A stretch of DNA of 64,000 nt from Echinarachnius parma (Eukaryota > Echinodermata > Echinoidea > Clypeasteroida > Echinarachniidae): contig JBAMJV010009764.1 of the NCBI GenBank assembly GCA_037951105.1, positions 78,644-142,643 of the forward strand, read 5' to 3'. Below the pieces are notes generated by a model. It saw only the letters and a list, made by a program, of their open reading frames with translations. It had not been told where the DNA came from and did not search any database. Position 1 is the first letter of the stretch. The number at the start of each line of letters is the position of its first letter. Positions 1 through 64,000 of this stretch are shown piece after piece. Made by a program: the position numbers and the translations under genes.

Positions 1-354
1 TATAATAGCACTCGGTTATAATGGAAAGATTATATTGTTTACATCATTTTGTTCGAAGATCATATATATTTTAATATTTATTTATTAACTTGGCTTTAGA
101 TTGAGCTGTTTCATGTGCAATCCTGATGTCACAGAATGGAATTTAAAATGTATATTGCACCGCAAAGTTTTTGATTTTCCAGTCTTTCTTGCAGATTTGT
201 ATAGCAATGATGAACAGATGTGTTGAACGCAGATTTCAATATTGTGTGTACTCATATATTAATCAGTAATAAAATGTGTAATTTTGATCACGATATATTC
301 GATGTGTGTTTCCCGTTCCTTGGTTAAAAAAAAGGGATTTCGTTCTTGTCTATA

Positions 355-940
355 CAGGGTGTCTCAGAAAGAATGCAATACCTACGATCGTTAATTTCAT
401 CAACACCATCGACCAAATGTCATTGTTTTTTGTTTGATTGGGTAGAACATTCTTTTTCCAACAAAATGATACCATGAGCATTGATTTTGGGTAAGGCGTC
501 TGGATCCTAGGGCCATTTTTCTGAGGCAATGTCGTTTACTAAATTTGCTACTTTTTCGTCTCCAGCGATCCTCTGAACACTGAGACATTCTCGCCCCACG
601 GCCTCCCATAGACAGAAGAACCGCATGACTGCGCTCCCTTTGATAAAGAAGACAATAACCCCGTACGGTATGGCTCACATTGTCTATGGGAGGCCGTGGG
701 GCGAGAATGCCTCAGTGTTCCGAGGATCGCTGGAGACGAAAAAGTAGCAAATTTAGGAAACGACATTGCCTCAGAAAAATGGCCCTAGGATCCAAACGCC
801 TTACCCAAAATCAATGATCATGCTATCATGTTGTTGGAACAAGAATGTTCTACCCAATCAGACAAAAAACAATGACATTTGGTCGATGGTGTTGATGAAA
901 TTAACGATCGTAGGTGTTGCATTCTTTCTGAGACACCCTG
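355..940. mobile_element. TA-flanked inverted-repeat element (CAGGGTG ends)
   Basis: Two arms of about 260 bp (355-613 and 681-940) are near-complementary around a 67-bp centre. The ends are CAGGGTGTCTCAG and its complement, and the flanks are TA at 353-354 and 941-942. Non-autonomous, with a Tc1/mariner-like target choice. Apparent reading frames on the arms are by-products of the palindrome. Confidence 0.85.
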
Positions 941-1076
941 TATAGTAGACACTACAAATATATCATAAAAACGCAACACAAGATAGAAGGGAATTAACTG
1001 TGGAAATGTTGAGAGTATAAAGAACAGCATCTCACCGCTCCAAGCATTGTTTAAATATTCTCACTACCAACTTTTC

Positions 1077-1500
1077 TTAAAGGGGTAGAACAGATCTGGT
1101 CAAACTGAATGATCGTAACTAAAACTTGCACCATACCATTACATAGTAATCGTTCTAACTCCACTATGCAGGAAAGTTAGAAACAAATTACAAAAGGCAA
1201 AGTTTGATGGCTGTTTACATTAAAAAAACAGCCTTAAGAGCCTTAGAGGGAGCCCTCTAAACATACATATAGGTTTCAACCATTTATTATAAAAATGTTG
1301 TAAATGTGATGTTTTGTCAAATGATTCAATAGAGAGATCATCTACAACTATTTAAAAACCTCTCTGGTATATTTTCAGAGAAAATGTGTAGGCATTATAA
1401 ATATTTTTTCTTAAATTATCGACTAAGTGTGGCCCCACATTTAGTCCAGTTGGATATATTGATATTTCAGCTGTTCCTGAACCGATTTAAATTCTCCTCT
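1077..1500 (+). mobile_element. Truncated TTAA-type element (TTAAAGGGATAG family)
   Basis: Left end TTAAAGGGGTAGAAC followed by GGTCAAACTGAAT and TTTCAGCTGTTCCTGAACCG, in the order seen in the complete element at 11616-12180. The right third is missing or too diverged to see. Confidence 0.6.
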
Positions 1501-2274
1501 CATTTTTCTCCAGTCTTACATCTTTATGCATTTCACGTTATAACTCACATTTCTCGGGAGTGATATTTCCTTCAAAAACATTATACAACACCATTATAAG
1601 GACTAACATTGCCGAATTTATAAACACTCATCACAATACAAATAATAATTTACAATAACTGCCAAAATTATGTTGCTTCAACTCTATATATGAATATTTA
1701 TTATTAAATACATATTCAAGATGGTAATATGTACAAAATACCCAAAATATGATATATAAATACAAAATATGCCAGTTAAAGGCTACAGTCGGTGACAAAT
1801 ATTGTTCAGCTGCTTTGCATAACATTTTGCAGGTAGGAAAGTAATATGCCAATAGCAACACGTGACATATCGCGGATACACATTACAGTGGATACTCATT
1901 ATAATGAACACTTAAGTACAGTTGAATCACCTTATAATGAAACCTGATATAACAACATTTTGAATAAAAAGCAATTTTTGTGTAGGTAGTATAACCGTTT
2001 GATATGTTATGGAATTGGTAACCGTAGTACAATTACATTTTGATAATATTACAAAAAAAGAGGATTATCATTAGAAGAAGTTCACAATATAAAAGAATGC
2101 ATAGGCTATCTTTCCTACTGACATGAGTAAACACTTTTCCATGAAAAACGGATTTAAAGCAATAGAAAGAGTGAAGATATGAAGGCATGGAGTGTATTTC
2201 GAAAATGGCTCTGCAGCTTCTACCAAGAACTGACTACCTAATAATTTGATATCTATAATGATAGTTGTAACATA
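1501..2274. other. AT-rich stretch without recognisable features
   Basis: I see no gene, repeat or element boundary. Reading frames here are short and of low complexity. Confidence 0.4.
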
Positions 2275-2550
2275 CAAGTGATTGTCGTTTCGGGGGAAAA
2301 CAATTTTGTTTTAATGCTTACAAGTAGCAATTTGAAATAAGGTTTTTCATAAAAAAAATGTTTATTAGTATGAAGCATTAACATTTGTTTAAAATTCCAG
2401 TGGTCGTCGTTTCCGGAGAAAACAAAATGTAATGCTCAAAAGCAGCAATTTTAGATAAGGTTTTTGTTAAACGACATTCATAAGTTAAAAAAAAAATGAT
2501 AACATTGTTTTACACAAAATTTCAAGTGATTGTCATTTCAGTGAAAATTA
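2275..2550. repeat. Three imperfect tandem units of about 123 bp
   Basis: Units start near 2275, 2397 and 2523 with a shared opening of the type AAGTGATTGTCGTTTC followed by GAAAACAA and AGCAATTT. They have diverged by many substitutions and indels, so the array is old. Confidence 0.55.
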
Positions 2551-3847
2551 TTACAAAAGACATACTAATGTGGTGTGAGAAAAGGGATTTGTATCCTTTG
2601 AGTTTGTGTCAGGTTTATAATGCATCTGAATAGCAGGAGCATTGAAAAGTGTTTCGGGGAAGAACCAACGTCAATAGGGTATACCCAGCGAAGCCCAATC
2701 TTCTTTAATACTATGATAACAATAATAACAACAGTTATTTGATTTTGTGTTGGGCTATTCACATGAGTTACATAGCACTTTATACATTATTATGTGCTAA
2801 TTTTGCTCATTTTCATTTGTTCATAATAAATACATTTACATTTAGTGTGCATTTCGTACAAGTCTCTCCTGACTTGGTGTCATACATTTCAAGAATTTAT
2901 ATGGAAAAACAGATAAATGCCATTTTCAAAGATTGTACAAATATAAGGCTACTTTAATAAAATATGAAATTTTGTCCACTTTTGTTTATCAAGGGATATT
3001 TTGAATAAAACATATCAAATATTTTATTTCATTGTATTTCTGCAGGTTTAACTGCAATTGAATCAAATTGGTATTCATCCATGCGTGCATACATGCAAAA
3101 TCTTCATGCGTTATAATAATTAGGAAAAATATAATAAAGATAGTTACATTCATATCATACTCAGCATCATACGTATCTTTAAATATATATATATATACTA
3201 ATAATAATTGTTATCTATTTTTATATATGATATTTAGTTCTACAAGTGTCTGTCTAGTCACAATCCCAGAGTCCCTTTATTTCCTTAACCACCAAGGAAA
3301 TCACTTAGTTTCCTTATCCCAATCAAATCATGTTGAAATCAAACAGACCAATGGGCATAACGTTTGTAATGTATTCAATAGAAAAATCCTCATTAATTAG
3401 AATAATTGGAGCATATTAAAACAAATAATAAATCAAAATGTTCATATCACATATGCATATTTCACATTAAATCTACATAAAGGGAACATGAACATACACT
3501 TGCACACAAGTCATAGCTCACTAAATATTTAGTTACTAAAAAGAATTCTCTAATCCAAAATTGAATAAATAAAATTTCAGTGCATTTGATGAAACTATAC
3601 TAGTGCAGTATGTTAAAGAAGTGGTAATTTGTTCTATTTACACACGCTGATGCAAGAGTGTACATAGCATAAAACAAGAAAAGAAATTTAGATTTTTAAT
3701 CTAACATGAATAAATAAATGTATTATTAACAGCCTCTTCATGAATTGCAGCTTAATGTAAAACAGGAAACATCGTTTTGTAATATTTTATCATTCTGGAA
3801 TGAAGCATGTTCATCCCTTCCTACATAGTTACCACACAAAACATATA
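2551..3847. other. AT-rich intergenic sequence
   Basis: No supported gene or element. A short TA microsatellite lies near 3184-3198. Confidence 0.4.
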
Positions 3848-4062
3848 GGCCCTTATTCACAAAGGAGGTTTGTAGGAGGTTTGTACAAACCATGGTTTGA
3901 CGATGGTTTACATACTATGGAATGCTGCTCGTATACAAGTAAATTGTACATCCACATTGTTAACAAGTAAGGATTTTACATTCCTTCTCCATCAGTTTAC
4001 AAATGGCATTCCATAGATGTAAACCATCGTCAAACCATGGTTTGTACAAACCTCCTTTGGCC
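3848..4062. mobile_element. Foldback element, copy 1
   Basis: Inverted arms begin AAAGGAGGTTTGTAGGAGG and contain ACAAACCATGGTTTGAC. The right end is shortened to CCTCCTTTGG. A second copy lies at 13129-13359. Small and non-coding. Confidence 0.75.
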
Positions 4063-6451
4063 ATTAAGTCTTTCTACCAATGATTCACATAATTTTATGA
4101 AACAAAAATGTAAGTATACATACATAAAAATCAAAACCTCATATAACAATTTCTTTAAAATGATGTTTACATAAATAACTATGATACAGCGCAGATTAAA
4201 ATGTACACAAATAAACCACTCAAATACACAAGCTATAAACTAGAGATACTTCACAATACTGAGTATCCAGATTTCTTTTGTAAAAGAGGAAGGAACACAC
4301 ATCGCAAAACGAAAGAGAAAGATAAGATAAAATAGGTCAACAACTCTCAAACAAAAATAATTTGTTTATTATACATTGTACATGTGTTTGTTATATCTGC
4401 ACACAGTGAACATTCAGAACACGGGGGTGTTGTACACAAAGAGGTGATATCTCTTGTAAAAGTAAGTGAAATTAATTGCAAGTCGGAAAATGTGCTCATT
4501 TGAACCAATCAGAATTGTGCATTGAGTCACATGTTCTGTCTTGCTATTAATTGCAACTTTATAAATCGATTTGTGCAACACCCTCCGGAACTCATTAAAC
4601 TGCCAGTCAGTATCAAAGACGGTGATAAACATGTATACTGCAATTTGCATATTACATTGAAAACAGTCAGAAGTAATGCATTACTTACACATACCAATAC
4701 AATCAAGTGGTAATCAATCATACATGTGTTTAACGTTTGATTTGGTGGGGATAAAGTATAATAGTCAAATAGAGGTCTGAAAATACTGCTACCGGACATA
4801 AATACTGTGCAGAGACAGGAAACAAAATCTATATATTTTACCCAAACAGTAATAATACAAAATAATATATCTGAAATTATATTTAAAAAATACTGGTAAA
4901 AAGGTGGTGGGTAGTGGTAGGATACTTGGTTTACATACTTACATCTTTCAATTGTGTAACATATAAAAACATATGAAAACATAATATTTCCTAGTACAAT
5001 GTAAAATACAATACACCTAAAGTATACTATAGTCTTACTATACATTATTCAAACATAATTCCTTGAGTTGCGTTAAAGTGTAGATTCATTGAAAACTGAC
5101 AGTAATTGAATTATACTTAAATACAGAAAGCTAAGATCATGCAGAAAATAAATATATTACTTTCCAAGCACTCACTCATCAGAGAAAAGAAAAAAACGGC
5201 AGTATATGGAACCCCGTTTTAACACCCGAGTCGAGCGACTTTGCAGAAACCGTACTGACGTCTGTCTGGTGATGACACAACATTTACATAGAGAGGAAAC
5301 TACTATATTTTAGTGCGTGCTATTCATATATCTGCATTAATAATAATATAAAATAAACCACTATTCACATGATTATCATAGCGTTTTTATGCATTAATAC
5401 ACCATGGATACACACTGCAATTATTCCAGCATACAATGTGCATTCTCCCACAGACTCTCTAGGGAGTTCTTCCAGCCAGTCACATGTAATGCCAGCACAG
5501 TTCAACGGATCCACGTTCCCATCGTTCCAGTACCCATTTATACACCTGGGCAGAGAGCAACAATGTGGATTCTAATGTCTTGCTGTAGGACATAAATGCT
5601 GGGGCACTGATCGGTTTTGAACCCACGTCCCCATTATTGGAACTTTGGAAGTCAAGCACCAATCTGATCTTGCCACATAAGCACCTCCACAAATGGAGAA
5701 CATTAACATGAATAAAACCAATATCTAATATATAAAAGCTTATATAAATATCAAGTTATGGACATGAATTGATTCAAGGCAGATATTACTAGGTTATAAG
5801 TAGGAATGTTAGCAGTGGTTGTATTATTTTTTAGAGGTAAACAAATATTTAATCATTTCTTGTAAACTTAAATTGCTTGGAACGCATTCAGGATTGAAAG
5901 ACTATTTTTTTACATTGCAAACATAAATATGGAAATATACTGAATACAATTTCATAAATGTTCATATATTTTCTTTCTATTAATCATTATGGAAAACTTA
6001 AATCTCATTTTCAGGGGGTGACATTTAAGCTTGCCTGCATTGAAAAACTCTAGGAAATTTGGATTATATTGATCCCTATGAAAAGTCATGGGGGCTCAAT
6101 ATTTATTATTATTTTTTGTGGGGGGGGGGGGGGGGGGGGCACTTCAGGGCTAAATTGCCCGTAGCCCCTTTACATTTGTGTGTCCACTGGGTTGGAAAGA
6201 TTTCAGGAAAACAAATCCAGGGCAGATAATGATTTCATCACATGTCAACCTTGAGAGTAATAAATCAAACAAAACATTCAATACATTTCTGTTTCACTTT
6301 CAGTTTGATCACTCATGGACAAAGGATATGCTACTTAACGTGACTACAAACAAAATGGTACTGATAGTTACCAACCATGTTGGTTGCTTACCAACCATGT
6401 TGGTTTCTAACCAAACAATAGCAGTACATGTATAAACATGAGGCCTTGTGG
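4063..6451. other. Intergenic sequence, no gene seen
   Basis: No coding evidence. A 172-codon minus-strand frame at 4527-5045 is low-complexity and AT-driven. A run of about 20 G lies at 6120-6139. Confidence 0.4.
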
Positions 6452-6701
6452 CAGTGGCGTAGCAAGGGGGTGGTCCCCCCCCCCCCCCTGCCGTTTTGTT
6501 GTTGTTGTTTGTTTGCTTGTTGCTTGCTTGTTAGCTGGTAGTTTTGATTGTTGGACTTCAGCAAAAATCCAAAAGCTTCCAAAGGCTATACCCAAAGGAC
6601 CCCACCTGAAGCAGCTCATGCTTTATATGTGCTCGCCGGTTGGAGCCCCCCACCCCCCCCCCCCCCACTTTGGAGAATTACTGGCTGCGCCACGGCCACT
6701 G
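6452..6701. mobile_element. hAT-like miniature element with poly-C/poly-G
   Basis: Ends CAGTGGCGTAGC and its imperfect complement (GCGCCACGGCCACTG), with a C run just inside the left end and another near the right end. No clear target duplication survives. Confidence 0.5.
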
Positions 6702-7271
6702 CATATGGCTACAAATTATTAAACTGGAGGGGTGTTACATGGTTATAAAGGTGGGGTCTTTCTTTTTTTCTCATGGAGAGTCATGAAATAAAAACAATAT
6801 ATACTTCCACATGAAGTAAATACATGTTTAGCCATTACAGCCTTGAAAAGAAAAAAAAGATCAACAACACAAGAGAAAATGAAAATAACAACGCAATTTA
6901 CCTAAATTCCATTCAATGCTGCAATTTACATTCATCAACTGGGTAAGCAATGACTAACTCCCTTTTCATACACCGAGAAATCAAAATTTGTGCTAAAACG
7001 TTCAAGGAACATAACATTGGAAGAAATAACAGTTATGGTGGGGAAATGCACACGCATTCTGGTGGATTTACACATTTTCAACAAAATAAATAAAATAGTT
7101 CCAAAATATATAAAATATGTGAATTGTTCTGAATATTCCTATTGATTCCCACTTAGTGGTATTTATCTGATTCTATTTGATCATGATGGCATATTAAAAT
7201 ATGTCATCTTTTGGCCGTGTTTAAACTGAGAACAACTTAATTAAAATAAAAAGTGATTGTCTTAAATATTT
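6702..7271. other. AT-rich intergenic sequence
   Basis: Nothing recognisable apart from simple A/T tracts. Confidence 0.35.
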
Positions 7272-7741
7272 GTGACCGGCTATAGCAAAACCCTGCACTT
7301 GTCAGTAAAAATCAAAATGTAGATTTTCATACCATTATAGCCCGGTCACATATCAACGGATTGCGTAAACGGACGTCAAATGGAGAGCTAAATTTTCCAT
7401 CCGTTCGTATGCGTTTCTTGTCCGGTGATGTACATTGTTCTATATTTTGTACATAAAGCAATGGAGACGACTTTCATCACCGGATAATTTCATTTCGCAA
7501 ATTTTCTATTCGTTGGGCATTCGTTTCCGCTATCCGTTGATATCTGACCGGGCCATTAGAAAGGCATCATCACAAGCTTTCATTTGATGCTTTGTTCTAA
7601 CAAATTTATCAATAATTGGTGAAGATATGATTGTTTCAATTTTACAACCATAAGTCTTTTACACACAATATGTAAACTTAAAATGCCAATTTCTTCAAAA
7701 CATGAATTACCGACAAGTGCAGGGTTTTGCTATAGCCGGTC
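7272..7741. mobile_element. Inverted-repeat element GTGACCGGCTATAGC, copy 1 (interrupted)
   Basis: Ends GTGACCGGCTATAGCAAAAC and its complement. A sister copy at 8888-9137 has the same body. This copy carries a 219-bp insertion at 7338-7556; the sister shows the uninterrupted arrangement. Confidence 0.85.
7338..7556. mobile_element. Nested element with GCCCGGTCA ends
   Basis: Ends GCCCGGTCACATATCAACGG and complement TATCTGACCGGGC, flanked by ATTA on both sides. The sister of the host element reads straight through one ATTA, so the duplication is 2 bp (TA) or 4 bp (ATTA). Another copy of this element, itself interrupted, lies at 49783-51712. Confidence 0.85.
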
Positions 7742-7931
7742 ATATTTTCTTCATTTAAGCTCCACGGTATAATAGAGGGTATACAACTCCACAAATAAAT
7801 CATATATATTCTTGTCTTGAATTGATCAAGACTTTGTACATAGTTGATAAAACTGAACTCCAACTAGACGCATCTTTTACCATCATCAACTGAAGTACTT
7901 GAGGCAAACAAATGAAGGTGCAAACCCTTTT

Positions 7932-8407
7932 ACAGATAATACATGTGCTTCTCTGCAGTGCTGCCTGATGATGCAGTCAAACTATCTTTGCTAAGAGCCC
8001 TGGGACCAAATCAACATCATCATCCTCCTCCTCTTCCTCCTCAAGATCTTCATCGGGGGGAGCTTTTCCAGGGTAAACTATCCAGGTGGCGCAAAACTTT
8101 CAGAGATTACAGATCTATGTGCTTCTCCAAAGTGCTGCCAAAAGATGCAGTTCAACTGTCTTTGCTAGGAGCTCCACAAGTATCATCATCATCATCATCA
8201 TCATTACCATCTCGATTCTCCTCTGATCGTCACCATCACCTTTATATCCTCCTCCTCATCCTCTTCAAGATCATCATCGTGGCAGTTTTTCCAGAAACCA
8301 TTCAGAGGTAACAGATGTGCTTCTCCGCAGTACCGCCCAATGACGCAGTGGAACTCTCTTTGCTGGTATCTTGGTCATCGTCATTTTCATCTCCGGAACT
8401 TTCATAC
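7932..8407 (-). repeat. Three-unit tandem array ending in the terminal synphilin exon
   Basis: Units start near 7932, 8109 and 8311, each with ACAGAT, a TGTGCTTCTC segment, a TGATGCAG-like segment, TCTTTGCT and then a TCATCATC-rich part. Only the 8311-8407 unit keeps an acceptor and frame. In gene orientation the other two lie past the stop codon and look like decayed acidic-tail copies. Confidence 0.7.
8302..8407 (-). CDS. SNCAIP: Synphilin exon 13, terminal coding exon (candidate)
   Basis: 106 bp reading YESSGDENDDDQDTSKESS and on to a stop codon at 8302-8304. Acceptor GTCTTTCAG|GTA. One base completes the codon left open by exon 12. The acidic, Ser-rich tail is consistent with the gene's C-terminal composition, but I know of no family motif here. 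The link across an intron of about 15 kb rests on phase and splice sites. The exon is the last unit of a three-unit tandem array (7932-8407). Confidence 0.5.
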
Positions 8408-11400
8408 CTGAAAGACAATAGGAAATAAATAATAAAGATACATTTCATGACTATCGGTCAATCCTGTCTTTAAAGACAAGCCAAGGTAGACAAAAAAGGT
8501 GGTCTTGGTAAGCAGATGGTCTCTGTAGACAGGTTCATTTATATGCGAAATTGTCAAAAGGGCAAACTAAATAGTGGTCTTTATAGACAGTTGGTCTTAG
8601 ATATGTGTGACGGCTAAAGCACATTTGACTGTAAGTTCATTCATGTATTAAACATGGCTTTTAAAAATTCCGGTACTAGTTCTGTACTACCCAAAATTTT
8701 GAGAGCACCAGTGACCGTTACACACATTTCATGATCAAGCTTTATCAGAAAACAGTGTTCCAGTTTTAACCATCTGACATCACATGTTAGATAAGTCTGA
8801 AAGCCCATCAAAATATGGATGAAAGGGAACCCAAGTTACTTGAAGTCAGCCCAACACACATGGATGAATAATCAATGTGTACTATACGTGACCGGCTATA
8901 GCAAAACCCAGCACTTGTCGGTAAAAATCCAAATGTAGATTTTCATACCATTACAAAGGCCTCATCACAAGCTTTCATTTGATCCTTTGTTCTAACTAAT
9001 TGGGCAATAATTGGCGAAGATAAAATTGTTTCAATTTTACAATCATAGGTATTTTACACACATTGTGCAAACTTAAAAATTCCCATTTCTTCAAAATATG
9101 AATTACCGACAAGTGCCGGGTTTTGCTATAGCCGGTGCAATATTATCAAAGTTCATATATATTTGTTTTAATTCAAGAAAAATAACACATTCATGTAGCC
9201 GGTAGGTAAAAGAGAAATTGGCAGAAAAATACCTGCTTATAAATACAAAATAGTGTCGAGACTAGTTTCTTACTCGTGCTGTAATCTTCCAGGGTCTAGA
9301 TTCATACAACACTACACTAGCAATAGTTCCTGTCAAAGTCAATTTTAGATGAGATCCTTTTAGCTCCTAGCTAAGGTTAAAGGAACTACAGCATCTAGAT
9401 GGCCTAATTTTCACAATTAGGCTCTCTATACGTAATTTTTCCTCAAGAAAAAGAATTTGGCAGTCATTTCCCATGAAATCAGTCAATTTTGGGGTAATTA
9501 GTAAATATCTAATTGTCCTGTGGATGCCCCTTTTAAATCGCCAAAATCGATTATGCTGCCCTCTATTGGTGTGATGTCATCTAAAGAACTTCGCCCCATA
9601 GTCTCTGTACACAACGCCTCTCTAAATTCTCTAGTTGACGTACGTAAGCCGATGAAGTGTCAATAACGCTGCTGATTTTGGACCCTAAATGTAAACTGGC
9701 TGCTAAGGGGGCTGAGGGCCATTTGGCCCCCTTATTTTCAAAATAGCCCCCTAAAAGCAGTAAAAGGTAGGTAGCCCCTAAAATTACCGTAGGGTATTAT
9801 GTAAACAAATTCTGGATATTTTCTGGATATTGATTGGAAAAGTAGCCCCTAAAATTAAAAATTAATTCCTGCACTGCCAATGAGGCAAGTAAAAATCATA
9901 ACTTTTCAAATTGTACTTGCCCATAAACAGCAAGTTTACTTGCCCGCTTACTTTTAGATGAGATTTTAACCTAAGAAATGACATATGTCTCTCAAAGTTG
10001 ACCAATCATTAATTTGCCTGATCGGGCAACCAAACTAGGCCATTTATGAAATTTCACTTGCCCGACATCAATTTGTACATTGTACTTGCCCCTGGCAATA
10101 GGGCAAGTGCTAGTGCCCTGCCAATCATCTAAAATTGACTTAGAATGGGACTAAGCTAGTGTTGCTTGTTTATGAATATGGGCCCAGACCGTTTATTACT
10201 TTCACCCCCTCTACGTTCGAAATTAACTCCACCCCCCCCCCCCCCCCCCCCTTTCCTCCCCTGGCTAGAGACAGTAAACAATTTCTTGAATTGAACCCCC
10301 ATGAAAGGGACTTATAGCTCAACAATAGCAACACTCTGCAAAACACAGAAACCAATGAAAGGGACTTACAACTTAACAATAGCATAACTCTGCAAAACAC
10401 AAAGATTAACATACCAATGTCACACTAATGCAGCCAAGAGGATAATCCAAACATAATGAGCCCACTACTAATCTATTTAAATCGTCTGAACATGGCAGTT
10501 ACACAAATGTTTCTTGTAGATGGTGTAGGAAAGGAAAATGTGCCATCCTTTTCCAGGCACCCAACATCCTCTCATAGAGAAAAAAAAAGAGACAAATGTA
10601 TTAACGTGCGGAAATATGGATGGATGTCTTTCCATTAGGGGAGACGAGGCAATAGGTAAATAGTTAATTCCCCTTAAAAAAAGAAAAGAAAAACATTAAC
10701 AAATTTGATGCTCATGCAGGGTGTGATAATTTTATTCTTTTTTTTTTTTTTTTTTTTTGGGGGGGGGGGGGGGTGGGGGGTGGGGGGTGGGGCAAGAAAA
10801 ACTAAGAATTTATGAAGCCAACATGCATAAATGTATAGGGAAAATGCTATGGCTGTGTGTTCTACAAAGATTACACACTTGATATCAAACAAAAATCAGA
10901 TCATCTTCAATGTGTTAAATGGACAAAAATGTTGTATACCTATACACATTTTTACGTTTCAGAATTAGGCTTAAAAATTTAGTACTGTATTTAGCTCAGA
11001 AGCACTAAACAACATTTTAAAAACATCTTGAAGATATAAAAAACAAATTCAGTCTAAGCCTGTACATACAATTCAAAGAAACAAGAAAACAATTCTGGCT
11101 ACTAAAGATATCCTCCTCATTCAACTAATTACGAAAGGAATGCAGCGATATTGATTTTATTGACCACAACTCCGCCAGAATTCAGTTAAGTGTCAACAGC
11201 CTCCAATGACAGGGCTTAGGTAGCCAAATCTATGCTAAAAACAATTTTGTACACATCGTGAAGTTGATAGTTTGATAAAAATCTTGAAGTAATAGAAAAA
11301 GATGGATACATCGTAAACCAGGGAGGGTGTTCAACTTTCACAAAGGTTTTAAGTTGAACTTAAATTCAAGTTGGACCCAATATTATGGAAAACCATTAGT

Positions 11401-14400
11401 TTCTGTGGTAAAAAGCAGACACTTTTTTGAGACACAACATAAAATCTTTGTGAAAAATCGTTGATCTTTTTTTATAAACAAGAAGATTTCATGTTCTTGG
11501 AGTAACATTTCTTAAAAGTATAATATCTTTGAATGTTTGCATTTAAAAGTATGTTATTCCAAGGTTACAAATGGCCAACCATAATTTTAAGTCTAGCTTA
11601 CAATTTAGGTTCATCTTAAAGGGATAGTTGAGTTCTGGTAAAGAGAGTACAGTTTTGGTCAAACTGAATTTTAGTAACCCAAACCTGCACCATTACATTA
11701 CAAACTAATAGTTATAACTCCACCATGCTTGAAAGGAATACCAAATTACAAACGACTAAGTAAAAAGCCTGTTATCATTCAAAAAGAGCCGTTCAAACTC
11801 AAGAGGGCGCTCTCTAAAAACTCATTGGTTTCAACCATTTAAAATAAAATATTGTGCATGTGATGGTTCGTAAAAATAGTGATTAGCTAGAGTGATAATC
11901 AACAACTATTAAAAAACTTCTTTTGAACATTTTTGAAAAGAGGAAGCATTTAAAAAAAAAATTTAACGGTTGGTTCAAAATTATCTGTGGGGCCCCACAT
12001 TTATTACAAATTGTTACGTTTATGGATATTTCAGCCGTTTCTGAACCGATTTTGATCAAATAAAGTTTATACTGTCATTAAAATATTATGCTCTTTCAAA
12101 TTTTACACTCAGTTTATCATTATCTCACAAAAAATTATTTTGGTAGCGCCCTCCATACCAAAACTCAACTATCCCTTTAAAATATTTGTGAAATAACCCC
12201 TGTGTGACTTTCATTTTTGTTGAAGTCTTATCTAATAATAATTGTTTGAGGAAAATTTTGGTCACTTATAGTTTTCAAGAGTTGCCCCGGATAAACAACC
12301 TTCAAACCATGGTAGATTCAATGATGAGTTCAGACTCAACATTCAGAACTCAAATCAGGTTTATATCAAATAGAACTTTAAATTACTTATAAAGTCAGCA
12401 CTATTAGAAAACACCAATTTTATATCAAAGTTTCAATTTGACCAACACAGTACACAAGGACTCTATCAAAGCAGAGAGGTGGGAGTCCTTCCCACCTCTC
12501 TGATCAAAGGGTCTATCAACCTTTAGAACTAGACCAAGGTCATTTGCACATAGGTACAGGGGGAAGGGGGGAGCATGTGGAGGAGGGCTGTGCCCCCCAA
12601 TAAGAAATATATTATCATGGACACGATTCAATGATGCACTCAAACCTCTGGTAAATTAACAGTCTCACAGAATTTGACATTTCGTAGAAATTCAGCATTT
12701 CAATAACGGGATTACATGGTTTTAAAGTGGCGACACAAGGACTCCATCACAGGGTGGGAAGGATATATTCCCTAAATAGTCCAATCAATTATAACGGAGC
12801 GTGAGCTACAACACAATGGAGGAATCAATACTTGGTAACCCTGTGCTATTCACTCCAGCGCAACATGAATATGCTCTATAGTCAACTAAGAGACCAATTA
12901 AAGAGTTTGATTGACAATATTAGGTTTCAAGTGGTTGATAATGTTGTGTACGAGGTTCTTACTGAACAAGACTCAATAATAACAGAGTGTACTCTCACAC
13001 ACTCGAAGAACTAGGAAATCTTGTTTCAGAATATAATATATTGTTCCTTGTTCAGACACAATCCTCTATAAATGTCCTTGAAAATGTAATTGAATGCCAA
13101 GAAAAAAAGGAACTGACAACTGTGATAAGGCACCCAAATAAAGGAGGTTTGTAGGAGGTTTGTACAAACCATGGTTTGACCAAGGTTTACATCTATGGAA
13201 TGCCATTTGCAAACTGATGGAGAAGGAATGTAAACTCCATACTTGTTAACAATGTTGATTTACAATTTACGGTATGCGAGCAGCATTCCATAGATGTAAA
13301 CCATCATCAAACTGTGGTTTGTACAAACCTCCTACAAACCTCCTTTGTGAATACGGGCCAATGAATGTATTATTATTATTACATGTACAAGGGATTCTGA
13401 AATACTACATACATGTATTTCAAGAAGACTAAGCAGTCCGCCCCCCCCCCCCCCCCCCCCACCCCACCACAGACATAAAATGAACACATATTTCAGTTCC
13501 TTGCATTATATAAATCATCTTTATTTATTCAAATCATTCAAATGTTACAAAGAAGTTGAAATTTGAAAAACTGAATCCTGTCCCATGCTTTTATTGTTAA
13601 TACATGAATATGATCCAGGTCCATGGCAGAAGTTGAAATTTGAAAAACTGAAACCTGTCCCATGATAAGGTAGAGAGAACCACTAGAGTTCCAAGTAAGT
13701 TTTGAGGATTTGGACAATGTTACTATTAAGTCCCTTTAAAAAATATAGATATTTTGGGGCATAATTAAATGCAGGTATATTGTGCATGTAGGTTAACGAA
13801 TGTCAACCAAGGTAACAAGCTCTCAGATCATAAATTGGTGTTTACAGGTCTACCAAGAAACCTCGAACAGAGTACTTCACTTACATGTAACCCCTTGACT
13901 ACGGTTACTGGGTGGGCCTGTATACATTTAGTCTATCAATTGAGATTCCAGAATCTCGAAGGGATTGAGTTAAAGCCCAATACCAGTTTTGGGAAAGTAG
14001 CCAAAAACATCTATATTGATCAATATTGTTGAATAAGTATTTAAATAGGGCTTGTGTGGTAAAATCCGAATCTAAGCATCGTTAAATACAGAAATATCGG
14101 AAGAAATCCAATACCCGCCCGTGAAATTTATAAATCCACCCGTTCGCGCCGCTAGCGCTGGGCTGGAGATATCGACAAGCTGGGGACAAGCCTGTATAGC
14201 GAACACCTCGTGTAACGCACGCGGTTATTTGCACGTAGCGTATGCACGATTCCGCATTGGCGATATCAATGGTACAGTAGATCAATTTATAATTTTGCAA
14301 ATATATCAATTAGTAGGCGGTTTCTTGGCCAAATTTGTATAATCCCATATTAGTAAAATTATATTCTTTCACATGGTTGGTAATAAGAGTGTACATTTCA

Positions 14401-17400
14401 TTTTTAGGGGGTGGGGCATTTCCCACTACTGTCATTCACCTTTAATATCATGGGGTGTTCTTAATTAATACCATATTTGGAAGAGAGACATGTGACACGT
14501 TCGTAAAAAACAAGACTCTTTTCCGTATTCTAAAATAGTACAATCCATGATAGGTGGTATCTTATTTCTGCAGCAACATCAAAACCATCCCTTATAAAAA
14601 TAGCTTAGAGGCCCTACTGGCCCAGGGCCACTAGCTTTGGGACACCAACAAATAATTGATGCCAAATTTGACTTGCGTGATTGGGCAACCATAACAAACT
14701 ACCGTATTTGCCGGTGCATAAACCACACCCCCAACTTTGTGTTGTCATTAAACATTTTCTAGATGATAACAAATGTGCTGGGAATCATTGCAACATAATC
14801 AAACTATATACAATTTCCATGCTTTCCCACTATCTTTTGTAAACTTTTAGTAGACAAAACAACACATGTCATATACTTGAAACACAATTCAAAACAGAAA
14901 AGCCTAGAAGCTCAAGCTTTATAATCCACATAAACTGAAATTATAACCATATGTGGTATTTTCATGTATGTTTCTTTATCTCTGTGTATTAACCGCTCTC
15001 CCCTTTTAAAAAAGTTCTTCTGTATGGAAAAACGTGCGGTTAATACACCAGCAAATACGGTAGATAATGTTTTCTTCTTCAGGGGCCATCAGAATTCGGG
15101 TCAATACGATTAAAGTTATCTTGATTTTACTTGCCCAGATGGGCAACGAGGAAGAGAAGATAATTTCTAGCAAAAAAAAAATATGTTCTTTCAAAGCAAG
15201 ACATTTTCTTAACCCATGGGCAATTCCAAGGTAACAGCGTGACGGTCGGAGGGTGTTTCTCACGATGAAAGTCTAAATAACTCACAAAATAAAAATGTCC
15301 AGAACCAAATTTTGATATGCATCTGTTACCACTATCCTACCAATTATTTACAATAGGAAAGAAAATCAAAATTCCCACTAAATTATGAATTATGAATATC
15401 AATATCTGCGGTAACAGCGTGACGGCAAAAAGACATGGGTTTCTTACATGGTAAGAAACTAAGCAAACTCTGTGAACTACAGGAACATTTTGCAATTTTG
15501 TCACATTGATTCTTTGTACTAGACATCAAGCTAGAACATCCAAATAAAAATGTAGAAAAAATCCAATGTTCATAGTAAATATGATATCATAAACGTATCT
15601 CTGCACGGTAACAGCGTGACCTCTGAATTGTACATGTTATATATATGGGAGATATTGATGAGATGAATAAGATTATATAATTTTTATGTAGTCATCCAGA
15701 ATCTATACAGAACTAGATGAATGGGTAATATAACCCAGATGCTCTGAAATGATGGTTCGCATGACACAAATTTGCAGCCTAGCGCCCTCTATTGATCAAA
15801 AATGTTTTTTGACAAAACTGAAATTCTTATCTTTTTCAGAATTTAGTTTGAGGAACCATCAAATATCAAACCCAAAATACAAACTTAATTGCAACAATGA
15901 AATATTAGACCTTTGACATCTGACCTTTGACCTTATTTCTCAAATTAGCATACAAATGTTTAATTTTATGTCGGCACAGTGCATATCTACAAATGATTTG
16001 TTTCATGTAACATGATTTCAATTAAGGCTGAGTCATGTCGGTAATTGTCGGAACCGGGTCCCGATAAACTTTTACCGGTCGGGAACCGGTATCCCGATAA
16101 ATTTTTACCGTCGAAACTCGGACCGGTAAAATCACGCAATCGTGCACGCATCGGCAAAATGCACTGTTTGGGGCTTATATTGCTCTTTTTATATGCAAAT
16201 AACATAATAAATACTGAGGCTTTAATGGATTTACATATCAATCTTTACGGGAAAATAGTTACAGTATCCAGAATTAACTCAGTTTCGCATGAAAAGTATT
16301 TTTTTTTTCGAAGTAAATTCATCGTTTGTTCACCATTGCCCATCGCAACACGGTTCACAGAAACTTAGCCCGCTAGTCTGGGGGAAACATCACATGTACG
16401 ATCGCTTGTGACTGTGAGCCACTGCATGCCCTTAAAAAGTGGCTATAAATTAGCCTTTTCGCAATCAACACCATTTTGATATTCTACTTACATGATTTCG
16501 AATGGCGTTTGACAGCCGAACAGAAAAAAAAGAGCCCCGAAACAATGAAAACAACTACTCAAAACATCGATAAAAAACGACTACATCGCTCCAATTCGCT
16601 CGTATACCCTGTGTGCAAGTTACGGGGTCTCTTTTCTTGCGCAAGATCCATCCGCCGGGGACTTTTCCTGGCCAATTCCTGGCGGATGGATCTTGCCGAT
16701 AGAGGGCGGACTGGAACATAGTCCCGTAACTTGCACACAGGGTATACGAGCGAATGGGAGCGATGTAGTCGTTTTTTTATCGATGTTTTGAGTAGTTGTT
16801 TTCATTGTTTTGGGGCTCATTTTTGTTTCTGTTCGGCTGTCAAACGCCATGAAATCATGTAAGTAGAATATCAAAACATTTTTAAATGGTGCAAATGACC
16901 AAAAAACGTATTTTGAGCCACTTTTTGAATGCACTGGCTCATCAGCTGGATCATACAAAGATCCATCAGACAACTCCCCTGGAGTATCGGACTAACATTG
17001 TGTGCACATCCGCCGACAATATCGTTCAAATGACTAGCAATTTTGCGCTTCCTGTTCAATTTCTGACTGTCAAACGAAGTAATGAACCAAGAATTTCTCG
17101 AAAATAACCACTCTTTAAAGTAAATGATATCAATTGCCCCGTTTTTATTTGAATTCCGCTACATTATTGTGATAATCTTAATTTATTTTTTAACATTTTA
17201 TTTTTTTAATTTTTTTTTCGGGGCACTGTTTCCCGATATACCGAACCGGGTCCCGATTGAAACGGTCGGTAACCGGTGTGATCGACCGAACCGACTCAGC
17301 CTTAATTTCAATGTTAGTAAGTTTTGTTGTTTGAATTGGTAATTATCCGAGTGACCTTTGACCTGTGCTCCAAACATTTTCATAGAATTTTCTTTTATCT

Positions 17401-20400
17401 ACAGTACTCTTTCTAACATTAATTCTGGCATTTTTTTGTGAGATAAAAAATAAACTACAATAATTTGACCTGTTGACCTTTGACCCCATGACCAAATTCT
17501 ATAATCAGGTCATCTACTTCACTGAACGCATACCAGTATTAATTATCATGTCATCCTTCAAGGATTATTGAAATATCTTGAGAATAATATATTTTTTGCA
17601 TATTAATTAGCTGTGACCTTTGACCTTTGACCTCATGGCCCCAAAATGTATCAGATAATCCATACCTCTGAATACATGTCTTGTACAAAGTTTGAACAGA
17701 ATCCATCCAACGATTCTTGAGATATTGCAAAAAAAAAGTAGGTTGCGTCACGCTGTTACCCAAAAAGTAACAGCGTGACCAAATTGATATTGCTTAGATT
17801 AATTAGTGGTAAAAGATAATGCTGCTATTTAGCATCCATAATATAGCCCTATGGGTGAATGAAGAAGAAACAAAAAATTATTTAATTCCCATTCATATTT
17901 TTCCAGAAATATTAAAAATACCTGTTTTTAGGGTAACAGCGTGACATATAGATGACTATAAATGAAACAGTCACTGAAGCAGAACAAAGAGCGAAAATGC
18001 CGAAATAGATATTTATCTGTTAAATTGAAGTAATGTTCTTACCAACACTGAAAGAAAATTTTATGAAAATCTAGTATATTTTGTGAAAATAATTGAAAAT
18101 TAATTTATGCTAATTAATTCCTATGAAATAATAGTTTACGCCAAAAATTTTTTGGAATAAAATGCATTTCTGAATAGTTTAATCTTTAAGCTTTAATTTG
18201 ATACCAAATATGTTATGATTCGACGAATTTGAAAAATGGGTGCTTATGTCAATGTTTGCTTGGAATTGCCCCCATGTCTTCTGTCCTTGACAATAATGTA
18301 TTTATAGTGGCGTAGCATGGTCCGACTGATTGGGGGGGGGGGGCACACCTAGGCTTATGTATTTCTTTTTTTCCCTTCCAAAAATGACCCCTTATGTTTC
18401 CCTACCTTACATAGCGCTCATTCAAGTGCATTTCTTTGTTTTTGTTATTTAAGTAAACCTCATTCATAGCTCTCGTTTGGCAGTTACCAACGTTCAAATC
18501 TAACCCATTTGTTCAACACTAAACTTCGTCTTTAATTTGTTGTAATTTAGTGAGTCACATGTTTGTAAAGTTGTCACGTAGTATATTTGTAGTTTGTGTA
18601 TATCCTTGAAGGGATATATAGAAAAGAAAGTAACTTTCTGATGGAATAACATGGGAGACAGAAAGTGATCAATATACAGGTATATTGCAGGATAATGAAC
18701 TTCAACAAACGAGGTAACACTTGTAAGCGGATCATAAAATAATGTTTACAGATCAAAGAACCTTGAAGTATCACAGAAAGTTCTCGCTACCATATTTGGA
18801 TGTGAGTCATGAATATGTTGGTATCCTTTGCCATATTTTGGAAAAGAGGTCAATTATAAAGATATTTTCTACTGGTAGTCTGTATATTTATTTGCTTGGA
18901 CTCTTAAGTCATATAACATGTTTTGTTTGCCAGTGAATATTAAAGGGTACCACCACCCAAAAATAATATTCTTATTATAGAAAGGTACCATCTTTAGTAT
19001 TCCATTCCTTCAACAAGTTCACAAAAATATGTTTTCAGAAAAAAGAAAAAAATTGGAAAACGCATCACCATTCTCAACCATGCGTATATGCGGTCTGAAT
19101 TGCGTAGACTATATGCGTGCAGAGCCAGAGCGCACTGTGCAGAGCGAATGAATCATCCGGGAATCTATTGACGTACGCGTGAAAGCATTGGCGCACTCGC
19201 AAATGCTTGGCCCGTATGGAACCAGGAAATAGCAGTGGTTCCGTAAGTGGTGGAAATTAATTGCTTTGTTTATGAATTACACAACCCTTTGCAAAATGTT
19301 GGGTATCTATTTGATATCACAAAACGGTACCAAAACATATAATAATGTGTTGTCCTTTGCCTGGTGGTCCCCTTTAAACATGGGGGTTTTGGGCAATTTA
19401 AAAGGTAGCCCCTAAAATGCTAAAAGAGCCCCCTCCCCCCAAAAAAACAACAACAACAAACAAACAAACAAACACTTTATTATACATTTGCTAATTTAAT
19501 GTAATAAAGTTTAAATTTTCCCCCTGTTGTATTTCATAAATAAATAAGAGAGAACTATATAAATTTATATATATTTTTTTATAAGTACTGGTAACCAAGA
19601 TCTTCAGCATACCTAACCCTCTTATTTACAAATAGCCACATGATTTTGAGATCATAAAATCCTCTTTTCTATCGATAGCGTTATACAGAATTTTAAGATT
19701 AATATGGTACCATGTAGTGATTGATAGTCTTTCACTTTTTACAGAAAATATTAAGATAATACATTATAAATGAAAGACCTCATGTAGTGATTTTTTGTCT
19801 CTAGCCTGGACTATTGCCGATGTACAAGCAAACCTGCTCTAGTGAGCACCTGTCTTGAAAGACCACCTATTTACATGTATATACCCAGACCACTCTAGTC
19901 TTGTGACAAGACTCTTGTCCTCCCTTGGAACTTGGAAGTGGTTTGCTTACGAGTGAACTGTAAATGAATCTGTCTATAACAGTACGTATATAAAGCTCCC
20001 TTTTTAGTCGCCCTTGGGTGGTTCGTCTTTATGAACTGGTTTGACAGTAATTTAAAGCAATGAACAGAATAAATAGGGCTGGACACTAGCACTTGACCTA
20101 TGGCTCGCAGCCAGTAAGAATTCATGTCGGGCAAGTAAAACTGCAACTGAACCTGTCTACAGTACTATATAAAGCTCCCTCTTTTTTAGTCTCCCGTGGG
20201 TGGTCATTATGAACTGGTTTGACAGTAATTTAAAGCAATGAACAGAATAAGTAGGGCTGGACACTAGCACTTGCCCTATGGCCCGTAGCCAGTAAGAATT
20301 CATGTCGGGCAAGTAAAACTGCAAATGAATCTGTCTATAACAGTACTATAAAGCTCCCTTTTTAGTCGCCCTTGGGTGGTCGGTCTTTATGAACAGGTTT

Positions 20401-23400
20401 GACAGTAATTTAAAGCAATTAACAGAATAGGTATGGCTTGACGCTAGCACTTGCCCTATGTCTCGCAGCCAGTAAGAATTTATGTCGGGCAAGTAAAATT
20501 TGATAAAAGTCAGATTTTAGTTCCCCTATCGGGCAACTTGATATTTTTGACCATTACAGAATTTGAAAACCATGTCAAGCGGACCCCATTTATAAATTGC
20601 ATTTTTGACCAATAAAGGGAGTAAGATTTTGAAGAGCATACAGTTTGAAAAATGAAATTGAAATGTTTTGGAAGAGTCCGGATTCAAATGATGTTGTGCA
20701 CAGCAGACTCAACAACAGCGTTCATGTGACCCACTTGTGTTGAGTCAGCCACGGTGTCATTTGTATCCTGTTTTAAAACATGGTAGCCTCCAATGGGCAG
20801 TAAAAGCAGAGATCTGTGGTCTAAAAACATCAATTATTTTCATAATAAGTGATCCTCAAGAGGAAATATACAATTAGAAGGGACAGGATACATGTGCTCT
20901 CATCAGTACCGGTAGGCAAACAACCCAGCGTTTAGCTCTCCTTTTAAAGGGGTATTCCGGGCCTGATAAAACCATTCGTTATTTGAATAAGCAGAATAAG
21001 AGGCATAATTGGTGAAAATTTGATCAAAATCGGACAAGAAACACGGGAGTTATACCTATTTGAACATCATGTAGTAATGAGCGATCGTTTCAAAATTGCC
21101 GCCATATGCAACATCATTGACGAGCAACTCGCCATGGCTTTAGTACATGAAAATACACTTATTTCTCATTTTCGTTGCTAAAAATTAATTTTTCACTGCT
21201 TGTTTTCACGAATTCATAGAAGAATATCGATGGGCCAACCTCTTTGGAATTTGTAAGCTCATACATTTGCTTTGTTATTAAGAAAAATTTTTTTTTTTTT
21301 AATTTCCATGTAGAAGTCAAAATGGCTGCAGCTCGCAAGTGACGTCACGATCGATAGCAATTGCGAACGATACTAAAAATCGGAGCAAAGTTCATCCTGT
21401 CATAACTTTTTTATTGCTCTACCGTTTTGGCTCGGATTTTCGATCATGATTCTTCATATTCACTTCATTTTATAGCAAACATCACATTTCTGGGGTGGAA
21501 TTCCCCTTTAAAGGGACTTGGTAACATTGTCCAAATCCTCGAAATCCAATTGGAATTCTAGCGGTTCCCTCATACCTTGTTGTATTCGTATCAACAAGAA
21601 AAGCATGTGACAGGTTTCGGTTTTTCCCTTTCGTTAAAAAGATTTTTACGATTGAAGTGTTCAGATGTCAAATTATCCACTGGACCGCGAAAACCGTGTA
21701 TAAAGTGAGTGCAATGAGTTAGTGAATATCACTTTGCATTTTTGCTCATTACTCGGCCATATAACGTCCATTTAACTTGAAATTTTCACACAACACCCAG
21801 TGGACATATCAGATAACAAAGATATACGTTGTATCAACCACTCATCACTTTTTGAACATGTCAACAAAGTTACTAGATCCCTTTAAAGGATCTAGTATCA
21901 CTTTGCATTTTTCGCTATATTTTCATGACATTCATATACCATGTAATTTTCATACAACACTCAGTGGACAAATCAGATCACACAAATACACATTTTATCA
22001 ACCCTTTTTCACTTTTTGCGCATGTCAACAAAGTTACTAGATCCCTTTAAAGACAGTGAGAGTAGAATATACTGGTACTAACTCATATCAGGAACTGAAA
22101 ATGAGTAACACCTCAATGACATGGTAGGTGATTCACTCTTGAGGGATAATTTTGAAATTTGAGCTTTGAAAGGTTGATGTTGCAAAAGGTTGACGTCACG
22201 AACGACAAACAAGGAAATAAAAACATGAATAATTTGTCACTGCATAGTGCCCAATGCGACTGATAATCAACTATATATGTTCCGCAAGGGATAATCATCT
22301 TTAATAAGTGAATAATATGATTTAAAATCATTTCTAAATGTTTAATACAACAACATCATTACTACTAGTCATAGGACACACACACACACAGACAGACATA
22401 CACACACACACACACATACATACATACAAACTTGTGAAGTGCAATTTCTACCTCCTTGGGAGCATTTCTTTCCAGCACACACACAATAGTATACAGTTGT
22501 TTGTAATACATGTTCCTATCCTACTGGTTCCCCATCTATGCACCAAGCAATAGAGTAGACAGGGCTCGACACTAGCACTTGCCCTATTGCCTGGGGCAAG
22601 TGAAAATTGATGTCGGGCAAGTACAAATTCATTAATGGATCGGGCAACTAGCCTTGTTGTTCCAACTATGACAGAACAATGTTATTTCTTTCATTTAAAT
22701 TTCATCTTGAGACAGGAGAGATATTTGCCAAGCAGATCGAGCTTCCTATCACGAGTAATTTTTTCACCGTGTTTTATCGGGCAAGTCAATTTTAAAACGC
22801 ATGATTTTACTTGCACGAACGAGCAAGTTGAAACAGAAATTAGTGTGGAGGCTTGGAGTAGAGATTTATTATGTTGGTCTGATACTTGAAGATTATCTAT
22901 TTTGGTTTTGATCTTATCATGTTTAGAGCTTGTGATGTAAAAAGAAATGTTAAAGGTGCACCTGTAAAGTGTCTAACTCCACAAAAATGCATTTGAGCTT
23001 TCACATTTCTCTTCTAACAGTGTTGTTTGGCTTATGGTAAGAGAAGAATAAAATAGGGTTAGATTTTTTCAAATGCCCCTTTAGTACGACGATATCTATC
23101 ATTCAGCTCAAGAGCATTTATAAACGGTCATTAATGTCATAAACGTCATAGTGTAATTTGTTGTAATAGCTGACGCAAATTTTCACTTTTTTAACCAGGA
23201 AAGCCGTGTTCTTTTTCAATGAAACTTTCACACATCATTCGGACATATCTTACAATGATTTTGGTACAGGATTGAAGTCTCAAATGTAATTTTGGGCAAT
23301 ATCTGACACTTAACAGGTGCACCTTTAAATGAAAAGTAACTTACCAAAAGCTTTCAGATCTCCCACTGTCATCAAGAGAATCCTGCCGACTGATTCCATG

Positions 23401-26400
23401 ATTCTGAGCGATATGAAGAAAAAAAAGAAATAGAAAAAATGATTCTAATTGTTAAGCATTTAGATATTATATTGTAAAACTAAGTAAAATTCCACAGCAT
23501 TAACCATGATTTATACAATAAAACAAAATAATTGATAAAATTGGGTATTCCTTGGGAATATGTTTGCTTCAGTACACAAGTGCATCAAATAACACAAATT
23601 GCAAAGTTTATCTAATAGTTTTTACATTCAGAAAGTTAAACACATTTCTAATAAATTCTTAGTTTCATCAAATCACAAAACAGCATTGGTTCATTATAAG
23701 AATCAATTTGAAGTAATGATGCAAAAAAAGGAAAAATGTATACACTTTTAGATTCTTTCTAGCAAGTTTTTAATGTTATGCATTATTGAATATGTTTGCT
23801 CCCAGGAAGTTTGCTTGAAGTCTTTTAGCACAAATGTAAGGGAAATCGAAAAGAAATGTTGTAATTCACTTGGAACTAATCAACAAGATGAACTAGATAA
23901 TAAGCTATGTGTGAATGAAATTGTACAAAAAGTTAGAGTCAATACAGGGTGGCCCAGAAATAACGGAACGGGGCACTTCCCAAAATAAAGCAACGAAATG
24001 ACTGGGTCCATCGGATAGTGTGTCTTTTCAAATGAAAATTGATACCAAGAACATTAATTTTGGTCGTGTAGTTTTTGTTTTAGAGCGCTGTGAGTGACAC
24101 TATGTCAGGGTTCATTTTTCTTCAATTTTGACTGACCTATTGGCTAAAGAATGACCCGAACGGCTCGGCATAGAATTACGGTGCTGTGGCTATTCAGTCG
24201 AATGCACACTAACAAAGGTGTCCGCATCATTGTGCATCGTAATTCTATGACGAGCCGTTCGGGTCATTCTTTAGCCAATAGGTCAGTCAAAATTGAAGAA
24301 AAATGAACCCTGACATGGTGTCACTCACAGCGCTCTAAAACAAAAACTACACGACCAAAATTAATGTTCTTGGTATCAATTTTCATTTGAAAAGACACAC
24401 TATCTGATGGACCCAGTCATTTCGTTACTTTATTTTGGGAAGTGCCCCGTTCCGTTATTACTGGGCCACCCTGTATAGGGCCTAAATTTTCGATCCTAGC
24501 AGAATCTTCTTCAGAGGCTAACAAAAATATAGTTATTCAGATAAAAACAAATTGAATGAGAAAGTTAAAAGCTACGTTTTCAGACTCACCGAAAGATGTG
24601 ATGAGCCGCTCCCATCAGCTTCTATGATGGCAGGACTATCCGGCGGAGGCGGGGAATCCGTTTCGTAATCATCATAATTATCATCATCGTCACTACTGTA
24701 GTAGTTAACTCTGTACTCCCTGTGTCCCAATACTGGGGGCTTCACTTCAGGTTGATGTAACAAAAGCAAACTTTCCTCAGGGTGACTCTCAGTGCTGTTT
24801 TGTTGTTCTCTCTGTTGCCGGTGCGATTCTGACTCGTAGATGGGAGAGAGATCGCGCCGGCGGTACGAGCCGTCGGGAGATCGCCCGTTTGGCGAGCTGT
24901 CGGCATCCTGAGCGAATGTGATGTGGCGGTTGCGCGACTTCCGCTTTCCTTCGCCCGTCCGCCGCGTGCGATTAAGGATTCCGGCTCTCCTCTTGTACAT
25001 AGGGGTTAGTCCCTGCCCTTCTATGAAATCACTGTCCGACCAGAGGACTTCGGACGAGGTGGTGCTACTAAGACTGGAGTCCGAGTTGAGCCTCCTATGA
25101 AATTCCCCATCATCATCTTCCAAATTCATCTGCCCTAACTGAGTGTTGATGACAGCTGCATGGTCAATGGCAATATCTCCCCCAATAGAACAACTGTTAA
25201 GGTGTCCCGTTGGCGCAAGTTTCCGCATGAAACCAAGCACAGACGATGTCGCCGAAGACGATTCCCTTTGGCTTGAGAGAGGTCTCTTGAGGAAACCCTC
25301 ATCGGTGTTCTTGAAAGCGGTGGGTGCTTTAGTTGCATCAGAAAGTGTGCTGTTCTCGCTGCTGTGCCTCACGTGCTTGTTACTTCCCGTTATCCTAAGC
25401 CGTGACAGCAGCGGTTTTCTCTTCGGGATATCACTAGAACTAGAGCCACCGTGCCATGAGTGTGCTAAGTTCTCACTTCTGTTGTTGAGCTGTTGCTTCT
25501 CGTCCGGCGGTGACTCTTGGTTCCTTGACGATACATCCCCTGAGTTGATCACATCCGGGAGTGCACTCTTCATCCATGCTCCCTGGCCACGCCCCTCTTG
25601 CATCTCATTACCTAGCAACTCAAGAGTCCTTTCAGAAGAATGTTTGTGATCGCTAACCACTGTATTGAAGCTCTTGATCCTACCTGTTGAGCCGACATCC
25701 TCTACCGGTGAGGCATTCGTTGGCGTTGCATAGTCTATTTCATCCTTGGACGTACGTGAAGTATAATACTGATTACCGAGTGAAGACAGAGATTTATTGT
25801 TTGAATCACTTTGAGTAAATTTTTTCCCTGAGATAAGATCGTTCAATGTCCTGTCGACCCTCGGCGCAAGATCCTCTTGTGTCTCCGTGAGTCTATCAAC
25901 AGTCCCTTGCTCCGCCGAGGTCATAGGTGAATTAAGCTGGTCCTCCCACGACACCTGCTTCCTGAGGCTCGGCCTTGTGGGAAGGTGCGGACTGTTCCAC
26001 ATGAGTGAGAGGGAGGAGGAAGATGAACTGAGGGATGTGTAGCTACTGCTAAGACTGAGTTCATCATGTTTGTCATGCAATGAGGTGTTGAGCCCAGAGG
26101 GACTAGATGCATGTAGCAGATAGACTTCACTGAGTCGTTCCCTGAGAACAGACAAGGAGAGATACAAGGTTTTACTAATTAAATAGATATCAAACCATAT
26201 CAAGCTGATTTTTACAGCATTAAACAGAGATCCCAAAAGGTGAACAGATTTAGATAAAAAGAGTCAAATAGAGTAAAGGAAATAAAGATGATACATATTA
26301 ATAATGCAAGACTTGTATAAAAAATAAACAACAGCTTCAATTAAAGAACTAAAAGAGTTGCCATCACTCTCAAAAATGTTTTTGTATTATTGCTGTATCT

Positions 26401-29400
26401 TGCTTTTCCCTCATTAGAAAACATACTTGAGAAAAGGGGTTCTTCACATATTCAACATATTTTGTCATGCAATGATCAGAAATAATCTTTAATCATTCAT
26501 TTGGAATGTACGTCGTGAAATGCAAAAATTTCAATTTCAATTAATTTATTTCATAAAACTTTAACGAATCAACAACCTCACCTCATAGTCTGCAGTGGTT
26601 CATCACCGCTCTCCCCGACATTTGAACTTCGACCCCTGTAGGCCGACATATTGGACACCTGCTGGAGTTCCTGCAGCGTCTCCTGTATCCGAGAGATGTC
26701 GCCCTCTTGTGCCGACCCTTGGCAAGCTTGATCATCCTCGAGGAGTTGGTGGCAGGAGTCTTGCAGCTTTTGAGCATGCTCTTTGCAAACATCAATCTCA
26801 TTGCTGAATGAATGCAAAAGAAATGATACAGTGAATTAAATAAATCTCTAGATAGTACATGACCATGATCTGCATCAATAATTGCATTAATTACCATTAT
26901 AAAGGCTTTTTCCTCTCAAAGGGTGCTCAATGGAAACTTGTCTTTCTTGAAGCGTTTTAATTGTAAAAGTACACACAATATTAATTAATGCTTCAATTTG
27001 TTAATGCATGTTCCGATACATGAACAGATATTTCTATTGATTGATCTTTTCGTATCCCATACAGGATCAATATTTTCAATAAGTGTATGATACCTGAATT
27101 GGAATGATGTCCCCTTAATGTTTCTAAAAAAAACAACATAATCTAATACTTGCACAAATCTAACCTGAATTGCTGCAGCGAAGAACATTTTTCACTCGTA
27201 GAATTATATTGGAGCCGGAAACATCTTTCTTCCACTGCTGATGCATATCGTTGACCCGTTGACCCGTCTAGTCACCAGAAGGCTCGTCAGGTCAACATAA
27301 TTTGATTGGATCAAACTACAAAATAATCTAACACTTCCACAATCTAACCTGAATAGCTGTAGCGAAGAATGTTCAGAACTCGAGGAATATTTTGTGCTAG
27401 AAACGCCCTTCTTCCACTGCTGATGCATGTCATTGAACAGTGATCAAACTATACAATAATCTAACATACTTCTATGATCTAACCTGAATTGCTGTAGTGA
27501 AGAACGTTCGGCACTTGAGGAATTACTTGAGCTAGAAACGTCCTTCTTCCACTGCTGATGCATGTCATCGATCCGTCTGACCAGCAGGTTCGTCAGGTCT
27601 ACGTACTGCGACTGGATCTGTTCGATCCTCTCACCGGCGTTCCTGGGATGAAGCTCAGCTAAGGCACGGCTACAGGACAGAGCCTGGAGGTAGAAATAAC
27701 AAGTGGCCTGGTTAGGGTGCTCTGAGGGGAGTGGAAAAGGTGCATATCATCGGCAGGTACAGCATCGAAATCCTTTTAAAAATGTCTATTCAGATGACTC
27801 TTGATATTATAGATTTGTATGCTCGCTCATATTCCTGGGATAAAGTTTGAATAAGGCCCAGTTATAGGACAGAGCCTGGAAGTCAAGAGTATAATAAGAA
27901 TTGGCCTGGTTATAGTACTTCAAGGGGAGTTGAAAAGGTGCATCTCACCTGCGGGTACCGTTTACGAATCGTTTAACAATGTCACTTCTGACAACACAAG
28001 GAATGAGAACTTTTCCTGCTAATAATTGTGAGATGAAGTTCGGCAAAGGTTTGGATACAGGACAGGGAGTAAACTTGAGTAAAAAAAACAAGTTGCCTGG
28101 TAGGAGTGGGCCAAGGGGAGTGAAAAATGGGCATATCACCTGCGGGTACTGTATCAAAACCTATTAAATTGTCTATTTGTATAACTCTACAAATTATCAA
28201 TTTGTTTTCTGCTTATATTTCTGGGACATGGTTCAGCCTTTGTATGGCCATGGTTAAATTTGAGCACTGTTTAAAAACCTCTTTGGTATAGTTTTGAAAA
28301 AGTGTAGGCATTTATAGATATTTAAACAAAAAATTCAAATAAATGTCGGTCCCAGATTTATTTCAATTGGATATATTTCAGCTGTTTCTGAACTACTTTT
28401 AATGAAATAAAGTTTGTTTTATCTTTAAAATCACATGTTCTTCCAAATATTACACTTGGTTTTACATTACCTCGCTAAATAATTATTTATTGAAGCGCCA
28501 GCTAAATCAAAACTGTACTATCCCTTTAATTCCTTCCTTCCAGGCAATTACTAAAGATAATTTTATATAGTTTTTCAGGAAGCACAGTAGAAAGACCTAC
28601 ACAAACTTACTTCATCGAGTTTTGTCTTCAGCATAGACTTCTCTTGATGATACCTAGAAGTAATAATGAAAAACAAAATTCTATTAATAATGTTCAATTT
28701 GATCAAATATGTTGAATGACTAGGGCCCCATAACATTAAGATATACGATTATCCTACGATAAATTGACTGTACGATTAATCAACTGATTGTCCGATTAAT
28801 TATTATGGCCCATCAATTAATCGTTAGATAAATTAACTTTCCTTGTGAAGATTTGAGATTTTAAATGATTTAATGTTTCCTGTGTAATGAATTTTCAATC
28901 CGTTCTCCCCTACAGATATCTGTAGCTATCACAAAACATTACAACAAAATTATGTACAATAAAGTGTAGACTGGTGTTATATTTATAGACAATAAATATA
29001 TAGTCTTCTTCTGCAGACCCATTAACACACATGATCTAATAGCACAATGAATTTTCAAATACCCATAAACATATTACCTGCATAGATGCAGAGTGTCTCT
29101 TTGGATGAATTTTCTTCTTTTGATCCAAGGAATATGTGTGCCAAGGAAAACAATCGTACCCCAAATTGCAGTGAACACCCATATTTTTGGCCCTTAACAA
29201 CCCTACTAATATGATGATTATTGTAGGGTGGTGTTTCCCTTTAACCCACCGAATATGAGTAACCTGGTAATCCCTGTGTTAACTCTATGTGGATTTCAAA
29301 ATCTATTAGGGAACAGGTTAACTTACTCTCTGAGTTCCCTCCTCAGCTGGGTGACCTGATCAGATAGATTGACGCAGGTCTCGGTGACAATCAGGAACTG

Positions 29401-32400
29401 GGCGCACGCCTCGTGGTTGTATTTGGTTGCTAGGTTACACGGCGTCTGGTGCTTGCCGTTCGCCATGGTTACGTCACAGTTGAACTCCACCAAAGTCTGA
29501 AATAGATCAATAAAATATTTGGTATCAAATTATATATAGTAAAAAGGTACTTAAAAATTGTTGATGTGGTTGCCATGGAGAGGAAAGATAAAACATTTGA
29601 CAATTTTTCTATAAGTTGGCCGAGTTGAATTTCCTTTCTTTTTAATCAAGAGAGACAGCTATTTATATGTGCCTGTTTTATGAGCATTTCAGATATCAGA
29701 TTTACCATTATAAGGCATGGTTTAAGATATTTATTTATAATTTCATTTAATGCCTGACGATTATAAGAAATTACCATTTTGCCTTGTGCTGTAGCCCAGT
29801 CGGGCAAGTTAAACAAGATTTTCAACATTCGAGTGGCCCAAACCAAACAAAGACAAATATTGCAAATGTTGTTATATTTGGTTGCATACATGCTCATACA
29901 GGGCAGTGGAATTTAGCATCAATGACATTTGGTGGCCCAAGCTAATATTGAGTGGCCCCGTGCACGTGGGCCTGAGCTAATTTTGAGCATTATTATAGGC
30001 CTCATATTACAATTCAAGTGAGAAGAAAGCTTTTTTTAAAAAGTCTTTGAATTTTACCTGGAGACATCTAAGATGGCCGTGCCTGGCAGCGAGGTGGGCC
30101 GGTGAGTTGCCATGGTGATCTATGGTATCCAGGTTAATGGAGGATTCCTGCATTGTCTGTAGCAACCATCGTAGGCAGGATTCCTGAAAAATACACACAT
30201 AAAAAAGTTACTTAAAGATACTGTCCACCTTTTGCAGGCATCTTTGAGTTCTGTAAAACATTCCATAAACCACAATGATACTACAAGTACTTCTAGTTGG
30301 TGAAATTCGAAAGCCCAATTCCCCTTAGGGGGGAGGGGGGAATTATCATGCAAATTTTCTGTGTGCAATGTCTCTAAAAGAATGGAGATTTGAAAATTTG
30401 TCCACACCATGGGCGTAGACATGACATTGATACCCATTCAAGTTGGGGGATGATCCATTCATTCATCCCCCCCCCAGTTGAATAGGTATTACATAACTCG
30501 CTACGCCCGTGGTCCACATGTAAAAAAGCATACAAATATAGATTTTGTTTATCTCAATCCAAATTTCACCAAATCCTCACATGTGAATGTCCATATTTGA
30601 ATTTCGGTTCAATATAAAACCTTTGAAAGTTTCAGACATTATATATGAATTAAAAATTTCAATTAAATAAAACAAAAATTGTTTGCTTATTGTAATAACA
30701 TCAGTTGGAATGTTAAATTACTTCTTTATGATAGGAAACTGCAGGGTGTTTCGCTAACACTAAAATTGCATTTTTTTAGATTTCAGATTTTAGACCTTTT
30801 GTGATAATCGTCCCCTGGACTAGAGAGGGCGGCACACATTATTATGGAAGTTATGGCTCGGAGAACATGAGCTTGTTCATGAACCAGTGCCACAAGTGAA
30901 TCATGATTAAAGTTCTATCAACGAGCATTTGGAGTTGTCGGACTCATTATTTCACAATACTTGTCAGGACTCACTTGACCAAATCTGGTAGCGATGTGCA
31001 GCAGTGACCATCGGTTGTCCCGAGACTGGACTTCCGCCTTGGCCTTGGTCTCTCGGATCAACCACTCCACGCAATCCTGTCGACCGTACTGTTAAGTCAC
31101 AAATAGTAATGAATGATTAGTTAATAATTGTTAGCATTTATATAGCGGATGCTGAAAATTATCTTTTTTTCTTCCTTGTGGGCCATGGCAAGGACAATTA
31201 ACATTTCTCAAATTTTAGTGGCCCGAAACACAGAAATACATTTCAAATTGTCTTCTATTTGGTTGCCTAATCGGGCAAATAGAGTTTGGAATAAATGAAA
31301 TGTTGGTAGCCAGAGCTCGATTTTAGTAGCCCTGGGCTAAAAATTGCCATTTTTAAGTCTCACGCAAACCCAGCGCCAGATACTTGATATTATTCAGATT
31401 CATCATCCTTCTGTATTCTTTGATAGAGATTGAAGTTTGAATTTTCTGTAATATTTAATTTGTAAACTTATTTAAACGAATATTTATCATTATGACTAAC
31501 CTTAACTGCGAGAGCTGCAGGAGTGAAGCAATTGTCATTTTCAAGGCTCACATGATGTCCACATAAACCCAAGGCCAGCCACTTGATGCTCTCCAGCTTC
31601 CCCTGGCGACACAGAACGTGAAGAAGCGTGTTGCCATGGTGATCGCGGGAGTCTCGCAGACTCGGGTTGCCCCTCAGGTACTGCTCCTGTATTGAAAAAA
31701 ACATCAACAGAATTTTCAGAGTTAGGCATGATTTTACAGATCTTCCGCTATTTGCTGCTTGGATCATATCATTTCAAGATATTGCCCTAAATCCACATTC
31801 TACTTTGAGTGCATGCAGGATACTAAATTCAAGCTAGTCCATCAAAAGCAGGGCTTGCCCTTTATAGCAGTGGCCTGGGAGCCAATGGCCACCAGAAATT
31901 TCATTTGGACACTAGATCTTGCTTTGGCCACCAATTAATTAGGATCTACAATACACAAGTCTATGGTGGGAATCTATCTGTTCTGTCATTTTGGCCACCT
32001 GAAAGAAAAGCACTCCTTTAGACAGCCACAAAATATTAAATACCTCTGACTATGAGGCAATATAAATCGCTACTCACCAAAGCAGAAACATCTTCTTCGA
32101 TGGCTATCCGAAAGAGCTTGGCCGCCTCTTCAGTCATCCCTGCCGTGTAAGCCTCCCAGTTTGCGGCTCCATTCTTTCCCCCATCATGCCCACCATGTCC
32201 CTTGGTGTTCCTGCTGACAGGGGATGCTGGTTCACTCACAGAGGGTTGCGAGGAAGACATGGAGCTCTGCGATATTTGACCGTCGCTCAATTGTCTGACT
32301 AGAATCTTCTCCTCCCTGCGCTTGCTGTTCTTCTCCCTGCTCTTCTGTCGCCGGGGGTCCTTCTGTCGCTCATCCTGTCCCCTAAGGGCATTGGTGGTGG

Positions 32401-35400
32401 CCAGGGGGGCGGATTTGGAGCGCAGGAGGTTGGCGAGGATCAGCCTCATCCCTTTCATCATCTTCCCGTTGTTGTTGTGGTTACCGCCGCTCGCCGCTTT
32501 TGATCCTTTGATGAAATGATGGGCAACATCTCCGGACACCGAGCTGCCGTCCTGGGACTCCGACGCACTGGAGCTGACGGACAGGCCGTCGTCCAGGCCG
32601 TGTCCACCGTTCACCCTTCCCAGCATGCTGCTGTCCTCATCCTGGAACTCGCAGATGAACCTCTTGAGCTCCTCGGAGTTGATGTCCATAGAGTAGTCTT
32701 CGGAGCTGAGGATTGTCTGCCCCACGGACGTCAGCAGGGAGTCCAGGAACGCCTCGTTGGAGACATCGAAGAGGTTTTCGGCAGCTTGTGCTCCGGTTAC
32801 CGAGGACTGGTCTGTCCTCCGAGCCCTAGTTGCAGCTGATTGGTTAGTCCTAGGAGCCCCGGACACAGGTGATTGGTTGGTCTTGCCACTGCTGGCTCCT
32901 TTTTGACAGAAAGTACCATAAATGCGAATTATAGGATATGTACATAATTTTATGTTTTGTGAATAGGGGACGTGGTTCACAATCTCTTTTCACAAAACTT
33001 TGGTCTGGACTGTTCACTGAAAAATAACAATCAATGCAAGACATCACTGAACATTACAAATTACTGGATAAAATTACGATACTTGGGATAATAAAGTTCT
33101 GGTTTAGAGGGCACTTCAAAAATTGTCTGCGAGGTAAATAACAATAATATGTTAGGAATGGCAAAAGCACATCATTTTACAAAAGATTACTTAGTTTGTT
33201 TTATCAGAAATGGGTGACATCCATAAATAAAGAGGAATAGATTCAAAGAGGTGCAAATGAGCAAGGTGTTTACCCGACTGACTTTTGGCAGATTCCTCAC
33301 TCCTCACATCTTCCAGGGCTTCTTCCAGGAACTGGTCCAGGTTGTACTCCTCCAGGGGTAAGGATGCCTGCTGTAAGCATAATAAAACAAAACAAGATTG
33401 AAATTGATCAACCGGTTCTCGAGATATCGTGAGAACAAAAACGGGATGGACGGATTGACGTATCGATAGAGAACCCCAAAACACAATGCCTCCGGCCACT
33501 TTGTGGGTGGAAGCATAAAAAGTTAAACAATTTGTGCTACATTTTGTGAGGAGAGATTGGTCTAATACTGTATATGTACAGAATGCAGGGCTCGACACTA
33601 GCACTTGCCCGGGGCAAGTAAAAATTTGTGTCGGGCAAGTAAAATGTAATAAATTGTCTAGTTTGCTTGCTTGATCGGGCAACTGAATAATTGTTCAGCT
33701 ATGAGAGAACAGTCTAATTTCATACGTGTAAATCTTACTTAGTAGTAAGAGGGCAAGTTAATTTTATATTGGGGCAAGTAAAATGTCAAATTTTATGATT
33801 TCACTTGCCCGAACGGGCCAGTGCAGAAAAAAGTTAGTGTGGAGGCTTGCAGTACATGTACCTACTACTTGCAGTAATGCAAATGTAGCATGGACATTTG
33901 CTTGCATCAACAGAACACAAACTTGCAAGTTGGCAACATTTAGCTAACCAAGTAACTAAGAAGTGCAACATTTTGGAAGAAAAAATTGTACTTTGCCCGA
34001 CATGTACTGTAAGTATAAGTACTTGCGGTACTAGTGTAATATGCCTGGTATCAACAGGATACAAAGTTGGCAACTTTTAGTTTCAACTGTCTTCTCACAT
34101 ACACTACATCTTCAATCAATTATGATTTTATAATATATGTATTTATAACATGATTGAATAGATATGAAAAAAAATAAAACGCCTTCTTGGGCTCATTTTT
34201 CAATCTAGTGTCTTTTAATTTGATTTCAACAGACATTGTTCCAAGACAGACAATCTTCCAAGCTAAATTAAAGACAACTGAGCAAAGACTGACTTTACCC
34301 AGGGCTCGACATTAGCACTTGTCCTGTTGCCCGGGGCAAGTAAAAATTGATGTTGGGCAAGTAAAATTTCATAAATGGTCCAGTTTGGTTGCCTGACTGG
34401 GCAACAAAATTATTGGTCAAATAGGATAGAATAATGTAATTCTGTACATGTAAATCTCATCTAGAAGTAAGTGGGCAAGTAAGTTTTCTGTTCGGGCAAG
34501 TAGAAGTTGAAGAGTTATGATTCTGCTTGCACGAACGGGCCAGTAAAGAAAAATGTAAGTGTGGAGGCTTGCTTTACCAGAAGAGACTTGTGACAAAAAG
34601 TAGAATGGAATATTTATCAGACTTTAGAGAGAAAATAAAGCATGACTCATCCAACAAACAAGAATACATGTTTTTGCGTACCATGCAAAACCTTGGAAGG
34701 ATCGTCAGTTAAACCCTACTGAATTATGCATGTTACTGCTTGTTAAATAAGAATTTCATCATACTTTGCAGCGAAAAATAGCATGCAAGGGCTATTAAAG
34801 GCGATATAGCCCTTGAAATATCAAAAAGGAGTCTTTGAAAATCCTTTAAAAAGAATAATATTTCCTCATTATAGTTCAATGTAATTCAACAAATCCAGAG
34901 TGCTATTTCCATGCAGACAAGCTTGAAAAATAGCCTCCTGAAAAAATAAATCATATTTTCCCAATTGCATTGTATGTATACATAGTCTAAAATTACTTAC
35001 ACCTTAAATTAGCAGTACATGAGCACAAATGATATAAAGATGAATATTAATTTGATATCCAAACAGATTCCAAGCGTTGATAATTGAAATACAATTCTTT
35101 TTCCAGCTTCCATAGTAATTCATAATTTGGAAAACATCAAATTTCCCAGCTCTTTAAGTTCCACTTTATAAGTAGGTTCTAAATACAAAGTGATTTTCGT
35201 CTTTGGAAGGATCTCTTTCAAGGTATTTGTCGGGTATTTATCCAAAATCACCATTGGTCAATTCTTGGACACCTATTGGCTATTTGCCCTTTACAAGCTA
35301 TAATGAAGTACTTCCTGACCCGAAGAAAGAAAATAGTAAAAAAAGGAGATAAAAATCATCAAAAAAACTAGCAACAATGGGAAAAAAGGACTACAAGAGA

Positions 35401-36387
35401 CACTTAAATCCAGGGGATTTGAAAGTGAGTAAAGAGGCTTTGCATAAATCTACACTTCAATGAGTCTCGGGACTCTCAGCTATATAGATGAATAGTGCAA
35501 AACCCTTAAGATGTACAAAAGAAATACTAATGCTGTACAAATGTGTTTTAGGGTAAATCTCTTTGAATACGTACAAAGCACACATATTCTGATTATAGTA
35601 CTGAATGTTCAATTTTTGCTCCATTTTGTTTCCAGCTTTCATTCTTAGTGCAGACTATACTGTCTGTAAGAAGGTAACATTTAGGTCAGTCAACTTTGAG
35701 AGAAATGAGATCATTAATTTCTTGTCTTTATTCCGGCTTTTTAATATATTTTCCTTTTGAGCAGTTTAAATGTACAGTACATGTATTATGTGCATTTAGT
35801 CAAGCCACCACACCAACTTTTTTTTCTACTTGCCCATTTAAAATTTGAATAGTTATGATTTTACTGTTTGGGCAAGTAAAATCATAACTATTCAAATTTT
35901 GCGTTCCCGAACCAAAAAAATGACTTGTCTGCTTCCTTCTAGAAGAGATTTACATTTAAGGAATTTAAAGAATTACCTTATTCTCTCAGGGTTGCCGAAT
36001 CGGGCAACCAAACTAGGTTATTTATTCAATTCTACTTGCCCGACATCAATTTTTAATTGCCTCGGGCTGTCGGGCAATAGGGCTTGTGCTAGTGTTGAGC
36101 CCTGATTTAGTTCCAACCACTCAAATTGAAAATGAAAAGAGGATCAAAGTTTTCTTCAATGGATAGAATCTGTTCTATATGTTTGGAATTAATTTATAAA
36201 TGTCTTTACATACATTCTGCTATTTGTTTCTTAAAGGTACATAATTGGAGTCTACATACATACAAGGACATTTCTGATGAGAAATGACCAACACTGGATT
36301 AATTTTGTTTAAATGTCTCACCTCAGTGGGGAAGACTCCGAGCAGATCATCAATGTCAATCACATCCCCATGCTCCATGGTTGCCAT
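8302..36387 (-). CDS. SNCAIP: Synphilin-1 orthologue, 13 coding exons (whole gene)
   Basis: Thirteen exons on the minus strand join by GT/AG sites with matching phases into one open frame of 1253 codons plus stop (human synphilin-1 is a little over 900 residues). Recognition rests on the central block: an ankyrin unit with DHHGNTLLHV, then CVEWLIRET and SLLHIATRFGQ, then LRWLLQTMQE and DHHGNSPAHLAARHGHL, then TLVEF and VTETCVNLSDQVTQL. These appear in the same order and with the same wording as the human synphilin-1 ankyrin/coiled-coil region. The acidic N-terminus (DVIDIDDL) and a late basic patch with ITFAQD near residue 1089 also have counterparts in the human protein (LDLDEIDF; VTFEE). 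In vertebrates synphilin-1 is a cytosolic adaptor that binds alpha-synuclein and ubiquitin ligases; the function here is inferred from orthology. The ends are the least certain parts: the start and the last two exons rest on splice sites and phase only. Confidence 0.85.
8408..8887. other. Start of the large last synphilin intron
   Basis: Intronic on the minus strand; no element ends or coding signals that I can support. Confidence 0.4.
8888..9137. mobile_element. Inverted-repeat element GTGACCGGCTATAGC, copy 2 (uninterrupted)
   Basis: Same ends and body as 7272-7741 but without the 219-bp insertion; the sequence runs ACCATTACAAAGG across the empty site. Confidence 0.85.
9314..10161. mobile_element. 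Composite element with ACACTAGC ends
   Basis: Imperfect inverted ends of about 38 bp contain AAGTCAATTTTAGATGA on the left and its complement on the right. Inside are a GCCCCCTAAAA-rich relic and a CTTGCCC-rich stretch (about 9880-10130) related to the 7-bp-TSD family, so it is probably two elements in one. Confidence 0.5.
10162..11615. other. Intron sequence with long homopolymers
   Basis: A C run near 10232-10250, a T run into a G run at about 10739-10797, and otherwise unremarkable AT-rich intron. No gene is supported. Confidence 0.45.
11616..12180 (+). mobile_element. TTAA-flanked element, best complete copy of its family
   Basis: 565 bp with ends TTAAAGGGATAGTTGAG and CTCAACTATCCCTTTAA, the TTAA at each edge being the target duplication. 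piggyBac-like target choice; no coding capacity. Partial relatives lie at 1077-1500, 28255-28529 and 56990-57084. Confidence 0.85.
12181..13128. other. Intron sequence, no gene seen
   Basis: Contains a short inverted repeat near 12465-12500 (AGAGAGGTGGGA with its complement CCCACCTCTCT) but no supported element or exon. Confidence 0.35.
13129..13359. mobile_element. Foldback element, copy 2
   Basis: Same structure as 3848-4062, with a more complete right end (CCTCCTACAAACCTCCTTTG). Both copies enclose a TCCATAGATGTAAACC-type core. Confidence 0.75.
13360..13969. other. Intron with poly-C run and element relic
   Basis: C run at 13441-13460. At about 13690-13745 a GAGGATTTGGACAATGTTACT...CCCTTTAAA relic matches, in reverse, the left end of the element at 21508. 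Confidence 0.45.
13970..14445 (+). mobile_element. TTAA-flanked element, TTAAAGCCCAA family, copy 1
   Basis: Ends TTAAAGCCCAATACC and TCACCTTTAA; a near-parallel copy lies at 55421-55907. Internal landmarks shared by both are GGGCTTGTGTGGTAAAATC, GAAGAAATCCAAT and TTAGTAGGCGGTTTCTTGGC. Confidence 0.85.
14446..15229. other. Intron sequence, no gene seen
   Basis: No element ends that I can pair. A fragment near 14640-14700 recalls the CTTGCCC/GGGCAACC family but is too short to assign. Confidence 0.35.
15921..17633 (+). promoter_or_regulatory. Cluster of DR1-like TGACCTTTGACCT sites
   Basis: TGACCTTTGACCT occurs at 15921 and 17352, TGACCTTTGACCC at 17474, and a triple half-site (TGACCT TTGACCT TTGACCT) at 17614-17633. 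The motif is the complement of AGGTCAAAGGTCA, the direct-repeat-1 site of HNF4/RXR-type nuclear receptors. Without the intervening hAT insertion the sites fall within about 430 bp. Function is unproven; it may be repeat-derived. Confidence 0.35.
16023..17304. mobile_element. Ac-like hAT element, non-autonomous
   Basis: 1282 bp with ends TAAGGCTGAGTC and GACTCAGCCTTA, flanked by a perfect 8-bp duplication ATTTCAAT (16015-16022, 17305-17312). Subterminal sequence is rich in GTCGG, CCGGT and AACCGG-type repeats, as in the maize Ac/hAT group. No transposase frame. The centre (16468-16883) is a large palindrome with a second small palindrome (AAGATCCATCCGCC and complement) inside it. Confidence 0.9.
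17946..18939. other. Intron sequence with hAT-like fragment
   Basis: Around 18305-18345 a GTGGCGTAGCATGG stretch followed by a G run looks like one end of a poly-G hAT-like element with no partner end. No gene is seen. Confidence 0.4.
18940..19377. mobile_element. TTAA-flanked element with GGTACCACCA ends
   Basis: Ends TTAAAGGGTACCACCACC and GGTGGTCCCCTTTAA, TTAA at both edges, no coding capacity. Confidence 0.8.
19378..19960. other. Intron with GCCCCCT relic
   Basis: Starts with a GTAGCCCCTAAAATG stretch also found near 9770-9860, so a shared older repeat. The remainder is AT-rich without features. Confidence 0.4.
19961..20505. repeat. Three tandem units of about 180 bp
   Basis: The segment CCAGTAAGAATTCATGTCGG recurs at about 20112, 20290 and 20471 (the last with TTTATG), with TATAAAGCTCCCT and TTTGACAGTAATTTAAAGCA in each unit. 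Part of each unit is a CTTGCCC-family end, so an element fragment was amplified in tandem. Confidence 0.75.
20944..21511. mobile_element. TTAA-flanked element with GGGGTATTCC ends
   Basis: Ends TTAAAGGGGTATTCCGG and TGGAATTCCCCTTTAA. It abuts the next TTAA element and shares its TTAA. Confidence 0.8.
21508..22050 (+). mobile_element. TTAA-flanked element, TTAAAGGGACTTGG family, partly duplicated
   Basis: Left end TTAAAGGGACTTGGTAACA. The right half, ending AAGTTACTAGATCCCTTTAA, occurs twice in a row (to 21886 and to 22050). A related single copy lies at 48822-49154. Confidence 0.8.
22376..22432. repeat. CA/TACA microsatellite
   Basis: Mixed CA, GACA and TACA repeats, imperfect. Confidence 0.9.
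22560..22855 (+). mobile_element. CTTGCCC-family element with 7-bp TSD, copy 1
   Basis: Ends CAGGGCTCGACACTAGC and AGTGTGGAGGCTTG, flanked by GAGTAGA at 22553-22559 and 22856-22862. Internal GGGCAAGT and TCGGGCAAC blocks are typical of the family. Confidence 0.85.
22950..23328. mobile_element. TTAA-flanked element with AGGTGCACCT ends
   Basis: Ends TTAAAGGTGCACCTGTAAAG and ACAGGTGCACCTTTAA. Its right edge is 16 bp from the donor of candidate synphilin exon 12. Confidence 0.85.
23345..23403 (-). CDS. SNCAIP: Synphilin exon 12 (candidate)
   Basis: 59 bp, phase 0 in and phase 2 out, reading NHGISRQDSLDDSGRSESF. Acceptor CGCTCAG|AAT; donor TTTTG|GTAAGT. The Ser/Asp-rich composition matches the preceding exon, and the phase fits both neighbours. 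A TTAA-flanked mobile element ends 16 bp beyond the donor. Confidence 0.55.
23945..24473. mobile_element. TA-flanked inverted-repeat element, CAGGGTGGCC family
   Basis: Ends CAGGGTGGCCCAG and CTGGGCCACCCTG, TA on both sides, long complementary arms containing GGAACGGGGCACTTCCCAAA. Lies in the intron between synphilin exons 11 and 12. Confidence 0.9.
24590..26141 (-). CDS. SNCAIP: Synphilin exon 11, long Ser-rich C-terminal region
   Basis: 1552 bp encoding residues 682-1199, largely disordered: Ser/Thr/Asn-rich with scattered basic patches. Visible landmarks are KRKSRNRHITFAQD (near 1089), an acidic tract SSDDDDNYDDYE and SPPPPDSP. Acceptor TGTTCTCAG|GGA. I place the donor at TCG|GTGAGT (24590). 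If it is not used, translation runs on six codons to a TAG at 24572 and the protein ends there. Both forms could exist. Confidence 0.85.
26142..26581. other. Synphilin intron 10
   Basis: Short AT-rich intron; nothing else visible. Confidence 0.6.
26582..26803 (-). CDS. SNCAIP: Synphilin exon 10, helical segment
   Basis: 222 bp, phase 2 on both sides, residues about 608-681. NEIDVCKEHAQKLQDSCHQL and DISRIQETLQELQQV are helix-rich and probably extend the coiled coil. Acceptor CATTCAG|CAA; donor GAG|GTGAGG. Confidence 0.8.
27164..28252 (-). pseudogene. Decayed partial copies of synphilin exon 9
   Basis: Around real exon 9, its 3' part recurs at about 27164-27300 and 27345-27450 (TCTAACCTGAATTGCTG, CTTCCACTGCTGATGCAT). 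Its 5' part with adjoining intron recurs at about 27832-27958, 28012-28150 and, shorter, 28216-28252 (GGACAGAGCCTGGA, TTGCCTGGT, TCACCTGCGGGTAC). Copy 27345-27450 still reads MHQQWKKGVS; copy 27164-27300 is frameshifted before that motif. None keeps both splice sites and the frame. Confidence 0.75.
27484..27683 (-). CDS. SNCAIP: Synphilin exon 9, coiled coil
   Basis: 200 bp, phase 0 in and phase 2 out. ALSCSRALAELHPRN is followed by IEQIQSQYVDLTNLLVRRID, DMHQQWKKD and a Ser-rich stretch. Acceptor CCTCCAG|GCT; donor TTCAG|GTTAGA. Decayed copies of both ends of this exon lie on either side (27164-28252, described separately). This is the only copy with an intact frame and both splice sites. Confidence 0.8.
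28255..28529 (+). mobile_element. Truncated TTAA-type element
   Basis: Right part of the 11616-12180 family, ending AACTGTACTATCCCTTTAA; the left part is missing. Confidence 0.6.
28611..28653 (-). CDS. SNCAIP: Synphilin exon 8, coiled-coil micro-exon
   Basis: A 43-bp exon encoding EYHQEKSMLKTKLDE, a charged heptad segment that continues the coiled coil. It is too short to stand out as a reading frame, but acceptor TTCTAG|GTA and donor GAA|GTAAGT are both strong. It is the only piece I found that joins the phase-2 end of exon 7 to the phase-0 start of exon 9. Confidence 0.8.
28654..29326. other. Synphilin intron 7
   Basis: AT-rich, with short inverted patches near 28730-28830 (ACGATTAAT/ATTAATCG) but no element I can define. 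Confidence 0.45.
29327..29496 (-). CDS. SNCAIP: Synphilin exon 7, last ankyrin unit and coiled-coil start
   Basis: 170 bp, phase 0 in and phase 2 out. It begins TLVEFNCDVTM, ends the ankyrin block with CAQFLIVTETCVNLSDQV, and continues into the heptad-like TQLRRELRE. The human protein reads TLVEYGANVTM and VVVETCMSLASQVVKL at the same place. Acceptor ATTTCAG|ACT; donor GA|GTAAGT. Confidence 0.92.
29497..30057. other. Synphilin intron 6
   Basis: A stretch near 29760-29960 has GTGGCCC and GGGCAAGT segments, probably a worn CTTGCCC-type relic. No exon signal. Confidence 0.4.
30058..30183 (-). CDS. SNCAIP: Synphilin exon 6, ankyrin-like unit
   Basis: 126 bp, phase 0 on both sides, residues 429-470. 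LRWLLQTMQESSINLD and DHHGNSPAHLAARHGHLRCL correspond to LLWLLQFMQEQGISLD and DQDGNSAVHVASQHGYLGCI of the human protein. This is the best conserved exon of the gene. Acceptor TTTTTCAG|GAA; donor CAG|GTAAAA. Confidence 0.93.
30408..30511. mobile_element. 104-bp hAT-like miniature element
   Basis: Near-palindromic, ends CATGGGCGTAGAC and CTACGCCCGTG, flanked by GTCCACAC and GTCCACAT (7 of 8 identical). Confidence 0.75.
30512..30974. other. Synphilin intron 5, remainder
   Basis: No supported feature. Confidence 0.4.
30975..31088 (-). CDS. SNCAIP: Synphilin exon 5, ankyrin-like unit
   Basis: 114 bp, phase 0 on both sides, residues 391-428. CVEWLIRETKAKAEV and SLLHIATRFGQ align with the CVRWMVSETEAIAEL and SLIHYAGCYGQ segment of human synphilin-1. 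Acceptor TTAACAG|TAC; donor CAA|GTGAGT. Confidence 0.92.
31501..31686 (-). CDS. SNCAIP: Synphilin exon 4, first ankyrin-like unit
   Basis: 186 bp, phase 0 on both sides, residues 329-390. It contains RDHHGNTLLHVLCRQGKLES, a classic ankyrin turn and helix, followed by CFTPAALAVK, which matches the LTPAGLAIK element of human synphilin-1. Acceptor AATACAG|GAG; donor AAG|GTTAGT. Confidence 0.92.
32078..32898 (-). CDS. SNCAIP: Synphilin exon 3, low-complexity Ser-rich segment
   Basis: 821 bp encoding about residues 55-328. It opens with three imperfect repeats of a TNQS-type unit (TNQSPVSGAPR, TNQSAATRARR, TDQSSVTGAQA). An acidic stretch, a Ser-rich linker, a basic K/R-rich patch (DPRRQKSREKNSKRREEK) and another Ser/Pro linker follow. 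The exon ends with an acidic helix EEAAKLFRIAIEEDVSAL just before the ankyrin block. Acceptor GTCAAAAAG|GAG; donor TTG|GTGAGT, phase 0. Confidence 0.8.
33274..33370 (-). CDS. SNCAIP: Synphilin exon 2
   Basis: 97 bp, phase 0 in and phase 1 out, containing LEEYNLDQFLEEALEDV, an acidic amphipathic stretch. The acceptor is a NAGNAG tandem (TTACAGCAG), so one Gln codon may be alternatively included. The donor is CGG|GTAAAC. The single leftover G joins with GA of exon 3 to keep the frame. Confidence 0.7.
33586..33849 (+). mobile_element. CTTGCCC-family element, copy 2
   Basis: Ends CAGGGCTCGACACTAGC and GTGTGGAGGCTTG as in the other copies, but the flanks (CAGAATG, CAGTACA) do not form a clear duplication. 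It may have been rearranged or trimmed. Confidence 0.75.
34300..34571 (+). mobile_element. CTTGCCC-family element with 7-bp TSD, copy 3
   Basis: Ends CAGGGCTCGACATTAGC and GTGTGGAGGCTTG, flanked by CTTTACC at 34293-34299 and 34572-34578. Confidence 0.85.
34579..35793. other. Synphilin intron 1 sequence
   Basis: AT-rich, without exon signals or definable elements. Confidence 0.4.
35801..36104 (-). mobile_element. CTTGCCC-family element with 7-bp TSD, copy 4 (reverse)
   Basis: Reads CAAGCCACCACACC at the left and GTTGAGCCCTG at the right, flanked by ATTTAGT at 35794-35800 and 36105-36111. Confidence 0.85.
36322..36387 (-). CDS. SNCAIP: Synphilin exon 1 (start codon)
   Basis: Encodes residues 1-22 with a short acidic motif DVIDIDDLLG that resembles the acidic start of vertebrate synphilin-1. 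The exon ends in ACTGAG before a GTGAGA donor, phase 0. I chose the ATG at 36387; a second in-frame ATG at 36378 sits in an equally good context. A third in-frame ATG at about 36438 is possible if the upstream sequence is transcribed, so the start is provisional. Confidence 0.6.
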
Positions 36388-37560
36388 GGTATTGCAGTGC
36401 AGCTTAGCGCACTGCCTTCCCACAAGGCCACGGTGCACTAGATTCTACAGTATGCCCAGGCAGACCGGGGCAACAAGTTATGGATCCATCTTCACAGCTA
36501 GAGCATTTCATCGTCTTTCACAGCAAGAGTCTTTCATCATCTTTTACAGCAATCTTGAGTGTTTTACAGAGATATTTTGTTATAAATGTAAGCATTGGTA
36601 TGTACATGGTGACACTTCACATGTCTGTGAAATAAATCAATTTATTTATATATTAAATATAAAATATTCAAAATATTAAACAAAATAATAAAATGCTGTC
36701 TGAATGCATAAAATTCTATAGATCGGGGCTTGACACCAGCACTCGCCAAATTTCTCAGAGCCAGGAAAATTTAATATCGAGCCAGTGACATTTGAAGTCA
36801 TGAAGAAGTCATGTATTCTTCCATGTACCTCATCTAAGTTGGACCTTTATGGAAAGCCATTGGTAGTCTTGGAATAAAATACATATTCAAAAGCAAAATA
36901 TGTTGACCTTTAATTTAAATTGTATGTACATCAAGCCTCAAGGACATGAAATCTCCTTGATAATAAAAAAATATGAGTGATTTGAATCAACATTTTACGC
37001 CTTTAAAAAAAAGAACCTTTGCAACAATTTTTCTAAGAAACTAATGGCTTTCCATAATTTGTAAGTCCAACTTAGTGTTAAGTTCGACTTGGGATCTTTA
37101 TGAAACACCCCCCCCAAATATAGGAAAGGCGATCATGAGTAGTTTGCAAATTTATAAAATGCAATTTTGGGACCCTTAAATTTTGTTTTGGGTACAACCC
37201 AAAATTTAGAGAAAATTATGTTGCTGGCTCAACTTTGCCACTAGCAACAAAAATTAGTGTGGAGTGGACTGACACCAACCTAGTCCTAAGCCCTGCGAAA
37301 AAATTGTAATACCAACACAGTAACTAGTAACAGGGCAAACACAAATTCCAGTAACTAATTTATATTATTTAATATTTTGGGGCATCTGGAAATATCAAAA
37401 AAGTGTTAAAACATTACAAGTCACATCACTGGCAACTCAATGCCAATATACAGTGAGAGTAAAAAATAAAAAAAAAGAAGACTTTACTAGCTAAAAGTAA
37501 TAAATACACAACAAAATATATATGTTCAGATTGGTATCATGATGTTTGGGAAAATGCTGT
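36388..37560. other. Upstream flank of the synphilin start
   Basis: Should contain 5' UTR or the first intron. I find no TATA box or clear first exon. A distant relative of the CTTGCCC family spans about 36725-37310 (GGGGCTTGACACCAGCACT to TTAGTGTGGAGTGG). A GC-rich patch at about 40900-41050, with a GTACGTACC donor-like site on the minus strand, is a weak alternative candidate for an untranslated first exon. Confidence 0.3.
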
Positions 37561-37736
37561 TAAAATGATATCATCATACATCACTTCCATTGCCAAAATT
37601 GTTTGCGGACTCAAGACCAGTAAAAAGTGGACCCGAGACCAACATAAAGTGGACCTTTCTGAATGGGGGGGGGGGGGGGGGGGGGGGGATGCGTATGCAC
37701 CCAATGCATCCCCCCCCCCCCTGGGAATGTGATGGA

Positions 37737-38700
37737 GCTATACGTGCCTTCGCAGTTGTTGCGATTCTAGTACGGCCGGATTTCAAAACGACGTACATGT
37801 AGCAGCCGCCGCTTTGTGTATAATGTCAATGGACCCTTTACTTCCTGGCATGACACCCGAAACTAAATGAAGATATTTATTCAAGAATATTAATTTCATG
37901 ACACTTTCAGTGCTAATTATGCAAAGAGAGCAACATCTGTCTATCATTTTCAACAAATTCGATCATTTCTGTCACATTATAATGCAACAAACTGAATTTT
38001 AATGAACATATTTCGAAACTCGAATGCCACTTATAATCACACGGCTGGCGGCGCACTGCATTGCATGCAATCAAGCTACATGCAGTTCAAGCACTGTCTG
38101 CATTGTGCGTACTGTACCCGGGCCGCACCCGGGCCGTGCTAGCTATGTTTCGCTCGGGAAACTGCGACAAACACAGTCTCAAATGAAGGGTAAGAATTGT
38201 CTTTGTATAGAAAAGCATTGAAATGTATTTTAGATATTCCATACTAAGGGGAAATCATATCAAGTTTGTCAGAAATGAATACTTAGTAGTTGATCGGGTT
38301 CTTGATTTCGTTCTGCAGTTAAACGAAACACGAAACCATTGGGCCCAATTGCATGTTTGAGTGCAATGTACGGCGCGGCAGGAAGAAAGGAGAGTCATTT
38401 TTGTCAATCAAAATCGAGTTGTATCCTTGAATTTTAAACAAACGATCATATTCCTTGAATTATCTGAAAATGTATATTGTTCTCGATATATGTTAGGCAA
38501 TGACAGTGTTATAGAGTTGATATTCATGAATAAATATCTTCATTTAGTTTCGGGTGTCATGCCAGGAAGTAAAGAGTCCATTGACATTATACACAAAGCG
38601 GCGGCTGCTACGTCGTTTTGAAATCCGGCCGTACTAGAATTTTGTCACGTGATCTTGCAATCGCAACAACTGCGAAGGCACGTATTGCATTGACATCTAG
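37737..38700. repeat. Inverted pair around a GC-richer core
   Basis: An arm of about 170 bp (37737-37907; ACGTGCCTTCGCAGTTG, GTACGGCCGGATTTC, ACTTCCTGGCATGACACC) recurs reversed at 38525-38697 and again in the tandem copy at 39558-39730. A run of more than 20 G lies just outside, at about 37666-37688. Confidence 0.8.
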
Positions 38701-39183
38701 AATAATATTTTGTACATTTTCTGTAGATTTTCTCATCATGTCATTGTCAGTTTGAAAAACTAGTTGCCCTCGGCTTTTGACCACCGAATCAAAATATAAT
38801 TCTCTCATAAATTTATGCTGGCCCGAAGTAAAATTGTACAATCATGCATGCGATATATGACATTGACAATGTTAATGTTAGTGTCGACATGGTCAAGCGG
38901 GCCCCGATATATATCTTACACAGAATAATATATTAGAGGAGTTTCACCTTAGCAATTAACATTTAGATTTAGTAAATTAACAATTATTAATACATAGATT
39001 TAGTAAATTAACAATTATAAATTAAATTTCCTGCATCAACAAATCTATCGTTTTCATGGCCTCTTTTACATGTACTGCATTAGCTTACATGTCTTATACT
39101 GTCGGCTCTTTCTAACTAGATCTAGAAACCGTATTTAAGACAAAGTGCAGTAAATGTAAAAGAGGCAATGAAAACGATAGATT
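38151..39183. repeat. 1033-bp tandem duplication, unit 1
   Basis: Begins CGCTCGGGAAACTGCGAC and is repeated almost base for base at 39184-40223. Matching 86-codon and 77-codon reading frames in both units reflect identity, not evident coding. The unit ends in a palindrome around CTATCGTTTTCATGG. Confidence 0.95.
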
Positions 39184-40223
39184 CGCTCGGGAAACTGCGA
39201 CAAACACAGTCTCAAATGAAGGGTAAGAATTGTCTTTGTATAGAAAAGCATTGAAATGTATTTTAGATATTCCATACTAAGGGGAAATCATATCAAGTTT
39301 GTCAGAAATGAATACTTAGTAGTTGATCGGGTTCTTGATTTCGTTCTGCAGTTAAACGAAACACGAAACCATTGGGCCCAATTGCATGTTTGAGTGCAAT
39401 GTACGGCGCGGCAGGAAGAAAGGAGAGTCATTTTTGTCAATCAAAATCGAGTTGTATCCTTGAATTTTAAACAAACGATCGTATTCCTTGAATTATCTGA
39501 AAATGTATATTGTTCTCGATATATGTTAGGCAATGACAGTGTTATAGAGTTGATATTCATGAATAAATATCTTCATTTAGTTTCGGGTGTCATGCCAGGA
39601 AGTAAAGAGTCCATTGACATTATACACAAAGCGGCGGCTGCTACGTCGTTTTGAAATCCGGCCGTACTAGAATTTTGTCACGTGATCTTGCAATCGCAAC
39701 AACTGCGAAGGCACGTATTGCATTGACATCTAGAATAATATTTTGTACATTTTCTGTAGATTTTCTCATCATGTCATTGTCAGTTTGAAAAACTAGTTGC
39801 CCTCGGCTTTTGACCACCGAATCAAAATATAATTCTCTCATAAATTTATGCTGGCCCGAAGTAAAATTGTACAATCATGCATGCGATATATGACATTGAC
39901 AATGTTAATGTTAGTGTCGAGTGTCGACATGGTCAAGCGGGCCCCGATATATATCTTACACAGAATAATATATTAGAGGAGTTTCACCTTAGCAATTAAC
40001 ATTTAGATTTAGTAAATTAACAATTATTAATACATAGATTTAGTAAATTAACAATTATAAATTAAATTTCCTGCATCAACAAATCTATCGTTTTCATGGC
40101 CTCTTTTACATGTACTGCATTAGCTTACATGTCTTATACTGTCGGCTCTTTCTAACTAGATCTAGAAACCGTATTTAAGACAAAGTGCAGTAAATGTAAA
40201 AGAGGCAATGAAAACGATAGATT
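39184..40223. repeat. 1033-bp tandem duplication, unit 2
   Basis: Differs from unit 1 by a 7-bp duplication (GTGTCGAGTGTCGAC versus GTGTCGAC near 39916) and only one or two substitutions that I noticed. Such identity means very recent duplication, gene conversion, or an assembly artefact. Confidence 0.95.
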
Positions 40224-40225
40224 TG

Positions 40226-40635
40226 TTGGCAATCGGATCCTGCACTTTAGGGGGACATATTGTTTTTGGTTGCTAATTTCAACCCTAACCCTAAACTAAA
40301 GTTGGTGGCTATAGGTCAGATTTGGCTATAAGTTAGATTTAATGGCAATGGAAATATTTAGTGGCTATGGACGTCTATGGATACTGTAGTATGAACATTG
40401 AAGTTAGCAACCAAAAACAATATACTATATCCCCCTAAAGTGCAGGATGGCAATCCTGCACTTTGTCTTTAGACTTAAGTAGGCTATATTTTTAGTACTA
40501 TATTGTTTTTGCGGAATTTTGGTTGCGAACTTCAATTTTCATACTGCTCAATAAATCTAACTTATTATCTTATAGCCACTAAATCTGACCTATAGCAATA
40601 TAGCCACTAAATCTGTGCAGGATTGCCGATTTGTT
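40226..40635. repeat. Nested inverted repeat with CCTGCACTTTAG arms
   Basis: GCAATCGGATCCTGCACTTT and TTGTTTTTGGTTGCTAA pair with CTAAAGTGCAGGAT and TTAGCAACCAAAAACAA near 40400-40450. An outer pair (TTGTTGGCAATC, GATTGCCGATTTGTTG) closes the structure. Contains AACCCTAACCCTAAAC and several CTATAGCCACTAAATCTG-type units. Confidence 0.65.
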
Positions 40636-41519
40636 GATCTTATTATAATTTATTTATCCAATTAAATTTATAATTTCTCATAATCTCACCCCTCGTTCGT
40701 TGGCTTTTAAACAAGAGTCAAGACAAAGTTCTTTCAGTACCGTTTCACGTCTCGTTTAAAATTAAATACTACAAAACAAAGTTCATACATTTATTCTTGC
40801 ATGTGTGTATATCTGTCCTAGCCAAGATCATTGGAATTACATTATCCGAGCCCCATTCCGAGGCCGACATGTCTGAAATAGACATAGGATGTCGAAGTAA
40901 ATTTCTCACCAAAAATATCCGACGGGTACGTACCTAGGCCTAGGTGACTGTCGCCAGTAGCTGCGCCAGCAGCAGTGGCGTGGTCATCCGCACCACTGCC
41001 TTGTCGCTGCCGCTATTGCTAATCCACTTGGTACTGTCGGGCCGAGGCAAAAACTTTCCTAAAATTAACTGTGGTTCTTAATTCAATTTAATCTCGAAAC
41101 ATGTATTATAGTTACATAACATGTAACTAAATCTACATGTCGCAATCATATACTTATATGTTCAACAGCTTCTTCAGTGTGTCAGTTCCGTAAACATGGT
41201 AAATGAAACTCCCAAATTACTGTGTTGATTTCGTATTTCCACCTCTTCAAAATCATAATCGTGTACCGTTATTTGCGTATAGATCGGCACTGTATAACGG
41301 CGCCGTACGTACGCGGTAATGTGCGTATGTACCTTTTCTTTCCCCCCTCTCGGGATCCTACGGTAAATAAAAGGGGTAACACAGAGGTAATATACAGGTG
41401 TTTTCCGTAATGGTGGAATTGAAGCTAGCAATAGAGGGCGTACATAATAATGAACTGTGAGCAAGATTTGAGTTATATCCTTCCCGTTTTTCAACTGACA
41501 AGCAAAGGGGAAAATCAAA

Positions 41520-41816
41520 TTCTTCGCCTCTTTGATGAGACCAAAAATAACACGATTTTGCCCAAATATATAATTATAAAAACGGTTTTGCTCAAAAACG
41601 ACGTTATTTTGTCCTAAAATGACATGAATTTGACCAAATGAAAAATATAAGTTTGCCCAAATATGACCCGAATATAATATTATTTCCCCCGAATATGACA
41701 TGGATTTACCCAAACAATGGTTCTGTCCAAACATGATTAGGTTTTGCCCGAATTTGACATAGCCCAAGTATGCCCAAATATGAGATTATTTTGCCCGAAT
41801 ATGACATGAATTTTCC
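41520..41816. repeat. Degenerate minisatellite, TTGCCCGAATATGACATG-type units
   Basis: Irregular units of roughly 22-50 bp; the array resumes at 44996-45075 after the insertion at 41825-44987. Read on the minus strand it gives a 197-codon frame with repeated FGQN, which is a repeat by-product. Confidence 0.75.
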
Positions 41817-41824
41817 CATATATG

Positions 41825-44800
41825 CAGTGGTGTATAGACAGGTTCTTACACCTGGGGAGGGGGGGGGGGGGATGATTTGCCGTTCACCGGACCAATACCA
41901 ATTTGTTCGCGCCCGAGACCGCCTGCCAAATTTGTTCAAGACCAAGGAAATTGCTTGAAAGTCCTCTCAGTGGGGGGGGGGGGGGGGGGGGCAAAACCTA
42001 TGGGGGCTCACGATTTGTGTGTGTAGGAGCTCATGCCCCACCACACTCACAGTGCTGCCAACTTTGAGCCAGATGTGAGAGCGAGACATTGCAAGGAGCG
42101 AAGCGACCAAGCCCGAGGGAGCGAAGTGACTGAGCGGGGGAGGGGGTGGAAGGGGTGGGAGGGGGTGTCCCCCATCCCACGGTAGGGAGCTTTTGCATTT
42201 TTGGACTTGATATTGTGCAATCTGGTGCTTACCTAGATAGGAATTATTCGGGCTTAACATTGACTTTAACTGGGAAAGCGTATTATGATTTGATCGACCA
42301 GAAATTTTAAATATATTTTCACGAAGAAAACAAATAATTGACACACTAATAAATATGCACCCCAACACACACACAAATATTGTATTTATATTTAGCGTCA
42401 TACACAGACCCAACATCATCATATGCCACATAAACATATATGTGATTACAAATTAAGTATACATTTATCATATTAGTGATTGCGATCATGATAGTGATAT
42501 TACTTGACGGAAAAGATAAATACATCTATAAAACTGTTCGCCACTATTGTTAAGTATGATTCTTTTATCGATACAATCATGAATTATAATACATTTTATG
42601 CTTTGTATAGTAAGGGTGCATGAAAATGATTAGTATTGTAGATTAAAGTGTTTGCCTATATTTTATTAGGCATTTAGCGGTTGCAGTACCAATTTGATGA
42701 AAACGTAGTACAGTGTTCCCACTTATACTCATATACCAGCCCTTTATTAGATAAGTAATAATATTCAAATTAGATATGAAGATATTTGCATATACATTGT
42801 AAGACTTTATATACATAAGTGTGGTATGGATTTAATGAAAATATACCAGTTAGAAAAACAACATGGGTTTTTTTTATAATTCCTTAATCATATTATTGTA
42901 GAATAAGTTGTATACCTTTATTTTCTTGGGCCTGATACAGTAGTATATATTAACTAAGTATACTGATCTTGTTTAAACAACAATACCTAGACATTCGTTA
43001 AAGAATATTATTCAGTTTTTTGTAGATAGCTTAATCAAATTATTTTTAGATGAAGTGTATGCCTACATTTTCTATAAATATATATTTGCTATAATTCCTA
43101 TATTTTCAAGTTGTTCCTGGTAATGTTTCTAATTTTGTTGTCACAAACAAAAAATGGTTTTGGTATTTCTTCTCGGGTTTGAGATGATATATTCTAGATG
43201 CTAATACAATTTGAATTTAAAATATATAAATAGCGTTGTTTTCATAGTGGACATTTTATGAGTTCCATGTGGATTAAATGCATGAGTAGTTTAATCATGT
43301 ACTTAGCCAAAGATGTGATAATCATGAGATACTCATACCCATGTTTAGAATGTTAGTTTCATTTCTAATAACAATAATACATCATAGAGTTGTATTATCA
43401 TATTGAATCGCATAGCGGACTCCATATTCTTGATATGTAGCTGAATAATCTGCAATACCATTACACTGATTTAGTATTAACGAAAGTTTTATTCAAAGGT
43501 ATTGTAACGTTTGATTGGAGCGCAACTAAAGATATATTCTCATCATAGAAATGTGTTATTTGCCTTTTTAGAGTTGGATGCTCTTGACAAAGAATACTTG
43601 TGTAGTAAAGAAATACTCCCCAATTTTGTCACGGTACATGGTTATCATGAATTGAATTGAATTGAATTGGTACTAACCTCAATTGAAAACTGACACAATA
43701 ATTGTATTCTTACGGAGTAATAAAAGCCTGAATTATGTATTCAAATCGAAAATAATAATCTGAACTCTCGACTGAAATCGTTTAGTGTCATACACAGTTC
43801 AAACACATTATGATATGCCACATTACGTATGATCCAACAACATTATACAGATATTGACTGTCTAGAGGGGCAATATAACATTTGAGATCCTCGAGGGAAG
43901 TTATATTTTTGTCGAGGGACATTATATTTTTCCGAAGCGCGTAGCGCTGAGGAAGAACATAGTATTCCGAGACAAAAATATAACTGCCCAAGGGAAATGA
44001 AATGTTATATGGTTCCCGAAGGAAAAGAGTCCATATCTGTTATATTATGATGACCTGTATAGATACAAATCAAGATAAATAGAAATTTGGTGTTGAAATA
44101 AAATTATAGACAAGGGAAAATCATGAAATTAAATCGAAATCCTTCCAGTAAAACAGACGTGTCGAAATGCTGCGCAAAATGCTCCTTTATTCGACCCTTC
44201 CTTTCAAATTTACTTTCGGATCGCGCAATCTCCGTAGAAAGCTTGACAACGCTGCGCGTGCCAGGATGCTAAAACGCGCAAAATTGTTCATTGTCATACC
44301 TATTGTTACGTCATACCTCTGGATATAACGGCGTTATATTCAGAGGTATGACGTAATTTACGTCATGAATGAAATATAACGCTTCTCATCCTTGTAGTGA
44401 TGGTCACGTGACAGCATTTTGACCAATCGCACATCAGTATCTATATAGGTCATATAATATAGCCTATTGCCAATAATGAGTCCCGAGGGGCGAAGCTACC
44501 GAGGGCTGGGGCAGAGCCAAATAGGGAGGGATTGGGAGGGGGTATCCCCCTCCCACGGAGAAGATTTTGCATATTATGTACTTGAAATTATGCAATTTGG
44601 TGCATGTCACACAAGCAGCCAGAGCAATGCCAGCCTACACTGGAACTACGTGGCCCGGTATACAGAAAAAAAAAACTCACCCCAGACCATACGCAAGTTA
44701 CACAACAAACTGAGATAATCTGTTTGGGCGCGAAGCGCGCAGCGAAAATTGAAAGTGGATGATTGTATACATTACTTTTTGAACGTTAGATTTAACAAGA

Positions 44801-44987
44801 ATTAGCTCATACAACTAATGTTTTCTTTCCCACTCGTATACAGATACACACAAACAAAATATATCCTTCCCTAAAATCGGGGGGGGGGGGGATGATTGTA
44901 CATGTCATCCCCCACCTTGTGATGTGGGGGGGGGGGGGGGGTGCATACCCCTCACCCCCCCCCCCCCCCCTGTTGTCTACGCCCCTG
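41825..44987. mobile_element. hAT-like composite element, family A, 3163 bp
   Basis: Ends CAGTGGTGTATAGACAGG and TGTCTACGCCCCTG, with G/C runs just inside both ends, flanked by a perfect 8-bp duplication CATATATG (41817-41824, 44988-44995). No transposase is visible. The interior from about 41967 contains reversed family-B-like sequence (GGGGGCTCACGATTTGTG), so it is probably a small element enlarged by insertions. It also carries two hairpin regions (43868-44020; 44305-44356). Confidence 0.85.
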
Positions 44988-45075
44988 CATATATGACATG
45001 GTTAAGCCCGATTATAACACGTTTTGCCCGAAAATGAGGTGTTTTTTGCCCGAATATGGTAGTTTTCAAAACTCC

Positions 45076-47172
45076 AGGGGGAGGGGGGCCTGGAGCGCAA
45101 ATATATATACCTCAAAATAAACTAAGAAAGTATACAATCCAATTTAATATGGTAGTATATTTTGACGTCTACTTTATTGTATCACCATTTTAATGTTAGT
45201 TACAAAATAAAATACTTGCGGGGTGTGAAAATTGAAAAGAAAAAAAAGAGGTGTATTTCTACACCCCAATGCTTTTTAATCCACTAACTACCCCTTCTAT
45301 CGAATGGAACGTGCTATTGATGGGAGTGCACTTGACTATCTTCAGTATGTGCCATTCTATGTTAGTACCGTGTGGCGATAGTATAACATCGTGTACTTCT
45401 CTGGTATATAATTGAGGTGAGTCATTCAAATTGTCCTGTAACATTCGATACACGTCTCATTGATATATCGATGTATTGTGTTTCCTTATTATATATTAAG
45501 ATGCGATAACTAGTCTGAATAACGGAGCTATTGAATGTGGTATACGGTTTTCCTTGAAGATGACTTTATAGTTATCGCATTACAAAGTTAAATTCGATGG
45601 GAGCCCTGATATCGATGGCGGTCACAGCGGAAAGACCGAACCCAAACCGTTAAAATCGGGGTCGTTCGGGGTGATGTCAATTATTTTAGCGTTTGACGAA
45701 TGTTTGTTTAGCCTTGCCCTTGCGTCGGTCTTTATATACAACACGTCCGAATTCAGTGTACATTCGGCATTGGGACACACAACCAGATCGAACCCATAGA
45801 GATGCCCCATTTCATACAACTTTTGCATTATTATGTCAAATTTATGAATCAAATTTATTTGTGTAAGTGCGACGTTTCACCGATGTCTATCGGCTTCTTC
45901 TGGCAACCCGCCCACTTACACACGTAAGTTTAGTCCATAATTTGATTTTTACATGTTGATACCTACTTCGACTGGATAAGTGAGAATATACATCAACTTA
46001 TTCTTTGCATTAGCATGATTAGTGTTGTAAGTGTCCAATGATTGTAAATACCATGGTAACAGCTGCAACGCTCCATGCTGATTGGTTGTGGACCTATAAC
46101 ATGTAAATGTTTTAGTTAAAATAATTGGACACTTACACAATTGTAAAAGTTTTATGAAATGGGGCACAGATCGAACTCAAACCGACACCAGATCGATTCC
46201 AGAATCCAAACTGACACAAAACGGAACCCAAATCGATGAATTCGGCGTGGCGTCCCTTTGCTGTCGGTTTCAGTTCGGTCTATCGTCAGTATTTCTTTGG
46301 GCTCGATGCGGTTTGGATTCGAACTCGCAGATTTGACGAAGTGGATTATTTCGAGCGCATCTGAAATAATATAGGATTTTTCGGTCAATTTCGTAAGTTG
46401 GCCACACGTAATTAATTTTGTGTGCATTCAATGTCATACCTTGAACATACCTTGAAGGCCACACCTCACCATCTTCATCGTGAGAGTAGATAGTTAAGCG
46501 TGGCAGGGTTTAGGGGGCACATTTGAGCCCATTTTAAAAACCCAAGTTGGATAGCTGTTTCTTAAAACTTAGGAGTGAGGGGGTTGGACTACACTTTGTG
46601 GGAGTTTGTTCCATATGTTGACAACCCTTTGACTGTAGAAGTTTTTCCTGACATCCAGCCTGCTTCTGAACTTTGTGAGCTGCATTTTGTATATACTACA
46701 AATTCGTTTTTTTAGCATTTTAATTCATATAACGATCTTTCAAAAACATTTCGTTTACATTCGATTTAAAACGTGCTTCGTAAAGATTAATTGTCATTTT
46801 AGAAAATGTGCGATTACCTAATACCGCCTTCCGTGAATTCCGTTGGCTAAATTAAATGCTAATAGTGTGTTATTTTTTATTTTAATGCTATAAGTGCTAA
46901 ATCACTTGACCGAAAAGCTAAATTAAAATAGAATGAAGAAAATTTAATTTTGAACAACATTTTTATGCCCTCAGCTTAATTTCGTGAATTTGAATGAACC
47001 GCTTATCAATACGAATTAAAAATTTGGCCGGGAAACCTTTATTTAACGCCACTGATAATCTATAGTCGATAAAGAATTTACAATTTTACCAACTTTGATA
47101 CCCCTTCTACACTTCTCCGATGTATTAAAACCTATTATTATAGATTGCATAATTGTATCGACATCGTACAGC
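45076..47172. other. Intergenic sequence upstream of the deiodinase-like gene
   Basis: Should hold the promoter; I see no TATA box or CpG-rich start region. An inverted pair with TGCCCCATTTCAT/ATGAAATGGGGCA lies at about 45795-46165. Nothing coding is supported. Confidence 0.4.
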
Positions 47173-47403
47173 ATGGATCCCGACGAGTGTGGCAAAGACG
47201 GTGGCAGTCCGGAAGTCCATCCGATGCCGTTGACCGCTACTCCTGGTCAAGACCCTCAAAGGTACCCAAAGTTCTTCGGTGAACCCTCGAAAGCCGTCGA
47301 AGTCCTCCGGGAATACGAGCGACAGCTGTTTTCTGACGAGACCCAGAAAACGTTCGATGAGAGACTGGATTTTTCGGACCCCGACGTTCTGGTGAAAGTT
47401 AAG
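47173..47403 (+). CDS. DIO: Deiodinase-like exon 1
   Basis: 77 codons, phase 0 out, donor AAG|GTATGC. It encodes a charged, hydrophilic N-terminus (YPKFFGEPSKAVEVLREYE and TFDERLDFSDPDVLVKVK) with no signal peptide or membrane helix. The 5' untranslated sequence is AT-rich and I could not place a promoter. Confidence 0.75.
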
Positions 47404-50400
47404 GTATGCTAGACCGAAATAATCAGTCATTCTCTTCCGTTTGCTGTTTACTCAGGATCACTACTACCACAGAGTAACTATATTTTTACAAAAAGAAATT
47501 CAACATTGAAAGAATATTTGTGCCCAATTAACGTAAATCATTCAAAAATATATATCAATTATTATTTTTCAACATGCGCCAATAAAAAAATTTAAAAATA
47601 AAAATTTTGGAAGGAGCTAATTTAATAATATTTGGAAGATCATTCCATAAAGGTATGCATGCTTTGCTTTTAAAGATTGTCATTCGTGGTGATGCTAAAC
47701 CGTGGGTCGCCATTTTAAACTATACTGTATCGGTAAGCGTGTGCCAACCTGGTCTCTCATCTAAAATGACTCTATAGGTCATTGTACCACACCGTCTAAA
47801 AAGACCCATATAGTCATTTTAGGTGCACCTGAATATGGTGCCATCTACGTTTGGAAACTGAATGGATCGTTAATGCGTCGCAGAGCCTACTTTTGATTTT
47901 GTCTGCGACTCGAGAGAGACTATCACTCGCGCATAAAATTTCCGACTTGTATAATATACCGACTTATAGCCATTAATCTGACCTATAGCCACTAAATCTG
48001 ACCTATAGCCACAAAATCTGACCTATACTATCTATAGCCACTAATCTGACCTATAGCCACCAAATTAGGGTTAGGGTTATGGTTTAGGTTAGGGTTACAT
48101 ACTGTATCCCCAAAACCCACTGCAAATCAAGCCACTCGCTGTGGCGCAATTGGATGCGTGCTAGCCTAATAATCTAAAGACGCCTAGTTCGATGCTCGCT
48201 CTTACCGTCGCGTCTCTTGCGTAAACTCGTACTCGATATTCGATATTATACAGTTTCCAAACGTAGATGGCAGCATATTCAGGTGCACCTAAAATTACTA
48301 TATGGGTGTTTTTAGAAGGTGTGGTACAATGACCTATAGAGTCATTTTAGACGAGAGAACAGGTTGGCGTGTGCGCACCACATATCGCTGAACCATTGTT
48401 TATCACGCAACGTGCGCAGGGCGTTCGCAAGATGGCACCGCGCATGTGATTTACGAATCCGAACCACATTTAATTATTGTATAGACTAATTCCTTGATAC
48501 CATTCCAAAGTCATGACATTTCTTTTACAGTAGTCGTGTCTTTAATTGCATGTCTCGTATTAGACCGAACATCATATATTCCGAGGGTTGGGTCCACTGA
48601 GAATGTGTCTTGTTTCATTATCATCTTACACTATCGTGTTCCCTTCGTACTAGGGGTTCGTATGACGTCATACTATTAAAGGACCCTCTCCTGGACGAGG
48701 TGGATTTTTCTGTCTAGTCTCGTATGTATTATCCACACTTTGATGAGGGGAAGTGGGTATTTTATGAAATTTCCCATAGTTTGGTGATGCCTGCAAAAGA
48801 GATGTACGAACTTTTCTAAGCTTAAAAGGATCTAGTAACATTGCCAAAATCCTCAAAACTTTAGCGGTTGTCACATACCCCATTGATTCGTATTACTATG
48901 TAAGCAGGGAACAGCTTTCTGTTTTCCAAATTTCTCTTCAGTTATAAAGTTTGATTGACTTATTGAAGCGTTCAAATTCATAATGATCCAGTTGCATTTT
49001 CGCTCATTACTTGGTCATAATTATGACATTCATTTACCATGGAATGTTGACACATCATTCAGTGGACATTTTATCAGGTCAATGCACAAATACACACTTT
49101 ATCAACCAATTGCCAGTTTTTGCACATGTCAGCAAAGTTACTAGATCCTTTTAAATCTGTTTTTAGTTCTTATTGGACTACATTAAAACGCATCATAATA
49201 TCATAAACAGTAAAACATTATTCCGTTGGTTAACATCATTATACTTATAGAAAATCTTGCGTGAAGTATTCGTGAGGACATTGGAGGTGATGGGATTGAG
49301 TCACGTGATCGATCAGGCGACCTCGCTCGGCATGTTCGGTGAATCCAAGTTCGTGTACATTCCAGCAATAATGCACATGGCCTATGGAGACTGTCCCGAG
49401 GTGAGGTTCATGACGATATAATCAGCACATTCATGAAAACAATATTGATATTCACACTTTCTCTACACTCACACTCCCACTCCCTTGTCCCATGTTATAA
49501 GTCATCTTCTTTGTGTGTATTCCCTCCAATCTCAGCCACGTTTGATTGGCCACTCACAACCTCTTTAGTCTCTGCCCCTTTCGCCTTTCTCAGCTGTATG
49601 CATGTGTTCGTATTATTATGTTCTGTATCATTTGGCCTATTAAGAAGATTCTGCTAGGATCGAAAATGTAGGCCCTATAACAATATTGTGACAGTTTCCA
49701 ACATTTATATTTTTATGACACAGAATACGTAAATCCCCTTATTGTTTCGTATTATCAGTAAATCAACATGAAGTTTATATAATATCCCGGTCACATATCA
49801 ACGGATTGCGCAAACGGATGTCAAACGGAGAGCTAAATTGTCTATGTTTTGCATAGGCGCCGGAAGTGGGGGGGGGGGGGGGGGGCCGCCCCCCCCCAAT
49901 CCAAAAAGTGGGGGGGGGGGGGGGGGGGGGGGGGCAAAACGCGTTTTTGCCCCCCCCCCAAACCCCCCCCCCCCCCCCCCCCCCCAGATTATCTCAATTT
50001 GTTGTGTAACTTGCGTATGGTCTTGGCCATGGGGTGAGTACTTTTTCTGTACCGGGCCACGTATAGTTCCCGTGTAGGCTGGCATTGCTCTACCTGCTTG
50101 TGTGACGTGCACCAAATGCACCATTTTAAAAGTATATAAATGCAAAATCTTCCCCGTGGGAGGGGGATACCCCCTCCCAAACCCTCCCCCTCTGGCTCTG
50201 CCCCAGCGGCCCTTGGTCGCTTCGCTCCCTCGGGCATGTCGGGACTCATTCTTGGCTGTAGGCTATGTTGTTGGATCATACATAATGTGGCATATGGTAT
50301 ATGTTGGAACTGTGTATGACACTAAATACAATATTTTGTGTGCGTTGGGGTGCATATTTATTAGTGTGTCAATTATTTGTTTTCTTCGTGAAAAATATAT

Positions 50401-53400
50401 GACATTTCTGGTCGATCAAATCATAACACGCTTTCCCAGATACAGTTAATCATAAGCCCGAATTTCCTATCTAGGTATGCACCAGATTGCACAATTTCAA
50501 GTCCAAAAATGCAAAAGCTCCCTACCGTGGGAGGGGGGACACCCCCCCCCCCCCCCGCTCAGTCACTTCGCTCCCTCGCAATGTCTCAATCTCACCTCAT
50601 CTCTGGCTCAAAGTTGGCAACCCTGTGAGTGTGCATGGTTGGGCATGAGCCCCATCACAACAAAAATCGTGAACCTATTTAGGTCTTTGCCCCCCCCCCC
50701 CCCCCCCCCAATCCAAAACTGCTTCCGGAGCGCCTGGTCCCCCACCCCCTCCTCCTCCCCACGATGTGTACGCATATTAAGATGATATTATACATCATTT
50801 GTGGGGAGCCTTGCTCTGTGCCAGACAGTATAACATTACACCCTAAACAAAAATACAGTTTTATCATGTTTATTGTGGTGCGTAACATTCTTTTTAGCAG
50901 CTAATCATGATTTGTCTTACCAAAATGATAATCGAATCGCCGAATATATACAGACAAGGCAATTAATAAAACATTATGAAAAATTAACAGCTGCCGGTGG
51001 AACGAAATACCTGTTCCTTTCTAGCTTTTGCAATCCTCATAGAATTAATGCAGGCCCAACCAGGCTCCCATAGGCAATGGGTTAATATCCCCGACAATAA
51101 CAGAATAATATGTTATTGTCGGGAATAATATCCCATTGCCTATCGGAGCCTGGTGGGTCAATATTATTGTCTGAAGGTGGGTAAATAATGTTGTGTTTGG
51201 CTGCCAAGAAAACTTGTTTTGCGCTCATGCGCTGCATTTTATATGTATCAATATAAACATGGAATAAAATACGGTTTCCAAATTTCTCAATTATTTGTTT
51301 TCTTCGTGAAAAATATATTTAACATTTCTGGTCGATCAAATCATAACACGCTTTCCCAGATACAGTTAATCTTAAGCCCGAATTTCCTATTTAGGTATGC
51401 ACCAGATTGCACAATTTCAAGTCCAAAAATGCAAAAGTCACTTCGCTCCCTCGCAATGTCTCACTCTCACCTCAGCTCTGGCTCAAAGTTGGCAACCCTG
51501 TGAGTGTGCATGGTTGGGCATGAGCCCCTACACAAAAAAATCGTGAGCCCCTTTAGGTCTTTGCCCCCCCAATCCAAAACTGCTTCCGGCGCGCCTGATG
51601 TTTTGTACATGAAGCAATGGAAACGACTTTCATCACCGGATAATTTAATTTCGCAAATTGTCTATTCGTTGGGCATACGTTTCCGATATCCATTGATATC
51701 TGACCGGGCCATTATACAATGAAATAAGGAGACTCAAACACATAGACGGCGAGTTGGTTACGAATTAATAAAGGAATAGCCTAAATATTTCGATTTCGAA
51801 GATTTCGATCGAGTTTTTGAACAAACTTAATGTTATTCTGTTTTTGTTATGCAACATGCACATAATTATGTTAACAAGTATTTTATAACCTATGGATATA
51901 GCCGGGATGAGTGAGTTATGGGGTAGTTCAAATTCATGTACAGCTAATTCAGAAACACATTTGTTCAATTTGTTAGTCACCCTCTGGACGACTGACGAAT
52001 AGTGTGGCCAACTAAGCTAAACTAAGCTATTGTCTTCACATGCTCCACCTGCAATAGAGAGAGAGACCATTGATTCATTGGACCAAATTCTCATCAGTGA
52101 CTCAACTTGAGCCTGGCCTAAAAAGACAAAGACTACCGGTATTAAACAAGTTAATCCACTTTGCACCAGCATACATATTTTCTCGTTGCTATACGATCCC
52201 CGGAGATATTATAATGGTTTTCTTTCATTATCCAGTCAATCCCTTGAGTTCTGATTAATGGCATCTGGACAATAGGCCCTTTGAAATTCAGTCATAGTAT
52301 AGTCGGTCATCAGCCGAATTGCGTCCTGGCTCATCCTGGACACTGTATTGCTGATTGATGTAAGCAGAACACAAGGGATTGGCTGGATAATAAAAGGAAA
52401 CCATTAGAATATCTCCGGAGACCATAGCAACAAAACAATAGGTCTGCTGGTGCAAAGGGTCACTGGTAGTCTTTGTCTTTTTAGGCCGAGCTCAAGTTGA
52501 GCCACTGATGATAATTCGGGCCATTGCCTTTAAAGGGTGACTAAATTACAAATGCATGTTGACTTTTGTTGATCTGTTATAATGAATACATCACATATGT
52601 ACATTTTTGTCATATTTTTAATATTATTTTTTCTCTTATTTTTATTCTACCTGCTAAGATCCACCCCTAAAAAATCCTCCAGCATTGACTTTTATGACAT
52701 CATAATACCATTCAACCATCAGTCAGGTAGATAAACATGAACAAAAGATATGTTCTCACCCACTGAGTACCTTATTGCATTAGCATTGGATGTTTTCATT
52801 GAAACCCTGCTTTTCATGGTGAGTGGGCTTTGTATGAAACATGCAATGCTATTGTGAACAGGTGGTCACTTGATAGGAAGTGACATACCAATGTATTTTG
52901 TTCATCTAGCTGACTGGTGGTTGGATGGTATTATGATGTCACAAAAGTCAATTGCTTCTGGAGGTTTTTGTTTAGGGGTGAAGCTTAGCAGGTAGAATAA
53001 AAGTAATAGAAAAAATATGACAAAAATGTACATAAAATAGTCAACAGATATGTGATGTATTCATATTACAGATCAACAAAAGTCAACATGCGTTTGTAAT
53101 TTAGTCACCCTTTAATGTTAAACATGATGTAACTAAAAAGAGGGGGGTAATTATGGCTTTCTCCAACTATAGTGTATAGGTTATTTTAACCTGTCCCTCG
53201 ACATCAACACAAAATAACAACAGTGCAAACTAGACCAGTTAACATGAAAACACAAACAGAGCTGTGTATAGTAACCACCGAAGAAAAACAAGAAAAGTGG
53301 TCGCCGTAGACATGCGACCTCTACAAACTAGTGCACACTATTACAGACAGCTATACAGGGTTCTCCAAAAAAAACGGAACGGGGCACTTCCCAAAATATA

Positions 53401-56400
53401 GTAACACAATGATTATGTCCATTGGATAGAGTGTCCTTTCCAATGAAAAATCATACCAAGAACAGTAATTTTGGACAAGTATTTTTTTTAAATTATTTTT
53501 TTAATTGTAGGACGTCTTAAGTGAGACCATGTCAGGTTCCCATTTCTGTGATTTTTTACCAAGTCACTGCCTGATAAATCGCACTACCTGTCCGTCATAG
53601 CATCGTACAACTATGCTCATTCTCTCGGCACACAGCTGAATGCACACTAACAATGGCGCGTTGTTCGATGCTATGACGGGCAGTAAGAGCGATTTATCAA
53701 GCACTGACTTGATACAAATTGACAAAAAAGGGAACCTGACATGGTGTCACTCACAGTTCTAGGTATCGTTTTTCATTTGAAAAGACACCCTATCCGATGG
53801 ACATAATCATTTTGATACAATATTTTGGGAAGTGCCCCGTTCCGGTTTTTTGGGGACCACCCTGTATAGGTTTGACTGTAGTATACCAATTCATTCTGCT
53901 TCAGGTGATGAGAGAATTTCCGCCCATGTCTCCTGAAACGACAAACCTTGGCCCAAACATTCCGAGCATTGTCGGAGCCGGAGATGCCGTACCGAGGCTC
54001 GAACTCGTGACCCTGTCTGGGACGGCTGTCCAGCTGGCAGACCTACACGTCAACAAGGATCGCCCCATGATGATCATGGCGTCCTCTGCCTCCTGACCCC
54101 CTCTTAGGGTAACAATAATGATAATAACAATAATTATGATATAGCTTTAGTTGTGGTTGTTTTTAATTTTATTGGCGTTCTTCATTCATTTTGAATATTT
54201 ACGTGATATTGTTGTTTACTGTTTATTGGCGGTTCATTCAATTTGAATATTTACGCCAGGGGTGGTTGTAGTCTTTCGTCAAGACTCTCACGCTATATGC
54301 ACAATTACGCGAGCGGAGCGAGCATCGTGAGCGAAGCGAACACATCGAGCGCGAAGCGAGCCAGTTCGTCCCGCTCGTTGACCCCGTGCTCTCTCACAGC
54401 TAGCTATAGCTCGCGATCGCATAGAGAATCTCCAAGCCATATAGAGCCTTGACTAAAGGCTAGGGTGGTTGGGAAAATCGGCCATGGGGAAAACTCGGCC
54501 ACGTACAAACTTCGAAGCGAACAGGCTGCTACCGATTAGGAGACGAAACACCACTACCTTTCCACCCGATCACCTGTCGATAATGCTTGCGTTACGATGG
54601 CAAAGCATGAGCGATTACGATGCGTGCTACTCGCTATCGTTCGAAAGTAGGTGGCCGGGTTCACCAACATGGCCGCGTTTATCCACCACTGTCATGATCA
54701 TAAACAAATTAAAGCGATCCATTAACTTCATAAGAACTGTCAAAAGTTATATTTGAGACTATACATGCATTGATTTACTAGCGTATTATATATACATTAT
54801 AAGCCCCTGACGATTCATGTAGGACCTTGAGGCTCCATAAGACATTTAATTTCATGTACTTGGTTTACTAGCGTTAAACACCTGCCAATTCAAGCACTTC
54901 GGCTCCATAAGACATTTCGTGTCCCGGCAGTGACACTTCGTATTCAAAAGTAAGACACGTGATCGTTTTGGAGGTAACAAATGACCTCCTATATTTGCGG
55001 ACTTTCGTGTACATTTTCAGCAAATAATACCCCCTTTTACCATACATATATTACCCTTTTTTTCGGAGTTCGAGGAAGCCTACACATAAACCAAAATGCC
55101 CCTTTTAACGACTTAAAGTACACAAATAAAATATGATTTGTTGCTCTTCACGAAAAAGATACATTTCGCGAACATTTTAATACATTTTGTACCCCTTTTT
55201 TCTATTTTCCGCGGAAATATTTTTGAAATCTAAACCTTATTTTTTTATTTCCGCGATTTGTTTTGTTTGCGAATACATGTGCCACGAAAATGGACACCTT
55301 TTTTGCGCGAAATTGTGAACAATCATGCGTATACACACGGCCAATTTGAAGTGACACCACCGGGTTTTGTGTACCATTCGATTACTAGGCAGCGTGGCCT
55401 GACAAGTCAAGCACGTGACATTAAAGCCCAAGTCCAGTTTCGGGAAAGTAGCCGAATACATCTATATTGATCAATTTTGTTGAATATATATTGAAATAGG
55501 GCTTGTGTGGTAAAATCAGAACCTAAGCATCGTTGAATACAGAAATATCGGAAGAAATCCAATATCCGCCTGTGAAATTCATAAATCCACCGCCCGTTCA
55601 GACCTGTCCGCGCCGCTAGCGCTGGGAGATATCGACAAGCTAGGGACAAGCCAGTATAGCGAACACCTCGTGTAATACCATGTGGTCATAATACACGTAG
55701 TGTACGAGCAATTCCGCGTTGGCGATATCTATCCGGACCGGATCAATTTATAATTTTGCAAATACACCAATTAGTAGGCGGTTTCTTGGCCAAATTTCTA
55801 TAATCCCATGTTAGTAATACTATGTTCTGTCACAAGGTTGGTAATAAGAGCGTATATTTAATTTTTTAGGGGGTGGGGCGTTTCCCACTACTGTCCTTTA
55901 CCTTTAAATTCCATGTACCATACTGTTTATACCCTAGGCCTGTGTCGTAGGTGGCACGCTGGCATCCCTCGCCCGCGACTACCGAGGCCAGGTCGACTTC
56001 CTAGCCGTGTACCTCACCGAGGCGCATTCCGCCAACGGGTACAAGCTCGGATGGAACGTCAGTCCCTTGAAGCAGCATTCGTCGCTACAGGATCGCATTG
56101 CTGCTGCCAGGTGAGTTGGTTGGCATTTACGCAAACTGACGAAGGGTTGATAAAATGTGTGTTTGTGCATAGACGTACTAGAGATGGACAATGAACGAAT
56201 ATTGTCTCTTTGACCCAATCATGGTCACCGCTGCATTCATTGCCAGGAGTTATTTCCAATGCTATTGTCTCATATTAGGTGCAAGGACAATTATTTTCAT
56301 TTCACGGGACAATGAGCTCCCTAAGGCAAGCCTGAGAAATTCAACCTTATCGACGAGTGTTTACGCTGATGCATGTCTTGTCGAGTCATGAATGCTATAG

Positions 56401-57421
56401 ATTACTGGTCTCGGGATCAGCATATCATAAATGTTACATTTTTTGGTAAAAAGGAATATCAATTGTGACTTCGCAATCTCCCGCACACTTACAGCATTCG
56501 ATTCACCAGGAAGAAGCGTAGTCGATCTTTATATACATGTCAATATTTTTTTTCTGGAGAAATGTGTGGAAACCTTGAAAATTAAGTTTTTGACGGGTAG
56601 TGAATATTTAGAAATGTGATAATATTTCTTGTATTAAACATGTTTTGCAACGGATATTTATACAAAATGATAATTAAAGCATTTTCTTTCATAACAAGCC
56701 TATTCAAAGACACGGCTTGTAATAGTTCTTCGGAAAATGTAAGTTTTATCAACAAAAATGTTAAACTTGACTGTCATCACTCTTCACGGCGGTGACGATG
56801 ATACGATCAATGGGATTAAGCGAGCATTGGTGCCATGGTGATATATTTGTATTCAACAGGTGAATGAATATGTTAAAAGTCGATGATTGTCCATGTTAGT
56901 ATGTCTATGGTTTGTGTAAGATATGTCCACTGAGTATATGCCGGAGTGATATAGGTATATGATTGAAGTCTCAAATATCACTTGTACCTTCCGAGCATGG
57001 TGGAGTTATGGTATGTTTGTAATGTTATTGTGCATGTTTTTGTTACTAAAGTTCAGTCTGACCGAAACTAATCTATCCCTTTAACCTTTTTTTGTGTACA
57101 CCATAACATTATACATGGCTCTTTGTTTACATGTCACCATGTCATAGGGATCTTCTCCGAATCGATGCCGAGTCCCAATCATGCATGACGAGTGACGTCA
57201 CCGACTTGTCCAAGTTCCGCCTGGTCGTGGATACCATGGACAATATGTTTTCCAGGACGTTCGCGGCCTACCCCGATCGAGTCTTCTTCGTGCGTGGCGA
57301 AAAAATTGTGCACATTGGGAATATGGTGATTATGCAGATGGAGAACCCACGGCGGCTCATGACCCACGAGGCACGTGATTGGCTAGTGAAGAATTTAGGC
57401 GGGAAGCCTGTGAGCCTTTAA
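47173..57421 (+). CDS. DIO: Iodothyronine deiodinase-family selenoprotein, 5 exons (whole gene)
   Basis: Five exons join in phase to 344 codons including the stop (343 residues), with TGA at 54094-54096 read as selenocysteine 191. The C-terminal half is clearly deiodinase: SASUPPL at the active site, VDFLAVYLTEAHSANGY with the conserved His 34 residues after the Sec (32 in human DIO1), SSLQDRIAAA, and VVDTMDNMFSRTFAAYPDR followed by VFFVRGEKIVHIG. Deiodinases are thioredoxin-fold enzymes that remove iodine from thyroid hormones; whether this one uses iodothyronines is not known. The N-terminal ~150 residues do not look like any deiodinase I know and contain no clear membrane helix, whereas vertebrate enzymes are membrane-anchored. 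I chose the ATG at 47173 (A at -3, G at +4) over an in-frame ATG at 47095 with poor context. Confidence 0.88.
47955..48105. repeat. CTATAGCCACTAAATCTGAC minisatellite with TTAGGG tail
   Basis: Five to six units of about 20 bp run into TTAGGGTTAGGGTTATGG, an interstitial telomere-like stretch. The same combination in reverse occurs at about 40275-40360. Confidence 0.8.
48138..48203 (+). pseudogene. tRNA-Arg(TCT)-like relic
   Basis: CTGTGGCGCAATTGGAT resembles the A-box half of tRNA-Arg(TCT), and TAGTTCGATGC resembles a B box at the right distance. The anticodon arm is broken and the acceptor arm does not pair. Probably a pseudogene or a tRNA-derived SINE head. Confidence 0.35.
48822..49154 (+). 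mobile_element. TTAA-flanked element, GGATCTAGTAAC family
   Basis: Left TTAAAAGGATCTAGTAACA, right AAGTTACTAGATCCTTTTAA; related to 21508-22050. Ends 96 bp before the acceptor of deiodinase-like exon 2. Confidence 0.8.
49251..49400 (+). CDS. DIO: Deiodinase-like exon 2
   Basis: 50 codons, phase 0 on both sides. ILREVFVRTLEVMGLSHVID and FVYIPAIMHMAYGDCPE look like a folded helical domain that I do not recognise. Acceptor ACTTATAG|AAA; donor GAG|GTGAGG. Confidence 0.75.
49783..51712. mobile_element. GCCCGGTCA-type element split by a family B element
   Basis: Left part at 49783-49851 (CCCGGTCACATATCAACGG) and right part at 51598-51712 (TATCTGACCGGGCC) together correspond to the 219-bp element at 7338-7556, minus a small internal stretch. 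The break is filled by the element at 49852-51597. Confidence 0.8.
49852..51597. mobile_element. hAT-like element, family B, 1746 bp
   Basis: Ends CATAGGCGCCGGAAG and CTTCCGGCGCGCCTG, flanked by a perfect 8-bp duplication ATGTTTTG (49844-49851, 51598-51605). The inside has long G and C runs and a block (about 50340-50640) repeated at about 51285-51560. No transposase. The proline- and glycine-rich frames are homopolymer by-products. Confidence 0.85.
52082..52524. mobile_element. Foldback element ATTCTCATCAGTGACTC, copy 1
   Basis: Arms with CTCAACTTGAGCC, AAAGACTACCGGT and GGAGATATTATAATGG pair across the element. A second copy lies at 58721-59198. Intron 2 of the deiodinase-like gene. Confidence 0.8.
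52530..53115. mobile_element. TTAA-flanked element with AGGGTGACTAAATTAC ends
   Basis: 586 bp with long complementary arms (TTGACTTTTGTTGATCTGT and complement), TTAA at both edges. Confidence 0.85.
53356..53864. mobile_element. TA-flanked inverted-repeat element, CAGGGT family
   Basis: Ends CAGGGTTCTCCA and GGACCACCCTG, TA both sides, GGAACGGGGCACTTCCCAAA near each end. Its right edge lies 40 bp before exon 3 of the deiodinase-like gene. Confidence 0.85.
53905..54108 (+). CDS. DIO: Deiodinase-like exon 3, selenocysteine exon
   Basis: 68 codons counting TGA as Sec, phase 0 on both sides. AVPRLELVTLSGTAVQLADL matches the strand before the active site in deiodinases (VVRLSGQ-type), followed by RPMMIMASSAS, TGA, then CCCCCTCTTAGG (PPLR). 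Family active sites read SCTUPP or SATUPP. Acceptor GCTTCAG|GTG; donor AGG|GTAACA. Read conventionally the frame would end at the TGA and the conserved exons 4 and 5 would have no use, which argues for recoding. Confidence 0.85.
54109..55420. other. Deiodinase-like intron 3, unique part
   Basis: A GCGAGCGGAGCGAGC-type short repeat at about 54303-54365; otherwise ordinary intron. Confidence 0.4.
55421..55907 (+). mobile_element. TTAA-flanked element, TTAAAGCCCAA family, copy 2
   Basis: 487 bp, ends TTAAAGCCCAAGTCCAG and TTTACCTTTAA, parallel to 13970-14445. Ends 30 bp before the acceptor of exon 4. Confidence 0.85.
55938..56110 (+). CDS. DIO: Deiodinase-like exon 4, EAH motif exon
   Basis: 173 bp, phase 0 in and phase 2 out. 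TLASLARDYRGQVDFLAVYL is followed by TEAHSANGYKLGWN and SSLQDRIAAA, the signature of the family's catalytic core. Spacing from Sec to His is two residues longer than in human DIO1, which places a small insertion just after the active site. Acceptor ACCCTAG|GCC; donor CAG|GTGAGT. Confidence 0.88.
56111..56989. other. Deiodinase-like intron 4, unique part
   Basis: No element or exon signal supported. Confidence 0.4.
56990..57084 (-). mobile_element. TTAA-type element end, reverse
   Basis: GGAGTTATGGTATGTTTG to CTAATCTATCCCTTTAA matches, in reverse, the left end of the 11616-12180 element. It stops 63 bp before exon 5. Confidence 0.65.
57148..57421 (+). CDS. DIO: Deiodinase-like exon 5, C-terminal exon
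   Basis: 274 bp completing the protein and ending in TAA at 57419-57421. FRLVVDTMDNMFSRTFAAYP and DRVFFVRGEKIVHIG are the family's C-terminal strand-helix-strand. EARDWLVKNL closes the fold. Acceptor GTCATAG|GGA, with a pyrimidine-poor tract in front. Confidence 0.88.
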
Positions 57422-58475
57422 CTTTGAACATGTCACTTTACCAAAGTAGTGATGTAAGATTCTTTTGTTGTAATGGTTCTAAATTTAAACAACTTGTTCT
57501 TTGATACTGGCTTTTGGTAATGGGTTGGAGCTGGACGGTCGTTAATATGGCTTGCCTGTCATGGCAACGAATATATGTAACACCACATCTCTGTAATATA
57601 TGAGGACGGAGCTCATTTAGCATTCCCAGACCCAAGGGAGGGGAAGGGGGGGGGGGGGGGGGGGCATTCCACATGATAATCATTCCGATCACTTACTTTT
57701 GAGATTCATAATATTGGGTAAGCATTTAAATCGAGCCAGTCTCTGCTAATCAGTATTGTTGAAATTTCGTACGATAACCACAATACGGGTGAGGATATGA
57801 TATGATATGCATGTACAAAGCATTTAAAAAACTTTAAATGGTATTAAACATCTTATATGGTTACATGCTACTAAATTCATCTTCCTTATATATACTCCTT
57901 GAAGTAATATATGAAACTAAATTTTCCAGATCCTAACGATTTTGATGGCCAAAATACTTGCTTTCGTAATGATCGTTTTGACGGTCAACATCAATTCAAT
58001 TTCGATATCGATATGGGTGCGGTTATGTTACATCGATCTTTCTGTTAAAAATGACAGGTTTTGTTGTTGTTGTTGTTGATTATAAGAGTTCGATTTGGCT
58101 ATGTTTTCCCATGGAAGCAGGAAATTAGAAATAAGGTAAATTTTGCAAAGGATATAACTTATACATTACATTAGCAAAACATATATGGTTGGTTGGTGAT
58201 CATTCATACTTGCGAGAAGGAATGTTTAATTCTGCAATCTTTGAATTATTACATTTTTGGCTGGAGTAACAAACACAAAACAAAAACAAAAGTAATACTT
58301 ACCATCGAGAAACAAGTTATTTTTTACATAGATATGTAATTGTTCGTTATAATGTTATGCTATATATATTTCGGTTCCTGTATCGACGTCCATGATATAA
58401 TTATTGGTTCACTGATTTCACCTTTTTTACGTGTTTGGATATGAAACAATAAAAACCAAACCAAGTACCCCCTTG
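57422..58475 (+). promoter_or_regulatory. Probable 3' UTR of the deiodinase-like gene
   Basis: Non-coding sequence after the stop. A canonical AATAAA lies at 58448-58453 with a GT-rich stretch about 60 bp later, a plausible polyadenylation site. A selenoprotein mRNA needs a SECIS hairpin here. I checked every ATGA and several GTGA starts between 57422 and 58560 and found none with a convincing paired helix, apical AA and opposing GA. It contains a poly-G run at about 57647-57664. Confidence 0.4.
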
Positions 58476-58720
58476 ACTAAACTGAAGCTGTACGGTAAAA
58501 ACTTGATAAAACTGGTGATTGGGTGATATATCAAAATATGATCTGAGCGGTAGCTCTCCCCCAAATTCCCATTTCTGAAAATGTTCACATCATTATCAGT
58601 TCGTAATAATATAAGCGCATTGAGAGAAATAACCTTTTACCCATACTGTTACCGTATAACACCTGTGAAATGCGAGTTAATTACAACAATAACAAGATAC
58701 CTGACACATTTAAGATAGTT

Positions 58721-59198
58721 AGCCCGAATTCTCATCAGTGGCTCAACTTGAGCCTGGCCTAAAAAATACAAAGACTACCGGTAACCAGTTAACCCACTTT
58801 GCACCAGCAGACCTATTGTCTCGTTGCTATGTTCTCCGGAGATATTATAATGGTTTCTTTCATAATCCAGTCAATCCATAGGAATCGGGACAATGGGCCA
58901 TTTGTAATTCAGTCATAGTATAGTTGGTCATTAGCCAAATTGCGTCCTGGATCATCCTGGACACTGTATTGCTGGTGACCTGTTATACTATGACGGAATT
59001 TCAAAGGGCCCATTGTCATGATGCATATAAGCAGAACTCAAGGGATTGACTGAATAATGAAAGGAAACATTAGAATATCTCCGGGGACCATAGCAACTAG
59101 ACAATAGGTCTGCTGGTGCAAAGTGTTACAAGTAGTCTTTTCTTTTTGGCCAGGCTCAACATGCTCAAGTTGAGCCACGGATGAGAATTCGGGCCAAT
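58721..59198. mobile_element. Foldback element ATTCTCATCAGTGGCTC, copy 2
   Basis: Ends GCCCGAATTCTCATC and GATGAGAATTCGGGC, internal arms as in copy 1. No clear target duplication. Confidence 0.8.
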
Positions 59199-59223
59199 GT
59201 CTTAGGTATTTTGTTTGTAATGT

Positions 59224-60218
59224 CTTAAGCAACTGTACGTTTATGGCTGCGTTAGATTTGTAGCAATGCTTTACCAATAATTCGAGTTTATCAGTCTGCA
59301 TTCATTTTATAAGGCAAATCCAATGCTCATGTATTAGTGTACGATTGTGTCTGGCAAATTTGTGTATGATGATGTATTGTTCTTGTCAATAGAAGGAATT
59401 TATTGGCAAAAATGTATGGGAAGTATTTTGGAGTAGTGTGTATTAAGAATGTTAAATCATTATACAGGGTGGCCCAAAAAAAAACGGAACGGGGCACTTC
59501 CCAAAATATAATATCACAATGTTTATGTTCATCGGATAGGGTGTCCTTTCCAATGAAAAACGATACCAAGAACAGTAATTTTGGTCAGGTCGTTTTTGTT
59601 TAAGGACGCAGTGAGTGAGACCATGTCAGGTGCCGATTTATGTCGATTTCGACCTAGTCAATGCCAGTTTAACCGCACTCCTTGCCCATAATACCATTCA
59701 GCGACCAGGCCCATTCTCTCGGCACACGGCTGAGTGCACACTAACAATAGTGCGCGATGCTCAACGATATGAACGGCGGTCGGCGGTTCGTGCAATTCAT
59801 CAAGCGCTGGCTCAATACAAATTGACAAAAAAGAGAACCTGACATGGTGTCACTCACAGGGCCCTAAAACAAAAACTACACGACCAAATTGACTGTTCTT
59901 GGTATCGTTGTTCATTTGAAAAGACACTCTATCCGATGGACATAATACATGTGTTACTTTATTTTGGGAAGTGCCCCGTTCCGTTATTTTTGGGCCACCC
60001 TGTATTTCTACCGATGTTATGTAATGGCGGTGACAAATTTGATGACACTTCAAAAGAAAAACAAACCGAGATTCGGAAGCTTATGAAGTTGAATGGATAT
60101 TTGTCGTTACCAAGTTTACATGATGTGTGTGTAGATGTTTCCGTTAATCAAATACAACATGTACCGGTATAAGGTAAATAAAACAATATATATATATCAA
60201 ACGATGGTGCATACACAC
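59224..60218. repeat. Tandem duplication unit 1 (with insertion)
   Basis: A unit of about 455 bp beginning CTTAAGCAACTGTACG, interrupted by the TA element at 59465-60002. Unit 2 follows directly. Confidence 0.9.
59465..60002. mobile_element. TA-flanked inverted-repeat element with known empty site
   Basis: 538 bp, ends CAGGGTGGCCCAAAA and TTTGGGCCACCCTG, TA at 59463-59464 and 60003-60004. Unit 2 of the surrounding tandem duplication reads TCATTATATTTCTACC with a single TA at the same point, proving both boundaries and the TA duplication. Confidence 0.95.
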
Positions 60219-60677
60219 CTTAAGCAACTGTACGTTTATGGCTGCGTTAGATTTGTAGCAATGCTTTACCAATAATTCGAGTTTATCAGTCTGCATTCAT
60301 TTTATAAAGCAAATCCAATGCTCATGTATTAGTTTACGATTGTGTCTGGCAAATTTGTGTATCATGATGTACTGTTCTTGTCAATAGAAGGAATTTATTG
60401 GCAAAAATGTATGGAAGTATTTTAGAGTAGTGTGTATTAAGAATGTTAAATCATTATATTTCTACCGATGTTATGTAATGGCGGTGACAAATTTGATGAC
60501 ACTTCAAAAGAAAAACAAACCGAGATTCGGAAGCTTATGAAGTTGAATGGATATTTGTCGTTACCAATTTTACATGATGTGTGTTGTAGATGTTTCCGTT
60601 AATCCAAATACAACATGTACCGGTATAAGGTAAATAAAAACAATATATATATCAAACTTTGGTGCATACACACCTTT
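60219..60677. repeat. Tandem duplication unit 2 (uninterrupted)
   Basis: Same sequence as unit 1 without the insertion; the join with unit 1 is at CACACCTTAAGCAAC. Confidence 0.9.
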
Positions 60678-60718
60678 ATTCCGTATTTGTTACAATTATG
60701 AACACAACACAGAATCCA

Positions 60719-60840
60719 CCCCCCCCCAAAAAAAATAATAATAATAAATAAATAAATAAAATAAAAAAATAAAAAATAAATAAAATAAAAAATAAAAATA
60801 AAAATAAATAAATAAAAATAATAATAATAATAATAATTAC
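60719..60840. repeat. A-rich TAA/AAATA microsatellite
   Basis: Mixed AATA, AAATA and TAA units after a short C run. It gives a Tyr/Phe-rich frame on the other strand that is not a gene. Confidence 0.9.
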
Positions 60841-61002
60841 TTAAACATGACATTATTATAACAAATGTTTTTTACTTATGGTTTGTGGAACAATGCTTTT
60901 TGAAATTCCAGCCATTGTGGTTTTAAAAGGTCACATGATGTTCAATGCATTCATTGCAAGGGACAGTACAAAACGACATTCAACATTTATCATTGCTCGA
61001 TG

Positions 61003-62376
61003 CAGTGGCGTAGACCATAGGCGCCGGAAGAGAGGGGGGGGGGGGGGGGGCAAGCCCTCCCCCCACCCAATTAAAAAGGGGAACTTGTTTTTCCCCTCAA
61101 AAAGCCCCCCAACAAAAAAGAAAAGAAACAAAAGAAGAAGAGTTGGAAGACAAAATAAAATGGATGAGCTAAGACTTGTTAATTATAATGTTCAAAAACT
61201 AATTTATACATCGCTGCGTGCTTCGCGCGCGAACAGATTGTCTTAGTTTGCATCAAAGACTATAGTTGGTTTGCATTCAACGGTTGTATGGTCTGGGGTG
61301 AGTGTGGCATGGGCATGAGCCCCTACCATGGGCGTCGATCACGGGGGGATGGCCTGTATTATTATTCCCCCCCCCCCCCAATATTTAATATATAATAACA
61401 TTAAAATAAAAGAGCATTGCCCCCCTCTCATTCATAATGTGAAAGTTGATACTATAGTCTTCTTTAAACCACATTTTGATAGGGCTAAACTGCCCAAATC
61501 CAAAATCTTCCGGGGGCTGCGCCCCCTGGAACCCCCATTAAGGGTTTATTTGACCCAGTCCCGGCCCTGTACTCATTGAATAGTTTTATTCAGGACTTCT
61601 CTCTATACAAAGTAAAATTGAGCTAACTATATAACTAACTATACAATAGTTAACTGTATTTCATATTTACATATAGAAAACATCTTTATTTCTGGATATT
61701 ACCAAATCCCAAAGCTTCCGGGGGCTCCGCCACCTTGACCCCCCAATAAGCTTCCCAATGTGGGTATCCCTTGACTGATTCTATTCAGGGTTTCCAACAG
61801 GATGCTTGCAATCTATGTATCTATCAGGCTATAAAGTTCATCCATACCTCGGACAAAGCCCCCCCCCCCCCCCCTCCTCATAACACGATTGCAGTGTGCA
61901 ATTAATAATCTTCCGATTTCTAAACAGCTAAATCCAAAAGCCTTTGGGGCCTCCCTATCCCCCCCCCCCCCCCCTCCCCCTCAGTCATAAAAAACCCGAG
62001 GCACGCTGCTGGGTTGTCGCTTCGCTTCCTCGCCAAAGATAGTCAAAATGACGTATCACCCCCCCCCCCCCCATGGCGAGAAGAAATCGATGCCTATGGC
62101 CCCTACACCAACACAAATCGTGAGCTAGGTCTTTGCCCCCCCCCCTCCCCCCCCCCCCACCCCCCGAATCCAAAACTGCTTCCGGCGCGCCCTGGCGTAG
62201 ACAGGTTCTTACACCCGGGGGGGGGGGGTGATTTACCGGTCACGAATCTCGTATACAGACACACACACACACACACACACACCTTATGAGGTGTGGTGGG
62301 GGGGGGGGGGGGGGGGGTGGGGGGGGTTGCATACCTCTCACTCCCCCCCCCCCCCCCCCCGATGTCTACGCCCCTG
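61003..62376. mobile_element. hAT-like family A element hosting a family B element
   Basis: Outer ends CAGTGGCGTAGAC and ATGTCTACGCCCCTG, flanked by a perfect 8-bp duplication GCTCGATG (60995-61002, 62377-62384). With the inner insertion taken out it is a miniature element of under 200 bp with G and C runs and an AC microsatellite. Confidence 0.9.
61016..62194. mobile_element. hAT-like family B element nested in family A
   Basis: Ends CATAGGCGCCGGAAG and CTTCCGGCGCGCCCTG, flanked by a perfect 8-bp duplication GCGTAGAC (61008-61015, 62195-62202) taken from the family A terminus. Same family as 49852-51597. Confidence 0.9.
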
Positions 62377-62440
62377 GCTCGATGAACAGAATAAAACACA
62401 CATTCAACCTTCAAATAAACTCGATATTACCTTCACTATA

Positions 62441-64000
62441 CAGGGTGGCCCCCAAAAGACGGAACGGCGGTACTTGTCCTAATAAAGACATAGTTCACGG
62501 GATAGGGCATCTTTAACAAAGAAAGGGATACCAAGTAATGGTCAGGGCATCTAACTTCGCGCGGCATCTAACTTGGCGCAGTTAGTTTCGCGCAGTTAAC
62601 TTGCCAAAAAACAGGCCGAAATAAGTTAATTTAAATTGAGTAATCTTAAAACCAAAACATGTTTATTATACTACAGAATATTCTGAATAAACTGGTATTA
62701 GAATTATTATACACAATAGGATATTTCTTGTCGAAATGATGTGTTAAAAGTTTACTGCGCGAAGTTCGATACCCCCATCATACAGTAATTTTGATCGAGT
62801 AGTTTTTTTTATTTAGGATGTCCTAAGTGAGACCATGTCAGGTTCCCATTTTTTGTAAATTTTCACCAAGTCAGTGTCTGATAAATCGCACTTGCTGCTC
62901 GTCGATTGTGTACCAGAAAGTATATAAAACTTATGAAGGGCTTAATTGTTATCAAAATACACATTTACTGAAGATTCTACATCTAAGACTTGGAATAGTT
63001 TACCTTCGGAGTTAATTAATTTGAGTCTGATCCATATAGGCGTACGCAGGGGAAGGGATTTGGGGGGGGGGGGGGGGGGGGGGCGGGTGGAGGAGGGGCT
63101 CAACCGCCCCCCCCCTTTTGACCAAATAATGACTGTTTTGGGGGTTTGGAAATTGAAACCCCTACTTCACAATTTGTAGCTGGTCTCGAGACCACATTTA
63201 AGCCCTCGAAAATTGTAAATATACTTGGTCTCGGGTTCAAAAAATGTATACGGCCACTCCCCCCCCCCCCCCCCCCCGCTTTACATAAATTTGTCAGACG
63301 ACATCCCCCCCCCCCCCCTGAAACAATCCTGGGTACGCACTGGTCTGACAACCATCATTCAGGTTTGTGTCATTTCCGAAGGTGAACTATTCCAAGGCTT
63401 CGATGGTTACTCTTGAGCAAATTGAGTACACAAGATATGACGTCATACAAATCTTCTTTTTTTAATTTTCAAATTTGAACTTCATTTACCGAAATAGCAT
63501 ACAAAATAATGTCCAAATACCCAAAATCAATTAAATATGTTAAGAATTGGCTGAGATATGCCTAATCGCATGATTTGTTTTGTCAATGGGAAATCAGTGC
63601 TTCCAACGCACCCTTCCGGCAAAACCGGGGGGGGGGGGGGGCTTTGGACGAATGGTCGCGTTCCAGTCAACGCGACGCGACGCGACGCCCCAACGCACCC
63701 TTTCGGCAAAACCGGGGGGGGGGGGGGGGGGCTTTGGACGAATGGTCGCGTTCTCCAGTCAACGCGACGCTACCCACCCCTTTCGGCATAAGCCACTCGT
63801 CATAGTATCGAAATACGCGCGCCAGTGTTAGTGTGCATTTAGCTATGTGCCGGGAGAATGGGCATAGTTGTTCGGTGCTATGACAGGCATGAAGTGCTAT
63901 TTATCAGGCACTGACTTGGTAAAAAATTGACAAAAATGGGAACCTGACATGGTGTCACTCTGAGCGCCCTAAAACAAAAACTACACGACAAAAATGAAAA
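62441..64000. mobile_element. TA-flanked CAGGGTGGCC element, interrupted, runs off the window
   Basis: Left end CAGGGTGGCCCCC after TA. The body matches the other copies but is broken twice: at about 62535-62782 (GCGCGAAGTT/AACTTCGCGC-type ends) and at about 62903-63795. The right arm resumes near 63800 (GTCATAGTATCGAAATAC, GGGAACCTGACATGGTGTCA) and continues past the window end. Confidence 0.7.
63598..63795. repeat. Direct repeat of about 100 bp with G runs
   Basis: GGCAAAACC, a G run, GCTTTGGACGAATGGTCGCG and CAGTCAACGCGACGC occur twice; part of the second insertion in the interrupted TA element. Confidence 0.8.

Follow-up and report, generated by a model that had tools for sequence, protein, structure and literature searches.

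An in-frame TGA interrupts a deiodinase-like reading frame in a 64-kb stretch of DNA from Echinarachnius parma, referred to here as the window and numbered from its first letter. The locus thus raises the question of whether this codon ends the protein or is read as selenocysteine (Sec). Judging from the sequence, we consider it highly probable that the locus is an iodothyronine-deiodinase-family selenoenzyme gene, in which the UGA would be read as the catalytic Sec by means of one or both of two hairpins located 3' of the stop codon. The features of the locus are collected in Table 1.

Table 1. Features of the deiodinase locus and its 3' flank (positions in the window).
Feature	Position	Strand	Basis
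Probable upstream coding exon, MDPDECGKDGG...DVLVKVK, phase 0 to next exon	47144..47403	+	Codon usage, splice ends
Active-site exon (exon 3 of the original prediction)	53905..54108	+	Joined translation, Pfam, alignment
In-frame TGA, putative Sec codon, context SSAS-U-PPL	54094..54096	+	Aligned with catalytic column
Exon with DFLAVYLTEAH and conserved QH..LQDR block (exon 4 of the original prediction)	55938..56110	+	Translation, Pfam, alignment
Last coding exon with VVDTMDN, TAA at 57419-57421 (exon 5 of the original prediction)	57148..57421	+	Translation, Pfam
AATAAA, 5' of both hairpins; its use would remove them	58448..58453	+	Sequence
Unit 1 of tandem duplication, with hairpin 1 and poly(A) signal; split by transposon-like insert	59224..60222	+	Sequence alignment
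MITE-like insert, 538 nt, ends CAGGGTGG/CCACCCTG, TA target duplication, inside unit 1	59465..60002	.	Inverted arms, end sequences
SECIS-like hairpin 1, form II type	60029..60111	+	Eye, fold, pattern scan, resampling; Rfam silent
AATAAA, between hairpins 1 and 2	60177..60182	+	Sequence
Duplication unit 2: hairpin 2 and poly(A) signal	60219..60677	+	Sequence alignment
SECIS-like hairpin 2, an exact 83-nt copy of hairpin 1	60483..60565	+	Sequence repeat, pattern scan; Rfam silent
AATAAA, 3' of hairpin 2	60633..60638	+	Sequence

Coding exons, family membership and the position of the TGA

Three plus-strand exons join in phase to give 216 residues, and the TGA is the sole internal stop. The active-site exon lies between TTCAG and GTAACA (GT at 54109), the next exon between CCCTAG and GTGAGT, and the last one follows CATAG. 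As originally predicted, the active-site exon reads in frame through the TGA into PPL, the joined translation giving ...IMASSAS-TGA-PPLR, and the two exons that follow carry the EAH and VVDTM motifs in phase (YLTEAH and VVDTMDN) with no further in-frame stop. The frame also remains open, the TGA apart, when the probable upstream exon is included. At the stop-codon frequency of the window, the chance that the 300 codons of the four exons (TGA excluded) would all stay open is about 2e-8, a figure that is post hoc because the exons were picked for being open. The intron behind the active-site exon (54109-55937) contains a dispersed repeat, in that about 490 nt of it are 85% identical to positions 13970-14445.

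The predicted homology to deiodinases was borne out by comparison with Pfam. The spliced protein scored 87.9 bits (E 8.5e-25) against the T4_deiodinase family (PF00837), whose cut-off is 27. This match covers profile positions 74-235 of 237 and starts at residue 24 of 216, which is 5' of the TGA; the other matches of the protein, to Redoxin (E 0.065) and AhpC-TSA (E 0.18), were insignificant. The 148 residues encoded by the two exons 3' of the active-site exon reached 67.9 bits against PF00837 by themselves (E 1.1e-18). The 63 residues 5' of the TGA gave no Pfam match on their own when matches up to E 10 were asked for, with filters that drop most matches above approximately 0.1. A comparison with solved structures gave four matches at E <= 1: a type III deiodinase, 4tr3, ranked first (E 1.2e-13), a type II deiodinase, 9h48, came second (E 2.4e-10), and the remaining two were cytochrome-type chains.

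We then aligned the spliced protein, with the TGA entered as C, with the chain fragments of 4tr3 and 9h48. Identity in this three-sequence alignment was 34% to type III and 32% to type II. The TGA fell on the C of the catalytic column in both chains, which presumably carry Cys as a substitute for Sec in the crystallized proteins, and C64, P65 and P66 were invariant; in the DNA, TGA-CCC-CCT corresponds to the putative Sec followed by two prolines. E96-A97-H98, H115 and D120-R121 were invariant as well. The EAH histidine and the second histidine, that of the QH block, have a catalytic role in deiodinases. The gene thus shares with the vertebrate enzymes (type II, 9h48; type III, 4tr3 and 4tr4; PF00837) the catalytic core with the Sec column followed by PP, as well as the EAH, QH..DR and D-x-M-x-N blocks. 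It differs from them in reading SSAS-U where they have GSAT-U or GSCT-U, and in carrying additional residues ahead of VVDTMDN and behind the HIG block.

Vertebrate deiodinases also have an N-terminal membrane helix, whereas we found none that was convincing here, either in 36000-47083, where there was no candidate first exon encoding such a helix, or from 26000 on under a relaxed threshold, where none of 5 weak candidates out of 128 was accepted. PF00837 profile positions 1-73 had no match. Pfam searches of the plus strand detected no N-terminal exon in one frame of 39001-53904, read with stops as X; as for the other two frames (44002/44003-57421), one was empty and the other contained only the last exon, at 19.1 bits and thus below the cut-off. 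Non-vertebrate chordate deiodinases apparently lack a membrane segment, according to one report (PMC8699336).

The most 5' coding sequence assigned to the gene came from a codon-usage scan trained on the three deiodinase exons together with two long minus-strand frames. Segment 47158-47385 ranked fourth on the plus strand of 36000-58000, directly behind the three deiodinase exons. It lies within an open stretch that has an acceptor (TTATAG), a donor (AAG/GTATGC) and a first in-frame ATG at 47173-47175, and that reads ...DVLVKVK-VMREFPPMSPETTN... when joined to position 53905. This stretch has no Pfam match by itself, and we consider it a probable upstream coding exon of the deiodinase gene. 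Since its frame is open up to the acceptor, another upstream exon is possible. Farther upstream, on the minus strand at 24575-33373, the window carries a multi-exon ankyrin-repeat gene (of the three minus frames, one matched Ank_2 at E 3.7e-10) with two long serine-rich coding stretches, 24581-26161 and 32066-32899.

A tblastn search of the 64-kb window revealed no second copy of the deiodinase gene at E <= 1; it returned the four exons and one further match at E 2.7. Two pattern scans of prokaryote contigs gave 16 and 49 matches and two scans of viral contigs gave 0 and 35, without a single relative among them.

Two SECIS-like hairpins in a duplicated 3' flank

The original prediction named no SECIS element and proposed 57422-60900 as the range to be searched for one. 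We found one candidate, in two copies, both of which fall inside that range. Hairpin 1 lies 2.6 kb 3' of the stop codon, on the same strand as the gene. In the predicted fold, a quartet of UGAC opposite UGAA (U-A, G-A, A-G, C-U) stands above lower helix I; helix II comprises 9 bp with one A-A mismatch, a stretch of A residues is left unpaired on the 5' side, and a CCGA/UCGG minihelix completes the structure. This core agrees with the UGAN/KGAW core, with its A-G/G-A pairing, described for a mussel deiodinase SECIS (PMC8481496) and with AUGA_AA, given as the usual invertebrate SECIS pattern (PMC3473315), and form II SECIS elements with a minihelix have been described (PMC2874816). The segment 60025-60120 folds at -20.6 kcal/mol (z -1.99, 5 of 200 shuffles being equally stable), which taken by itself is a modest value for hairpin 1. 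The fold was retained by both copies in contexts of 201 to 482 nt and, except for the outermost pairs, by copy 1 in a context of 999 nt.

A pattern scanner was then used, with rules of our own that were written once hairpin 1 had been seen; its background rates are somewhat favorable for that reason. On both strands of the window it returned four hits, the best two of which (-14.7) were the two hairpin copies; the other two lay on the minus strand and scored -13.0 and -7.3. In 57422-61000 there was no hit besides the two copies. Simulated order-2 sequence (28 Mb) contained 492 hits, 62 of them at -14.7 or lower, corresponding to a chance expectation of about 0.008 hits as strong per 3.6-kb strand. 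Among 1,000 first-order resampled 3' flanks, 78 had some hit and 7 had one as strong. As the sole positive control, the scanner found one human SECIS, that of GPX1. Rfam, in contrast, was silent, and this finding weighs most heavily against the SECIS identity of the hairpins: there was no SECIS match in the whole window at the gathering score, none among the 70 matches in 53000-64000 at E <= 10 (mostly microRNA families on G/C runs), and none among the 4 weak, unrelated matches in 59990-60150 at that same threshold.

The two hairpins belong to the two units of a tandem duplication, and each unit also carries a poly(A) signal. Unit 2 differs from unit 1 by 9 substitutions and 10 gap columns over 462 alignment columns; the alignment leaves out 59462-60005, and 4 of the 10 gap columns stem from that cut. 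We considered selection as the cause of the 83-nt identity of the hairpins, which was not significant (P = 0.17) given that the units differ by just 9 substitutions over the 462 columns, and a recent duplication thus suffices. The MITE-like insert of unit 1 probably postdates the duplication, since unit 2 has an empty site. Poly(A) signals lie before, between and after the hairpins, and more AATAAA occur in an A-rich stretch from 60743 onward; mRNAs with zero, one or two SECIS elements could therefore arise.

Repeats are also found elsewhere around the gene. The MITE-like inverted repeat has two copies, 53353-53868 and 59465-60002, that are 75-90% alike in matching blocks, the first of which stops some 35 nt short of the active-site exon's acceptor. 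A second inverted-repeat element occurs at 52076-52530 and 58719-59203 (85-91% alike in matching blocks), the latter copy lying 3' of the stop codon and 5' of both hairpins. A third, at 52530-53115, 5' of the active-site exon, has arms that are 85-96% complementary, and 50391-50665 and 51311-51540 are direct repeats of one element that agree at 95-96% over two blocks.

Alternative readings of the TGA

A gene of this kind could be a selenoprotein gene and still use another element as its real SECIS, both hairpins then being due to chance. The silence of Rfam would fit such a case, as would the fact that the scanner was written after the fact; against it stand the low chance expectation given above and the lack of any other scanner hit in the 3' flank. 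We thus regard chance hairpins as unlikely. The TGA might also be an ordinary nonsense mutation, or a remnant, in a decaying deiodinase copy, of either the Cys or the Sec type. Indeed, the original prediction's statement that every known deiodinase has selenocysteine does not hold, inasmuch as only Cys-form deiodinases are reported in Nematostella (PMC3473315) and a non-selenoprotein deiodinase is mentioned for amphioxus (PMC8699336). Given that Cys forms exist, a Cys codon could have turned into TGA, and transposon-like inserts are found about 35 nt 5' of the active-site exon and in the 3' flank. However, the four exons contain no other stop and no frameshift, their splice ends are consensus-like, the only stop is a TGA and lies at the single codon where the family uses Sec, and SECIS-like hairpins follow downstream. 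All this makes a pseudogene very unlikely.

Even less can be said for the TGA as a true stop, with a short product ending in SSAS and the later exons either unused or present only in an alternative form, which we consider extremely improbable. Use of the AATAAA at 58448 could indeed yield mRNAs without a SECIS, and Rfam does not recognize the hairpins. Yet the later exons remain open and contribute the bulk of the family match (67.9 bits by themselves versus 87.9 joined), which suggests selection on their translation, and a product that stops short of the catalytic residue would presumably be inactive. The selenoprotein reading of the original prediction was thus supported by the family assignment, the column in which the TGA falls, the open later exons and the two SECIS-like hairpins downstream, the recoding itself being deduced from these features.

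According to the preferred reading, that of a selenoenzyme gene, the UGA would be decoded as Sec, directed by one or both of the SECIS-like hairpins of the 3' UTR, and this Sec would serve as the nucleophile of a reductive deiodinase with a thioredoxin fold. The substrate may be an iodothyronine or a relative such as a thyroacetic acid. Transcription, splicing, Sec insertion, enzyme activity and substrate are all points that we infer for this gene from its sequence.

Precedents and significance

Sec-type deiodinases are known from other invertebrates. Mytilus coruscus is described as having two Sec deiodinases with SECIS elements, McDx and McDy (PMC8481496), which by that description resemble the present gene in their in-frame TGA at the active center and their UGAN/KGAW SECIS core. 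Similarly, a survey counts 11 deiodinase selenoprotein genes in Trichoplax, 4 in Lottia, 12 in Capitella and 9 in amphioxus, and reports deiodinase clusters in Branchiostoma, Trichoplax and Lottia (PMC3473315); in contrast to these clusters, our window holds one copy by tblastn at E <= 1. The same survey describes an amphioxus deiodinase, Bf.DI_b, that has one UGA and two strong SECIS elements downstream, credited to duplication (PMC3473315). It is similar to the present gene in combining one Sec codon with two SECIS-type elements and differs from it in belonging to a three-gene cluster, of which tblastn revealed no counterpart in the window. Invertebrate Sec deiodinases and paired SECIS elements are thus both precedented, and the duplicated RNA signal is the one unusual detail. 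For sea urchin, several deiodinase genes are listed in a paper whose text lacks the word selenocysteine (PMC9856734), and our literature search yielded no paper linking SECIS, selenocysteine and deiodinase in an echinoderm.

What may be new at this locus is an identical SECIS pair in which each copy has a poly(A) signal of its own and just one of the units, unit 1, carries a transposon-like insert. Human SELENOP mRNAs from which poly(A) choice has removed one of two SECIS elements have been described (PMC5133445). It is conceivable, and on balance doubtful, that the duplicated SECIS and poly(A) signal might provide a natural dosage switch, operated through poly(A) choice, to control Sec insertion at one UGA.

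Most of the catalytic domain would be missed by a gene caller that ends the protein at the TGA, and automatic annotation may therefore well be wrong here, as the original prediction had warned. The gene adds a Sec-type deiodinase, together with its proposed SECIS, to the set available for dating thyroid-hormone-type chemistry in animals. Moreover, the duplicated SECIS would provide a natural pair with which to ask whether a second copy alters Sec insertion at a single UGA.
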